Shown in pieces: positions 1 through 64,000 of a DNA stretch of 64,000 bases. Below the pieces are notes generated by a model. That model had not been told where the DNA came from, made no database searches, and was given only the letters and a program-made list of their open reading frames with translations. The DNA comes from Arctopsyche grandis (Eukaryota; Arthropoda; Insecta; Trichoptera; Hydropsychidae), in assembly GCF_051622035.1 (NCBI RefSeq), contig NC_135360.1, forward strand, positions 24,131,206 to 24,195,205, read 5' to 3'. Made by a program: the position numbers and the translations under genes. The first letter of the stretch is position 1, and the number at the start of each line of letters is the position of its first letter.

Positions 1-538
1 AGGCGTGCCAGCTTTTTTTTACATGTGCAAAATTAACTAAAAATAAAACACGTGCCGTGTACCACTTAGTGTGTTTGCGCCCTTATATAATATATGTTTA
101 ATACTTTTCTAGGATTATAATAAATACGCTAACATAATTAATACTTCAAGTGTGATGAACAATGTTTTCTTTTATGAATTATTCGGGTATTATTTTGACA
201 TCATCAACACATGATATGGATATACATATGTATATGTATAATAGAACAGATAAAAAATTTCAAGATATTGTGAAAAAAATTATCAACATCATTAGATGTT
301 GATAATTATCAACATCAGCTTAAATGAATAGAAATGATTTGCATTTAAATTAAAATAAATATTTTATAACCACCGTGTAATTATTAACAGTTTTTTCTTT
401 GCACAAACAAACAATTTGAATTATGATAAATACTTATGCAATATTTACATACGCTTTTCGAGGTGCTTAGAGTAAACGTTTATTGTGTACTTTTACTCTC
501 AGATTTGCACGCACCGAGCTAGTGCAAAGTGAAATTAC
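1..538. other. AT-rich stretch without recognisable gene
   Basis: This interval should lie in the last visible intron of the minus-strand TMEM86 gene, because the exon to its right ends in a good donor and no matching C-terminal exon is visible here. It contains a short inverted motif around 286-315 (TATCAACATC repeated in both orientations) and TA-rich microsatellite. I see no coding signal. Confidence 0.5.
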
Positions 539-3500
539 CTGTGAATATGGTACGGTTTGAAGGAAACGATCGAAACCGATAATTCCATCGGATATGGCGA
601 AGAACATTCCGCCGATGCAGGAGCATATTTCAGTCCACGTCCACTGATTCCTCGAAAACCTCACCCTGGCGATAGCTCTCCAGACCATGGTGGTGAGGAG
701 CACTCCGTAAACCGGAACACCGATAGTGTACACGTCGCTCGTATGCGGCAATAATATAGAGACAACTGTAAACATTACATAAAAATACTTTCAGCACATT
801 TTTTTTAATAATATCAATATAAGAACACACCGCATTGTTACTCTCCACTTAATCGCTGGTATAGTTAAATTGATAGACAGAATAATTGATAACCTTGGAC
901 AATAAATTGCTAGGATACAATTGCTAACATCATGCAGCTATCACTATTGTACAGTTAGAGATATATATTAGAGATAAAAATCAGTGTAAAATTATCATTT
1001 ATTTTATTATATTAGCAATTTATTATCTTTCTCTCAATTTTATCACTAAAATTTTGAATAATAATACGATAATATGTAACCTTTACGCGATTTAGATAAA
1101 AGTTCAATTGAATCAAAATTAACGCATTCCATAGTAACAGTCGATGAATTAATACGAAATTCATACAAACTCACCATACAATGCACCGCCATACAAAGGA
1201 ACTGTTAGCAGCGGTTTTAAGCTTTCAAATCCAAAGGCTTTTATATAGAATACTTGGGCAACACTAAAAGCTCCCATGCCGTGTAAGAAATAATGTGGCC
1301 AAACTAGCAGAGCATCTCCGAGACATGAGAATATTAATCCGATGAGAATTCTACGCGAAAACATATACCTGGAACAATGACGTTACACAATATCCTGTTG
1401 AATATGATTTTTAATGAATTATAAAAATGTGAAAAACATAAAGAAATACTCACTCATCGCCTAAACTCATGCCATGCAGCAGTACAAAGACCATCAAACT
1501 GAGGATCGGTGCACATTTTACGAACATTGCCCATACTGAGGGCTTGTCCACGGGAATGAACAGTACGAAGTATACAGCGACGGATTTGAAGAACGGCACT
1601 AGTTTTGGACCAACGCTTTTTAACTGAAATTTAAAATATATAATGTTATATAAACACGCTGATGATGACTCAACTGAGACTCTTCAAGAATGTTCAAAAT
1701 ATTATAATATAATATATATAAAAACAGACGTGACTTATGTTAATATGTGGATATGTTTGTGACGTGTAAGAGGTTAGTAAAAAAAAAAAATTTTAGTATG
1801 CCAGAATGTACATATTGTTACGTATACTAAACAGATCCGCCGAGTAATTTCGATCGGATTAGGCCGGGTAGCGTCCTGAGAGACCGTGTGACCGGGGTAA
1901 GTGGTTTTAAGGATTAGCGACAAGCTAAGTGCATGCAAGCTAAACAATGATTGCACTTCTCATACCGTGGGAATACATATCCGAATACGTGACTATACAG
2001 TAGGTAAACAGATTAGACGTCCTGAGAGATCTACCCCTTATAAGGCGGTACGTAGGCGATATCAGGTCATTCTGGACGGAGCAGTGACCGTGCGTGTATC
2101 TCCTTAATCATCAATAAATGCTGTGATACGACTGTTGGCCTTTTACTTGGATCCTCCACCCACCCCTACGCAACACTTATTAATTATTATTATATATCGA
2201 TTTCAATTCCTTTTTCAGTTCCAGTTCTAGATTCCTTTTTCAGTTCCGGTTCCCGATTCCTTTTTCAGTTCCGGATCCCGATTCTTGCTTCAGTTCCGGT
2301 TCCTGATTTTTGCTTCAGTTCCGAATCCCGATTCCTGCTTCAGTTTCGGTTCCCGAATCTTGCTTCAGTTCCAGTTCCCAATTTTTTTTTTCTAAATAGG
2401 TTTTTGAGCGCTTTTTACTATTACGCTGTACATATTAATATTATAATAATATAATGCTATGATTACTAACAAAATTAAATTAAAATTGTAAAATTATCAG
2501 TAGATCAGTAGCTATTAAAATAGATATAAGATGTATTGTGAACATAGTTTAGTAATAATAAAAAGCATTTAAAAATCAAAATCAGTTCCCGATTTTTGCT
2601 TCAGTTTCGGATCCAGATTCCTTTTTCATTTCCGGTTCCGGATTCCTGTTTCAGTTCCGAATCCCAATTATTTTTCAGTTCCGGTTCCCAACTATTGCTT
2701 CAGTTCCGGATCCGGATTCCTGTTTCAGTTCCGGTTCCGGATTCCTTTTACAATTCTGGTTCCGAATTTCTGTTTCTGTTTCAGTTTCGGACCCCGATTC
2801 TTTTTTCAGTTCCGGTTCCCGATTTCTGTTTCAGTTCCGATTCTAATTAATTATTACTATACTTCAATAAAACGAATTATAAAATAATATGTAATGTAAA
2901 AATATTTTAAGTGATTTTTAAAATATTACATATGTCGGTTGTAGATCATTGATATTATATGTAACGATTAAAATGAATGTTGTATACATATATACAAAAT
3001 AAATAAAAATAATTTATGCGTTTAGTTTTGCTCGTTAGCCTTGAATGCCAACAAATAAGAATTGCACAAAAAATATTCAAGGTAAATATGTATTATGTTT
3101 GTGATTTAAGGAAAGTAAAACTAATCGCTTTATTAGTCAAATTAGGTAAATATTGATATACTATTTATATTATATATATGTAGGTAGACAAAGTAAATAA
3201 AAGCTCAAAAAAATGAATACATAATTAATATTAATATTAAGCTAGTTACCAAGAATATTTTATTACGTATCATGTAATGCCTTCAAGTATACTTTATCCA
3301 ACTATCGTATCATGCAAACTTGACGATAGACTTGATGGTGTGTGGTTATATAATAGTTATTGCAAAAAATATTCAGTTTCTTATTATTATACAAAAAATC
3401 CAATAAGAATTCAGTTGGATTCAAATGAGATCGAAATAATTTCATAAACGACAAATATAAAAAATCGTTTTAATACAGGAATGATGTTTAATACAAATGC

Positions 3501-6500
3501 TTCCGACTGTTTGTGCCACTGGTCGCTTCGAAAAATCTTTTAATGGGAAAAGGTGAATTGTTAATTTTGAAGGAAAAAAAAAATAGTGCTTATACACATA
3601 CATAAGTATGTATATTTTGAGCGCCAATTCAAAACATCTTTGCTTCAGAATGTCGAATTTAAAGAGTCTTCATTTAAAATTACGTACATATGAATAAAAA
3701 TGTATTATGAGCATTCATCAGAATTGTAAATGAGTTTTTTTAAGCATTTTCCCTATGTATTGTGCTAGAGTCCAAGTGTACATTTCATTCGTTTACGATC
3801 ATACTATTTTGTTCATACGCGAAGCAATCTGGCCAGTTATAATACACAAAAAAAAAAACAAATTGACAAAACTAGTTTGTTCATGCACCATGATGTTTGT
3901 ATGTAAATAAATTTCTGTTCAATAAATCTAACGGTTTCAGAGAAAAACGTGAACACCTCGAACAACCAGAGCAAAAATACTCTCTTCTGGTTGAGAAAAA
4001 ATCTAAAATTTAACAAATTTGCAAAGGTTTCATTCAGCGCAATCCATCGAGCAATTTAAGAAATAGTCCGGTTTATAACAACAATTGACTAATATTTCCG
4101 AGTAAGTTTAAGAATTAAATACTCATTTGATGTGTAGGTATATAGCACGACTTGTGCTATTACGAATCAAAACCAGTGATCTCATCATCAATCTTGTACA
4201 AACATGCATAACTCAAGGGCAACGTCCCCTTTGACCATTCCAGAAGAAAGAGTTCATCGCTCGATCGTAAAACGAACGAAACCCAACAGTTATGTCATCA
4301 GGAAACTGTAACACGTGTCCTGAAAAGGCATTTACACGTGGCATACTACTGCATTCTTAAATGAACGACGTCCTGGCGCTGACCCCACAACTACATATAA
4401 GACACGCGCCCCGAAAACAGGTCAACACGTGTCCTGTAAACGAAGACAAAGCATCTGCACACGGCACGCTTCAAGCCAGAACGTATTTAAAGCGACGCAC
4501 CAGCTCCCAACACCAGAGTGAACCTCTGGAGTTCAACCAGCTCACTTCTCCGAAGCTCAACCTCTTCGTACATACAATAACCATTGTAACAATTGAACAA
4601 AAACAAACGATCCTCTTCCGAACTCAACTTAGTTTCCATAGGCTGGGAAACGGTCGAAACCTTTAACCCGCCCTATAAAGTATTCTCAATAGTTAGTCCC
4701 ATCTTCATGAATGTTCACTCTGGGTTGCAATTTTTTTATATTAGCGGAAACGAGAATTATAGCAACGCTATAATGCAGTTTCTATAGGATTTCCCATTTC
4801 AAATACTTGACCTTTTAACATCTCAAAGTTTCATGCGACACATGGTGAGTCTATTTGAAGATAGCATTTGACTATTAACACTAAACCCAATAGTTCGTGT
4901 ATGAAAAAAACTAGTATTTTCCTGAACGATCCAAAGTGAACGATTGGACTGTATATGTTACAGTCGAAGTGCATTTTCAGCTGTGATATATTCCAACTGG
5001 CGTTTTAGGTCATTCATATTCGAATACAAGTCAAATAATAAATTATATCTCTACAAACGCAAATATGTTTTCAACAATGTACGCCAGTTGTTATATAACA
5101 GTTGAATTTCGACAGCTCTGATGTTATTACGAATGCTTTAGAATTCAATAATGCGTTAATATTAGATAGGTATTACGAATTATGGTAATGAGTACCGTAT
5201 TACGATAGCTCTAAGAATATATTCAAAACAAAAATGTAACTTTCCAACTCAGTTTACTAGTCGAGTGTCGTTTTCACGAAAACCTAACCTCTGCATCTAA
5301 CCTGGTACCAACTAATAGTTGAACTGTATTTTCAGTTGTAATATATTTTAACCAGTTGGAATGTACTTCGCCATATGAATCAACTTACGTGGGTTAGACG
5401 GAATATATTCTAGCTAGTTAAAATATTACAACTGAAAATACACTTCGACTATAACGATAGTTGGTACCAGGTTAACCCTTTGAGTGCTGACGTCTTTTCT
5501 GTTGAAAGCCCGCCACGCTGGAAATATCGCTAACATTTCCAACTAGAATTATTTAGAAATTCAATAGAAAGCAGGTATAAAAATTGGGTCTACGTGACGA
5601 GCCGGAATGTTAAATTACCGAAAACGCAAATATCGGAAGGCAAAGATCGAAAATCGAAAGATAAAAAAAAGGGTGCATGGTAAACGGTACATACTCACTT
5701 AATTTGCGCGAGCAGGGTACAACAGGAACGAGAGGAACAGGCTTTTCCTCCCGAATTCTGCGCGCGCACATTAATACGGGAGGAAAAGCCTGTTCCTCTT
5801 GTGCCTGTTGTATCCTGCTCGCGCAAATTAAGTGAGTATGTACCGTTTACCATGCACCCTTTTTTTTTGATCTTTCGATTTTCGATCCTTGCCTTCCGAT
5901 ATTTGCGTTTTTGGTAATTTAACTTTCCGGCTCGTCACGGAGACCGATAAAAATTGTAGCTAATCCAAAAAACCGTAGAAACATAACTACTGCCGAGGAT
6001 TTCGAGTTTTGTAAAGGTGTGTTTAGACTCTAATATATCTTGCAACAATATAAAATAAATAAAATAAGTCTATTAATGAATGTATTTTTCAAAAACTAGT
6101 TCCACCTTCTTCATTGTTGTTAAAATTTAATGCTCACAATCTATTGCCAAGCCACAATCTAAAATACTCAGCAGTTAGAGATTTCCATCGAGAAATTCTA
6201 CTATGGCTATAAAATCAGAAATTCCGGTGTAATCGAGTCTTTATAAACGTTGACAAATGAATGACAAGGATTACACGACCCATATTCAGTGCATTTTTTC
6301 TCAATGCTACCTTTAAGAGGGCTGGACACCAGCGGCTTGTCCTTACAAACGTATTACACTTCTCCCTTCCTCAATTATGGCACTAGAGAAATTATTTTTT
6401 AATAAGCTATGGACATCCACCATTGGGATGCATCTATCGTTTTATTTTTTGATTAGTTATTTTTTATAGGAGCTAGGAGCCGCCAAACATCTATAAAATC

Positions 6501-7773
6501 GCCTCTTTTTTACACCCACGAAAAGAGTCCAGCGTGCTTATTTAACGGTCGATTTAAAAAAAATACGCGCACAGTTGCATAGAAAATATATTTCTCATAC
6601 CGATGATGAATTTTTTTTTAAATTGGTCCAGTTTCGGAGGAGAAAATTGGAGAATACGAAACCTCGATTTTGTCGATTTAAAATACGTATTAAGGTCTGT
6701 TCATACCTATCCAGCACGACCCGTATCCTGCAAGTGCGGATAGTATTCTTTGGTACATTATATGGACGTATTCATACTCCATTCGCGCATGCGCATTTAC
6801 GCATTCAAGCGCGTCCATATAGAATGTACTAAAGAATACTGTCCGTACTTGCAGGATACGGGTCGTGCTGGATAGGTATGAACAGACCTTTATCTGGTCG
6901 AAGCGCAACTGTCGCATTCACTCAATATATACATATATTGATATATAATGTCGCATTCACTCAATATATATATATCGAAGAAAGGAACGGCAACAAAATT
7001 GAGGTTTCTGGTGTACAGCCCTCTTAAAGGCTTAGCAGCTAGTATTCTTGTTTACTTTCTACATGCTAAATTACAACGCTTTTCGGCGTTTTGCAGGCCT
7101 ATGGACTTGCCAGCAAAACGCCGATCGGCGTTGGTCAGCATTCAAAGGGTTAAGATTTTCGTAAAAAAAATAAAGCAGTTAACATATTTTTGAAGTCGTT
7201 GCACTCGCTTAGTGCGTCCTTCGTAACGGAAACGAAACGTTGCACGATAATGTAATATATTTTTATCACCATTGTTTTGAATCTCCAACAATAAAATTCC
7301 TGAATCAGAGTGTGCACAAACAAAAACACGATAAACAAACAAAAACATATGACCGAGGCTAATCAACAGGTGTATCGCGGAAAAAAACAACAAAGAAAGA
7401 AAGTCAATAACCGACAGATGTTTAGAGCGGGTGCAAGATCATATATTTTTCAGTGACGACCAATACATATTATGCCATATCCGTATGCACTATACCTGTG
7501 TTATATGACTATTCGAACGCAATCCATCGAGTGGTAACAAAGAGAACAAAGGCCATGCATTCGACTGTTTAGGTTTCGAATAACGTCTAGGGATGAGTTT
7601 TGTTGATGGGCGCGTAGAAGCGAATCGAGTGGCGATGCGTGCGGTTTTGCGTTTGTGTACGTAAATAGAGGAGAATGATGAGAGAAAATGAGAGTCGGGT
7701 GAAGAGAAGATAGTGATTGGTGATTGGTGATTATTGATTAGCGTCAACTCACCACGCGGGACGGCGAAGTCAT
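539..7773 (-). CDS. TMEM86: TMEM86-type lysoplasmalogenase (YhhN family), C-terminus cut off by window edge
   Basis: This gene encodes a multi-pass membrane enzyme of the YhhN/TMEM86 family. Members cleave the vinyl-ether bond of lysoplasmalogens, probably in the ER membrane. Coding exons in order on the minus strand are 7773-7753 (MTSPSRV), 1623-1454, 1368-1175 and 765-539. All junctions have GT-AG signals and the phases join (204 codons so far). The joined N-terminus (SPSRV then LKSVGPKLVPFF) matches the family start, which is what fixes the tiny 21-nt first exon. Other recognisable parts are the hydrophobic run ending in LLHGMSLGDE, the GDALLVW and GAFSVAQVFYIKAFG segments, and the third-helix region with AISDGIIGFD. 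Known animal members are about 240 aa, so roughly 30-40 residues should lie beyond position 1. The intron between the first two exons is 6.1 kb and full of transposons. Identity is confident; TMEM86A versus TMEM86B cannot be decided. Confidence 0.88.
1816..2175 (+). mobile_element. Probable solo LTR
   Basis: A 360-bp block begins TGTTACG and ends CGCAACA, so it has TG...CA ends extended to TGTT...AACA. It is much more GC-rich than its surroundings. It carries a TATAAGG promoter-like motif near 2039 and AATAAA near 2112, in the order expected of an LTR. The flanks catat and cttat agree at 4 of 5 bases, a possible decayed TSD. No internal retroelement region adjoins it. It lies in TMEM86 intron 1. 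The family is not recognised. Confidence 0.55.
2195..2850. repeat. Degenerate ~24-bp minisatellite, split by a LINE tail
   Basis: This is a tandem array built on units such as TTCAGTTCCGGTTCCCGATT followed by a T-rich spacer, with periods of about 24 bp and many point changes. It is interrupted at about 2392-2580 by unrelated AT-rich sequence that also occurs at 35.7-35.9 kb. The apparent reading frame across it is an artefact of the repeat. Confidence 0.85.
2392..2580 (+). mobile_element. LINE 3'-end fragment inserted in the minisatellite
   Basis: About 190 bp closely match 35735-35918, the 3' part of a reverse-transcriptase-bearing LINE fragment later in this window. Shared landmarks are GCTGTACAT near the start, the central GTAGCTATTAAAATAGATAT, and the ending AAAAGCATTTAAAAATCAAA. 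It is 5'-truncated to the untranslated tail. The array sequence resumes directly after it, so it inserted into a pre-existing tandem repeat. Confidence 0.75.
3880..4130 (+). repeat. Interspersed repeat R, copy 1
   Basis: About 250 bp are shared with 17150-17360, and the last part is shared in reverse with 12608-12667. The most conserved landmark is TTATAACAACAATTGACTAA. It sits immediately before an LTR-like block in this copy and in the others. Class unknown; it contains no coding sequence. Confidence 0.7.
4133..4677 (+). mobile_element. LTR-like repeat family A, copy 1
   Basis: A 545-bp repeat starts TGTAGG, followed by a short hairpin (ATAGCAC-GACTT-GTGCTAT), and ends CCCTATA. Related copies are at 17366-17904 (same strand) and about 8320-8887 (opposite strand). 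A downstream region with GTATTTAAAG and a later AAACAAACGATCCTC (AATAAACGATC in copy 2) resembles LTR promoter and polyadenylation signals. I read it as a solo LTR, but this copy shows no matching target duplication. The open frames across it are not conserved between copies as protein. Confidence 0.6.
5298..5474. mobile_element. Short palindromic MITE-like repeat
   Basis: The ends are inverted copies: TAACCTGGTACCAACTA on the left, TAGTTGGTACCAGGTTA on the right. The inverted similarity continues inward through TTTTCAGTTGTAATAT. No coding capacity. A related inner segment occurs near 4955-5000. The right end abuts the TTAA used by the piggyBac-like element that follows. Confidence 0.6.
5586..5946. 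mobile_element. Foldback element, copy 1, 9-bp target duplication
   Basis: 361 bp that are almost one perfect palindrome. The two arms are about 165 nt each, around a short GC-rich centre near 5760. The ends read GGGTCTACG and GGAGACCG. The sequence ATAAAAATT flanks both sides (5577-5585 and 5947-5955), a 9-bp duplication. A relative with the same ends and a different 9-bp duplication is at 21225-21620. A 9-bp duplication with long terminal inverted repeats suggests Mutator-like (MULE) mobilisation; that class assignment is inference. Confidence 0.8.
6693..6889. mobile_element. Palindromic PIF/Harbinger-like MITE
   Basis: A 197-bp element with inverted ends AGGTCTGTTCATACCTAT / ATAGGTATGAACAGACCT, flanked by TTA on both sides (6690-6692 and 6890-6892). 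The 3-bp TWA duplication and the ends match the longer element at 39002-39874, which carries a Harbinger-like transposase remnant. This short copy is therefore probably mobilised by the same transposase. Confidence 0.75.
7154..7752. other. Intronic sequence next to the first TMEM86 exon
   Basis: About 600 bp of single-copy-looking intron of TMEM86. The right-hand part is less AT-rich and approaches the promoter region. Short frames on the minus strand here have no recognisable similarity. Nothing else seen. Confidence 0.5.
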
Positions 7774-8047
7774 CGTGGCGATTGGAATTGTTCACGTCGA
7801 TTGTATTCTAATTCGTCGGCACGTTCAGTCTGCGACGCACGCTCTCAACTGAGTGCGACCGCTCCGTACGACGATCGTCGATACACTAGATGCGTCGCTC
7901 GTCGCTAATTGCCGGTCTCTTTCGAAACGACAATTCGCGGCCATATACTCTCCGTGGAAATTTTATTGCCGTGTATTGTTTTAGTCTTATTCTAAAATGA
8001 TCCCAACCGCAACAGCTGCAAGTAAAGGTTGGTAAGATGTTCCAAAT
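7774..8047. promoter_or_regulatory. Probable divergent promoter region, CpG-rich
   Basis: A 274-bp interval lies between the minus-strand TMEM86 start codon (7773) and a possible plus-strand first exon starting at 8048. It is rich in CG dinucleotides (for example CGACGATCGTCG near 7869), unlike the surrounding AT-rich DNA. No clear TATA box is seen on either strand. Its promoter role is inferred from position and composition. Confidence 0.4.
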
Positions 8048-8091
8048 ATGGACTGCGATCCTGATCCGCTAATTGCTGAGGTTCAAAGAAG
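8048..8091 (+). CDS. Possible orphan first coding exon
   Basis: An ATG opens 14 full codons (MDCDPDPLIAEVQR, then a split codon AG) ending exactly at a donor, AAG|GTAGGT. It lies head-to-head with TMEM86. I found no downstream exon that continues it: 8.3-12.7 kb is transposon sequence, and the next plus-strand gene (NDUFB2) has its own start. It could be the first exon of an unannotated gene, an upstream exon of a non-coding transcript, or chance. No function is assigned. Confidence 0.2.
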
Positions 8092-8319
8092 GTAGGTTTT
8101 CCTCGCTCGCGAAACTATTTTATTGATTGCATCACAAATATTGGTAAACATATTTTCTGGTCAATCAAATGGTCTCAAGGAAACAGATTTAAGTTTTTGA
8201 ATTTTGAAACTTCATACACGTGCACAAATCAAACATATCGGGAAACACGACTGTTTCGATAGCTGCAGGGGCTGTATGTATGTGTATGTGTTTTCGTCTC
8301 GATCAGCTCGCTCTGGAAC

Positions 8320-8887
8320 GTTGCGGGGTGGGGAATTAGAAACGTCATTTTGGGTTATGACCTCGTTTATTGATGACTTGAATGACCGAGCCGGGGAGTT
8401 TGCTCGGCGCCTCTGCCCCCTTATGGCGGGGCTGTAGATGAATACGCTGACTGGTCAGGAAGGGAAGACCAGTCACGCCAAGACCTTCTCGGTCGGCGTC
8501 TCACGAGCGTCTGATTTGACAAGCGTGCCGTGTGCAGTTGCTTTGTCTCCTTCTTCAAGACACGTGTTTTAGGAACACGTGTTGATCTGCTTTCGAGGCA
8601 CGTGTCTCCGATACACGTATGGTTTATAGCTATGGGTTCAGCGCCAGGACGTCGTTCGTTTGAGAATGCGGTCGTGTGCCACGTGTAAACGACTTTTCAG
8701 GACATGTGTTACGGTTGCCTGATGACATCAGTGTTGGGTTTCGTTCGTTTTACGATCGAGCTATGAACTCTTTCTTCTGGAATGGTCAAAGGGGACGTTG
8801 CCCTTGAGTTATGCATGTTTGTACAGGATCGATGATGACATCACTGGTTTTGATTCGTAATAGCACAAGTCGTGCTATATTCCTACA
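8320..8887 (-). mobile_element. LTR-like repeat family A, copy 3 (diverged)
   Basis: Read on the minus strand it starts TGTAGG at 8887. It follows copy 1 through the ATAGCAC hairpin and the CTCAAGGGCAACGTCCCC region, to the segment GCACACGGCACGCTT. It then diverges and carries AATAAACGAGGTC near 8370. The far end is approximate. On its outer side lies the same short flank as copy 1 (AATACTCATTT), so the two copies share their host repeat. Confidence 0.55.
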
Positions 8888-8903
8888 TATAAAATGAGTA
8901 TTT

Positions 8904-9396
8904 TGTAGAGATATAGCACGACTTGTGATATCACCTATTTCCCTCATCGAACTTAATCTGTACAAATGACATCATCGCGTCCTCTTCTCGTACAAGAAAG
9001 TTAGCCGTGGCCGAAATACTTCGTCCAGCTTACCCATAAAGGCGATTCGACTCGCTCCAGATACGCAATCACGATTACACGGGAAATCCCAAGGAGCTAC
9101 GCAACTACGCATCAAACATCGAACACAAAGGAAGACCTCGACCCCGTTGGAATCTTCCAGAACGTGATCTCACCAGCCCAGCTACGCGTTGCTCAAGCAA
9201 CACCTTTATAAACCTGTACATCGTCCCCAGATGCCAGTGAGCTTCAGGAACTCGACCTAGCTCGTTCCAGTGAATCCTTTACCTACTTCGCTGTACATAC
9301 AAATACACCTATATTAATCGAGTAATAAAGATCCTCTTCAAAATTCAACTGAATTTCCATAGGCTGGGAAACGGTCCAAAACCTTCAACCCCCCTA
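8904..9396 (+). mobile_element. LTR-like repeat family B, interrupted by a younger LTR element
   Basis: The repeat begins TGTAGAGATATAGCACG, resembling family A at its start and again at its end (CCATAGGCTGGGAAACGGT). Its middle is different, with CCTTTATAAACC and AATAAAGATCCTC as promoter- and poly(A)-like signals. The last bases (CCCCTA, then TA) continue at 12606 after the 9397-12599 insertion. ATTT flanks both outer ends, a probable 4-bp duplication. Confidence 0.6.
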
Positions 9397-10439
9397 TGGG
9401 AACTAGTCTTATTGTGAAGGTCTTCTTCACCACCAGTCCGCCATGTATTGTAGACAGATTCGTCTGTGTTCGGTATTAATACAACTATATGTTTAATGTG
9501 GTATTTATTTGGTAGTAACACGTATACACAAGTATGGTTAATTGTTGGTAAAAGTATGTCGTTCAGAGGTCTCTGGATGTGGTAGAGTGTCGCTGGCTCG
9601 GCATTCGGCTATGTCCGGCTAGTCTCTGGATACGGTAGAGTGTCGCTGGCTCGGCATTCGGCTATGTTCAGCAAGTCTCTGAATACGGCAGTGTGTTGCT
9701 GGCTCGTTGTTCGGCTGGTTGATCTTCCAAGTCCGTGTAGTGTAGTGGTGGCTGGTCAGGAGCTGTATGTCGACGCTTGCTGCTGTGGGTCGACTGGCGT
9801 TGTTTGGGTTGTACCTCCTTTTATAGTGTTTCTGGAATCGCCTGACCGATGGTGGTGGTTTGTTGATGCGTAAGAAAGGAATGCACTTTTGTCGAGGCGT
9901 AGAATTTTCTGGAATGATTGCTGGAAGTGGTTATTGATGCGTGCGAGCATTTAGTTGTTGATGCGTACAAGAGGAATGCACTTTTGTCGAGGCGTAGTAT
10001 TTTCTGGAATGCTTGATGGAAGTGGTTGTACGAGCATTTAGTTATTGATGCGTACAAGGGGAATTTGCTTTCGTCGAGGCGTAGTATTTTCTGGAATGCT
10101 TGGCGCTGTTCCGCTCGATGTATTTTGTTGTTGCGGAATATTCTCGAAGGTTTCGATGACGATGACGACGACGAGATTCCTACATGGCTCTCCGGTGAGT
10201 GTTAGCGATGTGTGTGATTTTGTGGGAATCTTGATGTGTTGGAGTCTATTGACTCGATGGCGTCGTTGTTTGTCCGGTTGTGCTGGAGAAAGTTGTCTCA
10301 ACAGCGGGTCTTGTGTTACATGCCGGTCCAAGTCTTGTTCTCTACCAGGTTGCTTATTTTGGGCGAGCTGCGTTGGTAGTGAAGGTTTGTGATGGCTTGG
10401 ATGGTGCTGTTGTGCAGGCTGCTGTGTTCTGCGTGGAGT

Positions 10440-10830
10440 CATTCGCGTGACTGTTTTGCTGGTTGTGCTGGAGTTAGTTGTCTCGGCAGCGGGTCTTGCG
10501 TGAAGAACGTTGGTTGACGAAGTGCGTTGAGTGCTGGTCTTCGTTGGTTGTGCTGGAGTTAGTTGTCTCGACAGCGGATCTTGCGTGAAGAACGTTGGTT
10601 GACGAAGTGCGTTGAGTGCTGGTCTTCGTTGGTTGTGCTGGAGTTAGTTGTCTCGACAGCGGATCTTGCGTGAAGAACGTTGGTTGACGAAGTGCGTTGA
10701 GTGCTGGTCTTCGTTGGTTGTGCTGGAGTTAGTTGTCTCGACAGCGGATCTTGCGTGAAGAACGTTGGTTGACGAAGTGCGTTGAGTGCTGGTCTTCGTT
10801 GGTTGTGCTGGAGTTGGATGTCTCGACAGC
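10440..10830. repeat. 85-bp tandem array inside the LTR element
   Basis: About four and a half copies of an 85-bp unit. The landmark GGATCTTGCGTGAAGAACG recurs at 10576, 10661 and 10746, and in a variant form (GGGTCTTGCG) near 10491. The unit length is not a multiple of three, so frames through it shift from copy to copy. It is unlikely to encode a conserved protein. Confidence 0.9.
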
Positions 10831-11144
10831 GGGATTTGTGTGGAGTAGCTGGTCCATATGTACTTTCACACCATGTTACTGTTTCGGTCGTTACAATGGT
10901 AGTGAAGGTTTGTGACGGTCTGGACGGTGCTGTTGTGCAGGCTGCGGCGTCCTGCATGGGCTCATCGAGGTGATGAATCATCGAAGGTGTGATGAGCGGT
11001 GCTGGCGGATCAACAGTAGTGGATCCATTTGGTTGTTGTCTCCGGGTTACGTCTTGTTGTGGCGAAAGCTGCGGAGTTGTTTGACATGGTCACTAGTTGT
11101 GGGGACATGTAGCGGACTGCGTTTGAAGTCTGCGTTGAGGGTTG

Positions 11145-11345
11145 CGTTGTAGACTGCGTTGTAGGCTGCGGTTGCGTGAAGTCTGCGGTTGCTATGTAGG
11201 CTGCGATGTGGGCTGCGATGTGGGCTGCGATGTAGGCTGCTATGTAGGCTGCGATGTGGGCTGCTATGTAGGCTGCGATGTGGGCTGCTATGTAGGCTGC
11301 GATGTGGGCTGCTATGTAGGCTGCGATGTGGGCTGCTATGAAGGC
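11145..11345. repeat. 12-bp tandem array inside the LTR element
   Basis: A run of units alternating GGCTGCGATGTG and GGCTGCTATGTA, about 15 copies, with degenerate versions at the left end. It forms part of a plus-strand reading frame rich in Gly and Cys (GCDVGCYV repeats). Given the element's minus-strand orientation, that frame is probably incidental. Confidence 0.85.
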
Positions 11346-11811
11346 TGCGTGGTTCTTAGTCGGGGGTCACCAGTTATGGTGAGGTTGGAAGTTGACTGCG
11401 CTGTGGGCTGCTTTGTTGACTGCTTTGAAGGCTGCGTGGCTCTTAGTCGGGGGTCACCAGGTATGGTGAGGTTGGAAGTTGACTGCGCTGTGGGCTGCTT
11501 TGTTGACTGCTTTGAAGGCTGCGTGGCTCTTAGTCGGGGGTCACCAGGTATGGTGAGGTTGGAAGTTGACTGCGCTGTGGGCTGCTTTGTTGACTGCTTT
11601 GAAGGCTGCGTGGCTCTTAGTCGGGGGTCACCAGGTATGGTGAGGTTGGAAGTTGACTGCGCTGTGGGCTGCTTTGTTGACTGCTTTGAAGGCTGCGTGG
11701 CTCTTAGTCGGGGGTCACCAGGTATGGTGAGGTTGGAAGTTGACTGCGCTGTGGGCTGCTTTGTTGACTGCTTTGAAGGCTGCGTGGCTCTTAGTCGGGG
11801 GTCACCAGGTA
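11345..11811. repeat. 87-bp tandem array carrying six primer-binding-site copies
   Basis: Five to six copies of an 87-bp unit (GTATGG recurs at 11461, 11548 and so on). Every unit contains GGGGGTCACCAG, the plus-strand view of the primer-binding-site-like TGGTGACCCCC. The last one sits 4 nt from the LTR at 11812. Both strands are open throughout because 87 is 29 codons: minus strand, repeats of IPGDPRLRATQPSKQ; plus strand, repeats of GCVALSRGSPGMVRL. These frames look like by-products of the array. Confidence 0.85.
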
Positions 11812-12607
11812 TGGGAACTAGTCTTATTGTGAAGGTCTTCTTCACCACCAGTCCGCCATGTATTGTAGACAGATTCGTCTGTGTTCGGTATTAATACAAC
11901 TATATGTTTAATGTGGTATTTATTTGGTAGTAACACGTATACACAAGTATGGTTAATTGTTGGTAAAAGTATGTCGTTCAGAGGTCTCTGGATGTGGTAG
12001 AGTGTCGCTGGCTCGGCATTCGGCTATGTCCGGCTAGTCTCTGGATACGGTAGAGTGTCGCTGGCTCGGCATTCGGCTATGTTCAGCAAGTCTCTGAATA
12101 CGGCAGTGTGTTGCTGGCTCGTTGTTCGGCTGGTTGATCTTCCAAGTCCGTGTAGTGTAGTGGTGGCTGGTCAGGAGCTGTATGTCGACGCTTGCTGCTG
12201 TGGGTCGACTGGCGTTGTTTGGGTTGTACCTCCTTTTATAGTGTTTCTGGAATCGCCTGACCGATGGTGGTGGTTTGTTGATGCGTAAGAAAGGAATGCA
12301 CTTTTGTCGAGGCGTAGAATTTTCTGGAATGATTGCTGGAAGTGGTTATTGATGCGTGCGAGCATTTAGTTGTTGATGCGTACAAGAGGAATGCACTTTT
12401 GTCGAGGCGTAGTATTTTCTGGAATGCTTGATGGAAGTGGTTGTACGAGCATTTAGTTATTGATGCGTACAAGGGGAATTTGCTTTCGTCGAGGCGTAGT
12501 ATTTTCTGGAATGCTTGGCGCTGTTCCGCTCGATGTATTTTGTTGTTGCGGAATATTCTCGAAGGTTTCGATGACGATGACGACGACGAGATTCCTACAC
12601 CCCTATA

Positions 12608-12667
12608 ATTTAAATCTTAAACTTACCCGGAAATATTAGTCAATTATTGTTATAAACCGGACTATTC
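12608..12667 (-). repeat. Interspersed repeat R, reverse fragment
   Basis: Reads on the minus strand as GTCCGGTTTATAACAACAAT and onward to a TTAAG motif, matching the end of repeat R at 4080-4115 and 17320-17350. It is the right-hand remainder of a host repeat split by LTR family B and the young LTR element. Confidence 0.65.
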
Positions 12668-12905
12668 GATTATTTTTAAAAGTGTATTTGTATATTTTTG
12701 CTGTAAACTTTTATTCCGATACTAATAAAAGTTGTTTGATGCAAAAACAGTATGTTGCATTTATACAATGATAATAAAAAAGTAAAAGCATTGAGTCAAC
12801 GAGAATGCGACTTTTGAAGTGAACAAATATGTACAATGATACGTTGATACGTTGGTAGCCTGTGTGAACGTAGAAGCAGTGTCAAGTGACAGCTGATCGG
12901 CGAAA

Positions 12906-15551
12906 ATGCAGGGCGCTGCACGAGCGGTGGGCTGCGGCGGGTTGCGGCGGCTTCTCGCCAAGTCTGCTCTGAAGCCAGCCGTTTCCTCGGGCGCGGGAAC
13001 GGGAACGGGAACGACAATAGCGATCCGCAACCACGGGTATTTTTCCCCCAATCACCTCTTACATCACCGCATATCCATAACCTCACCAACATTTACTGCC
13101 TTATCGGGTTTCCGCATAAACATCTTCCTACTTCATTGTTGCTCGTCTTAAGGTGCGTACGCACCAAGCCAACGAACGGCCCACAGGCCAACTTTAAAAA
13201 CCAGTAGCGTACAAAATATCGAAATAAAAATTAAATTTAAAAATTGAAATTAAATATCAAAATTAAAACTATTATTATTATATTAAAATTAAATTCAAGT
13301 ATCAAAATAAAATTATAATCATTATATTTAAATTAAAATAAAATATTGAAAGTTAAAACAGAACATGCACAATTTAAATAAATTTTCGAGATTGACCTAA
13401 AATTAGATCATCAACAATCACATACAGGTAATCCTCGACTTAAGATGTTTTGACTTACGAAGATACGCACTAAGATCGAAAAAAAATCAAAGAATTATTA
13501 TTTTTACTTCCCCGTAAAGCACGGTTACTGAGAATATATCATGTATTAGTATGGGTGATCCAACGATTCTTGCTAACCCGGGGTGTTGTCGGTCACATCA
13601 AACAGATTTTTTTATTCTTCAATTGTTTCTCTCGTCGAAATAAATCAAGTAATTAAATCATTTCAGAGGTAAAATTTATCGGATAATGTGTGATTATTAA
13701 TTTTATTTCGACGAAAGAAAAAAAACCCTTTGACAAATCACCGACATCCGACACCGCGTTTTTTTATGAATTGTTTTTTTTTTATCGATCATCCAAGTGG
13801 AAATACAGTAACATCTCGTGACGACTTTAACAATATTTTTTTTCGCTCGTACGCAGAGAAATTATAATATTTCTCTGGTTTTAAATGCGGCATCGTCGTA
13901 ATTCAAAATATTGTTGTAATTCAAAACATCAACGATGATCTAATTTTAGCTCAATCTCGCTCTTTAGCTTGATTTTGATATTTAATTTCAATTTTAAAAT
14001 TTAATTTTTATTTCGATATTTTGTACGCTACTGCTGGTTATAAAGTTGGCCCAAAATCGTCGTTGGTTTAGTCCGTAAACACCATTATATGTATTAGAAT
14101 TATCCCCAGTACTTTCACATTTTTACAATTTGTATTTATTATTAATCGGTCATTCCAAAAGTTACAAGCTATTAACCGCGCCAAGTAAATCGATATCTTT
14201 TTACTTTATCTACTTATATATTTATTTATACAGGGCCGCCTAGAGGGAGCCAGGCTAAAGTTCCAGGGCCCGGGCTACTATAGGGGCCCCGTGTCGGAAA
14301 TCGCACCTGTTAATCGTTACCTTTCTTATTCAATTATTATAAAAAATAACAACCAACATATAGGTATTTTTTTAATAGTTCGGATAGATCTTTCGCATAT
14401 TAAAAATATATCTATAAGATATTTTTTTTAATTTGTTATAGGGCCCGGAATTATTTTTCCCAGGGCTCGGGATTCCTTTCGGCGGCCGTGAACTTATACA
14501 TACCAAGTATGAAATTGTGATCAATTTTTACTTTGTCTATGTACGTAGCATAGATGAAGTTTTCTGATCATATAAAATTTCCACCTCGAGATTTCGACTG
14601 ATTTGAACTAAAAATCGATCACTAGTCACGTTTGCATGGTTTAGAAAAAATATCTACTTTGGAGATAATTTGAATACCGTTAGTCCTATTACACTGAAAA
14701 TTGCCATCAATTCATGAAATCATTACGATGTAATTTTTAGGTATGGAAAGTGGTAAAAGTTTTCCTTTTTTTTTTGTTTTGGATCAAATTCTCTTAAACC
14801 ACTCAACAGATTTTTTTACATGTATGATAAATCGCATAAACTAGTATTTTTTAAATATTTATACATACCTCAACTGGGAAGTGTGTAGTACTTTTATTCT
14901 AGAGAATCAAAGTTTTTGATATATTTTTTTCTGAAACGTTTCAGTGTATTGTACTGAAATTTCATATCAAGACGTTTAAGCTCAATATCAAGTAATATAT
15001 AAAATTTATGGAAGATATGCTAACCAGAAGTGGCAATTTCTCTAGTACAATTTGTATTTTTCAAAATCGTAACCAATTCTAGAAAAATTGTGTTGAAATG
15101 AATTATTTGTTGACATTTCGCTTTGTCGGAATCGTGGGGTATTTTTTAATATCTTATACCATTTATGGAAAAACTATCTTTTATCTGGGAATTCATCAGT
15201 ACTATGTCCAATTCATCAGTACTAGCAGAGTAAAACTAAATAATTTTGATTACAGAACATGGTCGTATCGTACAGCACCCGCTCTACCAGCTGCCACAAA
15301 TAGATATGTTGCATCGGCTATGGGAGGAATAATGTGGTGGTGGATCTTGTGGCACTTGTGGACGGAACCTGAACATTTAACAGTAATTTACAGTTTTATT
15401 GAAATTTTTTTGTTTTTATATCGATTTATTTAATCAATGTTTGTCGTAGGGAGAGTTTCCAAGAGTCTATCCAGAATTGTGGACGGATGAAGAATTAGGC
15501 ATACCTCCAGACTCAGAAGGAATTGGGGGCAGAACACAAGTCTACTATTAA
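12906..15551 (+). CDS. NDUFB2: NADH dehydrogenase 1 beta subcomplex subunit 2 (complex I accessory subunit)
   Basis: This is a single-pass accessory subunit of mitochondrial complex I, in the membrane arm at the inner membrane. Exons 12906-13036, 15256-15382 and 15450-15551 join in phase to give 119 aa. The N-terminal 40 residues are Arg/Ala/Gly-rich with few acidic residues, as expected of a mitochondrial targeting segment. Residues about 67-79 hold the family's Trp-rich membrane helix (GGIMWWWILWHLW). The tail has the family signature WTDEELGIPPD (about 97-107). The first exon is clearly GC-richer than the rest, and the start at 12906 is the only ATG upstream of the presequence in that frame. 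AATAAA follows at 15629. The 2.2-kb first intron is packed with repeats. Identity is firm. Confidence 0.93.
13152..14083. mobile_element. Inverted-repeat element in NDUFB2 intron 1
   Basis: About 930 bp with long inverted ends. The left end begins GGTGCGTACGCACCAAGCC, and the right end read inward is GGTGTTTACGGACTAAACC. The similarity continues about 110 bp inward through GTACAAAATATCGAAATAAA. No transposase is visible. Two truncated copies of the right-hand part lie in tandem at 24955-25483. Target duplication not resolved; class unknown. Confidence 0.65.
14233..14492. mobile_element. Short hAT-like MITE
   Basis: Starts CAGGGCCGCCTAGAGGG and ends CGGCGGCCGTG, inverted GC-rich ends around AT-rich DNA. 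Candidate 8-bp flanks ATTTATAC and ACTTATAC agree at 7 of 8 bases. Ends of the CAGGGCCG type are common in hAT-derived MITEs. Non-coding. Confidence 0.45.
14560..15090. repeat. Degenerate AT-rich interspersed repeat in NDUFB2 intron 1
   Basis: Resembles the repeat material at 16810-17130 and 28400-29450. It has recurring phrases of the type AAATTTCAGT...GTTTCTGAGA and short GAAGTGG / ACTTCCGG motifs. No coding capacity or clear termini. Confidence 0.35.
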
Positions 15552-15909
15552 TTTCGTTTAAAAAGACTTCATCCAATTTTCTGTAATATGTTATTTCAAT
15601 TATCTTAAAGTTTAATTATTAAAGTGTAAATAAAAAGTTTAGATGTTTAGAAATTTTTATTTTTCCTTAATTATTAAATCAGTTGTGATTTCAATAATAA
15701 AAAAATTCAACCTTATTACTATTATATCTATTCCAGAAACATATAACAAAGAATATCACAGTTAAAATTAGCATAATATAACAATTTTTTTCCCTTACTT
15801 TTGAGCTCCCATTAGAATGCAATATGCAAGGGTTGCTTAATGTAAAATAAAAAATAAAATTGCATATTTTATTTGAACGTAACTTTTCCATTTTACGTAA
15901 TGTTGAATT

Positions 15910-18900
15910 TCATGATTTGAAGATTACTTTTTTAACTTCTTCTGCAGCATCTTGTATGCCAAGTTTCAGTAGTAGTTTATATAAATCATCCACAGACACA
16001 TTTTGCTCCATCTGTAGTAAATTGAAGCTGAATAAATATAGCATATTTTATGATAAAAGTAACTAAAAACTTATTAACTGACCTCAATGCTATTTAACAG
16101 TATAACGCTTGGACTGTTTTTATCCTCACAGACAGAAATCATCGACTGACATCCTAATTCTTTAGCAACTTCTCTCCATTTTCCAGATTTATCAAGCAAT
16201 TTCGAAACGCTGATGATCGTCTTTTTATCCAAAAAATCATTATCTTCAATCTAAAAAAAGATTTTAATAAATTCTTAAAACACTATTATTAAATATACAT
16301 GCATGTGTTTTTTTACATATGATATATGATTACCTTAATGATGGGCGTATCATCGAGATTATTTTCTTGCACATGTTTTTTTATTACTTCTGCAATCTGA
16401 AACACAACATATTTGAATTATATAGTGACTAATATTAATAACACGGGTAGTTAATATACATAATTAATAAAATTTAAAATTACCTTGGGATTTGCACTTT
16501 GTGTAGCCATATTCAATGCCGAAGTTCCATTGAATTTTATGAATGGATTTGCCTTTAAAATGAGTACAATAAGTCAGTAAACAAATGTATGTAGAAAAAT
16601 AATTTTGTGAAAGATAAAATAATAAATAGTATTACCCCATGAATCAGAAGGTGTCGACAAATTTCAGGTGCATTTTTATTTTCTGAAACACAAGCCAAAT
16701 GAAGAGCAGTAGCACCTCCTAAAGTGCATGCATTTACAGATACCTGAAAAAAAATATTTAAAATAGATTTAGATTAAGACTTTATTTCAAAAGATAGCTA
16801 AAATGACTAACGGAGGAAAATCATACATTTTGGATACTACTTCCAGTTTCTAACTAAAACATTACCACTTCTGAGATATTACATACATTAAGAATATAAA
16901 TAAAAATTTTCAATTCGATAAGTTCAGTGGTTCCAAAATCATTGTAGTAACAGCAGTGAATGAAAACCGCCTCTGAATAACAGTATTTTTGAAGTGCCAC
17001 TTCTTGTTCATTAAATTTGCTTCTTTTTTATTTATTTACGTGATATTGATACAAGGATTATGCTGTAATTTTCGTGTAAAGATGACACGCTTTTAAAGGG
17101 TACAAAAAAATGGAAGAAAAAGCGAGCAAGATCTTTTATACTTGATATTACGCTGATGTTTGTATGTAAATAAATTTCTGTTCAATAAATCGAACAGTTT
17201 CAGAGAAAAACGTCAACACCTCGAACAACCAGAGCAAAAATACTGGTTGAGAAAAAATCTAAAATTTAACAAATTTGCAAAGGTGTCATTCAGCGCAATC
17301 CATCAAGCAATTTAAGAAATAGTCCGGTTTATAACAACAATTGACTAATATTTAAGAAATAAAAATGTTGGAATATAGCACGACTTGTGCTATTACGAAT
17401 CAAAACCAGTGATCTCATCATCGATCCTGAACAAACATGCATAACTCAAGGGCAACGTCTCCTTTGACCATTCCAGAGAGAGAGTTCATCGCTCGATCGT
17501 AAAACGAATGAAACCCAACAGTGATGTCATCAGGAAACTGTAACACGTGTCCTTAAAAGTCGTTTACACGTGGTACACGAACGCATTCTCAAATGAACGA
17601 CGTCCTGGCGCTGACCCCATAGCTATAAAACACGCGCCCCGACAACAGGTCAACACGTGTCCTGGAAACGAAGACAAAGCATCTGCACACGGCACGCTTC
17701 AAGCCAGAACGTATATAAAGCGACGCACCAGCTCCCAAAACCAGAGTGAACCTCTAAAGTTCAACCAGCTCACTTCCCCAAACTCAACCTCTTCGTACAT
17801 ACAATAACTATTGTAACAATTGAACAAAAATAAACGATCCTCTTCCAAACTCAACTGAGTTTCCATAGGCCGGGAAACGGTCGAAACCTTAAACCCGCCA
17901 TATAAAAATATTTATCAATTATTTAATTTGAATTTTATCAAGACTATAAAACTTCATCTATCGATTGTTTTCGTATACAAATTAAAATCAAATGTGATAT
18001 TGAGGAAAAGACTTACAGGGGTGTTTTCAATAACAAACTTCACTAAATCCATATTTCCTCTGTCAACTGCCAAGTGCAGAATTGTTCGCTGGTCGTTTTT
18101 AGTTTTGATTTCAGGATTTGCTTTTGCTGATAAAAGTTGAGAAATGCTTATTTTAGAAACACATATAAAAGCCAGATGCAGTGGGGTGTATCCATCTAAA
18201 ATAAAATAAAAATTTGTTGAATTGATGAAAAAACAAGCACGTAACATACAAATGGTATTGGTATGCATTGATAGTATTTTTAATACAACTATAGTTATAG
18301 AAAAATATTGTGAATACTGACCACAATTGGTAATATCCAAATCCAAGGCAGGCATAGTATTCGTCTTTACCTTATTGTATGCGAGTAATTGGGAAACACA
18401 CTCAAAGTTACCATTCATAATGCACAAATGCATTGCAGTATTTCCATTTTCGTCTTGAATGTTTGGATTGCAACCTGTGTTGTTAACAATGAGAGCACAT
18501 TGTTGTAAAATATAAACGAAGAACGAACTAACTATATAAATTGACGAATATGTATGCTTTAACCTCCAGATAGTAACAAATCAATGAATGCTGTTCTATA
18601 AAAGTTTACTGCTCTATGTAATGCAGTTTCTCCCTGTCGGTTCACACTGTTCATATTATCGTCCAATTTGTGCTGCTGCATAAAATTAATGATGGCATTC
18701 AAAAGGTCCGTTTCATCGATAGTAACCAACATATGAAGAAAACTAAAAATATGAAACACAATCGTTTTATATATGTTATATGCTTACGTACATGTCTACA
18801 TATATGTATGTATATATCTACCTATACATGCATGTAACATTAAATTTCAAATAGATACAATAAATAAATATTCACACTATTAGTTTTACGATTGATTACA

Positions 18901-21900
18901 ATTATTAATTCTAATTTAAAAATGGTTGTGGCTATTTGCAGGTACTATATCTGCGAATTATTGACTATTTGCAGGTATTATATTTTCGACGGGCGTAAAG
19001 CCTTCTGCGCATGCCCGTGAACTGTCACTGTCAGCGTGTTTACTGTTAAAATTTTGTTGTAAACCTCTTAAAATTTAGTTCGAACTCGTAAAGTGACGTA
19101 GAGTAAAAAATATAATCCAAATTAGTTAATATTATTAATTGTTAGAAAATTATTATCATATACAACGTATAATACCTACATACAGGTTCAAGCCGCAAAC
19201 TAGCTAAATTATATAAATCTTTTATAATAACGTGTGAAATTTATTTGCCTCATGTACATATAATGAACGATTGATTAAACAAGTCTAGCATACATTAAAT
19301 GTAAGAAATTATATTCGGATTATAAGTTCACGCGCATGCGCAGAAGGCTTTGCGCCTGTCGCAGATATAGTACCTGCAAATAGCCACAACCTTTAAAAAA
19401 TGTAAGATACATATAATATTATATGTTAGTATACACACATATATGAATTTTAAATAGTTTAATACTATACTACTGGTGTGACTGAAATTATTTTGCCTTT
19501 GGATAGAAAAATAAAACATATGGTGGGAAATAGAAATATACATTTATATATATGGCCTAATGCATTTTTATGAACTCAATTCGGAATATTAGAATTTAAT
19601 TTATTAATTAAATTTCATACAGTAAGGGTAATATATATTACATATTATACTTATTGTATGAAATTTACAGTGCTAGTGCAAATTTAATATATACATATGA
19701 TATTTTATATAATTCGTTATTATAATACATTGTGCATAAAGTTAAACTGAATTTATCATGCTGAAAGTTTTAATGATATTTTATGCCAAACCTTGAAATC
19801 TTCTTTCTTTTATTTAGTCTTGCATATATAAGACTATTTAGTCTTGCACGTGTATAGAATATTCTTATAAAATGAAAATCATAATTTTGGAATTAATACT
19901 CGATACATCATCACAAATATTATGTACAATATGTATGTATACATAGTCTTAAATTTTAAATTAATTTACACACTAACAACCAACACCCACTCTATAATCT
20001 TTTGTGCCTATGTAATACATACTTTTCCCCATTGGATAATCCATCATCGAGAATTTTTATTAAATTTTCCGTAACGATTTTGTCCAATGACTCTTTTTTG
20101 GAAAATAAATTGAGCTGAAAGTTGTACAACACGATTAATTAATAAAAAATTAGATCAACTTTTAATACTAATAAATTAATTAAAATTGTTGGTACCTTTA
20201 ATAAATTTTCAACATCCTTTTTAGGATAAATATTCATGCATTTTTTAATTATAATTTTAGATGTTTCGATATTCTGTTTTCTCGCAGCGTCATAGCATTC
20301 CTATCGTTAAAAGGGAAAAAACATTAAATAATTCATAAAATTTGTTCAATAATTAATTATTAAGAAATATATTTGTATATACATTTTTGGTATTGGTTTG
20401 TTGTTTTTTCGAATTCTGACTTTGTCTACTCGGAGCATCTTTTACAACATCAGAGAAAAATATTTGAGGATCAATAATGCACGCAGTAGCTTCATTCATA
20501 TCTATTTTATCAGATTGGTGATATGTAATGAAAAGAATCAACATAATAATATCAATTATATAAAAAATGAAAAACTTATCGTAAATTCGATTCGACAAAC
20601 TCACTTTTGGTACAATCAGCTAAAAAGTTTTCAAGGTCAAATGAATTGTAATTTTGATCACTTGAGTCGTCATTTTTAAAGGGATTCACAACATTGTGTT
20701 GGCTTCTGATGGGGGGTAAAGGCGGGTTTGGAATATTTGGATTCAAATATTCATTCATATGCATCTAAATATAATAAGAAAAATACAATTTAAAGTAATT
20801 CATGTGTCAATAAATCTTAATGAAGTGTGTGTGTAACTATAATACATATACTCACATTGGAATGATTTAAATTCGTTACCGTCAGTGGTACATCCATATT
20901 TGGAGCGTCCAATAAATAAGGAGAGAACTCTTTAGAAGACAAAAAGGTTGATGATAAATCATCAACAATACGCCGTTTTTTGCTTTGGCGTGGCATTACC
21001 TTTGAAAAAAAAAATGCAATGAAAATATAAAATAATCGATTCATAAAAGAAATTATTAATTGAAAAACTTACTTTGTACCGAAATGGTATTTCATCTGAG
21101 GTGGCTCTATCTTTGGGTCTATACAGTTCAATATAAACATCTACGTCCTGAGTTATATTCAAATTGCGATATGCAGGTGTTCTTCAAAATAAAAATATGA
21201 TTAATTGTTTTATATGAAATAAATGGGTCTACCTCAAGGGCCCGAATGTGAAACGCCCGAAAACGCAAATATCGGAAGGCAAAGATCGAAAATCCAAAGA
21301 TCTTAAGTCGAAAGGTCAAAAAAAAATTATGGTACATGGTAAACGGTACATACTCACGTACATACTCACTTAATTTGCGCGAGCAGGATACAACAGGAAC
21401 AAGAGGAACAGGCTTTTCCTCCCGTATTCTACGCGTGCACATTAATACGGGAGGAAAAGCCTGTTCCTGTTGTATCCTGCTCGCGAAAATTAAGTGAGTA
21501 TGTACCGTTTACCATGCACCCTTTTTTTATCTTTCGACTTAAGATCTTTCGATTTTCGATCTTTGCCTTCCGATATTTGCGTTTTCGGGCGTTTCACATT
21601 CGGGCTCGTGGCGGAGACCGGAAATAAATATATTTTTTGTATTATAAAAAAAAACTTACTTGAACACTATGCCAAATTGATGATGCACATCAAGTTCTGT
21701 AAAATTGGCATAGTCTTCCCATACTCTTACATCATTCACAACTTCGAAAAACTTTATTTTTATATTTTCTAAAAAAAACACATGTTTAACATTATGTATG
21801 TATTCATTATCAGAAAAATTTCATAATGAATCTTTTCAATTAAACATACTTTTGTTGACTTTCTCGACAAACATAAATACGGTATCGCCACCGTTACAAG

Positions 21901-24900
21901 AACCAGAAGTTTTGCTAATGTTAGTAATTTTCAACTGACAAGTTTCAGCACTTTCTGAAAGTAAATCACAGGGTAACATATATTTTCGCCATTTTTTGCT
22001 TTAATTATATATTATACGTATATTTGAAAAATCTTTTTACTTGAATTGTCGATTGAATCAGAATATATAGGTTCGCAGATCAATTGTTTATTCTCATCAT
22101 ACGCAGCGAATTCTAAACATGCCGAGTTTAAATTGATATTCCGAGCTTCCATTTCACACATTTTTCGCAACTAAAAAATATATATTAACATTCAAATAAA
22201 TTTTTTAAAAATAGAAAGTTCCTTAAAAATAAATGAACAAACTTTAAACTCTTCATCTTTTGACATTGAAGACATATTAGCTTTCTTCTTCAATTTAAGT
22301 AGTTCTTCAGCAATAGACTTTTTACCAGTAAATAATATGGCCATATTTTGGAATCTGAAAATTTACATACAGACATAAAGGAGAGTTTAAATATAAGAAA
22401 GATTAATTATAAAATTAATATAATTTAAATTTATTCGCTTAAATATCATTCATAACGATTTAAATTGAATATAATAAAAAATATATAAAAATGGACGCGA
22501 TGTATGTTTGTTTGTGGGTATGTGCGGTGGATCGACAAGTATGGAGATTTCAAAAAAACAAATTTTAGAATATCAGGAGTATATGTTGTGTCTGGTATAG
22601 ATATTTAATAAAATAAATAAACGCGAACGTAAATTAATTCACTGGACCACTTAACGTTTGATCACTTATAGCATTTCTATTAATACGTGCGCGCGCGCCT
22701 ATAAATTACCTTACATTATGTTTATATATAACTATATTTTAATTCGTGTATCAATTCCTTTCCGAAACCACCCGTTGAAATCAATGGGCCCAACACTAGT
22801 TGCAATTTAATGAACGTTCTGTTAAAATCCCAATCGGAATAAGGAACCCATCCCAAATTAATACAACTGAATCATACTTAGCAATATATTTGTTGTCAGA
22901 ACTGACGTCGACATCAACTGGACCATCATCTTCATCATCCCCTTTCCATATGACTAAACGATGTGGATGAACTTCATGACGTTCATTGTTTTGAACAAGG
23001 GTACATGAGATCGTAGCACTTCCTGAATGATTCACAAGCTGTTAAAGCAGAAACGTTATTTTATTATGCTATTATTTTCGAAATTATTTATAAAGATACA
23101 TACATAATTATAAAATAAAACATTTAACAACCTGAACTGTCGGGTACGATTTTTTTCTTGACCGCCCTGAAAGACAACCATGCGTTCCAGACATTTCACT
23201 CTTGTATCGAAAGCGGAATTTTGTTGTTGGCTGATCAATGATTTTTAAATAAGGTTTTCTAGTCACTAAAATGATAAAATTGTTATTTATATTAATTAAA
23301 TATGTATTTAATAGTATAATGTATACTAGTAATATAATGAAGTTTGTATACCAGTGGTGGCCACGGGAGCCATTTTTGAGCGGACTTTATATTTAGGGCG
23401 TGAACTTTTTTTTTCGACTAATTGAGGACGAATACCAGTCAAGAAATTGATATTATTCTCACATCTTTTGATGGAGAATGGAAAGAAAAGGAAAGGTTCA
23501 CGTCCAAAATATAAACTTCGCCTAAAAATGGCTCCTATGGCCACCACTGTTGTATACACAAGTGCTTCCCAAATTGGGGGGTCGCGACCCCCTGGGGGCC
23601 GTAGGATTTCTCGCGGGGGCCGTGAAAATATTCAATAGAAAGTACAAATATTCATTTATGAATATTTTTCCACATTACATATTTAGGGAATGTATATATT
23701 TAAGGAAATATTTCCCAAACTTGAATGAGGATGAAAGGAACAATTGGATAAGAACACCATTTGCCTAGTCCTTAAAATATGATCATATTACGTGGACAGC
23801 CCAAGAAAAGTTGATCGATATCAGATCAGATAATTTACTTGAAGTGGAATTTAATGAAAAAAGTATTTCAGAATTTTGTTTAAGGCGACAGCAAGAATAT
23901 CCTGCTATTGGAAAAGAAGCCCTGGTAACTCTTATTCCTTTCGCGAGTACGTACCTATGCGAAACAGCATTTTCGTCATTACTTATATTAAAAAATAAGC
24001 AAAGATCATGCCTTTCCACGGAGACTTTGGAAGATGATTAGCGATTTTGTTATGTTAAAACATGCGACCTCATCTATCGCATTAAATTGTTTCATGTGTG
24101 TATAGATTTTATATTAGAAAAGTGATTTTAAGCAAGTTCCTATAATTTTGTACTGAATATAAATATGTGTATTATAATTGTAATAATTACTTTAAACCTA
24201 AAAATAATTACTTTAAGCCAAATAAACCTTTTAACTAGAAAAAAAATTTTTTTAGAGGCCGCAAATTAATTATTTCAAATTTAGGGGGTCGCGACATGAA
24301 AGTAATTGGGAAGCACTGGTATACACTGTTGTAAACTTATTTTCCTTCATTACTAATAAAGCATATAAACCTCTTGGATTCCTACTCCGCTCAACTAAAC
24401 CCTTTAATGATCCTCATGTACTTAAATTACTTTATTTTTCCCTTGTATCTGGTTACCTTTTTGTATATCCCATATTAATTGTATTGAAAAAGCCCAACTA
24501 AAATTTATCAAATCCTTACGCTACCGTTTTCTTATCTACGCCCATACTACTGTTCCTGATATTTTAAAACTCCTATCCTTTAACAATCCTTCTGTCAGGC
24601 GTCAACTCACTGATTCTACATTCCCTTTTAACCTCCTTAATGGTTTCCTTGATTGTCCCGATTTACCGAGTAAAGTTGGTTTCAGGATCCCAGTTAGGTA
24701 TTTTAGACACGTTGCACTCCATTCACTTGATCCTTTCAAAACGAATTCCCTAAAATGTTCCTATCTACAGCGTGTTTATTGTATGTTTAACGGGGAGCTG
24801 AATGACGTTGATCTATTCGGTATTTTCTTGCATCAATTCAGGACTGCCATCGGGAGAGTTTTGATTGATTGATCCATTTATATTTCTATTATATAATCTT

Positions 24901-25875
24901 TATCCAATATTATATCACTGAATGCACTGTTCTATTTATTTCATCGACGGCGAAACACAGTAGTGTATCGTGACGACTTATAAGAAACAATAACAAGGTT
25001 TTTTTCGCTCGTAATTATAATATTTCTCTGGTTGTAATTCAAAACATTGTTGTAATTCAAAACATCAACGATGATCTAATTTTAGCTCAATCTCGCTCGT
25101 TAGCTTAATTTTGATATTTAATTTCAATTTTTTAATTTAATTTTTATTTCGATATTTTGTACGCTACTGGTTTTAAAAGTTGGCCCAAAATCGTCGTTGG
25201 TTAAATATTTCCGAAGGGGGAAACACAGTAGTTATCGTGACGACTTATAAGAAACAATAACAAGGTTGTTTTCGTTCGTAATTATAATATTTCTCTGGTT
25301 GTAATGCGTATCGTCGTAATTCAAAACATCAACGATGATCTAATTTTAGCTCAATCTCGCTCGTTAGCTTAATTTTGATATTTGATTTCAATTTTTTTAT
25401 TTAATTTTATTTCGATATTTTGTACGCTACTGGTTTTAAAAGTTGGCCCAAAATCGTCGTTGGTTTGGTGCGTACGGACCATTAGTCATGTTTTAGTTTT
25501 TATTCTTTTCTTTTTCATTTGTTTGTCCCTATGTACCATTATATTTAATTTGTAAAAATCTATATTTGGATGTTATTTTGTTACATTTATTTTTATGCCT
25601 TTCTACTTCTGTTGTCTGTTGATTTTTCAATAAATAAATAAATAAATGCAGTACTCACTTCTTGTATTTTGATAATACATGTTGGTTCCAATTGTATTAT
25701 CAGGAAGATTATCTTCTTGCGGTACTTGTTGAGCAGGGGGAGACATTGTCATAGAATTCGGTGATAATAAAGATTCAGGAGACATAGAAAAACTGCAATC
25801 ACCCATAGGTATGAAGCTGTATTGTTCAAACATGTCATCGTAAACAATGTCACCAAACTTCTCAGGGGACTCCAT
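15910..25875 (-). CDS. Rel: Relish-type NF-kB precursor: Rel homology, ankyrin repeats, death-like domain
   Basis: This is an immune transcription factor of the IMD/NF-kB class. The N-terminal Rel part binds kB DNA and the ankyrin part holds it in the cytoplasm until cleavage. Twenty-one exons join in phase to 905 aa: 25875-25659, 23265-23132, 23038-22878, 22354-22243, 22170-22041, 21954-21850, 21768-21660, 21181-21073, 20999-20856, 20764-20605, 20501-20383, 20300-20196, 20114-20023, 18742-18564, 18474-18322, 18195-18017, 16743-16636, 16552-16484, 16396-16334, 16250-16083, 16011-15910. Layout: Ser/Pro-rich start (1-72); Rel N domain (about 76-215) with contact loop RFRYKSEMSGTHG and FQNMAILFTGKK; dimerisation domain (about 240-360); nuclear signal RQSKKRR (363-369); linker (370-500); ankyrin repeats (about 565-790, for example GETALHRAV, GNTAMHLCI, GYTPLHLAF); death-like domain (about 817-905). 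An ATG at 25875 follows a splice acceptor, so a 5' UTR exon lies upstream. No frameshift found. Confidence 0.9.
16810..17365 (+). repeat. Repeat R, copy 2, with related upstream repeat, in Relish intron
   Basis: From about 16810 to 17130 this matches the degenerate repeat at 28640-28925 (CTACTTCC, TTCAGTGG, GAAGATGACAC-like landmarks). From 17150 it matches repeat R at 3880-4115, ending with TTATAACAACAATTGACTAA just before the family A LTR. Non-coding. Confidence 0.6.
17366..17904 (+). mobile_element. LTR-like repeat family A, copy 2, in Relish intron
   Basis: Starts TGTTGGAATATAGCACG and ends GCCATATA, collinear with 4133-4677 over its length. AAAA lies on both sides, a weak 4-bp duplication. 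AATAAACGATCCTC near 17828 is the likely poly(A) signal. It lies antisense to Relish, between the exons at 18017 and 16743. Confidence 0.6.
18924..19391. mobile_element. Foldback MITE in Relish intron
   Basis: 468 bp with inverted ends of about 90 bp. The left end reads GGTTGTGGCTATTTGCAGG and the right end is its complement. Both arms include TATCTGCGA and GCCTTCTGCGCATGC. The left arm has an internal partial duplication. Flanks TTTAAAAAT and TTTAAAAAAT suggest a 9-bp target duplication. No coding sequence. Confidence 0.7.
21225..21620. mobile_element. Foldback element, copy 2, 9-bp target duplication, in Relish intron
   Basis: 396 bp, near-perfect palindrome related to 5586-5946, with the same GGGTCTAC...GGAGACCG ends. 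Shared arm sequences include CGCAAATATCGGAAGGCAAA and GGAGGAAAAGCCTGTTCC. GAAATAAAT flanks both sides (21216-21224, 21621-21629). It lies between the Relish exons at 21660 and 21181. The arms contain extra short insertions relative to copy 1. Confidence 0.8.
23560..24318 (+). mobile_element. Internally deleted hAT element with transposase C-terminal remnant
   Basis: 759 bp with ends AAGTGCTTCCCAAATTGGGG and (read inward) CAGTGCTTCCCAATTACTTT. GTATACAC flanks both sides exactly (23552-23559, 24319-24326), the 8-bp duplication of hAT elements. Two short plus-strand frames (about 23650-23770 and 23811-24041) resemble ZBED5/FAM200-type hAT transposases: NLNEDERNNWIRTPFA, then the hATC dimerisation segment ALVTLIPFASTYLCETAFSS. 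They are separated by a stop, so this is a dead copy. It lies in the first Relish coding intron. Confidence 0.85.
24330..25648 (+). mobile_element. LINE reverse-transcriptase fragment, 5'-truncated and decayed
   Basis: Plus-strand frames, broken by stops, resemble the C-terminal part of a non-LTR reverse transcriptase (NKAYKPLGFLLRSTKPFND, then LKLLYFSLV). The fragment ends in a short AATA-repeat tail (25630-25647) just beside the donor of the first Relish coding exon. It is interrupted at about 24955-25483 by two tandem partial copies of the inverted-repeat element seen at 13152-14083. Confidence 0.65.
24955..25483. repeat. Two tandem truncated copies of the 13152-14083 element
   Basis: Each copy runs from a CACAGTAGT-TATCGTGACGA region, through AACATCAACGATGATCTAAT, to GTTGGCCCAAAATCGTCGTT. 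They match about 13800-14080. The second copy keeps the terminal GGTGCGTACGGACC. They are inserted within the LINE fragment. Confidence 0.65.
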
Positions 25876-26225
25876 CAAAACGCTGCAACAAACAATAATA
25901 TATGTATGACCTCGGAGAATACATTATGCAGTACAGAAGTAGCGTTATTTCTCCTTGTGTGACAAAAGTTACTCGTGAATTGTTATTAAGAATAGAATCA
26001 AAACAATGAGGAAACGCATAGTAATAGACAAATGCTTGTTGAATAGATAAAAAAGCCATTATAATTCTGTGAATGCTAATTCATGTTAATGTGAAAGTTA
26101 TTTTAAACACTGAAGCATACATTTTTTATAGATCGACAGTGGACTTGTTAATCTTTTTGATCCATAGACCGGTTCGGTTCGTATGTTGGAAGTATTGTAC
26201 AAATGAATATTTACTATACGACTCT

Positions 26226-26254
26226 GGGACTTCCCCGACGAATGGGGATTCCCC
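26226..26254. promoter_or_regulatory. Pair of kB motifs upstream of Relish
   Basis: GGGACTTCCCC (26226-26236) and GGGGATTCCCC (26244-26254) are separated by 7 bp. Both fit the NF-kB consensus GGGRNNYYCC, and the second is palindromic around its centre. They lie about 350-380 bp upstream of the Relish start codon and about 100 bp upstream, in the gene's direction, of a minus-strand TATAAAAAA (26130-26122). The arrangement suggests Rel-factor control of Relish itself. The transcription start is not established, so the sites may be in the promoter or the first intron. Confidence 0.6.
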
Positions 26255-26259
26255 AACTA

Positions 26260-28400
26260 GTAAAATAAATGATAATCATATACAAACAAGAATTCTAGTA
26301 CGATTGTTTTTATATGTGTATGAATTTACATATCTAACTGAAAAAAATGAGTCAACTTTGACCATTGCAAGATGATTAGAGCTATTTATGTATATGTATA
26401 TGTTAATATGAGAATTTTTGTGAAATGCTTTAATAATTTTATATATTTTTGTCAGAAATATTTATATTTATATATTTATTATTGTGGGTGCAGAGTAAAT
26501 TAATGAGTTTATTGCTTATTCTAGTATATCTGTGAACATTATTTTAGAAAAGTTGACTTTAAGTTGGGTTTTTCAAGTTTACGGATAGAAAAACACAAAA
26601 ACTAGACAAATGTTGATTTAAAAATCAAAGATTTGAAATTGAAAAGTCCATTGCGTGACTATACGTATGTAGATGTACTGCTAATTTATTATAAAATAAA
26701 CGTAGTTTATGTAAATAATAAAGATTAAATTGTCTACATGATTGTATGCATGTTGATTCTTTATATGCTATTGTAGAAATTTGTAATATTTTTCTGTAAA
26801 CGTAATAAAATTATTTGTAGGAATAGAAATCAATATGGGGAAAATAAATTTATTTGAAATATGAAACATTGCATCGGTTTCCTGTTAGTCTGACAAATTA
26901 AATTATGTTGAATTCATTTATACAACGCTATATAAATAATTTTATTGTTTTTATGTCATAAATTGATATGTATTGGAATTTAACAAATAAGGGTTAACAA
27001 AACAAAACAAAATTACATGTATAAAATGGAAAATTTGCACATTTTATAAGTAGCATGTATAAAATGGATATGAATACATATATGCACATACATACATACG
27101 TTAGTGTTCGCATTCAACATAATATACTTCTTTTCCAGTAATGAATAGAAATTCATTACTATAGAAATAGCTGTGATGAATATTGAGCGGTATTGTTAAA
27201 TTACTAAGAATTTAGCTATTTAAATAAGCGAATGTTTTTTACATGAGAAATTTTCAAAGAAAAACATTGTTTTTTGTAACAAATTGTATTTTGTGACTAA
27301 TTCATACAATTAACGTAAACATATCAATCATTCACCGAGTCGAAAGATGAGTAGTTGGTAAATATGTACAATATAAATGCAATATACAAATAAGCATAGT
27401 AAAATTTTGATTGAATTCTATGTATATGTTTGTAAAAAGAAAATAGAATTTTTTTTTCTGACAGTCAATCCTGTAGATTGTAAAATTAGTTGGATTATTT
27501 GATTTGATAAAAATGTTATTAAGATTAATATCACGAATGTACTGAAATAAGTACTCTTCGATCACATTTCAGTCATCACTTATCTTTTTTAAACAAAATA
27601 TCCAGCCATTTATCTTTCACGCGTAACATTTCGCATCAATTAATTCGAAATACGTTCATATCGAGTTCAAGATATCCAATACACTTCAAGAAATATTGAG
27701 TTTACAGGTGTCAAAATGAAATCAACGATGCTCAAAATTACAAAATTGAACTTAAATAAAATTGTAAGACGTAAACGAATTCCTAGAATTCTCAACAGTT
27801 AATGTACTACGTATGTACATATGTATAGTAAATATGTATATACTGCGAATAAAAAATAGTCTGATTAATTTACATATAAATGCATAAAACATGATATCAC
27901 AAACGTTTACATATATTTATCACTTTTTTTGAAGATTTTTTAGGATTTCGAGTTTTCTTAAATTTACGAGATACCGGGTTTGTTTGCCAATGCAAAATAT
28001 AGATATATTAAAGTCTACATACATGCATATTATGTATATTCATCCATACACTGTATTCATTCGTTCAATAAAAAATGTGGATTTTAAAGTTAAAATATAA
28101 GAACCCTGTATCATTACTGATACCTTTCTTGCTCTGGATATTCACCGTTAACTGCTAGCAATGTATTCGTTTATTGGCAATTGGCGTTAATCCAAATGTA
28201 GGGCTGCCAGGTGTCCCGGTATTCCGGGATTGTCCTGGTTTCGTGTTTCTGGTTCCGGCGTCGAGGAGAGACCTTTTGGGGCAGTTATAAGTATCGATTT
28301 CAGATAAACTGCTTGCTGATAACGACAACTATCATTGCTCAGAAATACCGAGTCCCTCCTAAATTAAGATTTTCCTTGAAATAAATAAATTATTTTGCCA
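26260..28400. other. AT-rich intergenic DNA, no gene recognised
   Basis: Upstream of Relish. It contains TATG/TACA microsatellite stretches (for example 27055-27105) and no frame with recognisable similarity. A short GC-rich patch at 28200-28290 (CCCGGTATTCCGGGAT) looks like the edge of a MITE but has no partner I could find. Confidence 0.5.
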
Positions 28401-29450
28401 ATATGAATTAAACATACATACACGTTCACACATACCGGTTATGAGTATTTTCGATACAAATTGAGCGCAAATGTATGGAAACTAGCACAAGACAAAAGTT
28501 CTAATTCGGGTTGTCGGATTTTGTTCAAAAATTTTTTTTTACTTAAAATCACTATCAGTATTATTCACATCAAGTATCAAGAAAATAAAAATAATTTAAA
28601 AGGTCAAAATAAAATAATTAAATATTGTTTAAAAAAAATACTACTTCCGGTTTACGAATTCTAACCAAAACCTTATCAGCTCTAAGTTATTACATAAAGA
28701 ATACAAATATAAATTTTCAGCTTGATACGTTCAGTGGTGTGGAAACAATCGTGGTCACAACATTTTTGACTTTTCTACGAGGAAAAAATCCCATTTCCGG
28801 TTCATTAAATTTAGTGATTTTTTATTTTTTATTTTCATCACAGATACAAGACTTGAGTGATACTTGAATTTTTTCGTGAAGACGACACATGTTTAAGGGG
28901 TCAAAAAAAATTGTGGAAGCAAAATCGAACAAGAGTAAACTGCCACTTGCGGTTGACGGATGCTTATCAAATTTCATACATAACTTGGTATTAAGCTTAT
29001 ACTTCTAGATATGAAATTTCAGTTCAATAAACCTAAAGGTTTCTGAGAACATAAAAAATCTCGTTTTTCTAGAGTAAAAGTACTTCTTCCGGTTCTGGTA
29101 AAAATATTCAAAAAATATTAGGGCATAAAATTTATAATTTCTATTACATGTAAAAAAATTTCAGTCTGATTCGTTTAGCGGTTTGGGAGATAAATTAATT
29201 CAAAAACTGAAAAAAAAAAAGAGGACAACTATAAGGGGAGGTACCATTTTCGGTCAATTTGAAAATTTACGTCGTATCGATTAGAATTTCAGTAAACGAT
29301 AGTTTCAATAAACGAAGTCTTAGTTCGATAGAACTAACGGTGTTCAAAACAAAATACACTGACACACACATTTTTTCGAGATCATGAAAACGTAATCAGT
29401 GATCGATTCTGAGTTAGAATCAGTCAAAATCTCGAATTAGAATTTTCGCA
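28400..29450. repeat. Degenerate interspersed repeat, about 1 kb
   Basis: Several diverged units with recurring phrases ACTTCCGGTT, TTCAGT.CGAT..GTTCAGTGG and GTTTCTGAGAAC. Parts match 16810-17200 and 14640-15080. The short open frames are not supported by any similarity. Class unknown. Confidence 0.45.
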
Positions 29451-29565
29451 TGAACACAAAACTTCATTTATTGTTACTACGTACATAGATATGTGAAGTA
29501 AATAAGTGAAAGGTAAAAGAGGTATGTAAAAAATGCAAAAGTCGTGATTTCGGATGATATATGAG

Positions 29566-29581
29566 GAGGGGGGGGGGGGGG
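29566..29581 (+). repeat. Poly-G run
   Basis: A run of about 14-15 consecutive G residues inside a GA-rich stretch, the longest homopolymeric G tract in the window. It is capable of quadruplex structure and is also a likely place for sequencing-length error. Confidence 0.8.
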
Positions 29582-29784
29582 TATAATTAAAATTCAGTGT
29601 CCCAGTTCGGTTGTCAATAAATCTGTCAGCCTATAAGTGGCCCATGATTGCAATGTTCTCTAACACCAATTTTTCCCCGGTCTAACATACTTCCACTATA
29701 TATAAGTATACATAATTGGAAAACAAAGAAAGTGACAAATGGGGACTTCTAAATATTTAATTTATTTTATTTTATACACATATA

Positions 29785-30235
29785 TATGTATATACCAGGA
29801 AGGCCTAGCATGTAAGCCCCAATTCGCCTTCCAATTAAAAATTAAAAACATCGACATACATTTTTTTTAGAATAATTTTAACAACGCACCATAGAGACAT
29901 CTATGTATAGATAAATTTTGATGACAAATGTTTTGATAAACTTACATTTTCGGAGCATTTTTTTTATATAAATCGTCATATTTTGAAACTCAAAATGTTC
30001 GAGACATTTATGGACAAATTTGCAGCATTTTTATACGAATTAGCGAGATTCGAGAACCTGAAAACTCGAAAATTGCAATAAATGAGTAAAGGTTGCCAAT
30101 TAGTTGGAACCGTTTCAATGAAAATCAGATAAATTGACAAACTCTAATAGGAAACGATCGACCTGGAGTCACAAGCCAAGATCTGGCCAGCAGTAACCAG
30201 TGGGACTCGATCCCTTGACCACTATGTTCAAAAGC
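29785..30235 (-). mobile_element. tRNA-derived SINE, reverse copy
   Basis: On the minus strand it carries a B-box-like GGGATCGAGTCCC near 30212. This is followed by the body seen in the 43.1-kb copy (CTTGTGACT..AGGTCGATCGTTTCC, AATTTATCTGATTTTCATTG). At its 3' end it has the same GGAAGGC..GGCCTTCCTGG hairpin and an AT-rich tail at 29785-29815. It is more decayed than the 43.1-kb copy. Confidence 0.7.
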
Positions 30236-30246
30236 TTATATGTATG

Positions 30247-30446
30247 CAGTGCCGGTTTTAAGGGGAGGCCGGGTCGGGCGGCGCCCAAGGGTGCCAAATA
30301 TATAAGGGCGCCGCTCGATGCGTCAAAGACGCTTTAAAATTTAAATCTAGAGCGCCAAAAGCCATACAAAATTTTAGATTAGAAATTTTTTTCTAAGGGT
30401 GTTTAGAAAAAATTGCCCGAGGGCGCCATTGGGTGTAAGGCCGCTG
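30247..30446. mobile_element. Short hAT-like MITE with GC-rich ends
   Basis: Begins CAGTGCCGGTTTTAAGGGG and ends TGTAAGGCCGCTG, so the ends are roughly inverted; GGGCGCC motifs occur near both ends. No clear target duplication. Non-coding. Confidence 0.5.
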
Positions 30447-30479
30447 GTTTTTTTTTTCTCCACACATTTCTAATCTCTT

Positions 30480-31150
30480 TAATTTGTTTACTCTGGTACA
30501 ATTAGTTTCATCAGATTGTTCCGAACAATGTATGGAATTCAATGAAAAAGATCATCTCGAGAGGGGAAATGCAGATAAGGCGATAACCTTGAGCGTGTGC
30601 AACTTTCGAGTTGCACTGCAGCACAAATATAACAACCAGTTATATTATAGAAATCTTGAAAGGCAGTGTGACGCAATCCTTCGCCAAGGAGGTAAAATGT
30701 ATACGGAAAATGTTGAAAAGCAAGCGTACGCGCAAAGTGAATGCACATAGAGAAATAATATGTACATGTGTACTCACTCACCTATCGGTCGAAATTTGTA
30801 ACTAAATACTGATAAGAAAGCCGAGAGAGCCTTTCGGCTATTTCCGTTTCGATAGCCGATCCACGACCAACTTCCAGGAACTGTTTGTCAACAAAAAGTG
30901 ATAACGTAACATTCGTTAACAGTGATAAAGTAATAACGAAACACTCGCAAAGACTAACGAAAAGGCGACACGACCAATCCCGACGACAGCCTCTGCACCA
31001 CTGCTTTTGTTCTGGGATTCCCGGCAAATTCCGATGAATCACCTTCACTGCTTATCTGCACAAACAACTGCCTCGGTTACAACGACGTGCGTAGCTGCAA
31101 TTTAATAAACTTGCAGATTTTCCTCTTCGCCAATTTGAAAGGATGTAAAG
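30480..31150. other. Unassigned, less AT-rich block with a kB-like motif
   Basis: This block is distinctly richer in GC than its neighbours and shows no similarity to the repeats in this window. Frames of 88 aa exist on both strands (30484-30750 plus, 30782-31048 minus) but neither has a recognisable domain. A kB-like GGGATTCCCG lies at 31014-31023. It could be a distal promoter or UTR exon of Relish, an unrelated small gene, or an older element; I cannot choose. Confidence 0.25.
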
Positions 31151-31568
31151 TCACCAAAGCGAACTTTGGTGTTACTATGCTGATGAGTGATGAGGAATCC
31201 ATTTATATATGTACTTTTTTTTATTTAAGGTTGTCACTTTTTCATTAGGAAACCATAGACGTCCATATTAATCAGGGTTGCCACCGTATTTAAGTCTCAT
31301 ATATATGTATCTTTCGGGACGCCCAAATGTCCTGATTTACTATTTTTTTTTTAGATTTGTAAGAACGTTCAGTCAAGGATTTGAAATCGTGTTAGCATGA
31401 ATTATTAATAAATTGTCAATGCTTAGTACAAACTGCAGCGATATTCAAATACATACTGACACTTTTGATATTCAACACCGACAACATGCACGCTTTGTCT
31501 CTCTTACACTTTTTGGAAAACTGTGTGTGGAAAGGAGACAAAAAGTATTTATCAAGCATTGGTTAGGG

Positions 31569-32582
31569 CAGTGCTACTCAAACTATGGTCCGTGGCCCAT
31601 TACTGGTCCGCGGAGAAAGACGTAATTAAAAAAATAAAACAATAGCTTATATCAGAACTATTTCAAAATATAGACAAGCTAGCTTATTTGACAGATATTT
31701 TTTTGCATTTTGAATGACTTTAACTTATCCATGCACGGAAGAATATCATCTTGTTTCACAATGGCAGACAATACAGATGGGTTGAAACGAAAACTAAAAA
31801 CATGTTTCAAAATATTGCTATATGACATATTTCACAATTCGGCTGATATTATTTACGAAGGAGGAGAGGAACTTAATATGACGTCTTTGCGCGATGTAAT
31901 CAGTTGTCATTTGACAAATTTATCAGAGCGATTCGATTTCTATTTTCCAGCAGATGACGATCCACGAAATGGAAAAGGATGGATACGAAATCCATTTTTG
32001 CCATGGAATGATGATATATCACGTAATTTGGAAGATAAATCAAGATAAAAAAAGACTGCAAATCAAGAATTAAAAAAAATGTTTTGAAATCACAACTTCA
32101 CTTGCAGGCTTTTGGATCAAATTAAAAGTATAATCCCCATATATTTATGAACTAGCAGTGAAAACTCTTTTACCATTTGAATCAACTTACCTTTGCGAGA
32201 CTGGTTTCTCAACCATGAGTATAATTAAAGCAAAACATCGTAATAGTGTGGATATTTATGATCCATTGCGTGTGGCATTGTCTTCGATTAAACCACGACA
32301 GTATAAGTTATCTAATAACAAACAAGCTCATATGTATGTATGTCGCATTAGTATTTTTTATTTTCATTTTTTATCTTTGTCAAAGTATACCTATACATAT
32401 TGTACTTCTTTCAATTCAATAAAATAAATTTTACTACTAAGATTTAATTTTATTTTTATTTGTTTACAAGTTTTCAACCATATATGTACATACATAAACT
32501 TTTTATTTTAAAATTTGATGCTGGTCCGTGAGAATTACTGTAAAATATATACTGGTCCGCTGAAAAAGTTTGAGTAGTACTG
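31569..32582 (+). mobile_element. Internally deleted hAT element with two transposase remnants
   Basis: 1014 bp with ends CAGTGCTACTCAAACTATGG and (read inward) CAGTACTACTCAAACTTTTT. GGTTAGGG flanks both sides exactly (31561-31568, 32583-32590). Two plus-strand frames, 31710-32048 and about 32158-32310, resemble ZBED5/FAM200-type hAT transposases (FYFPADDDPRNGKGWIRNPF; LLPFESTYLCETGFSTMSII) and are separated by stops. Unlike 23560-24318 it has its own terminal sequences, so it is a different subfamily. Confidence 0.85.
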
Positions 32583-33859
32583 GGTTAGGGTGACCATACG
32601 TCCAGTTTTGGAAGGGACAGTCTCGTATTTTACTAATTACTAACCTCTTCTTAGTTCAGAAACGATTTGATCGTGTGACGAAGTTTGGGTTCTTATCCGA
32701 TCGTTTTCAAATTTTGCCATTTTTTACAAACCTCTTCTTACTTTCACTTACGATCACTAGTCAAAAAAATTTTGGGCTCTTATCCGATCGTTTTCATACT
32801 TTGCCATTATGGTCGGTTTGGTCATCAATATTATTATTACGTGCATTGCTTTCGTCCCGTCGTTTTCATAAAATTGTTTGATTTGTCCCGTTTTGTCCGT
32901 CCACTGATGCACAGCCGAATTTTATAATATGAACATATGTATTTTTCATTGTTTTTCAAAATTATTTTGTTTCCAAAAACAAATATTTATATATAAATCA
33001 GATTTATTGATTTTTAAGTAACATTAAAATATTTTGTTACGTGATTCATTATACAAGTTTTCTCGTGACCAGTTTTAGCGTGTGACCGGTTTTCTCGTGA
33101 CCAGTTTTAGCGTGTGACCAATTTTCTAGTGACAAGTTTTAGCGTGTGACCAGTTTTCTCGTGACCAGTTTCAGCATGTGACCAGTTTTCTCGTGACCAG
33201 TTTTAGCGTGTGACTAGTTTTCTCGTGACCAGTTTTAGCGTGACGGATGATCACGAGTGACCGATCTAGAGCGACCAGTTGTCCTGTGACAGGTTCACAT
33301 TTGACTAGTAATCACCGAACTGTGCTATTACATAAACATCATAATTATTTTTAAATAACTGTAAAATACAATATTATACTATATTTAATTTTTTATCTTG
33401 TTTCATTTTCTTCTTTTGAAGAAATGTACGTTCTGGTAAAAATTATATTACTGAACAAAAGAAGAAATGATAAGTAAAAATGAAATAAATCAAAGTTTTC
33501 AGTTGCACATAATTTTTACTATTAAAAGAGAACATCTTTTTGGAAAATTTGTAGTTATTTTAATGTTAATTTTACGTTTTAGAAAAAAATCAGTCTGCAG
33601 CGCATGAACATCAGATTTTTATTGTTTGTTTTTGTTTAAATCTTGTTTCTGATTTCCTTGTACACGAGAATATACATTCTAAAAAAATATATGTATATAA
33701 TATATATAAAAATATATATGACTCTATTAATGGTTATTTGAGTGAAAAATTATAAAATTTATGGACGTGCAACTCTTTTTTTTTATATATGGGTGGTGGG
33801 GGGGGACAATTTTTTTTCGTAGCGTCCCGTTTTGAGTCCTGGGTAATATGATCACCCTA
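32583..33859. mobile_element. TAGGGTGACCATA-type element carrying a tandem array
   Basis: The left end TAGGGTGACCATACGTCC and the right end (read inward) TAGGGTGATCATATTACCC are inverted. The outer flanks GCATTGGT (before the hAT insertion, near 31556) and GCATTTAT (33860) agree at 6 of 8 bases. The hAT element at 31569 inserted into its extreme left end. The interior has a roughly 100-bp direct duplication (32680-32800) and the array at 33057-33270. No transposase. Confidence 0.55.
33057..33270. repeat. ~32-bp tandem array
   Basis: Six to seven alternating phrases TTTTCTCGTGACCAG and TTTTAGCGTGTGACCAG, with a combined period of about 32 bp. It degenerates toward 33310, where GTGACC spacing is lost. 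Non-coding. Confidence 0.85.
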
Positions 33860-34968
33860 GCATTTATGGAGGATGATGATCGATTGAAAATCGTAAAAAC
33901 GACAGATTCGGAATCAACAATTTGAATTTAGACGAAATCTTTAAAAGTATGTACTTTATTTATTTATGGTGCATAAAAGTGACCATATGACAAAAATAAA
34001 TTAAGATAATATTTTTAATGTGCTTATATTTGTTGAATTACATACATATGTACATAAGTCAGGTGTTATATAATTATAAAATTGTATTATAAATCGAGTA
34101 AAGTTATTGAATTATATAATTTAATTTTATACAAATTGTTTTGTGTTTGACGTGTAGAAAAATATATGTACATATGTTTGTTCAGCGGTTTGAAAAGGAA
34201 ACATATTTATAGGTGTATTTTATCAAGTTGATATGTGTTGGCAATTAATTAAATGGCAAATATGTATAGACTTATCCCAATTCTAAACTTTGTAATGTAA
34301 GGAAAATTAAATTATTTAACGGATGTTTACTTGCATACTTACAAATCTAGACAACCAATAATTATTTACCCTACATAGGTCACGAGCGCTATAAGCTGTT
34401 GGGAAATATGAATGAATGAGATCAGCTCAGAAGAGGGAGAATTGGTTAGAAAGAGTTAAACTTTCACACTATATGTTACATAATACCTTTGCAGATTATT
34501 ACTACTATTTTAGTCATTCCAGCATAAATTCTGAAAACAAAGTGCTTTTATTTTTGAACTTCAATGTTATTGGTGAGATCTCAGAAACTAGCCAGTTGAA
34601 TTTTAAAATCAAAAATATAATCTTAAAACGCTATTGATTTTGCACGCCATTTTTTTGGGTTAACAATTGATTTTCAGATTGAGACATAAGTAAATTTCCA
34701 ACAAATATTCACATGTATATGTATATATGTACATACATACATATATGCATATTACGGATACATAGTAACAACACAAGTGCATAAATAAATCATAATATCA
34801 AAATGACCTTCAGATGTGGTTGACAATCACGACAAAAGAGTACAATGCTGTTTTCTTCACTAGTCTAGTCGTCCTTGACAGGATATATGTACATACTGTA
34901 TACTTTTGATGATTTAAATATAAGCAGATGTTTATTTTATTTTAGAACTACATCCATAAATACTACTT
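33860..34968. other. AT-rich intergenic DNA, no gene recognised
   Basis: Microsatellite-like TATG/TACA stretches (34040, 34700-34750) and AT-rich unique DNA. No frame with recognisable similarity. Confidence 0.5.
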
Positions 34969-34982
34969 AACACTTTATCAAA

Positions 34983-35922
34983 CTATACAGATGATACCGC
35001 TTGCTTCACAAGTAACAAAAAACCAGACACTATTCGTAAAACTCTTGAATTTGCAATTAAAACAATGACGGAACACTTCACACTAAGTGGAAAATTCAAA
35101 TTAATGAAACCAAAACAGACGCCATATTCTTTAGTGTTAGAAAGCATAAGCCAAGTTCAGATCTGAAAAAGTCTGAAATGTCAGTCAGTAATAAAATATT
35201 TAGGAGTAACGTTCGATAAAATAATGAGATGGGCACCTCACATTGAGGGAGCGAAATACAAGGCGATGCGGGGTATATCCTCAATATATCCAATATTTAA
35301 TCGCCATAGTTCTTTATCAACTCAAAATAGAATTATATCGCGCTCATATTACCTTTAACGTATGCTTCACCTGTATGGAATAACGCCTTGAATACTAACC
35401 TTTCCAAGTATCCAAGTAATACAAGATAAATCTCTAACAATAATTTATAATACACCCATATATACTAACTTGAAAAAACTGCATGTCATAAATAATATTC
35501 CGTTTGTCACAGACATTACTAACAAACTAACCAGTATATTCTATGACAGAATCACTAATAACCATACTTACACACTTGTGAAGAGTCTCGGTGATTACAA
35601 CAAAATGTCTATACCCTTCAGGTATAAACACAGATTACCTAAACACAATCTGCTTTAGGTCATCGACTTTAGAGAGTCTTTAATTAATATTATGTATTGG
35701 ATATATAATGAGCATTTATAAGAACTTAAATAGATTTTTGAGCTATTTTTCCTATTATGCTGTACATTAACATTAGAATAATATAATACTATGATTACTA
35801 ACAAAATTAAATTACAATTTTAAAATAGAAAATAATCAGTAGATAAGTAGCTATTAAAATAGATATAAGATGTATTGTGAACATAATTTCGTAATAATAA
35901 AAAGCATTTAAAAATCAAATCA
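34983..35922 (+). mobile_element. 5'-truncated LINE with target duplication
   Basis: The fragment opens with the reverse-transcriptase active-site region (YTDDTACF), then FKLMKPKQT and KYLGVTFD in shifted frames, typical of Jockey-like non-LTR elements. Stops and frame changes make it dead. The 3' untranslated part (35735-35918) matches 2392-2580. AACACTTTATCAAA flanks both sides (34969-34982, 35923-35936), a 14-bp target duplication. Confidence 0.8.
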
Positions 35923-35936
35923 AACACTTTATCAAA

Positions 35937-37488
35937 GAAATATGTCATTAGCAAATAAACACATATATGGCACTATTCAATTATTGTTTAATCTCTACAT
36001 ATTGTATTTGTAGTTATTTTAATTATACCGCATATTTTTAAGGTGGAGGTGCATTGAAATCAAGGTCTAATTTTTATCTTATTTCCTAAGTAGTTCTCAA
36101 TTTAAGCAACGCATATCTGTCATTAAATATTCAAATTTGGCGCGCTCAATTCTTCATGTGTCGTCTCTAAGTAAAGTACGCGAGATGGCGCGCAAAACGA
36201 GTTCGGGCTATATTGTGCACTGTATAAACACATATCAACATGTCACATTAATTCATGTAAATATAATTGTATAACAGATTATTTTGCGAATCTCATTGCA
36301 TTTGTATCGCACATTTTCAAAACTGGCCTTGTCATGAAATTACTGATCCGTGTAAATCGATAATTTAAGACGTTAGCTCGTCTCGCTGGATACGTGTCCA
36401 TCGATCACCTATGGTTGACAATAATTTGAGTTGACCTTATTCGATATTCTACAGAATTTTTACAGATATTAGTGTAGTGTCCGATATGTATGTATATATA
36501 TATTATTTAATTTTTTATCAGGTGTACATATATATTTTTTATCGTATACAATATGTCCCTAACAGCCATACTCCAGATATTAAACTAATTATCAATGTAA
36601 AAAAATGAGTGTTTATCATAACATGTTGACTGGAGTAGAGTGGAAGATAGCGTTGAAAACACTATCGTTCATTTTAGTTATACCACATAGTGATTTCTAA
36701 GTTGGAGTATTTATAAATTAATTTGTAGCAAAATTTGGAAACAATTTAGTTCCTACAAAATACCAAAGATATTTATTTTATTTTGGTTACACAAATAAAA
36801 AACTATCCTCTTTATGAGTTTCACATGTTAATGTAAACAGTCTTGTTATCAATATTTGTACATATAATAACATTGTAGACTTAAATAATTATGGTTTAAA
36901 GTGTTATTTATAGATATTGTTTTCTCTCAGCTTGAGACTAGTAATTATAATACTGATAATTTTCATGCTAATTTCAAATTGGAAACTGAAAAAATGGGAA
37001 TTTTCCAATTAAGTTCAAAAAATTTTGTTCTAATTTTACAAGCTACATATATTATTAGTAATTATAATTTAAATTTTGGCATATATATATATACTGCGAT
37101 GAGAACTTTCGAGTATTAAGTGGTTCCTATGTATAATTAATGGATTAATTTTGAGAATACATATTATATACGTATGTTGAATTGATGCAATAATATTTTT
37201 TTATTGAAGCATATTACTCTTTACAACTAAACTCTAAGTACTATTCTACAACTTGTAGACTGATATTTTTCATGGTAGTTCAGAAGATTAATTTATATTA
37301 ATAAAATTAATAAACCAATCACTTGAACTACACTTCATATTGTTGTACACGAGAGAGATATAATCGGACAAACAGTACTATCAGTCAGTATAGTTACAGT
37401 GTTTAATTGGTATATTTTTATTTTTTCAAGAGGCATATGTTGAGTTACATACAACTTTTTTAACGTATCAAACGAGGTTTGCATCTAC
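35937..37488. other. Intergenic DNA upstream of CRYL1
   Basis: AT-rich with no recognisable gene. A short GC-richer patch at 36160-36210 (GCGCGAGATGGCGCGC-like) stands out but contains no supported frame. Confidence 0.45.
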
Positions 37489-37497
37489 ATATATAAA
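37489..37497 (+). promoter_or_regulatory. TATA box of CRYL1
   Basis: TATATAAAAGG lies about 50 bp upstream of the CRYL1 start codon, in the sense orientation, with no other ATG in between. Spacing fits a TATA-type core promoter with a very short leader. Confidence 0.55.
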
Positions 37498-37542
37498 AGG
37501 CGCATTCTTCCATTGCTCGAGTAGTTTAACCTCGGCTTCACA

Positions 37543-38877
37543 ATGGCACAGTACAAGAGTGAAAAGATTGGTATTATTGGCAGGTAAGTTTATAGTGCAT
37601 TTGACCTGATTAAATAAAACAATGATGTTTTATAAATTCTTTTGCAAAAATATTTTCAGTGGACTTATTGGACGATCGTGGTCCATGTTGTTTGCTTCAG
37701 TTGGATATCAAGTTACAATATATGATATAATTCCATCTCAAGTTAAATCCGCTCTTGAAGATATCAAAACCCAATTGACCACTCTTCAGAGCAAAGGATT
37801 GCTGAGAGGAAAGTTGAATGCTGATCAGCAGTATCAGTGTATCAAAGGTATATATCGAAGCATTTGATATAAATTATTTAGATTTTGAAAAAATTCAAAT
37901 ATGTACTAATAGTTTACATTTGGTTTTAGGATCGTCTAGTCTCGCTGATACTGTAATGAATGCTATATTTTTGCAAGAGTGTGTGCCGGAAAATCTTGAG
38001 TTGAAAAAGAAATTATACGCTGAGTTGGACAGTGTTGTGAGCGACACGGTCATAATATCTAGTTCTACTAGTACATTTATGCCGTCATTATTCAGTGAAA
38101 CGTTAGCTCATCGTTCACAGGTTTTTATTTTTTCATATATTAACGATACCAAATTCACGCTACAAATTTATAAAACAAATTTCTGTCTAGGTGATTGTAT
38201 CTCATCCAGTAAACCCTCCTTACTATGTGCCGCTAGTCGAAATAGTACCTGCTCCATGGACGAAGCCTGAGATTGCTTTGAAGACAAGACAGATAATGGA
38301 GGAAATAGGTCAAGCGCCTGTATCTCTGTCGCGTGAGATAGAAGGATTTGCTTTGAATAGAATACAGTAAGTTTCATTTAATATATGTATTAAATATTCG
38401 TAATGTATGTATCAAATATTCGATATAACTGAAGTATTACATATGTTATTAGGTATGCAATTTTAAACGAAGTTTGGCGATTGGTGAGTGATAAGATTTT
38501 AAACGTCGAAGATATTGATAAAGTTATGTCAGAAGGTTTGGGAATGCGTTATGCATTTCTAGGTGCTCTTGAAACGGCTCATTTAAATGCCGAAGGAATG
38601 AAAAGCTACTGTGAACGGTAAACTCAAGTGACCTAAATTCGTTAATTGATATATCTTGGATGTTAACTGATTTATTGACTTCTTTTAAAGGTATTCTAAG
38701 ACGATTTATGCTGTGAGTGAAACGATGGGACCTACTCCAAAAATGGAAGGTCCGCAAGCTGAAGAAATAAGCAGGCAATTGAATGAAATGTGTCCTTTGG
38801 ATAAATTGGAGGAACGTAGAGCTTGGAGGGATGCTTGTTTGACAAAATTGTCTATTTTGAAAAATGAAATGAAGTGA
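37543..38877 (+). CDS. CRYL1: Lambda-crystallin homologue / L-gulonate 3-dehydrogenase
   Basis: A cytosolic NAD-dependent oxidoreductase of the 3-hydroxyacyl-CoA dehydrogenase superfamily. Characterised CRYL1 enzymes oxidise L-gulonate in the glucuronate-xylulose pathway. Six exons (37543-37583, 37660-37847, 37930-38120, 38191-38366, 38453-38617, 38691-38877) join in phase to 315 aa, close to the usual ~319. The nucleotide-binding fingerprint GSGLIGRSW begins at residue 13. [11 protein letters not shown] precedes the catalytic block [17 protein letters not shown], with the expected catalytic His at about residue 145. The C-terminal dimerisation domain is complete ([10 protein letters not shown]). 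AATAAA follows at 38942. The gene is intact and its introns are short. Confidence 0.93.
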
Positions 38878-39001
38878 TGAAATATTATCAAATTAAGATT
38901 TTACATATATATAGCTTTTTATAGTTTGTATTTTTTTTTTCAATAAAATTAATTTTTACACGTTTATTTTTATTTAGATTTATAAATTTAGTTCCCTTTA
39001 A

Positions 39002-39874
39002 AGGTCTGTTCATACCTAATCGGCACGAACCGACTTCAGCAGGTATCCGGCCGTACGAAAAGTATTCTTTGGTACATTTTGTATGGGTATATTCATACCA
39101 ACCGTCACCTTTACGCCACGGCAGGCTTACAGCAGTACCCGACATTTCCTGTTCATACCTTACAGCAACATCCGTCAACGTATCGTATCCTTCTTTTTGG
39201 CCATCGTAGAGATATACACGCGAATTACGTGCCTTGAGTCTGCCGCTTTGCTGTTTTGGACCAATTATCGAAAGTGACAGTTGACAGCTGTTCAATCTTT
39301 CGACATGGTTTTGGCGCTGACAATGAATTTTTGACAATGCTTCCTTAAATTTTGTAGATTTTTTGGTGATTTGTGTTTTTATTTTATCCAGTATTGTTTC
39401 AAATTGGTATCGGTTCATTCGGAAATATTTAAAAAAATTTTGTCCATCATCCACAAGCTCCTTATACAGTGTCCAAAACTCTCCTTCGGTTTTTCTATTT
39501 TTTAACATGGGATGCACATCAAAATGCATCCGTGCTTTTTTATTGCCTTCTTGAGCTTCTTCCAACAACAACGCGATTATACATAATTTTTGATCGATAA
39601 ACGCCGAAACATTTTTTCCGACTTGTATTCTGACGCGTAGCTACGAATGCACGTGTATGCATTCATATTATAAGTACTCAACAATACGACGTAAGCAATA
39701 TTGCGCCGTATCGTCATGGCCTGTAATGTATAAGTAAGCCGATTTTACCTTCCATTCGGCCAAAGTGCTGTAAACGTGACGTGACCGCGACGTGTAGGTA
39801 GATATGAATAGAAATGTAATAAAATGACATATTTGAAACGGTGTCGTGCAGTGCTGTTAAGTATGAACAGACCT
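39002..39874 (-). mobile_element. Non-autonomous PIF/Harbinger-like element with transposase N-terminal remnant
   Basis: 873 bp with inverted ends AGGTCTGTTCATACCTAAT and (read inward) AGGTCTGTTCATACTTAAC, flanked by TAA on both sides (38999-39001, 39875-39877). A minus-strand frame from 39571 resembles the N-terminal region of Harbinger transposases (FDVHPMLKNR, GEFWTLYKELVDDGQNFFKY, FRMNRYQFETIL). After about residue 80 it loses similarity, and the DDE catalytic part is missing. It lies just downstream of CRYL1. Confidence 0.8.
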
Positions 39875-40638
39875 TAAATGGTATATAAATTCTTTGATGA
39901 AAATGAAAAATTTCTACATTGGGCGGGGGCTATATTTTTGAGGTTTTGGCCGGATAACAAACTGTTAATATCAATTTTGTTTATTTTTCACACCAACTGG
40001 TATTTTGACAGTTGACTACAACAGTTGGGTATTACTTTTCGCAAATTAAATTACAATATTTTGTTTTTTCAAGTAAAATTTCAAAATTTGTATATGTAGA
40101 TTAAATGTATACGTCTTTAATATTTTCATTCAATACACATGACTTTGAGGTTATGAATTTTTTTGGTATGCCCTTTAAATATGACAAACTTATCTATAAA
40201 TACGTATGTATGTACCAATAATACATTTAGTGCAAAATATTATAGTTCACGAGTTCTCAAATTTTTGAATACTTATCTAAAATAATATTCGTGATTGTAA
40301 TATACTAATTATACATATGTATATATTATATACTGTAATAATTATTTTCAGAATCTACAAAATGGTTACCCACTTCCGAGAAAACGCATTGTACAATTTA
40401 TTTGTTTGATTCATGATTCATTGGTAATATGAAATGTTATCGTTATAATCTACTTCAGATAAGATCACTTTAATACAAAGCATCGTAAACAAAATATTAA
40501 CGGTAATTAAGTACATCACTCTTGTCGTTTTAACGTGTGAAGTATTGTCGCTTGTTTAGAATGTATGGTATGGCAATATTTTTCATTTATAATTTGTGGA
40601 TTAAACGTTAAAATTGTGTTAAATTAATTTATAGAAAA
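39875..40638. other. Intergenic DNA between Harbinger remnant and TMC
   Basis: AT-rich, no recognisable gene. The promoter of the TMC gene should lie in the right part, but I see no clear core element. Confidence 0.45.
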
Positions 40639-43600
40639 ATGCCGCGAATCAACAAGAACAAGGTGAGCATTGCCGATGACGTTATCGAACCTCAAAATTC
40701 ATTCGAAATGAGGCACCGATCATCAAATAGGAGGAGGCAGATGTTTGATAGGAGCATGAGTAGTGATGATGAGGGTTCAGGTTATATTTCAAACCGTGAT
40801 TGGTTAGAGGCAGCTAAGACTGTTAGGAGAACGCAATCTCTACACCGTAATGCAATGCAACAAAATGTAATAAAAATGCTGCCGTCACGGCATAATGCAT
40901 ATTTCGGTCAGTATATTCAATTATTTAATAATTAACACGATGGCGGCCGCTGACTCATATTTGTATCGTGTTGGGTGCACAACGCTTAGTGGCCGACTGA
41001 GCGAACTGTATCAGTCCACTGATACATTTTTGTATCATGTTTGCGTCAATCGTTTGTGGTCGATGATATAATTTTGTATCACGTTTTCGTCTTAAACGAA
41101 ATCGTGATACAAATATAGTAAAAAAAGCCAGTAAGCGTTGTGGACCCAACATGATACAAATATGAGTCAGCGGCCACCATAGTGTTAAATTGATTTGTAT
41201 TGATGAAATTTATTTTCATTAAATTACCTAACAACCCAATGCTGATCTCAACCTTCTCCAAGAACCTCTCCCACCTTCCTCTATCTCATGCTAGTGTCTT
41301 CTAGTTGGATGTACCGGCCATTTTCGTGTACCTGATGTTACAGTTCAACTTATATTTACCTTTCTATTGATTTGTAACCATTTGGATTCTTACTGCATGA
41401 CCTATTCGTCAAAGTATTCCAATTTTATAAATAATTTAAAATGTACATTAAAATCTTTAGGCACGGTACGAGTGAAAGTCTTAAATTCTGAAGATTTATC
41501 ATTGATTGACGGAGAATCACAAAATGAAGAAGAAAGCCAAGTTCAGGATATTGTACAACAAATAGAAGAAAATGAACTTTTAATGGAAGACACACCTGAC
41601 GGAGAGGCGTTGAGAATGTAAAATATTGCCGTGTAGAATCTTGTTTATTTTTTTTTTTGTATATAATCAAATATTGTTTTAGTGAAGCTCTTCGCGAAAT
41701 ACCTCAATGTTTAACTGTCAAAAGGAACATTAGAGCTAAGCTTTCAGCTTCTGTTAGTAGAAAGTCAAAGCATAGACCGATTGGTTGCTTTAAACGATTG
41801 AAATATAGAACAAGTTTTTGGTGGAAAAAGGTAAAAGTAATCCATACATAAGAACCTATTTATAAATAATGAAAAGTTTAATCAATACTTATAAAAAAAC
41901 AAATCTTTTGATAGATGAAACAGAATATACGAAATTTGCTATTTTCTATGGAACTCTGGTATGAAGGAATCCGCAATGTCGAGGGTCATTTTGGATCTGG
42001 AGTTGCAACATATTTTCGTTTTCTAAGATTGCTGTTTTTGTTGAACGTATTCCTGACACTATTTGTAGTGGGCTTTGTGGTTATTCCGCAGGCTCTACAC
42101 ACAAGCTACAATAACGCTACAATTGAATCATTACCGTTCAAATTTTTAGACATATTTACCGGACAAGTAAGCATTCATTTTTAACAATAAATTGTAATCG
42201 TAAAAGTACACACTTTATAAATAGTAGTTGTATTAATAGTCTCATATTTCCTTTGATTATTGTTTGTCACTAAGGATATGAGGACATGGATTACACAAGG
42301 TAAAGCATGTAAATTAATGAACAGTGGGATTTAGAATTATTTCATATTCAGATGTAGCTTACAAAATGTATTTTGTTCTTAATTTAATTTGCATATTTTA
42401 CAGGGCTCCTTCACCAATACAACACTATATTATGGATTTTACGCTCCGGATACAGTCAGTTCTAATAATATACTGTCTTACGATATACCGAATGCATATT
42501 TTTTTACAATGTTTTTCATGTATATATTTATTTTGGTTGTGCTTTCTATTAGGTATGTTACATTTTTTTTATAATACTAATGAATGTAATTAGATATAAA
42601 TTTTTGTTTTATTATTTTAGTGTTTTATTATTTTAGAATGGCGAGATCTTATAGGACAAGTTTCATTGAAACAGCAGGCGGATTGAAAAATGTGTATGCA
42701 AATAAAATCTTTTGTGGGTGGGACTTCAGCATTGCCACTGCAGAGGCAGCTTCATTGAAATCTAAAAGCATTTATAACGAATTGAGGGTATTGTATTTCA
42801 TCTAGAGTTATAATATTTATTTATTTTAAACATGCACAGGCCCGGCCCAAGGGTACATGGCACCCCTAGGAAAATTGGTTTCAGCCCCATCCCCTCCTTA
42901 AATTTTTAAACAATACATTTCATGAAAGTTGTTGAAATTTTATGTTAAAGAAAAAAACATGAAATTAAATTTACAATTTTTATTCAAAATAGGCACGTTT
43001 TATGTATAAAGAGGAATAAAATAAAAATTCGGTAATGAAGGCATTATTTTTATTCAACAATGAATTGAAGAATTTTATAGACTAACATTTCTTCACTCGA
43101 ATATGATTTTAATTTCGTGAATTAAATCCATCCCTGATTTATAGCCAGCAGCATAGCTCGGTCGTTAAGCTTCTGCTTAGCATCAAGAAGGTGCCGGGTT
43201 CAATCCCTGAATGAAAATGAAATTTTCAGAGTATGCTGTTGGTCAGACCTGGATTTGTGACTACAGGTTGATCGTTTCCTATCAGAGTTTGCAAATTTTC
43301 TCTGATTTCATTGTTGAAACGGTTCCCTGAAAAAAAATTGGCTAAAAATCCTTCCTACCTGCTATGTCACCACTATTTGAAGTTTGATTGATGTACAATA
43401 AAATTTATGTACAATTCATAGATGTCTCGCAATTCAACGACTTGTAATAAAAATGCTGCATTTGTATTTGTAATTGGCCAGGAAGGCGCATTTACCTGTA
43501 AGGCCTTCCTGGTATATATGTAAATAAATAAATAAATAAAATAAATATACATACATATGTTTCAGTGGTATTTTATATAAAATACAATTACAATACAATG

Positions 43601-45691
43601 ACAGTTTATTGTTTTACAAGTCTTATTTGTGATATTTGACAGTCAACTTCCTGCGTTCCTCGTAAATTATAATATTTTATAATCAGTATTGTTACTTTTG
43701 GTAGAAAAATCTAATTGAACATAAAATGTTCAAAGAAAGCTAAATTTTTTATTATTATTTTTTTCAATTTAATAATCAAAAAAAGAAAAATGGGGGCGCC
43801 TCGCAGCTCTCCTTGTCTATGGCGCCCTTAGGCACGTGCCTAGTCTGCTGCACCTTTGAGCCGGCCCTGAACATGCATATACATTTGTCATCTTATTGCA
43901 TATTAATTTCAGGAAATATTGAGCGAGGACTATAGAGCTACTGATAAACATTCTTTCTGTGATAATATTTACCTATTCAGTGTTAAGATTTTTATGCACA
44001 TTTTTGTTCTCGTGCTACTTGGTCTGACTGGTTTAGTTATGTGGGTTTTAATGGACGAAAGCATTGTCGTGTCGGATGTGGTAACAGCCATTCGCGTGTC
44101 GAATCAAAAATCCATTGTGATGGCAGTTATTGTAACACTCATCATATTTGCATTGCCAATATTGTTCAGTTACATCATGAGGTTTGATTTTAATTGTTTT
44201 AAAAATAATTCAAAACGGTTTATCATAATCGAGTATGTGTATATTATTTTTGTAGGTTTGAAAAGTATAACAATCCACGGACATCGCTCTATGTTACTCT
44301 GCTACGGACATTCATATTAGAAGCCTTGGTTGTGTCTATATTGGGTATATTTTGGTTGCGATCATCGAATACAGTTAATATACTCATACATTTTTCACTA
44401 ATAAAAAGTTTTATTATGCAATATTTCAATAAATAATTAAACTTTTAAGTGTTGGGAGACATCATTGGGTCAAGAAGTATATCGTCTTGTTATATTTGAT
44501 TTCTTTATATCTATTATTGGATTGCCACTATTTGAATGCATGCGATCTCTTATATTTAAGTAAGTAAAATTTCAAATGATTTTTGTTGAAACAATTAATA
44601 CAAATTATTTTATGATATATGTACGTTTTTGTTCACAGGCATTTATGGTCAGACATTGGTCCTCCGGAATTCGACATTGCTCGAAATACTCTGGGTTTAA
44701 TTTACAATCAAACGCTGCTATTTTTAGGATTTTTTTATTCTCCTTTACTTCCGTTTATAGTCACTTTGAAATTTGCCATACTATACTATGTGCGAAAATA
44801 TACAGTACTTCGTAATTGTAAACCTTCAAACAAGTCTTGGAAAGCTGCTCAAATGCATACTGTATTTCTAGTTTTGATATTTTTATCTCTTTTGTTTATT
44901 TTACTTGCTTTGGGATATGTTTTCATAAGGTATGTTTCGATTTTAGTATGTATATTATAAAAATTAACGAATTAAATAAATGATGATCTGCTATGTATAT
45001 TTTCAGAGTTAAAATTGGACATTGTGGCCCGTTTCAAAAATATGATTACATGTACTTGGTATTTTTAGAAGGTATACTTAACCTAAAAGAAGGAAATGGG
45101 TTCTTCACTTTCATCATGATTTTTGCTAAGCCCGGTGTTGTTGCATTTATTCTAATTGCAATGAGGTATTTAATTTACATTAAAAAATATGTATATAGGT
45201 AATTTTTATGTGTAATACAAAAATTTAATTATTTTTATAGTGTCGTTGTCTATTATCTTCGAGCTAAATCACTAGCTGAGAAGGGAATGGTTTCGCAACT
45301 CAGAGATATGCTAGTTTTACAATCGAAAGATAAGGAATTTCTCTTGAATGCGATTGCGCGAGTTACGGAAGGACGTAAGATCAATTTTTGCACATCTTCT
45401 ATTATCTAAAATACATATCTGCTTTCATATGGAGAATCATTTGTAATATATCAATTTTTAGATTGGATTTATAATCAAAAACCTGACAGTTCTATGGATG
45501 TGAGTTCAACTTGGAAGTATGTGAAAGATGCCAATAAAATGAGGAAACCGTCCAATTCTGAGTTTAAATTTGAAGTTAACAGTCCACAAAAGAGATCAAT
45601 TCATCAAGACAGTCCTTCTACATCAGCTAATACACCCGTTTCTGGAATTGGATTGAGAAGAAATTATGAAAATGTGCAAATTCACGATTGA
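40639..45691 (+). CDS. Transmembrane channel-like (TMC) protein
   Basis: A polytopic membrane protein of the TMC family, whose members act in mechanosensation and ion transport. Thirteen exons (40639-40906, 41461-41617, 41683-41830, 41915-42166, 42404-42552, 42637-42787, 43913-44181, 44256-44373, 44450-44559, 44639-44929, 45007-45165, 45241-45374, 45462-45691) join in phase to 811 aa. The N-terminal 190 residues are hydrophilic. They lead to the conserved pre-membrane segment (LWYEGIRNVEGHFGSGVATY) and the first helix. The family signature CWETSLGQE begins at about residue 505 and is followed by EFDIARNTLGLIYNQTL. About nine to ten hydrophobic segments are visible, and the tail after residue 735 is Ser/Lys-rich. 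Its moderate length suggests a TMC5/6/7-like rather than a TMC1/2-like member, but I cannot be sure. The intron at 42788-43912 holds a transposon. Confidence 0.9.
40936..41184. mobile_element. piggyBac-type MITE in TMC intron 1
   Basis: 249 bp, palindromic, with ends CACGATGGCGGCCGCTGAC and (read inward) CACTATGGTGGCCGCTGAC. TTAA flanks both sides (40932-40935, 41185-41188). The arms match over about 50 bp (ATATTTGTATCRTGTTG). No coding sequence. The terminal sequence differs from the 5476-7149 element, so it is a separate family. Confidence 0.7.
42837..43869. mobile_element. hAT-like MITE in TMC intron, copy 1, hosting a SINE
   Basis: Ends CAGGCCCGGCCCAAGGG and (read inward) CAGGGCCGGCTCAAAGG, with AACATGCA flanking both sides (42829-42836, 43870-43877), an 8-bp duplication. 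The second copy at 62582-63197 is collinear but lacks the SINE at about 43131-43545. Non-coding apart from the SINE. Confidence 0.85.
43131..43545 (+). mobile_element. tRNA-derived SINE, forward copy
   Basis: The head has an A-box-like TAGCTCGGTCGTTAAGC and a B-box-like GGGTTCAATCCC about 45 nt later, as in a tRNA promoter. The body contains CTACAGGTTGATCGTTTCC. The 3' end has a hairpin (CCAGGAAGGC...GCCTTCCTGG) and an AAAT-repeat tail. A reverse relative is at 29785-30235. The paralogous host element at 62582-63197 serves as an empty site. Confidence 0.8.
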
Positions 45692-46123
45692 ATTGTTTAT
45701 TAATATTATTTTTTTGTGTTTATTGTAGAATCTATTTATGTATATACCTATATATGTATATTATACCAATTCTATACATTATATATCGTATACTTGTGAT
45801 TAATTTTGTACTAGTGTTATTTTCTTTCTATATTTTATATAACAATAAAAAAAGAGCAAAAACTGCTAGTGTTTTTATTTCATTATATATTTTTTATGTA
45901 TATAAACTACACATCCATACGTATGTATGTACATATGTATATACTCATACACATATTTGTGTGTTGAGTAACTATGGTTCACTTTACGTATAACTATGGA
46001 AACCTGTTGATTATAAAAGTCAAGCTTTTTGTGGATGTCACTTCACTACAGTGATGATTGGCTTGATTATGTTTAGTTTAAATTGTTTTTATACATGGAT
46101 AAATAATTGAGAAAATCACGAAT
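45692..46123. promoter_or_regulatory. TMC 3' region and dynein upstream region
   Basis: A 432-bp gap between two plus-strand genes. AATAAA at 45844 is the likely TMC poly(A) signal. The rest (TATG microsatellite near 45915-45960) must hold the dynein promoter and leader. No clear core element recognised. Confidence 0.4.
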
Positions 46124-49100
46124 ATGGCTATGTCAAAAAAGTCTCCTAATAAAAGACACAGTAGCTTGAAAAGGAAGAATGAAGGGTCCTTGATGTGGAT
46201 GCCTGATTTGCATAGTGACACTGGAAATAATACAGGTGTAGCGCTTGTTAAAATAGATCCAGAGACAAATAAAAATGAATTTAATTTTCCTCCGTTAGTG
46301 AAAGGAAAACCATGGACGAAGAAAACTATCTGCAAAGATTCTCAAGAATATTTCGGTTATGGTAATATTATATTTGAAATTATATACTTTTTTAAGAGTT
46401 AGTAGTAATAAGTATGTAATATTTGAATATACGTATGAATTTTAGATGATAAAATAAAAAAAACTGGAATATTAGAAATTAGTTATATACCACCAAAGAA
46501 GAAGCCAAAAGAGAAGAGATACGGTCCAATTGGAGAAGATGGAGAAATTCAGTTTCCCAAAATAAAAACTCGACAAAGTATTGAAAAGGAAAGACTAGAA
46601 AATGAAAAAAAGCAAAGGGAAAAGAAAAATGAAGAAATGCGCGGTAATTGCGACTAAGTTTTAAAATGTTAAATATTTTGATCAAATGCTAATTATTCAA
46701 TCATATTTCGGTAGGTTTGGTACCATTAATTGATTTATTGAATGGTGAATATTTCAAAAGAAAAGCAGAAGAAAAAAAACTGAAAAATACCAAAGCTGAA
46801 AAATTGAAAATGCAAAGAAAACAGCAAAAACTATTAGAAGAAAATGAAGAATTGAAGTATATAGTTACATAAATATGTATACTAAAAAAATTAATAATTT
46901 CATTGTCATTATCAACAAAAGTATTCTATTATTTTTTAGGAGATTAACTCAATTACAAGCTGGGCTACCTCATGCTCCCGAAGAACAGTTGTGTTTTTTA
47001 ATAAAAAGAGCTGTTTCTGATTGTCCAATGGATATCGATCAAAATGAAATAGACAACATCAATCATTATATATTTTCAGTAAGAAAAACGATGAATTATT
47101 CGTACGCAGTATATAACTATAATATGATATAGAATTTTTAACATGCTTTTTGGTTCTAGAATGATACCGACCACTATGTATCACCATATCCTGTTTATTT
47201 GTATGAAGGAGCATTACAGCGATTGATGACACTTTGGAAAACAATTGGAAACAAACACAATTATAAAAAATTGATAGCAGATCTACAACAAGAAATATTG
47301 AATGAATATTTTATTGCAATGAAAGAATCAATTCTGCGTTGTATTCTTCAAGATCCTCATGAAAAATTGAGATTGAATGTCAAATTATTTCCATTGCGTT
47401 GGCCGTCTTTAATAGTACGTGCACCGATGCCATGGCACACGTCTATAACTGTTGCTAAACAAAAATTGTACTATATATACTTCCAAGGAAATTGTATTTT
47501 ATTGGAATTGAAAAAAATATGGAAAGAAAAGTACATACATACTAATCTTACATAGAAATATAAAACATTTTTATTTAATCTGTAAATGTATACATGTTTC
47601 GCGTTGTTCAAATAGATATAGTAAGATGCTAATTTGCGATATGAAAAAGATGCAAATGGAATCATCGTTTCCTCTCTATTGCGATACATTCGAGGAGAGA
47701 TTAGTGAAACGGTGCCAAGAGACCAGATCGGTAATTTTGAACGAGTGGATTTGCGATGTGGCCGATGCAATGGTACGTCTACGTCATCAATGGAGCTGCT
47801 TTGCACCGAGGCAAAAGACTGATTCCACGCGAAGAGTTGAAGGCTTCTTTCGATCTATCTGTGGTTTGATGTCGAAACAAATTCGCGATTTGGTAATGAC
47901 AAGTTTGGAACATTTTTCTAGCGAATTTTCTGTTTACCAGGTCTGATATGATTTTCAATGAATGTGTATATATGTATGTGTGTATATATTCTACATATGA
48001 ATATATAATAATTTACAGGATGGCAATGATTTTGGGGAAGTATATGAGGATTATATGATAAACAAACGTCCATTACTTTTGATGAAAGTCTGTTCGGATA
48101 CAAATACGGGTGATTTATGTTTCAATCCAACTCTCGAAGAAGTGAGGGAATATGTTCAATCGTGGTTGGTAAAAATCATCGACGTAAACAAGGATTTACC
48201 CAGAATTGAACGGTATTTATTTCCAGGTGAGTCTACTAGATAAAATTGTTTGTTTTGATTTACAACTATACTTAAAAACTGTTTTTATTGAACTCGTAGA
48301 ATTCAAACATAAGGAGTTGTATTTATTTTCTGTGGACGTGTCTGAAGAACGTGTACAAGAAATAATTAATAAAACTTTGAACTATTTGAACGTCAATTGT
48401 ATTGGTCCAATGAAATATCTTGAATTGTATGCACCATATGATTTTATTTACAATGGACAAGCCAAAGAACTGCTGACGAAAATGTTTGCTGAAGAACCAT
48501 TCCCTCTTTTAGAAGTTTGTTTTGTTAGGATAGTTTTTGTTCCATTTAAAAATGACTTTACATTATGAATGTGTATTTTTTTCGTATCTTATAGGACTTC
48601 AGTAGACAGATACGAAAGTATGAACAAATCCGAAATGAAATCACCTTTCTACGTAGACACGTACCTTTGAATATGATTATGTTGGATTGTTGTGTGATTA
48701 ATGATTTCATGTCGAAAATAATAACAGATCTTAGAAACCATATAGTTAACTATTTTGTAACATTAAATAGGAAACATAATAAAGAGTAAGAACTTTAAAT
48801 TTATTACTCGATGTACGAAGCGATGTCCTCTATGAATATTTAATTTAAATTTTCAGAATTTGTTTCGTGTATCAGACTATGTCGCAAAGAGCTTCAGAAA
48901 TGCCAGAAACCACTGCTCAATTGGTCGAATTGTTGAATTACATTGTAGACTGTCGCGATATTACCATTTACGACTTGAAGGAGAAGTCTCGGATCACTGC
49001 AGATAACGTTTTGTTTTTGATGGATCATGCAGAACTAATTGGTATATATTAATTTTATATAATTATATTGATTAGTTATATACATATAATGAAATTATTT

Positions 49101-52100
49101 ATTATTATTGTTTCGGTTTAGCTGAAGACATATTATTGAACAGTAGAGTATTTGTTTGGCCCATCGATATGGATGTGATTATTGAATTATCGTTGAAGAC
49201 TTTGACTACAAAGCGCAATATGGCAGAGGAGGCTTTGAAAGGGCGAAAGTATATATTCGAGGAAAAACTTAAAAGACATGAACGATCGTTGGACGCATTT
49301 AGGAAATTAGATCCACCTCTCGTTAACATGGAGCTTATGAAAGATTATGTTGCAAAAATAGATGAAATCCATTCCAAATTGATGGTAGTATAATATATTC
49401 AATATTACATATGTATATTTATATAGATGTGATATTATTATTACTTTTAATAGGAAGACAAGCAAGAAGCAATTAATATAAATGAAGAAGAGTCTTTGTT
49501 GGATCAAGAAATTTCTGTATTTGCAATGCTGGTGGCTATGCTCACTTCTGTAGATCCATTTTATAAACTTTGGCACACATCACTAGATTTTCATGTTGGT
49601 TATGAAAAATGGTAATTTAGATGTGTAAATATTACATATATATAATACTAAAATCAGTATGAAATAGAATACTTTATTATAAACGATGTTTTTCTTAAGG
49701 TATTATGGACCTTTCGCCGGATTAAATGCCGAGGAAATCAAAGAAGAGGTGGAGGGCCAATGGAAGCTTTTGTATAAGTTGAGTAAACATTTGTTTGACT
49801 ATCCGGGTGCTAAGCGTGTAGCTGATATGGTGCGAGCAAGAGTGGATAAATTCAAGTTATTGATTCCAGTTCTTCAAGCTATATGTAACGAGGTAAAAAA
49901 AAAATGGCTGACTATTCATAGGCTATTATTAAAATTTGGATGTAAGTAAATAATTTTTTACAGGGATTACAAGCTCATCATTGGACTCAAATATCAGAAC
50001 TCATCGGTGTTCCGATCGAAATCACTCCAGATTCCTCGCTGTCTGATATGATTGACTTAGGCTTACACCTTCACATAGAAAGTTTGGAAAAGATTAGCTC
50101 AGCGGCTTCCAAAGAATATACTCTCGAAAAGGCGTTGTTGAAAATGAAACAAGAGTGGATTGGCGTAAAGTTCGAATGTGTCATGTATAGGTGAGATTTA
50201 TAAGTAAAATTATATTATTAATCTTCATATTGATTGTTTTCTTGTACTAATCTAAAGTGTGTATTTTATATACAGAGATAGTGGAGTGGCAATATTGAGC
50301 AGCGTCGATGATATTCAACTCATGTTGGATGATCATATATTAAAATCTCAAACAATGCGAGGCTCTCCTTATGTCAAACCATTTGAAGCTGAGATGCAAG
50401 CATGGGAAGAAAAATTAATATCTATGCAAGATATTCTCGATCAGTGGTTGCAAGTATGCATCGGAATAATTATTTTAGAATAATTCAAAAAACATGTATA
50501 AGTGATGTATATTTTTTTAGGTGCAAAGTGCTTGGATGTATTTGGAGCCAATTTTTTCATCAGAAGATATTATGCGTCAAATGCCGACTGAAGCTCGCAA
50601 TTTCAGGGAAGTGGATAAGCAATGGCGATCCATAATGTCGGCGACCCAAAAAGTTCCAGATGTTTTAGAAGCGACGGCTTATCCTGGTCTATTGGCAACG
50701 TTGAAATCTTCAAACAATTTCCTTTCTGATATACAAAGAGGGCTAAACGACTATTTGGAGAAAAAAAGACTGTTCTTTCCAAGGCATGTTTATGTTTTTC
50801 TATTTGTAATTATAGTTTAATTACATTTTTATTATATGACACATGTTATTATTAGATTCTTTTTCTTGTCAAATGACGAATTATTGGAGATTCTTTCGGA
50901 AACAAAAGATCCGATGAGAGTACAACCACATCTGAAAAAATGTTTTGAGGGCATATATTCACTGCAATTTGATGATCAGCAAGAAGTAATAGGAATGATT
51001 TCAGCTGAGGGCGAAAATGTTACTCTTGCGAATGCTGTAAATCCAGAGGATGCCAAGGTTGACAAAATAAACCTGTAAATATAATTTAAGTGATACAAAT
51101 ATTGACGAATGTGATTGTTATTTTAGGGAATGGTGGAACGGTGGCTGTCACAACTAGAAGAACAGATGTCTTTGAGTCTGAGAGATATTTGTTTAGAGGC
51201 GATTCCAAGCTATTTTTCAGATAAGCGATCAGAGTGGGCACAAAAATGGCCTGGTCAAATTGTGCAAGTCGTAAATTGTATGCAGTTTACTGCCGAAGTA
51301 AGTATATTTGAATTTCTGTTAGAATATATACTTTAAGCATACTAATACTAATGATTATTTATTAAAAAAGACGACAGAGGCGATTGAAAATCAATCATTG
51401 GATAGTCATTATGCTAAATGTAACTCTCAAATTGAAGAAATTGTTCATTTGGTACAGGGAAATTTGGATGTTAGTAAAAGAATAACGACTGAAGCATTAA
51501 TTGTAATCGACGTTCATGGTATATGGTTTTATTTTTATAATACTTTGAGTTGAATATAAAAGGTACTATAATTTTGAAATTAATCAAACTTTAGGCCGTG
51601 ATATCATTCAGCAATTAATCGACTTCGAGACACAAAAAGTAACTGATTTTCAGTGGATTTCACAACTTCGATACTATTGGCGCGATAATGCCATCACTTG
51701 TTCGATGATTACAACGGATATCGCATACGGTTTCGAATATTTAGGAAACACTGGCAGATTGGTTGCAACACCGTTAACAGACAGATGCTTTCGGTAACAT
51801 ATTTTGTTTAACTTGTGCCGTCCATGAGAGTGTGTATTTATATAGAAATCGTTGATTTTTATTTATATGCACAGTACTTTGATGGGCGCTCTGAAATTGA
51901 GTTTGGGAGGAGCTCCCGAAGGTCCAGCTGGAACTGGAAAAACTGAAACATGTAAAGATTTGGCCAAAGCGGTTGCTAAAAAGTGCGTCGTTTTTAATTG
52001 TTCGGATGGTCTTGATTACAAGGCATTAGGAAAGTTTTTCAAGGTAATATTTTAAATCTTGTTTCAAGATTTATTTGTAAATGATTTAAATTCCTCATCA

Positions 52101-55100
52101 TCTAATAAAAATGCTTTCAAATTTAGGGATTGGCACAGTCTGGAGCTTGGTCTTGCTTTGATGAGTTCAATAGAATTGAACTGGAAGTTTTATCAGTAGT
52201 AGCTCAGCAAATTTTGAGTATACAAATGGCCATCATAAAAAAAGTTAAAAGGTTTACTTTCGAAGGAGCCGATATTTTGTTAAATCCGACTTGTACTGTT
52301 TTTATTACTATGAATCCAGGGTAATTAAAATTTTTTATAGTGTCTCCAAACTGGTAAATTTCTGGTTCAAAGTATGTACATTTTATTGATTTCCATTTTA
52401 GTTATGCGGGTCGTCAAGAATTGCCAGATAATCTCAAAGTGCTTTTCAGAACTGTGGCAATGATGGTGCCAGATTATGCAATGATCGGCGAAGTAACATT
52501 ATTTTCAAATGGTTTTGTAAATGCAGGGATGTTAGTAAAATTTCGCGGGAAATATTAATCGTTGTAATAATGGATTCATACGATTTAATGTAAATTTAAT
52601 TTACAGCCTGGCTGAAAAAATTGTTCAGACTTACAAGTTGTGTTCTGAGCAATTGTCATCCCAAAATCATTACGATTACGGAATGAGAGCTGTAAAGTCT
52701 GTACTTTTAGCAGCTGGAGCTTTGAAAAAAAATTTTCCAGATGTAAATGAGGCTTCGTTGGTACTGAGGGCAATTATTGATATAAATTTACCTAAATTTT
52801 TATCACAGGTTATCATCAATTTTAAACGAAATAGTCAATATATTTAGTTGCGCTTAGAATATAAGGATTTTTTTAATATTCAATAGGACGTCTCATTGTT
52901 TATTGGAATCTATAAAGATCTCTTTCCTGATGTGAACTTGCTTGATCCAGAGAGAAATGAACTGAAACAGCATTTATCAAATGAGTTGGTAAAGAATAAT
53001 TTGCAGGAAACACCCTGGTATACAACAAAAATCTTAGAGGTTAATAATTTTTTGTATTATAAATTGTAGTGTTGTTAAAACGTAAATATAATGACAAAAT
53101 GCGATAAACTTTTTCAAGATATATGAAATGATACTCGTTCGCCACGGTTTAATGATAGTAGGAGATCCAATGTCGGGAAAAACATCTGCTTATCAGGTTT
53201 GCAAGTTAATTATTTTTTGAGATACGAAATACGAATATAAAACAATAATCTAAAATTTAAAAAAATACATAGGTTTTGGCACAATCTTTATATTCACTTC
53301 AAACTCAAACTACGCCTCCACCAAAACATGAAGAAAATGGTGCAACATACAGAGTAATCAACCCGAAAGCCATAACAATGGGACAACTATATGGATGCTT
53401 CGATCCGGTTTCTCATGAGTGGTAAATCTAAATCTAAATTTATTTTGCTAAACAATAAAATAATTACAGGTATATGTTTAGAATTTTATAAAATTTTAGG
53501 TCCGATGGAGTTTTAGCCTTGACTTTTAGAGAGTTTGCTTCGTCTGTTTCGAAAGAACGCAAATGGATTGTATTTGATGGGCCGGTGGATGCTGTGTGGA
53601 TTGAAAATATGAACACAGTTCTGGACGACAATAAAAAGCTTTGTCTTATGTCTGGAGAGATAATTCAGGTCAATTAATATTTCAGAAACAGAATTTCGAA
53701 ATCAAAATAGTCTGTAAATATATAATTTATAATCTTGTTTAGATGTCAAATACGATGAATCTCATTTTCGAGCCGGCCGATCTTGACCAGGCATCGCCCG
53801 CTACGGTATCGCGTTGCGGTATGATTTATTTCGAATCGAACCAACTAGGTAAGATGTGATTGGATTGAAAGCTGTAGAATAAGGTGTCGCATTGATGATA
53901 TGATGCAAAATTGGGTTTCAGGTTGGCGACCATTGCTAGAGTCATTTAAAACAACATTTATTACCAAAGTTCAGCAAGAACATTTTGATGTTATACAAGA
54001 GGTAATAGAATGGCTAGTTCCAGCAATTTTTAAACAGTTGAAACATGGTGATTTTTATTTCATCTCAACTAACGAACAGCATTTATTCTATGTTAGTATA
54101 TTTACATACATAGTTACAACAATTTTTCATACATAATATGTATCATATTTGATTAAGGTATAAATTAATCTAATGTATTACAAATTTGTAATTATATTTT
54201 CTTTAAAGTCATTCTGCAGGTTATTTAATACAATGATTGATGAGGAGAATTCAAACAATATCGTTTGGCTTCTGTGTAATTTGATTTTCTCTGTGATTTG
54301 GGGAATTTGTGGAAATATAAATAGTAAGAATTATCCTTCTTGTTTAGTTTATTTTTAAATTTCATCCAAGGAGTTTTATTTGGAAATATTGCAGATATTG
54401 GCAGAAAGTCTATTGACGTATTTTTTAGAAAATTGTTGGACGGAGTTTTTGAAGAATATCCAAAACCTAAAAATTTCAAGTTGACTAAAAATCAACTTTA
54501 TCCAGACAAGGGACTTATATTTGATTATGTATTTGATAAAAAAAATGGAGGAGCTTGGATAAATTGGACAGATGCAGATAAAGATTTTTACGCCACGGAC
54601 AATACTAAAGTGGGTATAATTTGTATATATATATATGTACATAGTAGTGCAAATTTTCAATGCTTTAGTTTAATGTTATATGCATATTTTTCGACAGTCA
54701 GGAGATGTGATTGTTCCGATAAATGAAAACTCTTATATTCGATACTTTTTACATAAAATGATTTCTAATAAAATTCCGGTATTGTTGACTGGTCCAACTG
54801 GAACTGGAAAATCTTGCACGGTGCAAAGCTACTTCAGAACACTACCAAGAAATAAATTCATCATCAATACCATAAATTTCTCTGCAAGAACTAGCGCAAA
54901 TCAGGTTTTTCAAGTTTCATATAATGATAGCGTAAAATATTAAAATATAATATAGGATTAAATGAGTGCCATTTTAGACGCAAGAAATAATCATGTCAAA
55001 ATTGGATAAAAGACGTAAGGGTGTTTATGGTCCTGCAATGGGAAAGGAAGTGAGTGTTTTTGTTTTATAAATTATATATACATATGTACCTATATAAAAT

Positions 55101-58100
55101 GGTTGCATTATTATAATTGTTTGTGATGATTAGTGTGTACTGTTTGTGGACGATTTGAGTATGCCTCAAAAGGAAATTTATGGAGCTCAGCCACCGATAG
55201 AATTGTTACGACAATGGATTGATCACGGTCATTGGTATGATCTCAAAGATTGTACAAGACAAGAACTTGTAGACGTGGTAAGTTAGGTTTTTACGATATA
55301 TATTTAAAATTATGGAGAATTAAAAAATTTTTCTACCAATTCCAACGCAGTTATTTGTATCGGCGATGCTTCCAGAGAATGATGGTTCAAACATTGTAAC
55401 GAGTCGCTTCATTCGTCATATGCATATCATTTCAGTGGATTCATTCGAAGATACAACACTCACTAAAATATTTACTTCAATATTAGATTTACATTTTACA
55501 AAAGGATTTGTAGAGCCTGTAAATCAGATGTCCAAAGTGAGTTACATTTCATTTTTCCGAATCAAATCAAGTGCCGTGTTGATATTGTATGATCATTTTA
55601 ATTTAGAATATCGTAGCCGCTACAATGGAAGTTTACAAGACGGCAATAAGCTCTTTCTTACCTACTCCTTCAAAGTCACACTATATGTTTAATTTGAGAT
55701 CCTTTGCTATGGTTATTAAAGGTATACTGTTAGTGCCGTCTACGCATATGAGAGAAGCTAATAAAATGATAACTTTATGGGTTCACGAAATATACAGAGT
55801 GTTTTATGACAGGCTTGTCGATGAAAACGATAGGTATTAATTTTTTAGTTACAATATGAGCAAGAAATTAAAATAATAATGATGCTTAGTAAAATGTACA
55901 TTCTTTATTGCAGACAAAAACTTTTTGAAGTTGTAAATAGTTCAGTATATACTGGTTTTCGTGTGAATTTAAACACAGTCATCTCTAGTTTTATTCCCAA
56001 AGGGGAAAAAATACAAGACAAACATATAAAAAACGTATTTTTTGGAAACTATATGGAGCCTGATGCTGATCCAAAAATTTACGATCAAGTATATTTACAA
56101 TTTAATTAATGAAATATTTATTGTACGTGGATAATTAATGGTTTATAATTATTCATAGGTTGTTGATTTTGATTTGATGGTAGAAAAAATGGAATACTAT
56201 CTGGAAGAATATAATTTGATGTCTTCAACTCCGATGCATTTAGTGATGTTTCGGTATGCTTTGGATCACATTTCAAGAGCTTGTAGGGTTCTTTTGCAAG
56301 AAAATGGTAATGATTTTATTTGTACATATATATGTATATAATAGATATAACAAATTGTAATCATAATTATTAAATACATACAATATTGATAGGACATTTA
56401 TTACTCGTGGGAGTCGGAGGAAGCGGACGAGGTAGTGCAATTAAGTTGGCAGCTTCGATTGAAGAGATTGATTGTTTTCAAGTAAAAATTATATTTCTGA
56501 AAATAAGTTTATATAAATGGTAAACCAATTAAGACAAATGTAGATTATTATTTTTTAATTATCGTTTTTACAATACAGATTAAAATATCCCAATTGTATG
56601 GTCAAACGGAGTGGTATGAGGATTTGAAGAAAATTTTAATGAAAGCCGGTATCGGTGGAAAGCCTGTTGTCTTTCTTATTTCTGATACTCAAATTAAATA
56701 TACAAGTATGGTCGAAGATATCAATATGATTATTAATGCTGGCGATTTACCAAATCTTTATGTAATGGAAGACAAAGCTGAAATAATTGAGAAAATGCTT
56801 AATGTTGCAAGAGAAATGGTTAGGAATACGATATGTATTTCTTTTTACATAATATTTTGTGTTAAATTTAATGCTCCATTTTATTTTCAGGGTCAAGTGG
56901 AAACTACGCCTTTTGCTCTTTTCAATCTTTATGTGGAGAGAGTGAAAACTAATTTGCATGTAGCGTTCGCTATGTCACCGATTGGAGATTCTTTTCGAAA
57001 TAATATGAGAATGTTTCCGTCGCTTGTTAATTGTTGCACCATAGACTGGTATATTAAAAATTATTACATATAAAGTACAGGTACATGTACTTATATAAAA
57101 ATATCATATATATATTCAATTTGAAAATTTTAGGTATACCCCATGGCCAGACGAAGCTTTAGAAAAAGTAGCAATGATGAATTTGAAAGATATAACTATA
57201 TTGTCGGATGCAAACAAAATTGCTAGCGTTAATATTTGCAAACTTTTTCACACCAGCGTTCAAGAGTGTAGTGAAAGGTTGGAATACATATACATATATG
57301 TACGTTCATTATTAAAAAAAGTTATATTGAAATACTGAACCAAAATTATTTTTTTAGATTCTATAATGAGCAAAAGCGGAAAAATTATGTAACACCAACC
57401 ACATATCTGGAGCTCCTTAAAACATTTCAAATACTGTATAAAATAAAAGTAGAGCAAATTACACAAGCCAGGAATAGGTATGTTTTTAAAATATTTCAAA
57501 AAAAGGTTACAAAATAAATTGTGCAATTAAAAACATGTTATTTAAAAATTCAGATATATATCAGGACTGGAACAACTGGACTTTGCAGCGGGACAAGTTT
57601 TGGTCATGCAAGCTCAATTAACAGATCTTCATCCCCAATTGGTTGATACATCAGATAAAACAGAGAGGTTGATGATTAAAATAGAACAGGATACAGTAGT
57701 TGTTGAAGCGCAAAAAGAGGTAGATTTCTTACTCAATGTAAATGTGAATTTGTCTGTATTTTTGGAAAATCTACATATTATGTGATAGATTGTAGGGGCT
57801 GATGAAGCTTTGGCTAACGAAGCGGCCGCTGCAGCTCAAGCAATTAAGGACGATTGTGAAAGCGATCTCGCTGAGGCTGTGCCTGCTTTAGAAGCAGCTG
57901 TAAGTGCTTTAAATACTTTGAAACCTGCTGATATAACTCTAGTTAAATCAATGAAAAATCCTCCGGCTGGTGTTAAATTGGTTATGGAAGCAGTATGCGT
58001 CATGAAAGGAGTCAAATGTGATAGAAGAACTAATGCAGAAGGTTTTTATATATATAAAAAAATAAAATTAAGAAGTAATGTTATCATTTTTCATATTTCT

Positions 58101-61100
58101 TATGATTTTTGATTTGTTTTAGGTATTGTTACAGAAGACTTTTGGGGTCCATCACTTAAACTATTAGGAGATATGAAATTTTTAGAATCATTAAAAACGT
58201 ATGACAAAGATAATATCAATCCAACTATAATGAAACGTATTCGAGAAAGGTACATATTTATTTCATCATTTCTGTATTTTATTAATTTTTCTCTCGATAT
58301 AATTTTGGAATTCAAAATTAGGTATATACCAGATAGAGAATTTGATCCAGCTGTAATTACAAAAGTATCAACTGCTTGTGAAGGTTTGTGTAAGTGGGTG
58401 AGAGCAATGGAAGTGTATGCTAGGGTTATAAAAGTCGTGGCGCCAAAGAAAATTGCACTCGCAGAATCCGAAGGTGAATTGCAAACTCAAATGCAAACAC
58501 TTAACGAGAAGAGGGCTCAACTTCAAGGAGTGAGATAAATTCATTTTCATAAAATTTGAATTGGAGTTGAAATTTGAAACATGGAGTAAAAAAAATAAAT
58601 TGTAAAGGTTTTAGATAAATTACAAACGCTGAATGATGAATTTGCGGAATACACACGTAAAAAGAAAGGTTTAGAAGATGAAATTAGTGTATGCACTCAA
58701 AAGTTAGAGAGAGCTGAGAAATTAATAAGTGGCTTAGGCGGTGAAAAAGATCGATGGTCACAGTTAGCAGTAAAATTGCAAGAATCGCTTACAAATGTAA
58801 TCGGTTAGTGAGCATAAAACTATTTTTTTGTCAAACGATCGAATCTACTTTTAAATACTATACACTGTTTTGATTATTGTTATTTTGATAGGTGATGTTC
58901 TGTTATCAGCTGGTTTCATTGCTTACCTTGGAGCATTTACAATGACTTACAGAAATGAACTTATAGATTTGTGGAATCAAAATTGTATAAAAGATGGTAA
59001 TTCAATTTATTTTATCAGTATTTTTAATATACACATTTGATGTTAACATTTATATATTTATTATTTGAAAAAGGTCTGCCATGTTCAGACGACTATTCAT
59101 TAATTAATACATTGGGAGAACCAGTAGTAATCAGAGAATGGAATATAGCTGGGTTGCCAGTTGATAATTTTTCTACAGAAAATGGCATCATCGTGACTAA
59201 ATGTAAAAGATGGCCTTTGATGATTGATCCACAAGGTAATTTGTTAATTAATGAATAAATTAATTTACACAGGTTAAAATTTGATAATGTGATTTATTTA
59301 GATCAAGCCAACAAGTGGATAAAAACCATAGAAAAAGAAAGAAATTTGAAAGTTATAAAACTTCACGATAAAGATTATATTCGAGTGTTGGAGGTATCTA
59401 TTCAGGCTGGTATACCTGTGATATTAGAAAATGTGATGGAAACGCTCGATCCAACTTTAGAACCGTTATTAGAAATGAATTTAGTGAAGGTTGGAGGTAT
59501 AGATTGTCTCAATTTTGGCGAAACTCAATTGCAATACAATCACGATTTTAGATTGTACATAACTACGAGACTGAGAAATCCCCATTACCTCCCTGAAATA
59601 GCTGTAAAAGTAAGGTTACATATGTATTGTTAACTGTAAATAAAGTTTAGAGTGGATAAATTCAAATGTATTATTAAAATTTAGGTGGCATTGATAAACT
59701 TTATGATTACACCGCAAGGGTTAAGAGACCAATTGCTTGGTATTGTAGTGGCTAAAGATAAGCCCGAATTGGAAAAAAAGAAAAATGAATTGATAGTTGA
59801 AGGGGCAAATAATAGGAAAATGTTAAAAGAAATAGAAGATCAAATTCTAGAGGTTTATATCATGGAAATATTATATTTTAATACAATAATGTTATTTCTA
59901 AAGATAAAAATTACTAAATGTCAAATTTAAGGTACTCTCTTCCAGTGATAATATATTGGAAAATGAAGCCGCCAACAAAATACTTTCGTCGAGTAAAGTT
60001 TTATCAAAAGAAATTCAAGAAAAACAAAAGATTGCTATTGTCACTGAACAGGAAATAGACGATGCAAGATCTCAATATATTCCTGTCTCGAAACACAGTT
60101 CTGTTTTGTTTTTCTGTATATCAGACTTGACGTATATTGATCCCATGTACCAATATTCACTGTCATGGTAATATTAATTATATTTAAACTGGCATAAACA
60201 TTGGTTAAATATAAACTTAAATAAGAAAATTTTTAGGTTCATACATTTGTACAACCAGTCCATAACAAATGCACCATTTTCTGATGTTTTGGAATGTCGT
60301 ATCAAAGATCTCAATGACAATTTTACTCAGAGTATCTACAGGAACGTTTGTCGTTGTTTATTTGAAAAGCACAAATTAATATTTTCATTTGTGTTAACTT
60401 TGGGGATTTTGAGATCTCAGGTTAGGAGATTGTCTTTTCGCAATACAAAATTAATGTGATTGAAAATTAATGAACTGGGTATATTTTAGGGTAAAATAAA
60501 CGAAGAATTGCTATCATTTTTGATAACTGGAGGACTCAGTTTGGAAAATATACATTCGAACCCGGCACCAGAATGGCTTACGGAAAAATCATGGTCGGAA
60601 ATAGTTAGAGCATCAACACTACCTGGGTATTTATAACGCTGACAATTAGTAAAAACATAGATAAAGTAAAAATAAATGCAAAATGAAAAAATTGTTTTTA
60701 GTTTGGAACACTTGAAAGAAGCATTTGAAAAGGAAACTAGCAGGTGGAAAGAATTTTACGACCATTCTGATCCTCATACGGTAGAGTTTCCACCACCGTT
60801 TGAAAATTCGACAGGGATAATACGACTCATTTTACTTAGGTTTAATTATTTTAGCATAAAAAAATGTACATTTAGCTTTTTAGTTTACTGAAAACTAATG
60901 TAGTACGTAATTTTCAGATGCATTCGACCTGATAAAATTTTGTCAATGGTTCAAGATTATGTATGTTCTGAACTCGGTCCAATGTATGTAGAGGCACCGC
61001 CGTTCAATCTCGAGGAATCTTACAATGATAGCAGTTGCTGCACACCACTAATATTCATATTATCGCCAGGATCAGATCCAATGTCAAATTTGGTAAAATT

Positions 61101-63456
61101 TTCTACCGACAAAAATGTGGTCAGTATGAAAAGTATTTCTTTGGGACAGGGGCAGGTGAGAATTTGTAAATTAAATTGATAATATAAGTGAAATTCTTAA
61201 AGGGATAGGTTATTTTTTATTGGATTTGTAGGGGAAAATAGCATCGTCGATGATTCAAGATGCTTTGGAAACTGGAGGCTGGGTTGTCTTGCAGAATTGC
61301 CATTTAATGCAAAGTTGGATGCCTGAATTGGATCGCATATGCTCTGAAGTTATTGTTCCAGAAGTGGCTCATCAAGATTTTCGTATTTGGCTTACAAGTT
61401 ATCCATCAGAGTCTTTCCCAGTGTTAGTGTTACAAAATGGTAGTTAACTTTTTTTGTGCAACTGTAATTCATACATACATATGTATGTACATATATGGTT
61501 TCATGATTGTAAAATTAATTCTAGGTATTAAAATGATTAATGAAGCTCCAAAAGGACTGAAGAATAACATTTATCGTTCTTATATGAGTGATCCGATATC
61601 AGATCTCGACTACTATTCTAATTGTCCGCACACAAATATTTGGCATCGTTTATTATTTTCGTTGTGCTTCTTTCATGGAGTTGTTCAAGAAAGGAGAAAC
61701 TTTGGTCCACTCGGTTGGAATATACCTTATGAATTTAACGAGTCAGATTTACGCATAAGCGTAATGCAGTTGCAGGTGAAATTCATTTTAAATCAATTTA
61801 TTTGAAGTATTAAATTTGTTATATTATATAATATTTTATTTTCCACAGATGTTTTTAACCGATTATGAAGAAGTACCTTTTGAGGCACTAACTTATTTAA
61901 TTGGAGAATGTAATTATGGTGGTAGGGTTACCGATGACAAAGATAGACGATTGCTGATGTCAATTCTATCTACCTACTATAACAAAGATGTGATTGAAAC
62001 ATCAAAGTATTAAATATTGCTAATAATAAAAGTCTAATTATGAGTAAATAAATATACACATGTGATTAATGCATATAATTTAATCGACAGTTATTCATTT
62101 TCTCCGAGTGGTATATATTACATACCTTCAGATTTAGAATTTTCGTCTGTAATTGACCACATTAAAAAGTTTCCTTTGACGCAAATGCCAGAGATATTTG
62201 GACTTCATCAAAACGCTGATATAACAAAAGATAATCAAGAGACGAGCAGTGTATGTGGTTTAAGACTTTGGGCATAAAAATATATAGAATTATTCACATG
62301 CCCATTTAAAATACGTATTAATAATAATGTAAATATTTATAGCTTTTCTTGGGTGTTTTACTGACGCAAACGCATATAACAGCTACTGGAGCTGGCGGCG
62401 ATAGTATCGAAAGCAGTATTGATGAGATAATCAGTGATATAAAAGGTAAAATACCAGAAGAATTCAACGTAGATGATGTATCAGAAAAATATCCTATTAC
62501 ATATGAAAACAGCATGAATACTGTATTAAAACAGGTAATTCAACTTGAAATTATATCATTTTTTTGAGTGTATATTATGATCAGGCCCGACCCGAGGGTA
62601 TATGGCGCCCCTAGGCAGATTGGTTTTATGTTGAAGAAAAATATATAAAGACAAAAATAAAAAATGAAATTTAAAATTTTTATTCAAAATAGACACATTT
62701 TGTGTAAAAAAATGAATAAAATAAAATAAAATATGGATAACTATGAATAAATTCGGTAATGAAGACATTAATTTATATTCAACAATGAATTGTAAGAATT
62801 TTATAATGACATTTCTTCTTTCGAATATAATTGGTTAAGATATTTAATTTCCGTGAAGCAAATGAATCCCTGATATATATGTATATGTTTTATGTTTCAG
62901 CAATATTTTATATGAAATATAATTCCAAATTACTATTTGTACCAACGAGTCGTTGATATATGACAGTCAACTTCCTGCGTTCTTCGTAAATTATAATATT
63001 TTAGAATCAGTACTGTTATTTCGAGTAGAACAATTAAGTTGAATATAGAATATTTTATAAGTTTAAAGAAAGCCAAGTTATTTATTTTTTCAATTTAATA
63101 ATCAAAAAAAAAATAAAAATTGGGGCGCCTTGCAGCGCCCCTTTTCTATGGCGTCCTAGTCACGTGCCTAGTCTGCTGCACTTTTGGGCCGGCCCTGATT
63201 ATGATTATAAAACAAAACATTAATATAAGAATTTAAACATTTTTCAGGAATTAATTCGCTACAACAGACTCATCGGTGTTGTGAAAATAACTCTAAACAG
63301 TGTACATCTAGCTATTCAAGGTTTAGCAGTTATGAGTCCGGAAATAGAGGAATGTCACAATTCCATCAGTAAAGGTATAATACCGAGTACCTGGAGCGCC
63401 AAATCGTATCCGTCATTGAAACCCTTAGGATCGTACATTACAGATTTATTAGCAAG
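46124..63456 (+). CDS. Axonemal dynein heavy chain (single-headed inner-arm type), 3' end beyond window
   Basis: This is the motor subunit that drives ciliary or flagellar bending; in insects it is expected in sperm tails and chordotonal sensory cilia. About 60 short exons run collinearly. The N-terminal tail is at 46124-50520, and the linker begins with [13 protein letters not shown] near 50530. The AAA+ modules follow: AAA1 P-loop GPAGTGKT near 51925 with Walker B CFDEFNRI near 52150; AAA2 GDPMSGKTS near 53163; AAA3 GPTGTGKS near 54793; AAA4 GVGGSGRGS near 56411. Next come the stalk and microtubule-binding tip (57.6-58.6 kb, [17 protein letters not shown] near 58380), AAA5 ([16 protein letters not shown] near 58910) and AAA6 (60.9-61.4 kb). 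The last visible exon, 63248-63456, ends [12 protein letters not shown] then a donor. By family length about 190 C-terminal residues are missing. Linker wording is closest to the DNAH3/7/12 group. No frameshift noticed. Confidence 0.92.
62582..63197. mobile_element. hAT-like MITE in dynein intron, copy 2
   Basis: Ends CAGGCCCGACCCGAGGG and (read inward) CAGGGCCGGCCCAAAAG, with ATTATGAT flanking both sides exactly (62574-62581, 63198-63205). It is collinear with 42837-43869 but lacks the SINE. It interrupts the intron between the exons ending near 62534 and starting at 63248; splice sites are intact. Confidence 0.85.
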
Positions 63457-63535
63457 GTAAAGTTTATACAGAAATTATGTTTACAATATTATTCACACAC
63501 CTTACGAAACAAATGATCAACTGCCTCATTACATT

Positions 63536-63880
63536 TTAGTCGTTTTGCAATTGACTTAATTTTTCAAATAATTCATTTCCAAAAGATTTTCGATACGCGA
63601 CACTCAATTCGTTCAGTAGACTGTAAGGTGTTTCATAAAATACGTCATCGGAAATGTCCGTCACGTCGCATTTCTTTCCAACGATGGAGAATCCGGAACC
63701 AGTTAACTCTATGCAATATTCTTGGTCTTCGAAAGTTATTAAATTAAGATAAATACTTTGATTACTACTGCAGAGTTTTTTTGATACTTCGATTAATTTG
63801 ACGTGGTTTTGTATGTCTTTGACGACGGCAGCCGCTTCATCGCGCCACCCATCTTTGGCCAACACCTTTTCTTCCGCCAT
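63536..63880 (-). CDS. GSKIP: GSK3-beta interaction protein (GSKIP)
   Basis: A small cytosolic scaffold that binds glycogen synthase kinase 3-beta and, in vertebrates, the RII subunit of protein kinase A. One exon codes for the complete 114 aa. The central DUF727 fold is visible (YLNLITFEDQEYCIELTGSG). The C-terminal GSK3-binding segment is well conserved (YETPYSLLNELSVAYRKSFG, then NELFEKL). The start ATG at 63880 is preceded four bases upstream by a splice acceptor (TTATTTCCAG), so a 5' UTR exon lies further right. It is antisense to the dynein gene. The final dynein exons are not seen before it, so it probably sits in a dynein intron. Confidence 0.88.
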   Translation of the reverse strand: MAEEKVLAKDGWRDEAAAVVKDIQNHVKLIEVSKKLCSSNQSIYLNLITFEDQEYCIELTGSGFSIVGKKCDVTDISDDVFYETPYSLLNELSVAYRKSFGNELFEKLSQLQND

Positions 63881-64000
63881 TTAACTGGAAATAATAATGA
63901 GGAATTTGTATTGAAAATATGAGTAAAATTGACCAATGTAAATTGTCAGTATTACATGTGTTTAATAATATTTATTTTTAAAGATAAATAAATAAATTTC

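Follow-up and report, generated by a model that had tools for sequence, protein, structure and literature searches.

A pair of κB motifs upstream of the Relish start codon in Arctopsyche grandis as a plausible autoregulatory element

Autoregulation of NF-κB genes is a principle already known in vertebrates. According to the accessible part of PMC13072840, the RelB promoter carries NF-κB sites to which RelB itself binds, and a title in the reference list of the same paper concerns NFKB2 autoregulation. In Drosophila, infection-induced response elements contain a few nested κB-like sites linked to GATA targets, as described in the accessible part of PMC3849502. In Manduca, the mRNA of Rel2 was induced by microbes significantly but not highly (available text of PMC4742911, section 5). 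The term “Relish promoter” stands in the available excerpts for promoter binding by Relish (PMC6563256), for H3K27ac at the Relish promoter (PMC13063524) and for a reporter built on the cloned Relish promoter and used in HEK293T cells (PMC10929803). Nothing on Relish autoregulation turned up in the accessible portions of PMC6683665, PMC13144350, PMC6027307, PMC5740927, PMC3573115 and PMC12805896, and a literature search that reached few subscription papers yielded no report in which Relish acts on its own gene through κB sites there.

We analysed a 64-kb stretch of Arctopsyche grandis DNA (the window) which carries a Relish gene with two κB sites upstream. It is similar to vertebrate RELB and NFKB2 in that κB sites lie beside an NF-κB gene, whereas here the gene is an insect Relish and the putative element is probably intronic. 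The elements of Drosophila antimicrobial peptide genes likewise combine κB and GATA sites, whereas here the combination lies beside the gene that encodes the regulator, and its GATA site matches the consensus only weakly. The tandem κB sites of HIV lie a few base pairs apart, and κB site 2 of our pair is what we take to be the 11-bp H-2K κB (KBF1) word; these belong to different genes and organisms, and the likeness is one of short words only.

The Relish gene and the κB pair

The following features define the locus.

15910-25882, minus strand: Relish gene, 21 coding exons, ATG at 25875, 905 aa, complete from start to stop
26226-26236, plus strand: κB site 1, GGGACTTCCCC (GGGGAAGTCCC on the gene strand), exact match to GGGRNWTYCCC
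26244-26254, no strand assigned: κB site 2, GGGGATTCCCC (GGGGAATCCCC on the gene strand), exact match to GGGRNWTYCCC and near-palindrome
26130-26122, minus strand: TATAAAAAA, TATA-like octamer, 95 bp from the near edge of the pair

The minus-strand gene is identified as Relish by its Rel, ankyrin and death domains, as the preliminary description had proposed. All 20 introns are GT-AG. Pfam models matched PF00554 (RHD_DNA_bind, 2.8e-32), PF16179 (RHD_dimer, 4.3e-32), ankyrin PF00023 (5.8e-29) and Death (1.1e-07), and the Rel domains and the C-terminal ankyrin repeats lie in one frame, as in class I (p105-like) NF-κB proteins. The best solved relatives of residues 1-369 were NF-κB p50/p105, followed by p52/p100. 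The recognition loop FRFRYKSEMSGTHG aligns with FRFRYVAEG-PSHG of p50, and the p50 histidine, a residue that favours GGGGA half-sites, is kept.

The two κB sites are the only exact GGGRNWTYCCC matches in the window (n=2). They are separated by 7 bp (GACGAAT) and the whole segment is 29 bp. The near edge of the pair lies 351 bp from the Relish ATG and 344 bp from the start-codon exon, on its upstream side. These measurements agree with the preliminary description, which had given two good NF-κB sites in a 29-bp segment about 0.36 kb upstream of the Relish start and about 100 bp upstream of TATAAAAAA; the spacing of 7 bp in its text was correct, and the 8 bp in its title was off by one.

The published consensus for Relish is GGGGATTYYY (PMC9496462, from a figure legend). 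It is matched by GGGGATTCCC inside κB site 2, and the only other match in the window is GGGGATTTCT at 59574 (minus strand). κB site 1 fits GGGRNWYYCC, not the Relish consensus, and reads as a generic NF-κB match only. Broader κB patterns brought in two more sites in the window, at 9081 (10 bp) and at 31014 (9 bp), and GGG-N3-5-CCC had eight matches, three of which were not κB-like.

Two further consensus matches lie on the far side of the pair from the gene.

26270-26275, plus strand: GATA-factor consensus TGATAA, 15 bp from κB site 2
26348-26354, no strand assigned: TGAGTCA, AP-1 consensus, 93 bp from κB site 2

Both matches were obtained by scanning 18 patterns and are suggestive only. WGATAR has 172 matches in the window, which makes the GATA match weak alone, and TGASTCA is not common, occurring at five places in 64 kb, 26348 among them. 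The arrangement of infection-induced response elements, κB sites grouped together with a GATA site close by, was found here, weakly so given how common GATA matches are. The same scan gave no C/EBP or heat-shock element within 25880-26600, and one STAT-like TTCNNNGAA at 26065, against an expectation of 0.53 per 700 bp with both strands counted.

Several other features were observed around the gene. A G+C-rich tandem-repeat block at 9561-12517 has periods of 12/24, 53, 85 and 87, and its 53-bp and 87-bp arrays each occur twice, about 2.4 kb apart. A further κB/Dorsal-like site, GGGAAATCCC, lies directly before the block at 9080-9091. Diverged repeat copies (66-67% identical) were found upstream of Relish (28638-29489), in a Relish intron (16834-17131) and downstream (14536-15053). 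Plus-strand frames at 15257-15560 (AMGGIMWWWILWHLWTEPEHLT and GEFPRVYPELWTDEELGIPPDSEGIGGRTQVYY) converge on Relish and resemble NDUFB2 of complex I. On the plus strand, 54328-54726 holds a portion of a dynein heavy chain gene (Pfam Dynein_AAA_lid), and further frames at about 47-62 kb appeared dynein-like by eye only; the frame at 47160-47555 had no Pfam match. Rfam gave no match in the window at gathering scores.

Rarity of the pair in the window and in the genome

For a stretch of 64 kb, the number of GGGRNWTYCCC matches expected from four Markov models was 0.15-0.31, and 0.17-0.18 with training on the whole window, versus two seen. With one mismatch allowed, the window had 12 matches versus 6.0 expected, and 3 of 100 shuffles reached 12. 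A close pair was defined as non-overlapping matches on either strand with starts 9-30 bp apart. Among 3000 order-2 simulated 64-kb windows, such a pair of the 11-bp motif appeared in none, of GGGRNWYYCC in two and of GGG-N3-5-CCC in ten, with the motif class chosen after the sites had been seen.

In the genome (475.7 Mb, 189 contigs), GGGACTTCCCC-N5-12-GGGGATTCCCC was found once, and GGGRNWTYCCC pairs 1-30 bp apart were found at five distinct places (7 rows), the Relish pair included; these counts cover same-orientation pairs only and may be lower bounds. Markov rates predict only 0.04-0.17 such pairs genome-wide. It means that real DNA yields κB pairs more often than the models do, so rarity is better judged by the count in the genome. 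If the five places are complete, one would fall by chance 5 kb or less from the Relish ATG about once in 10,000 cases, again with the motif class chosen after the sites had been seen. The earlier statement that a chance pair is very unlikely holds by this count as well as by simulation. The pattern expected of a κB-autoregulated NF-κB gene, high-quality sites at its own locus that are rarer than chance, was therefore found here, and the κB motif pair is real and non-random and lies at a sensible place. A reversed-pattern control matched much more often than the real pattern (303 and 375 matches). Our guess is that this excess comes from a repeat family; taken in this way the control is unusable as a null, and it was counted neither way.

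The other four listed pair places were examined with flanks of about 10 kb in both directions, where 79 frames of at least 90 aa were considered, six by Pfam and the rest by eye, and no evident immune gene was seen. Of the six, one was a secretin-family GPCR carrying a GPS motif and another its GPS-bearing neighbour; two were C2H2 zinc-finger frames, one had an I-set match below the curated cut-off and one had no match. Some frames around these places resemble retroelements by eye. So the pair alone is no marker of immune genes here.

Another listed κB-like pair, GGGAATTTCCCC...GGGGAAATTCCC (L006 9977-9991 continuing into L007 27-69), is followed, after about 0.54 kb, by the main frame of the secretin-type GPCR gene with the GPS motif, a gene adjoined by a GPS-bearing relative.

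Searches for further copies gave no second copy of 25883-28000 within the window (blastn with low-complexity filtering and an E-value limit of 1e-3). In a contig collection not meant for insects, the 287-aa Rel region gave 16 pattern matches of which none was confirmed, and the 29-bp pattern had no match in viral contigs, also from a collection not meant for insects.

Position of the pair relative to a candidate first exon

Four features bear on where Relish transcription would begin.

25862-26059, minus strand: 65-codon upstream frame with ATG at 26059 (context ATAATGG), overlapping the Relish start
25883-25902, minus strand: acceptor-like tatattattgtttgttgcag preceding the start-codon exon, whose first base is 25882
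30782-31181, minus strand: stretch picked by eye as a candidate for the promoter area and non-coding exon 1 of Relish, with an arbitrary 5' limit
31014-31022, no strand assigned: third κB-like site of 9 bp, GGGATTCCC (GGGAATCCC on the gene strand), within the candidate exon 1 or promoter area

The pair could be a proximal element of a Relish promoter that directly precedes the start-codon exon; this promoter could be the sole one of the gene or an internal, inducible one. The transcript would then begin at about 26200-26100 and perhaps be spliced from a weak donor (e.g. 26120) to 25882. κB sites near the transcription start are usual in insect immune genes, TATAAAAAA is close by, a TCAKTY initiator-like match is present at 26201, and donor-like sites lie near the pair at 26120 (score 5.5) and 25972 (score 4.5). 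Against this, TATA-like octamers are common, with 207 TATAWAWR matches in 64 kb and six (some overlapping) on the minus strand in 25880-26600; TCAKTY had no match at the expected distance from TATAAAAAA, and the nearby donors are weak. An unspliced leader from TATAAAAAA would hold four ATGs (26084, 26059, 26019 and 25924). The frame from 26059 has a stop ending at 25862, past the Relish ATG, and the context of the Relish ATG, TTTTGATGG, is weaker than that of the 26059 ATG. A TATA box together with a properly spaced initiator and a translatable leader, which would make up a TATA-driven proximal promoter, was thus not found if the leader is unspliced, and TATAAAAAA appears to be weak promoter evidence. 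The preliminary description had read the region as a promoter; the Relish identity and the good NF-κB sites stand, but the TATA promoter anatomy lacks support, given the common TATA and the upstream ATGs, and a promoter position of the pair is probably wrong. We regard a proximal promoter as rather unlikely.

The common TATA, the overlapping upstream frame and the acceptor-like sequence at the start-codon exon make it more likely that the pair is in intron 1 than that it is TATA-proximal. A passable acceptor, ttattgtttgttgcag, sits seven bases before the Relish ATG. This acceptor, at 25883, has a score of 3.1, inside the leave-one-out range of the 20 other acceptors of the gene (-6.1 to 12.9), and ranks 57th of 429 AG sites from 36.5 to 25.6 kb. 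With this moderate score the start-codon exon looks like exon 2.

The candidate exon 1 ends in the donor TAG/GTGAGTGAG, with the first intron base at 30781; its score of 8.0 is the 12th best among GT sites between 36.5 and 25.9 kb. The stretch 30782-31181 has a GC content of 0.43 versus 0.33 for the window, and one ATG per 400 nt versus a mean of 6.9. Only 1.9% of windows had an ATG count as low, and 1.2% of 165 GC-matched, overlapping windows. From these properties we infer a plausible Relish first exon, and we have moderate confidence that the κB pair would sit in an intron 1 of about 4.9 kb.

The upstream neighbour is a plus-strand 3-hydroxyacyl-CoA dehydrogenase-like gene (PF02737, 37818-38270). 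Its first exon reads from 37543, and TATATAAAAGG lies about 40 bp before. We also considered the 31-kb stretch as the promoter of this neighbour, which is less likely; since the neighbour has its own first exon and TATA at about 37.5 kb, the stretch more likely belongs to Relish.

Proposed autoregulation and its alternatives

Because the gene is Relish, the sites are good and one of them fits the Relish consensus, autoregulation is the natural reading, and it appears plausible. We lean slightly to the view that the 29-bp pair is a Relish-bound autoregulatory element, probably an intron-1 enhancer acting on a promoter at about 31 kb. Immune signalling would lead to cleavage of Relish, and the N-terminal Relish dimers would bind κB site 2 and, less certainly, site 1. 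The bound dimers would raise Relish transcription and so refill the precursor consumed by cleavage. The pair would act as an enhancer within intron 1 on the main promoter near 31 kb, which itself bears a κB-like site. What the sequence shows is the motif pair and how rare it is, that the gene is Relish, and that an upstream frame overlaps its start; we infer the binding, the direction of the effect, the feedback and the first exon at about 31 kb. Such regulatory logic is of an ordinary kind.

The sites might instead serve chiefly Dorsal/Dif of the Toll pathway, which would then cross-regulate Relish, or a κB-binding zinc-finger protein of the Schnurri/HIVEP type, with activation or repression of Relish as the outcome. 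HIVEP proteins bind vertebrate sites resembling κB site 2, and the generic character of κB site 1 would suit another factor too, but κB site 2 contains the Relish consensus, and we consider this reading improbable. It is quite improbable that the pair is a product of chance, two κB-like words binding little or nothing in neutral intronic or intergenic DNA: the four other listed genome pairs without an evident immune gene nearby, the motif class set after the fact and the modest one-mismatch excess speak for chance, whereas none of the 3000 simulations gave such a pair and the genome-wide count makes one near Relish so rare.

The least probable of the readings considered is that Relish has two κB-equipped starts, a distal one at about 31 kb that has one κB-like site, and an inducible intron-1 promoter driven through the pair. 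If it were true, GATA and AP-1 inputs might act there as well, and feedback would alter the 5' leader besides the amount of transcript. The overlapping frame would be retained in feedback transcripts that stay unspliced and would make their translation poor, which would be a brake on runaway feedback.

We return to the pair as a candidate Relish-bound autoregulatory element, probably within intron 1. If real, it would offer a compact and testable insect example of an NF-κB gene directly controlled by its own product. It would help to account for infection-induced Relish mRNA, and it would define a 29-bp target for mutation.
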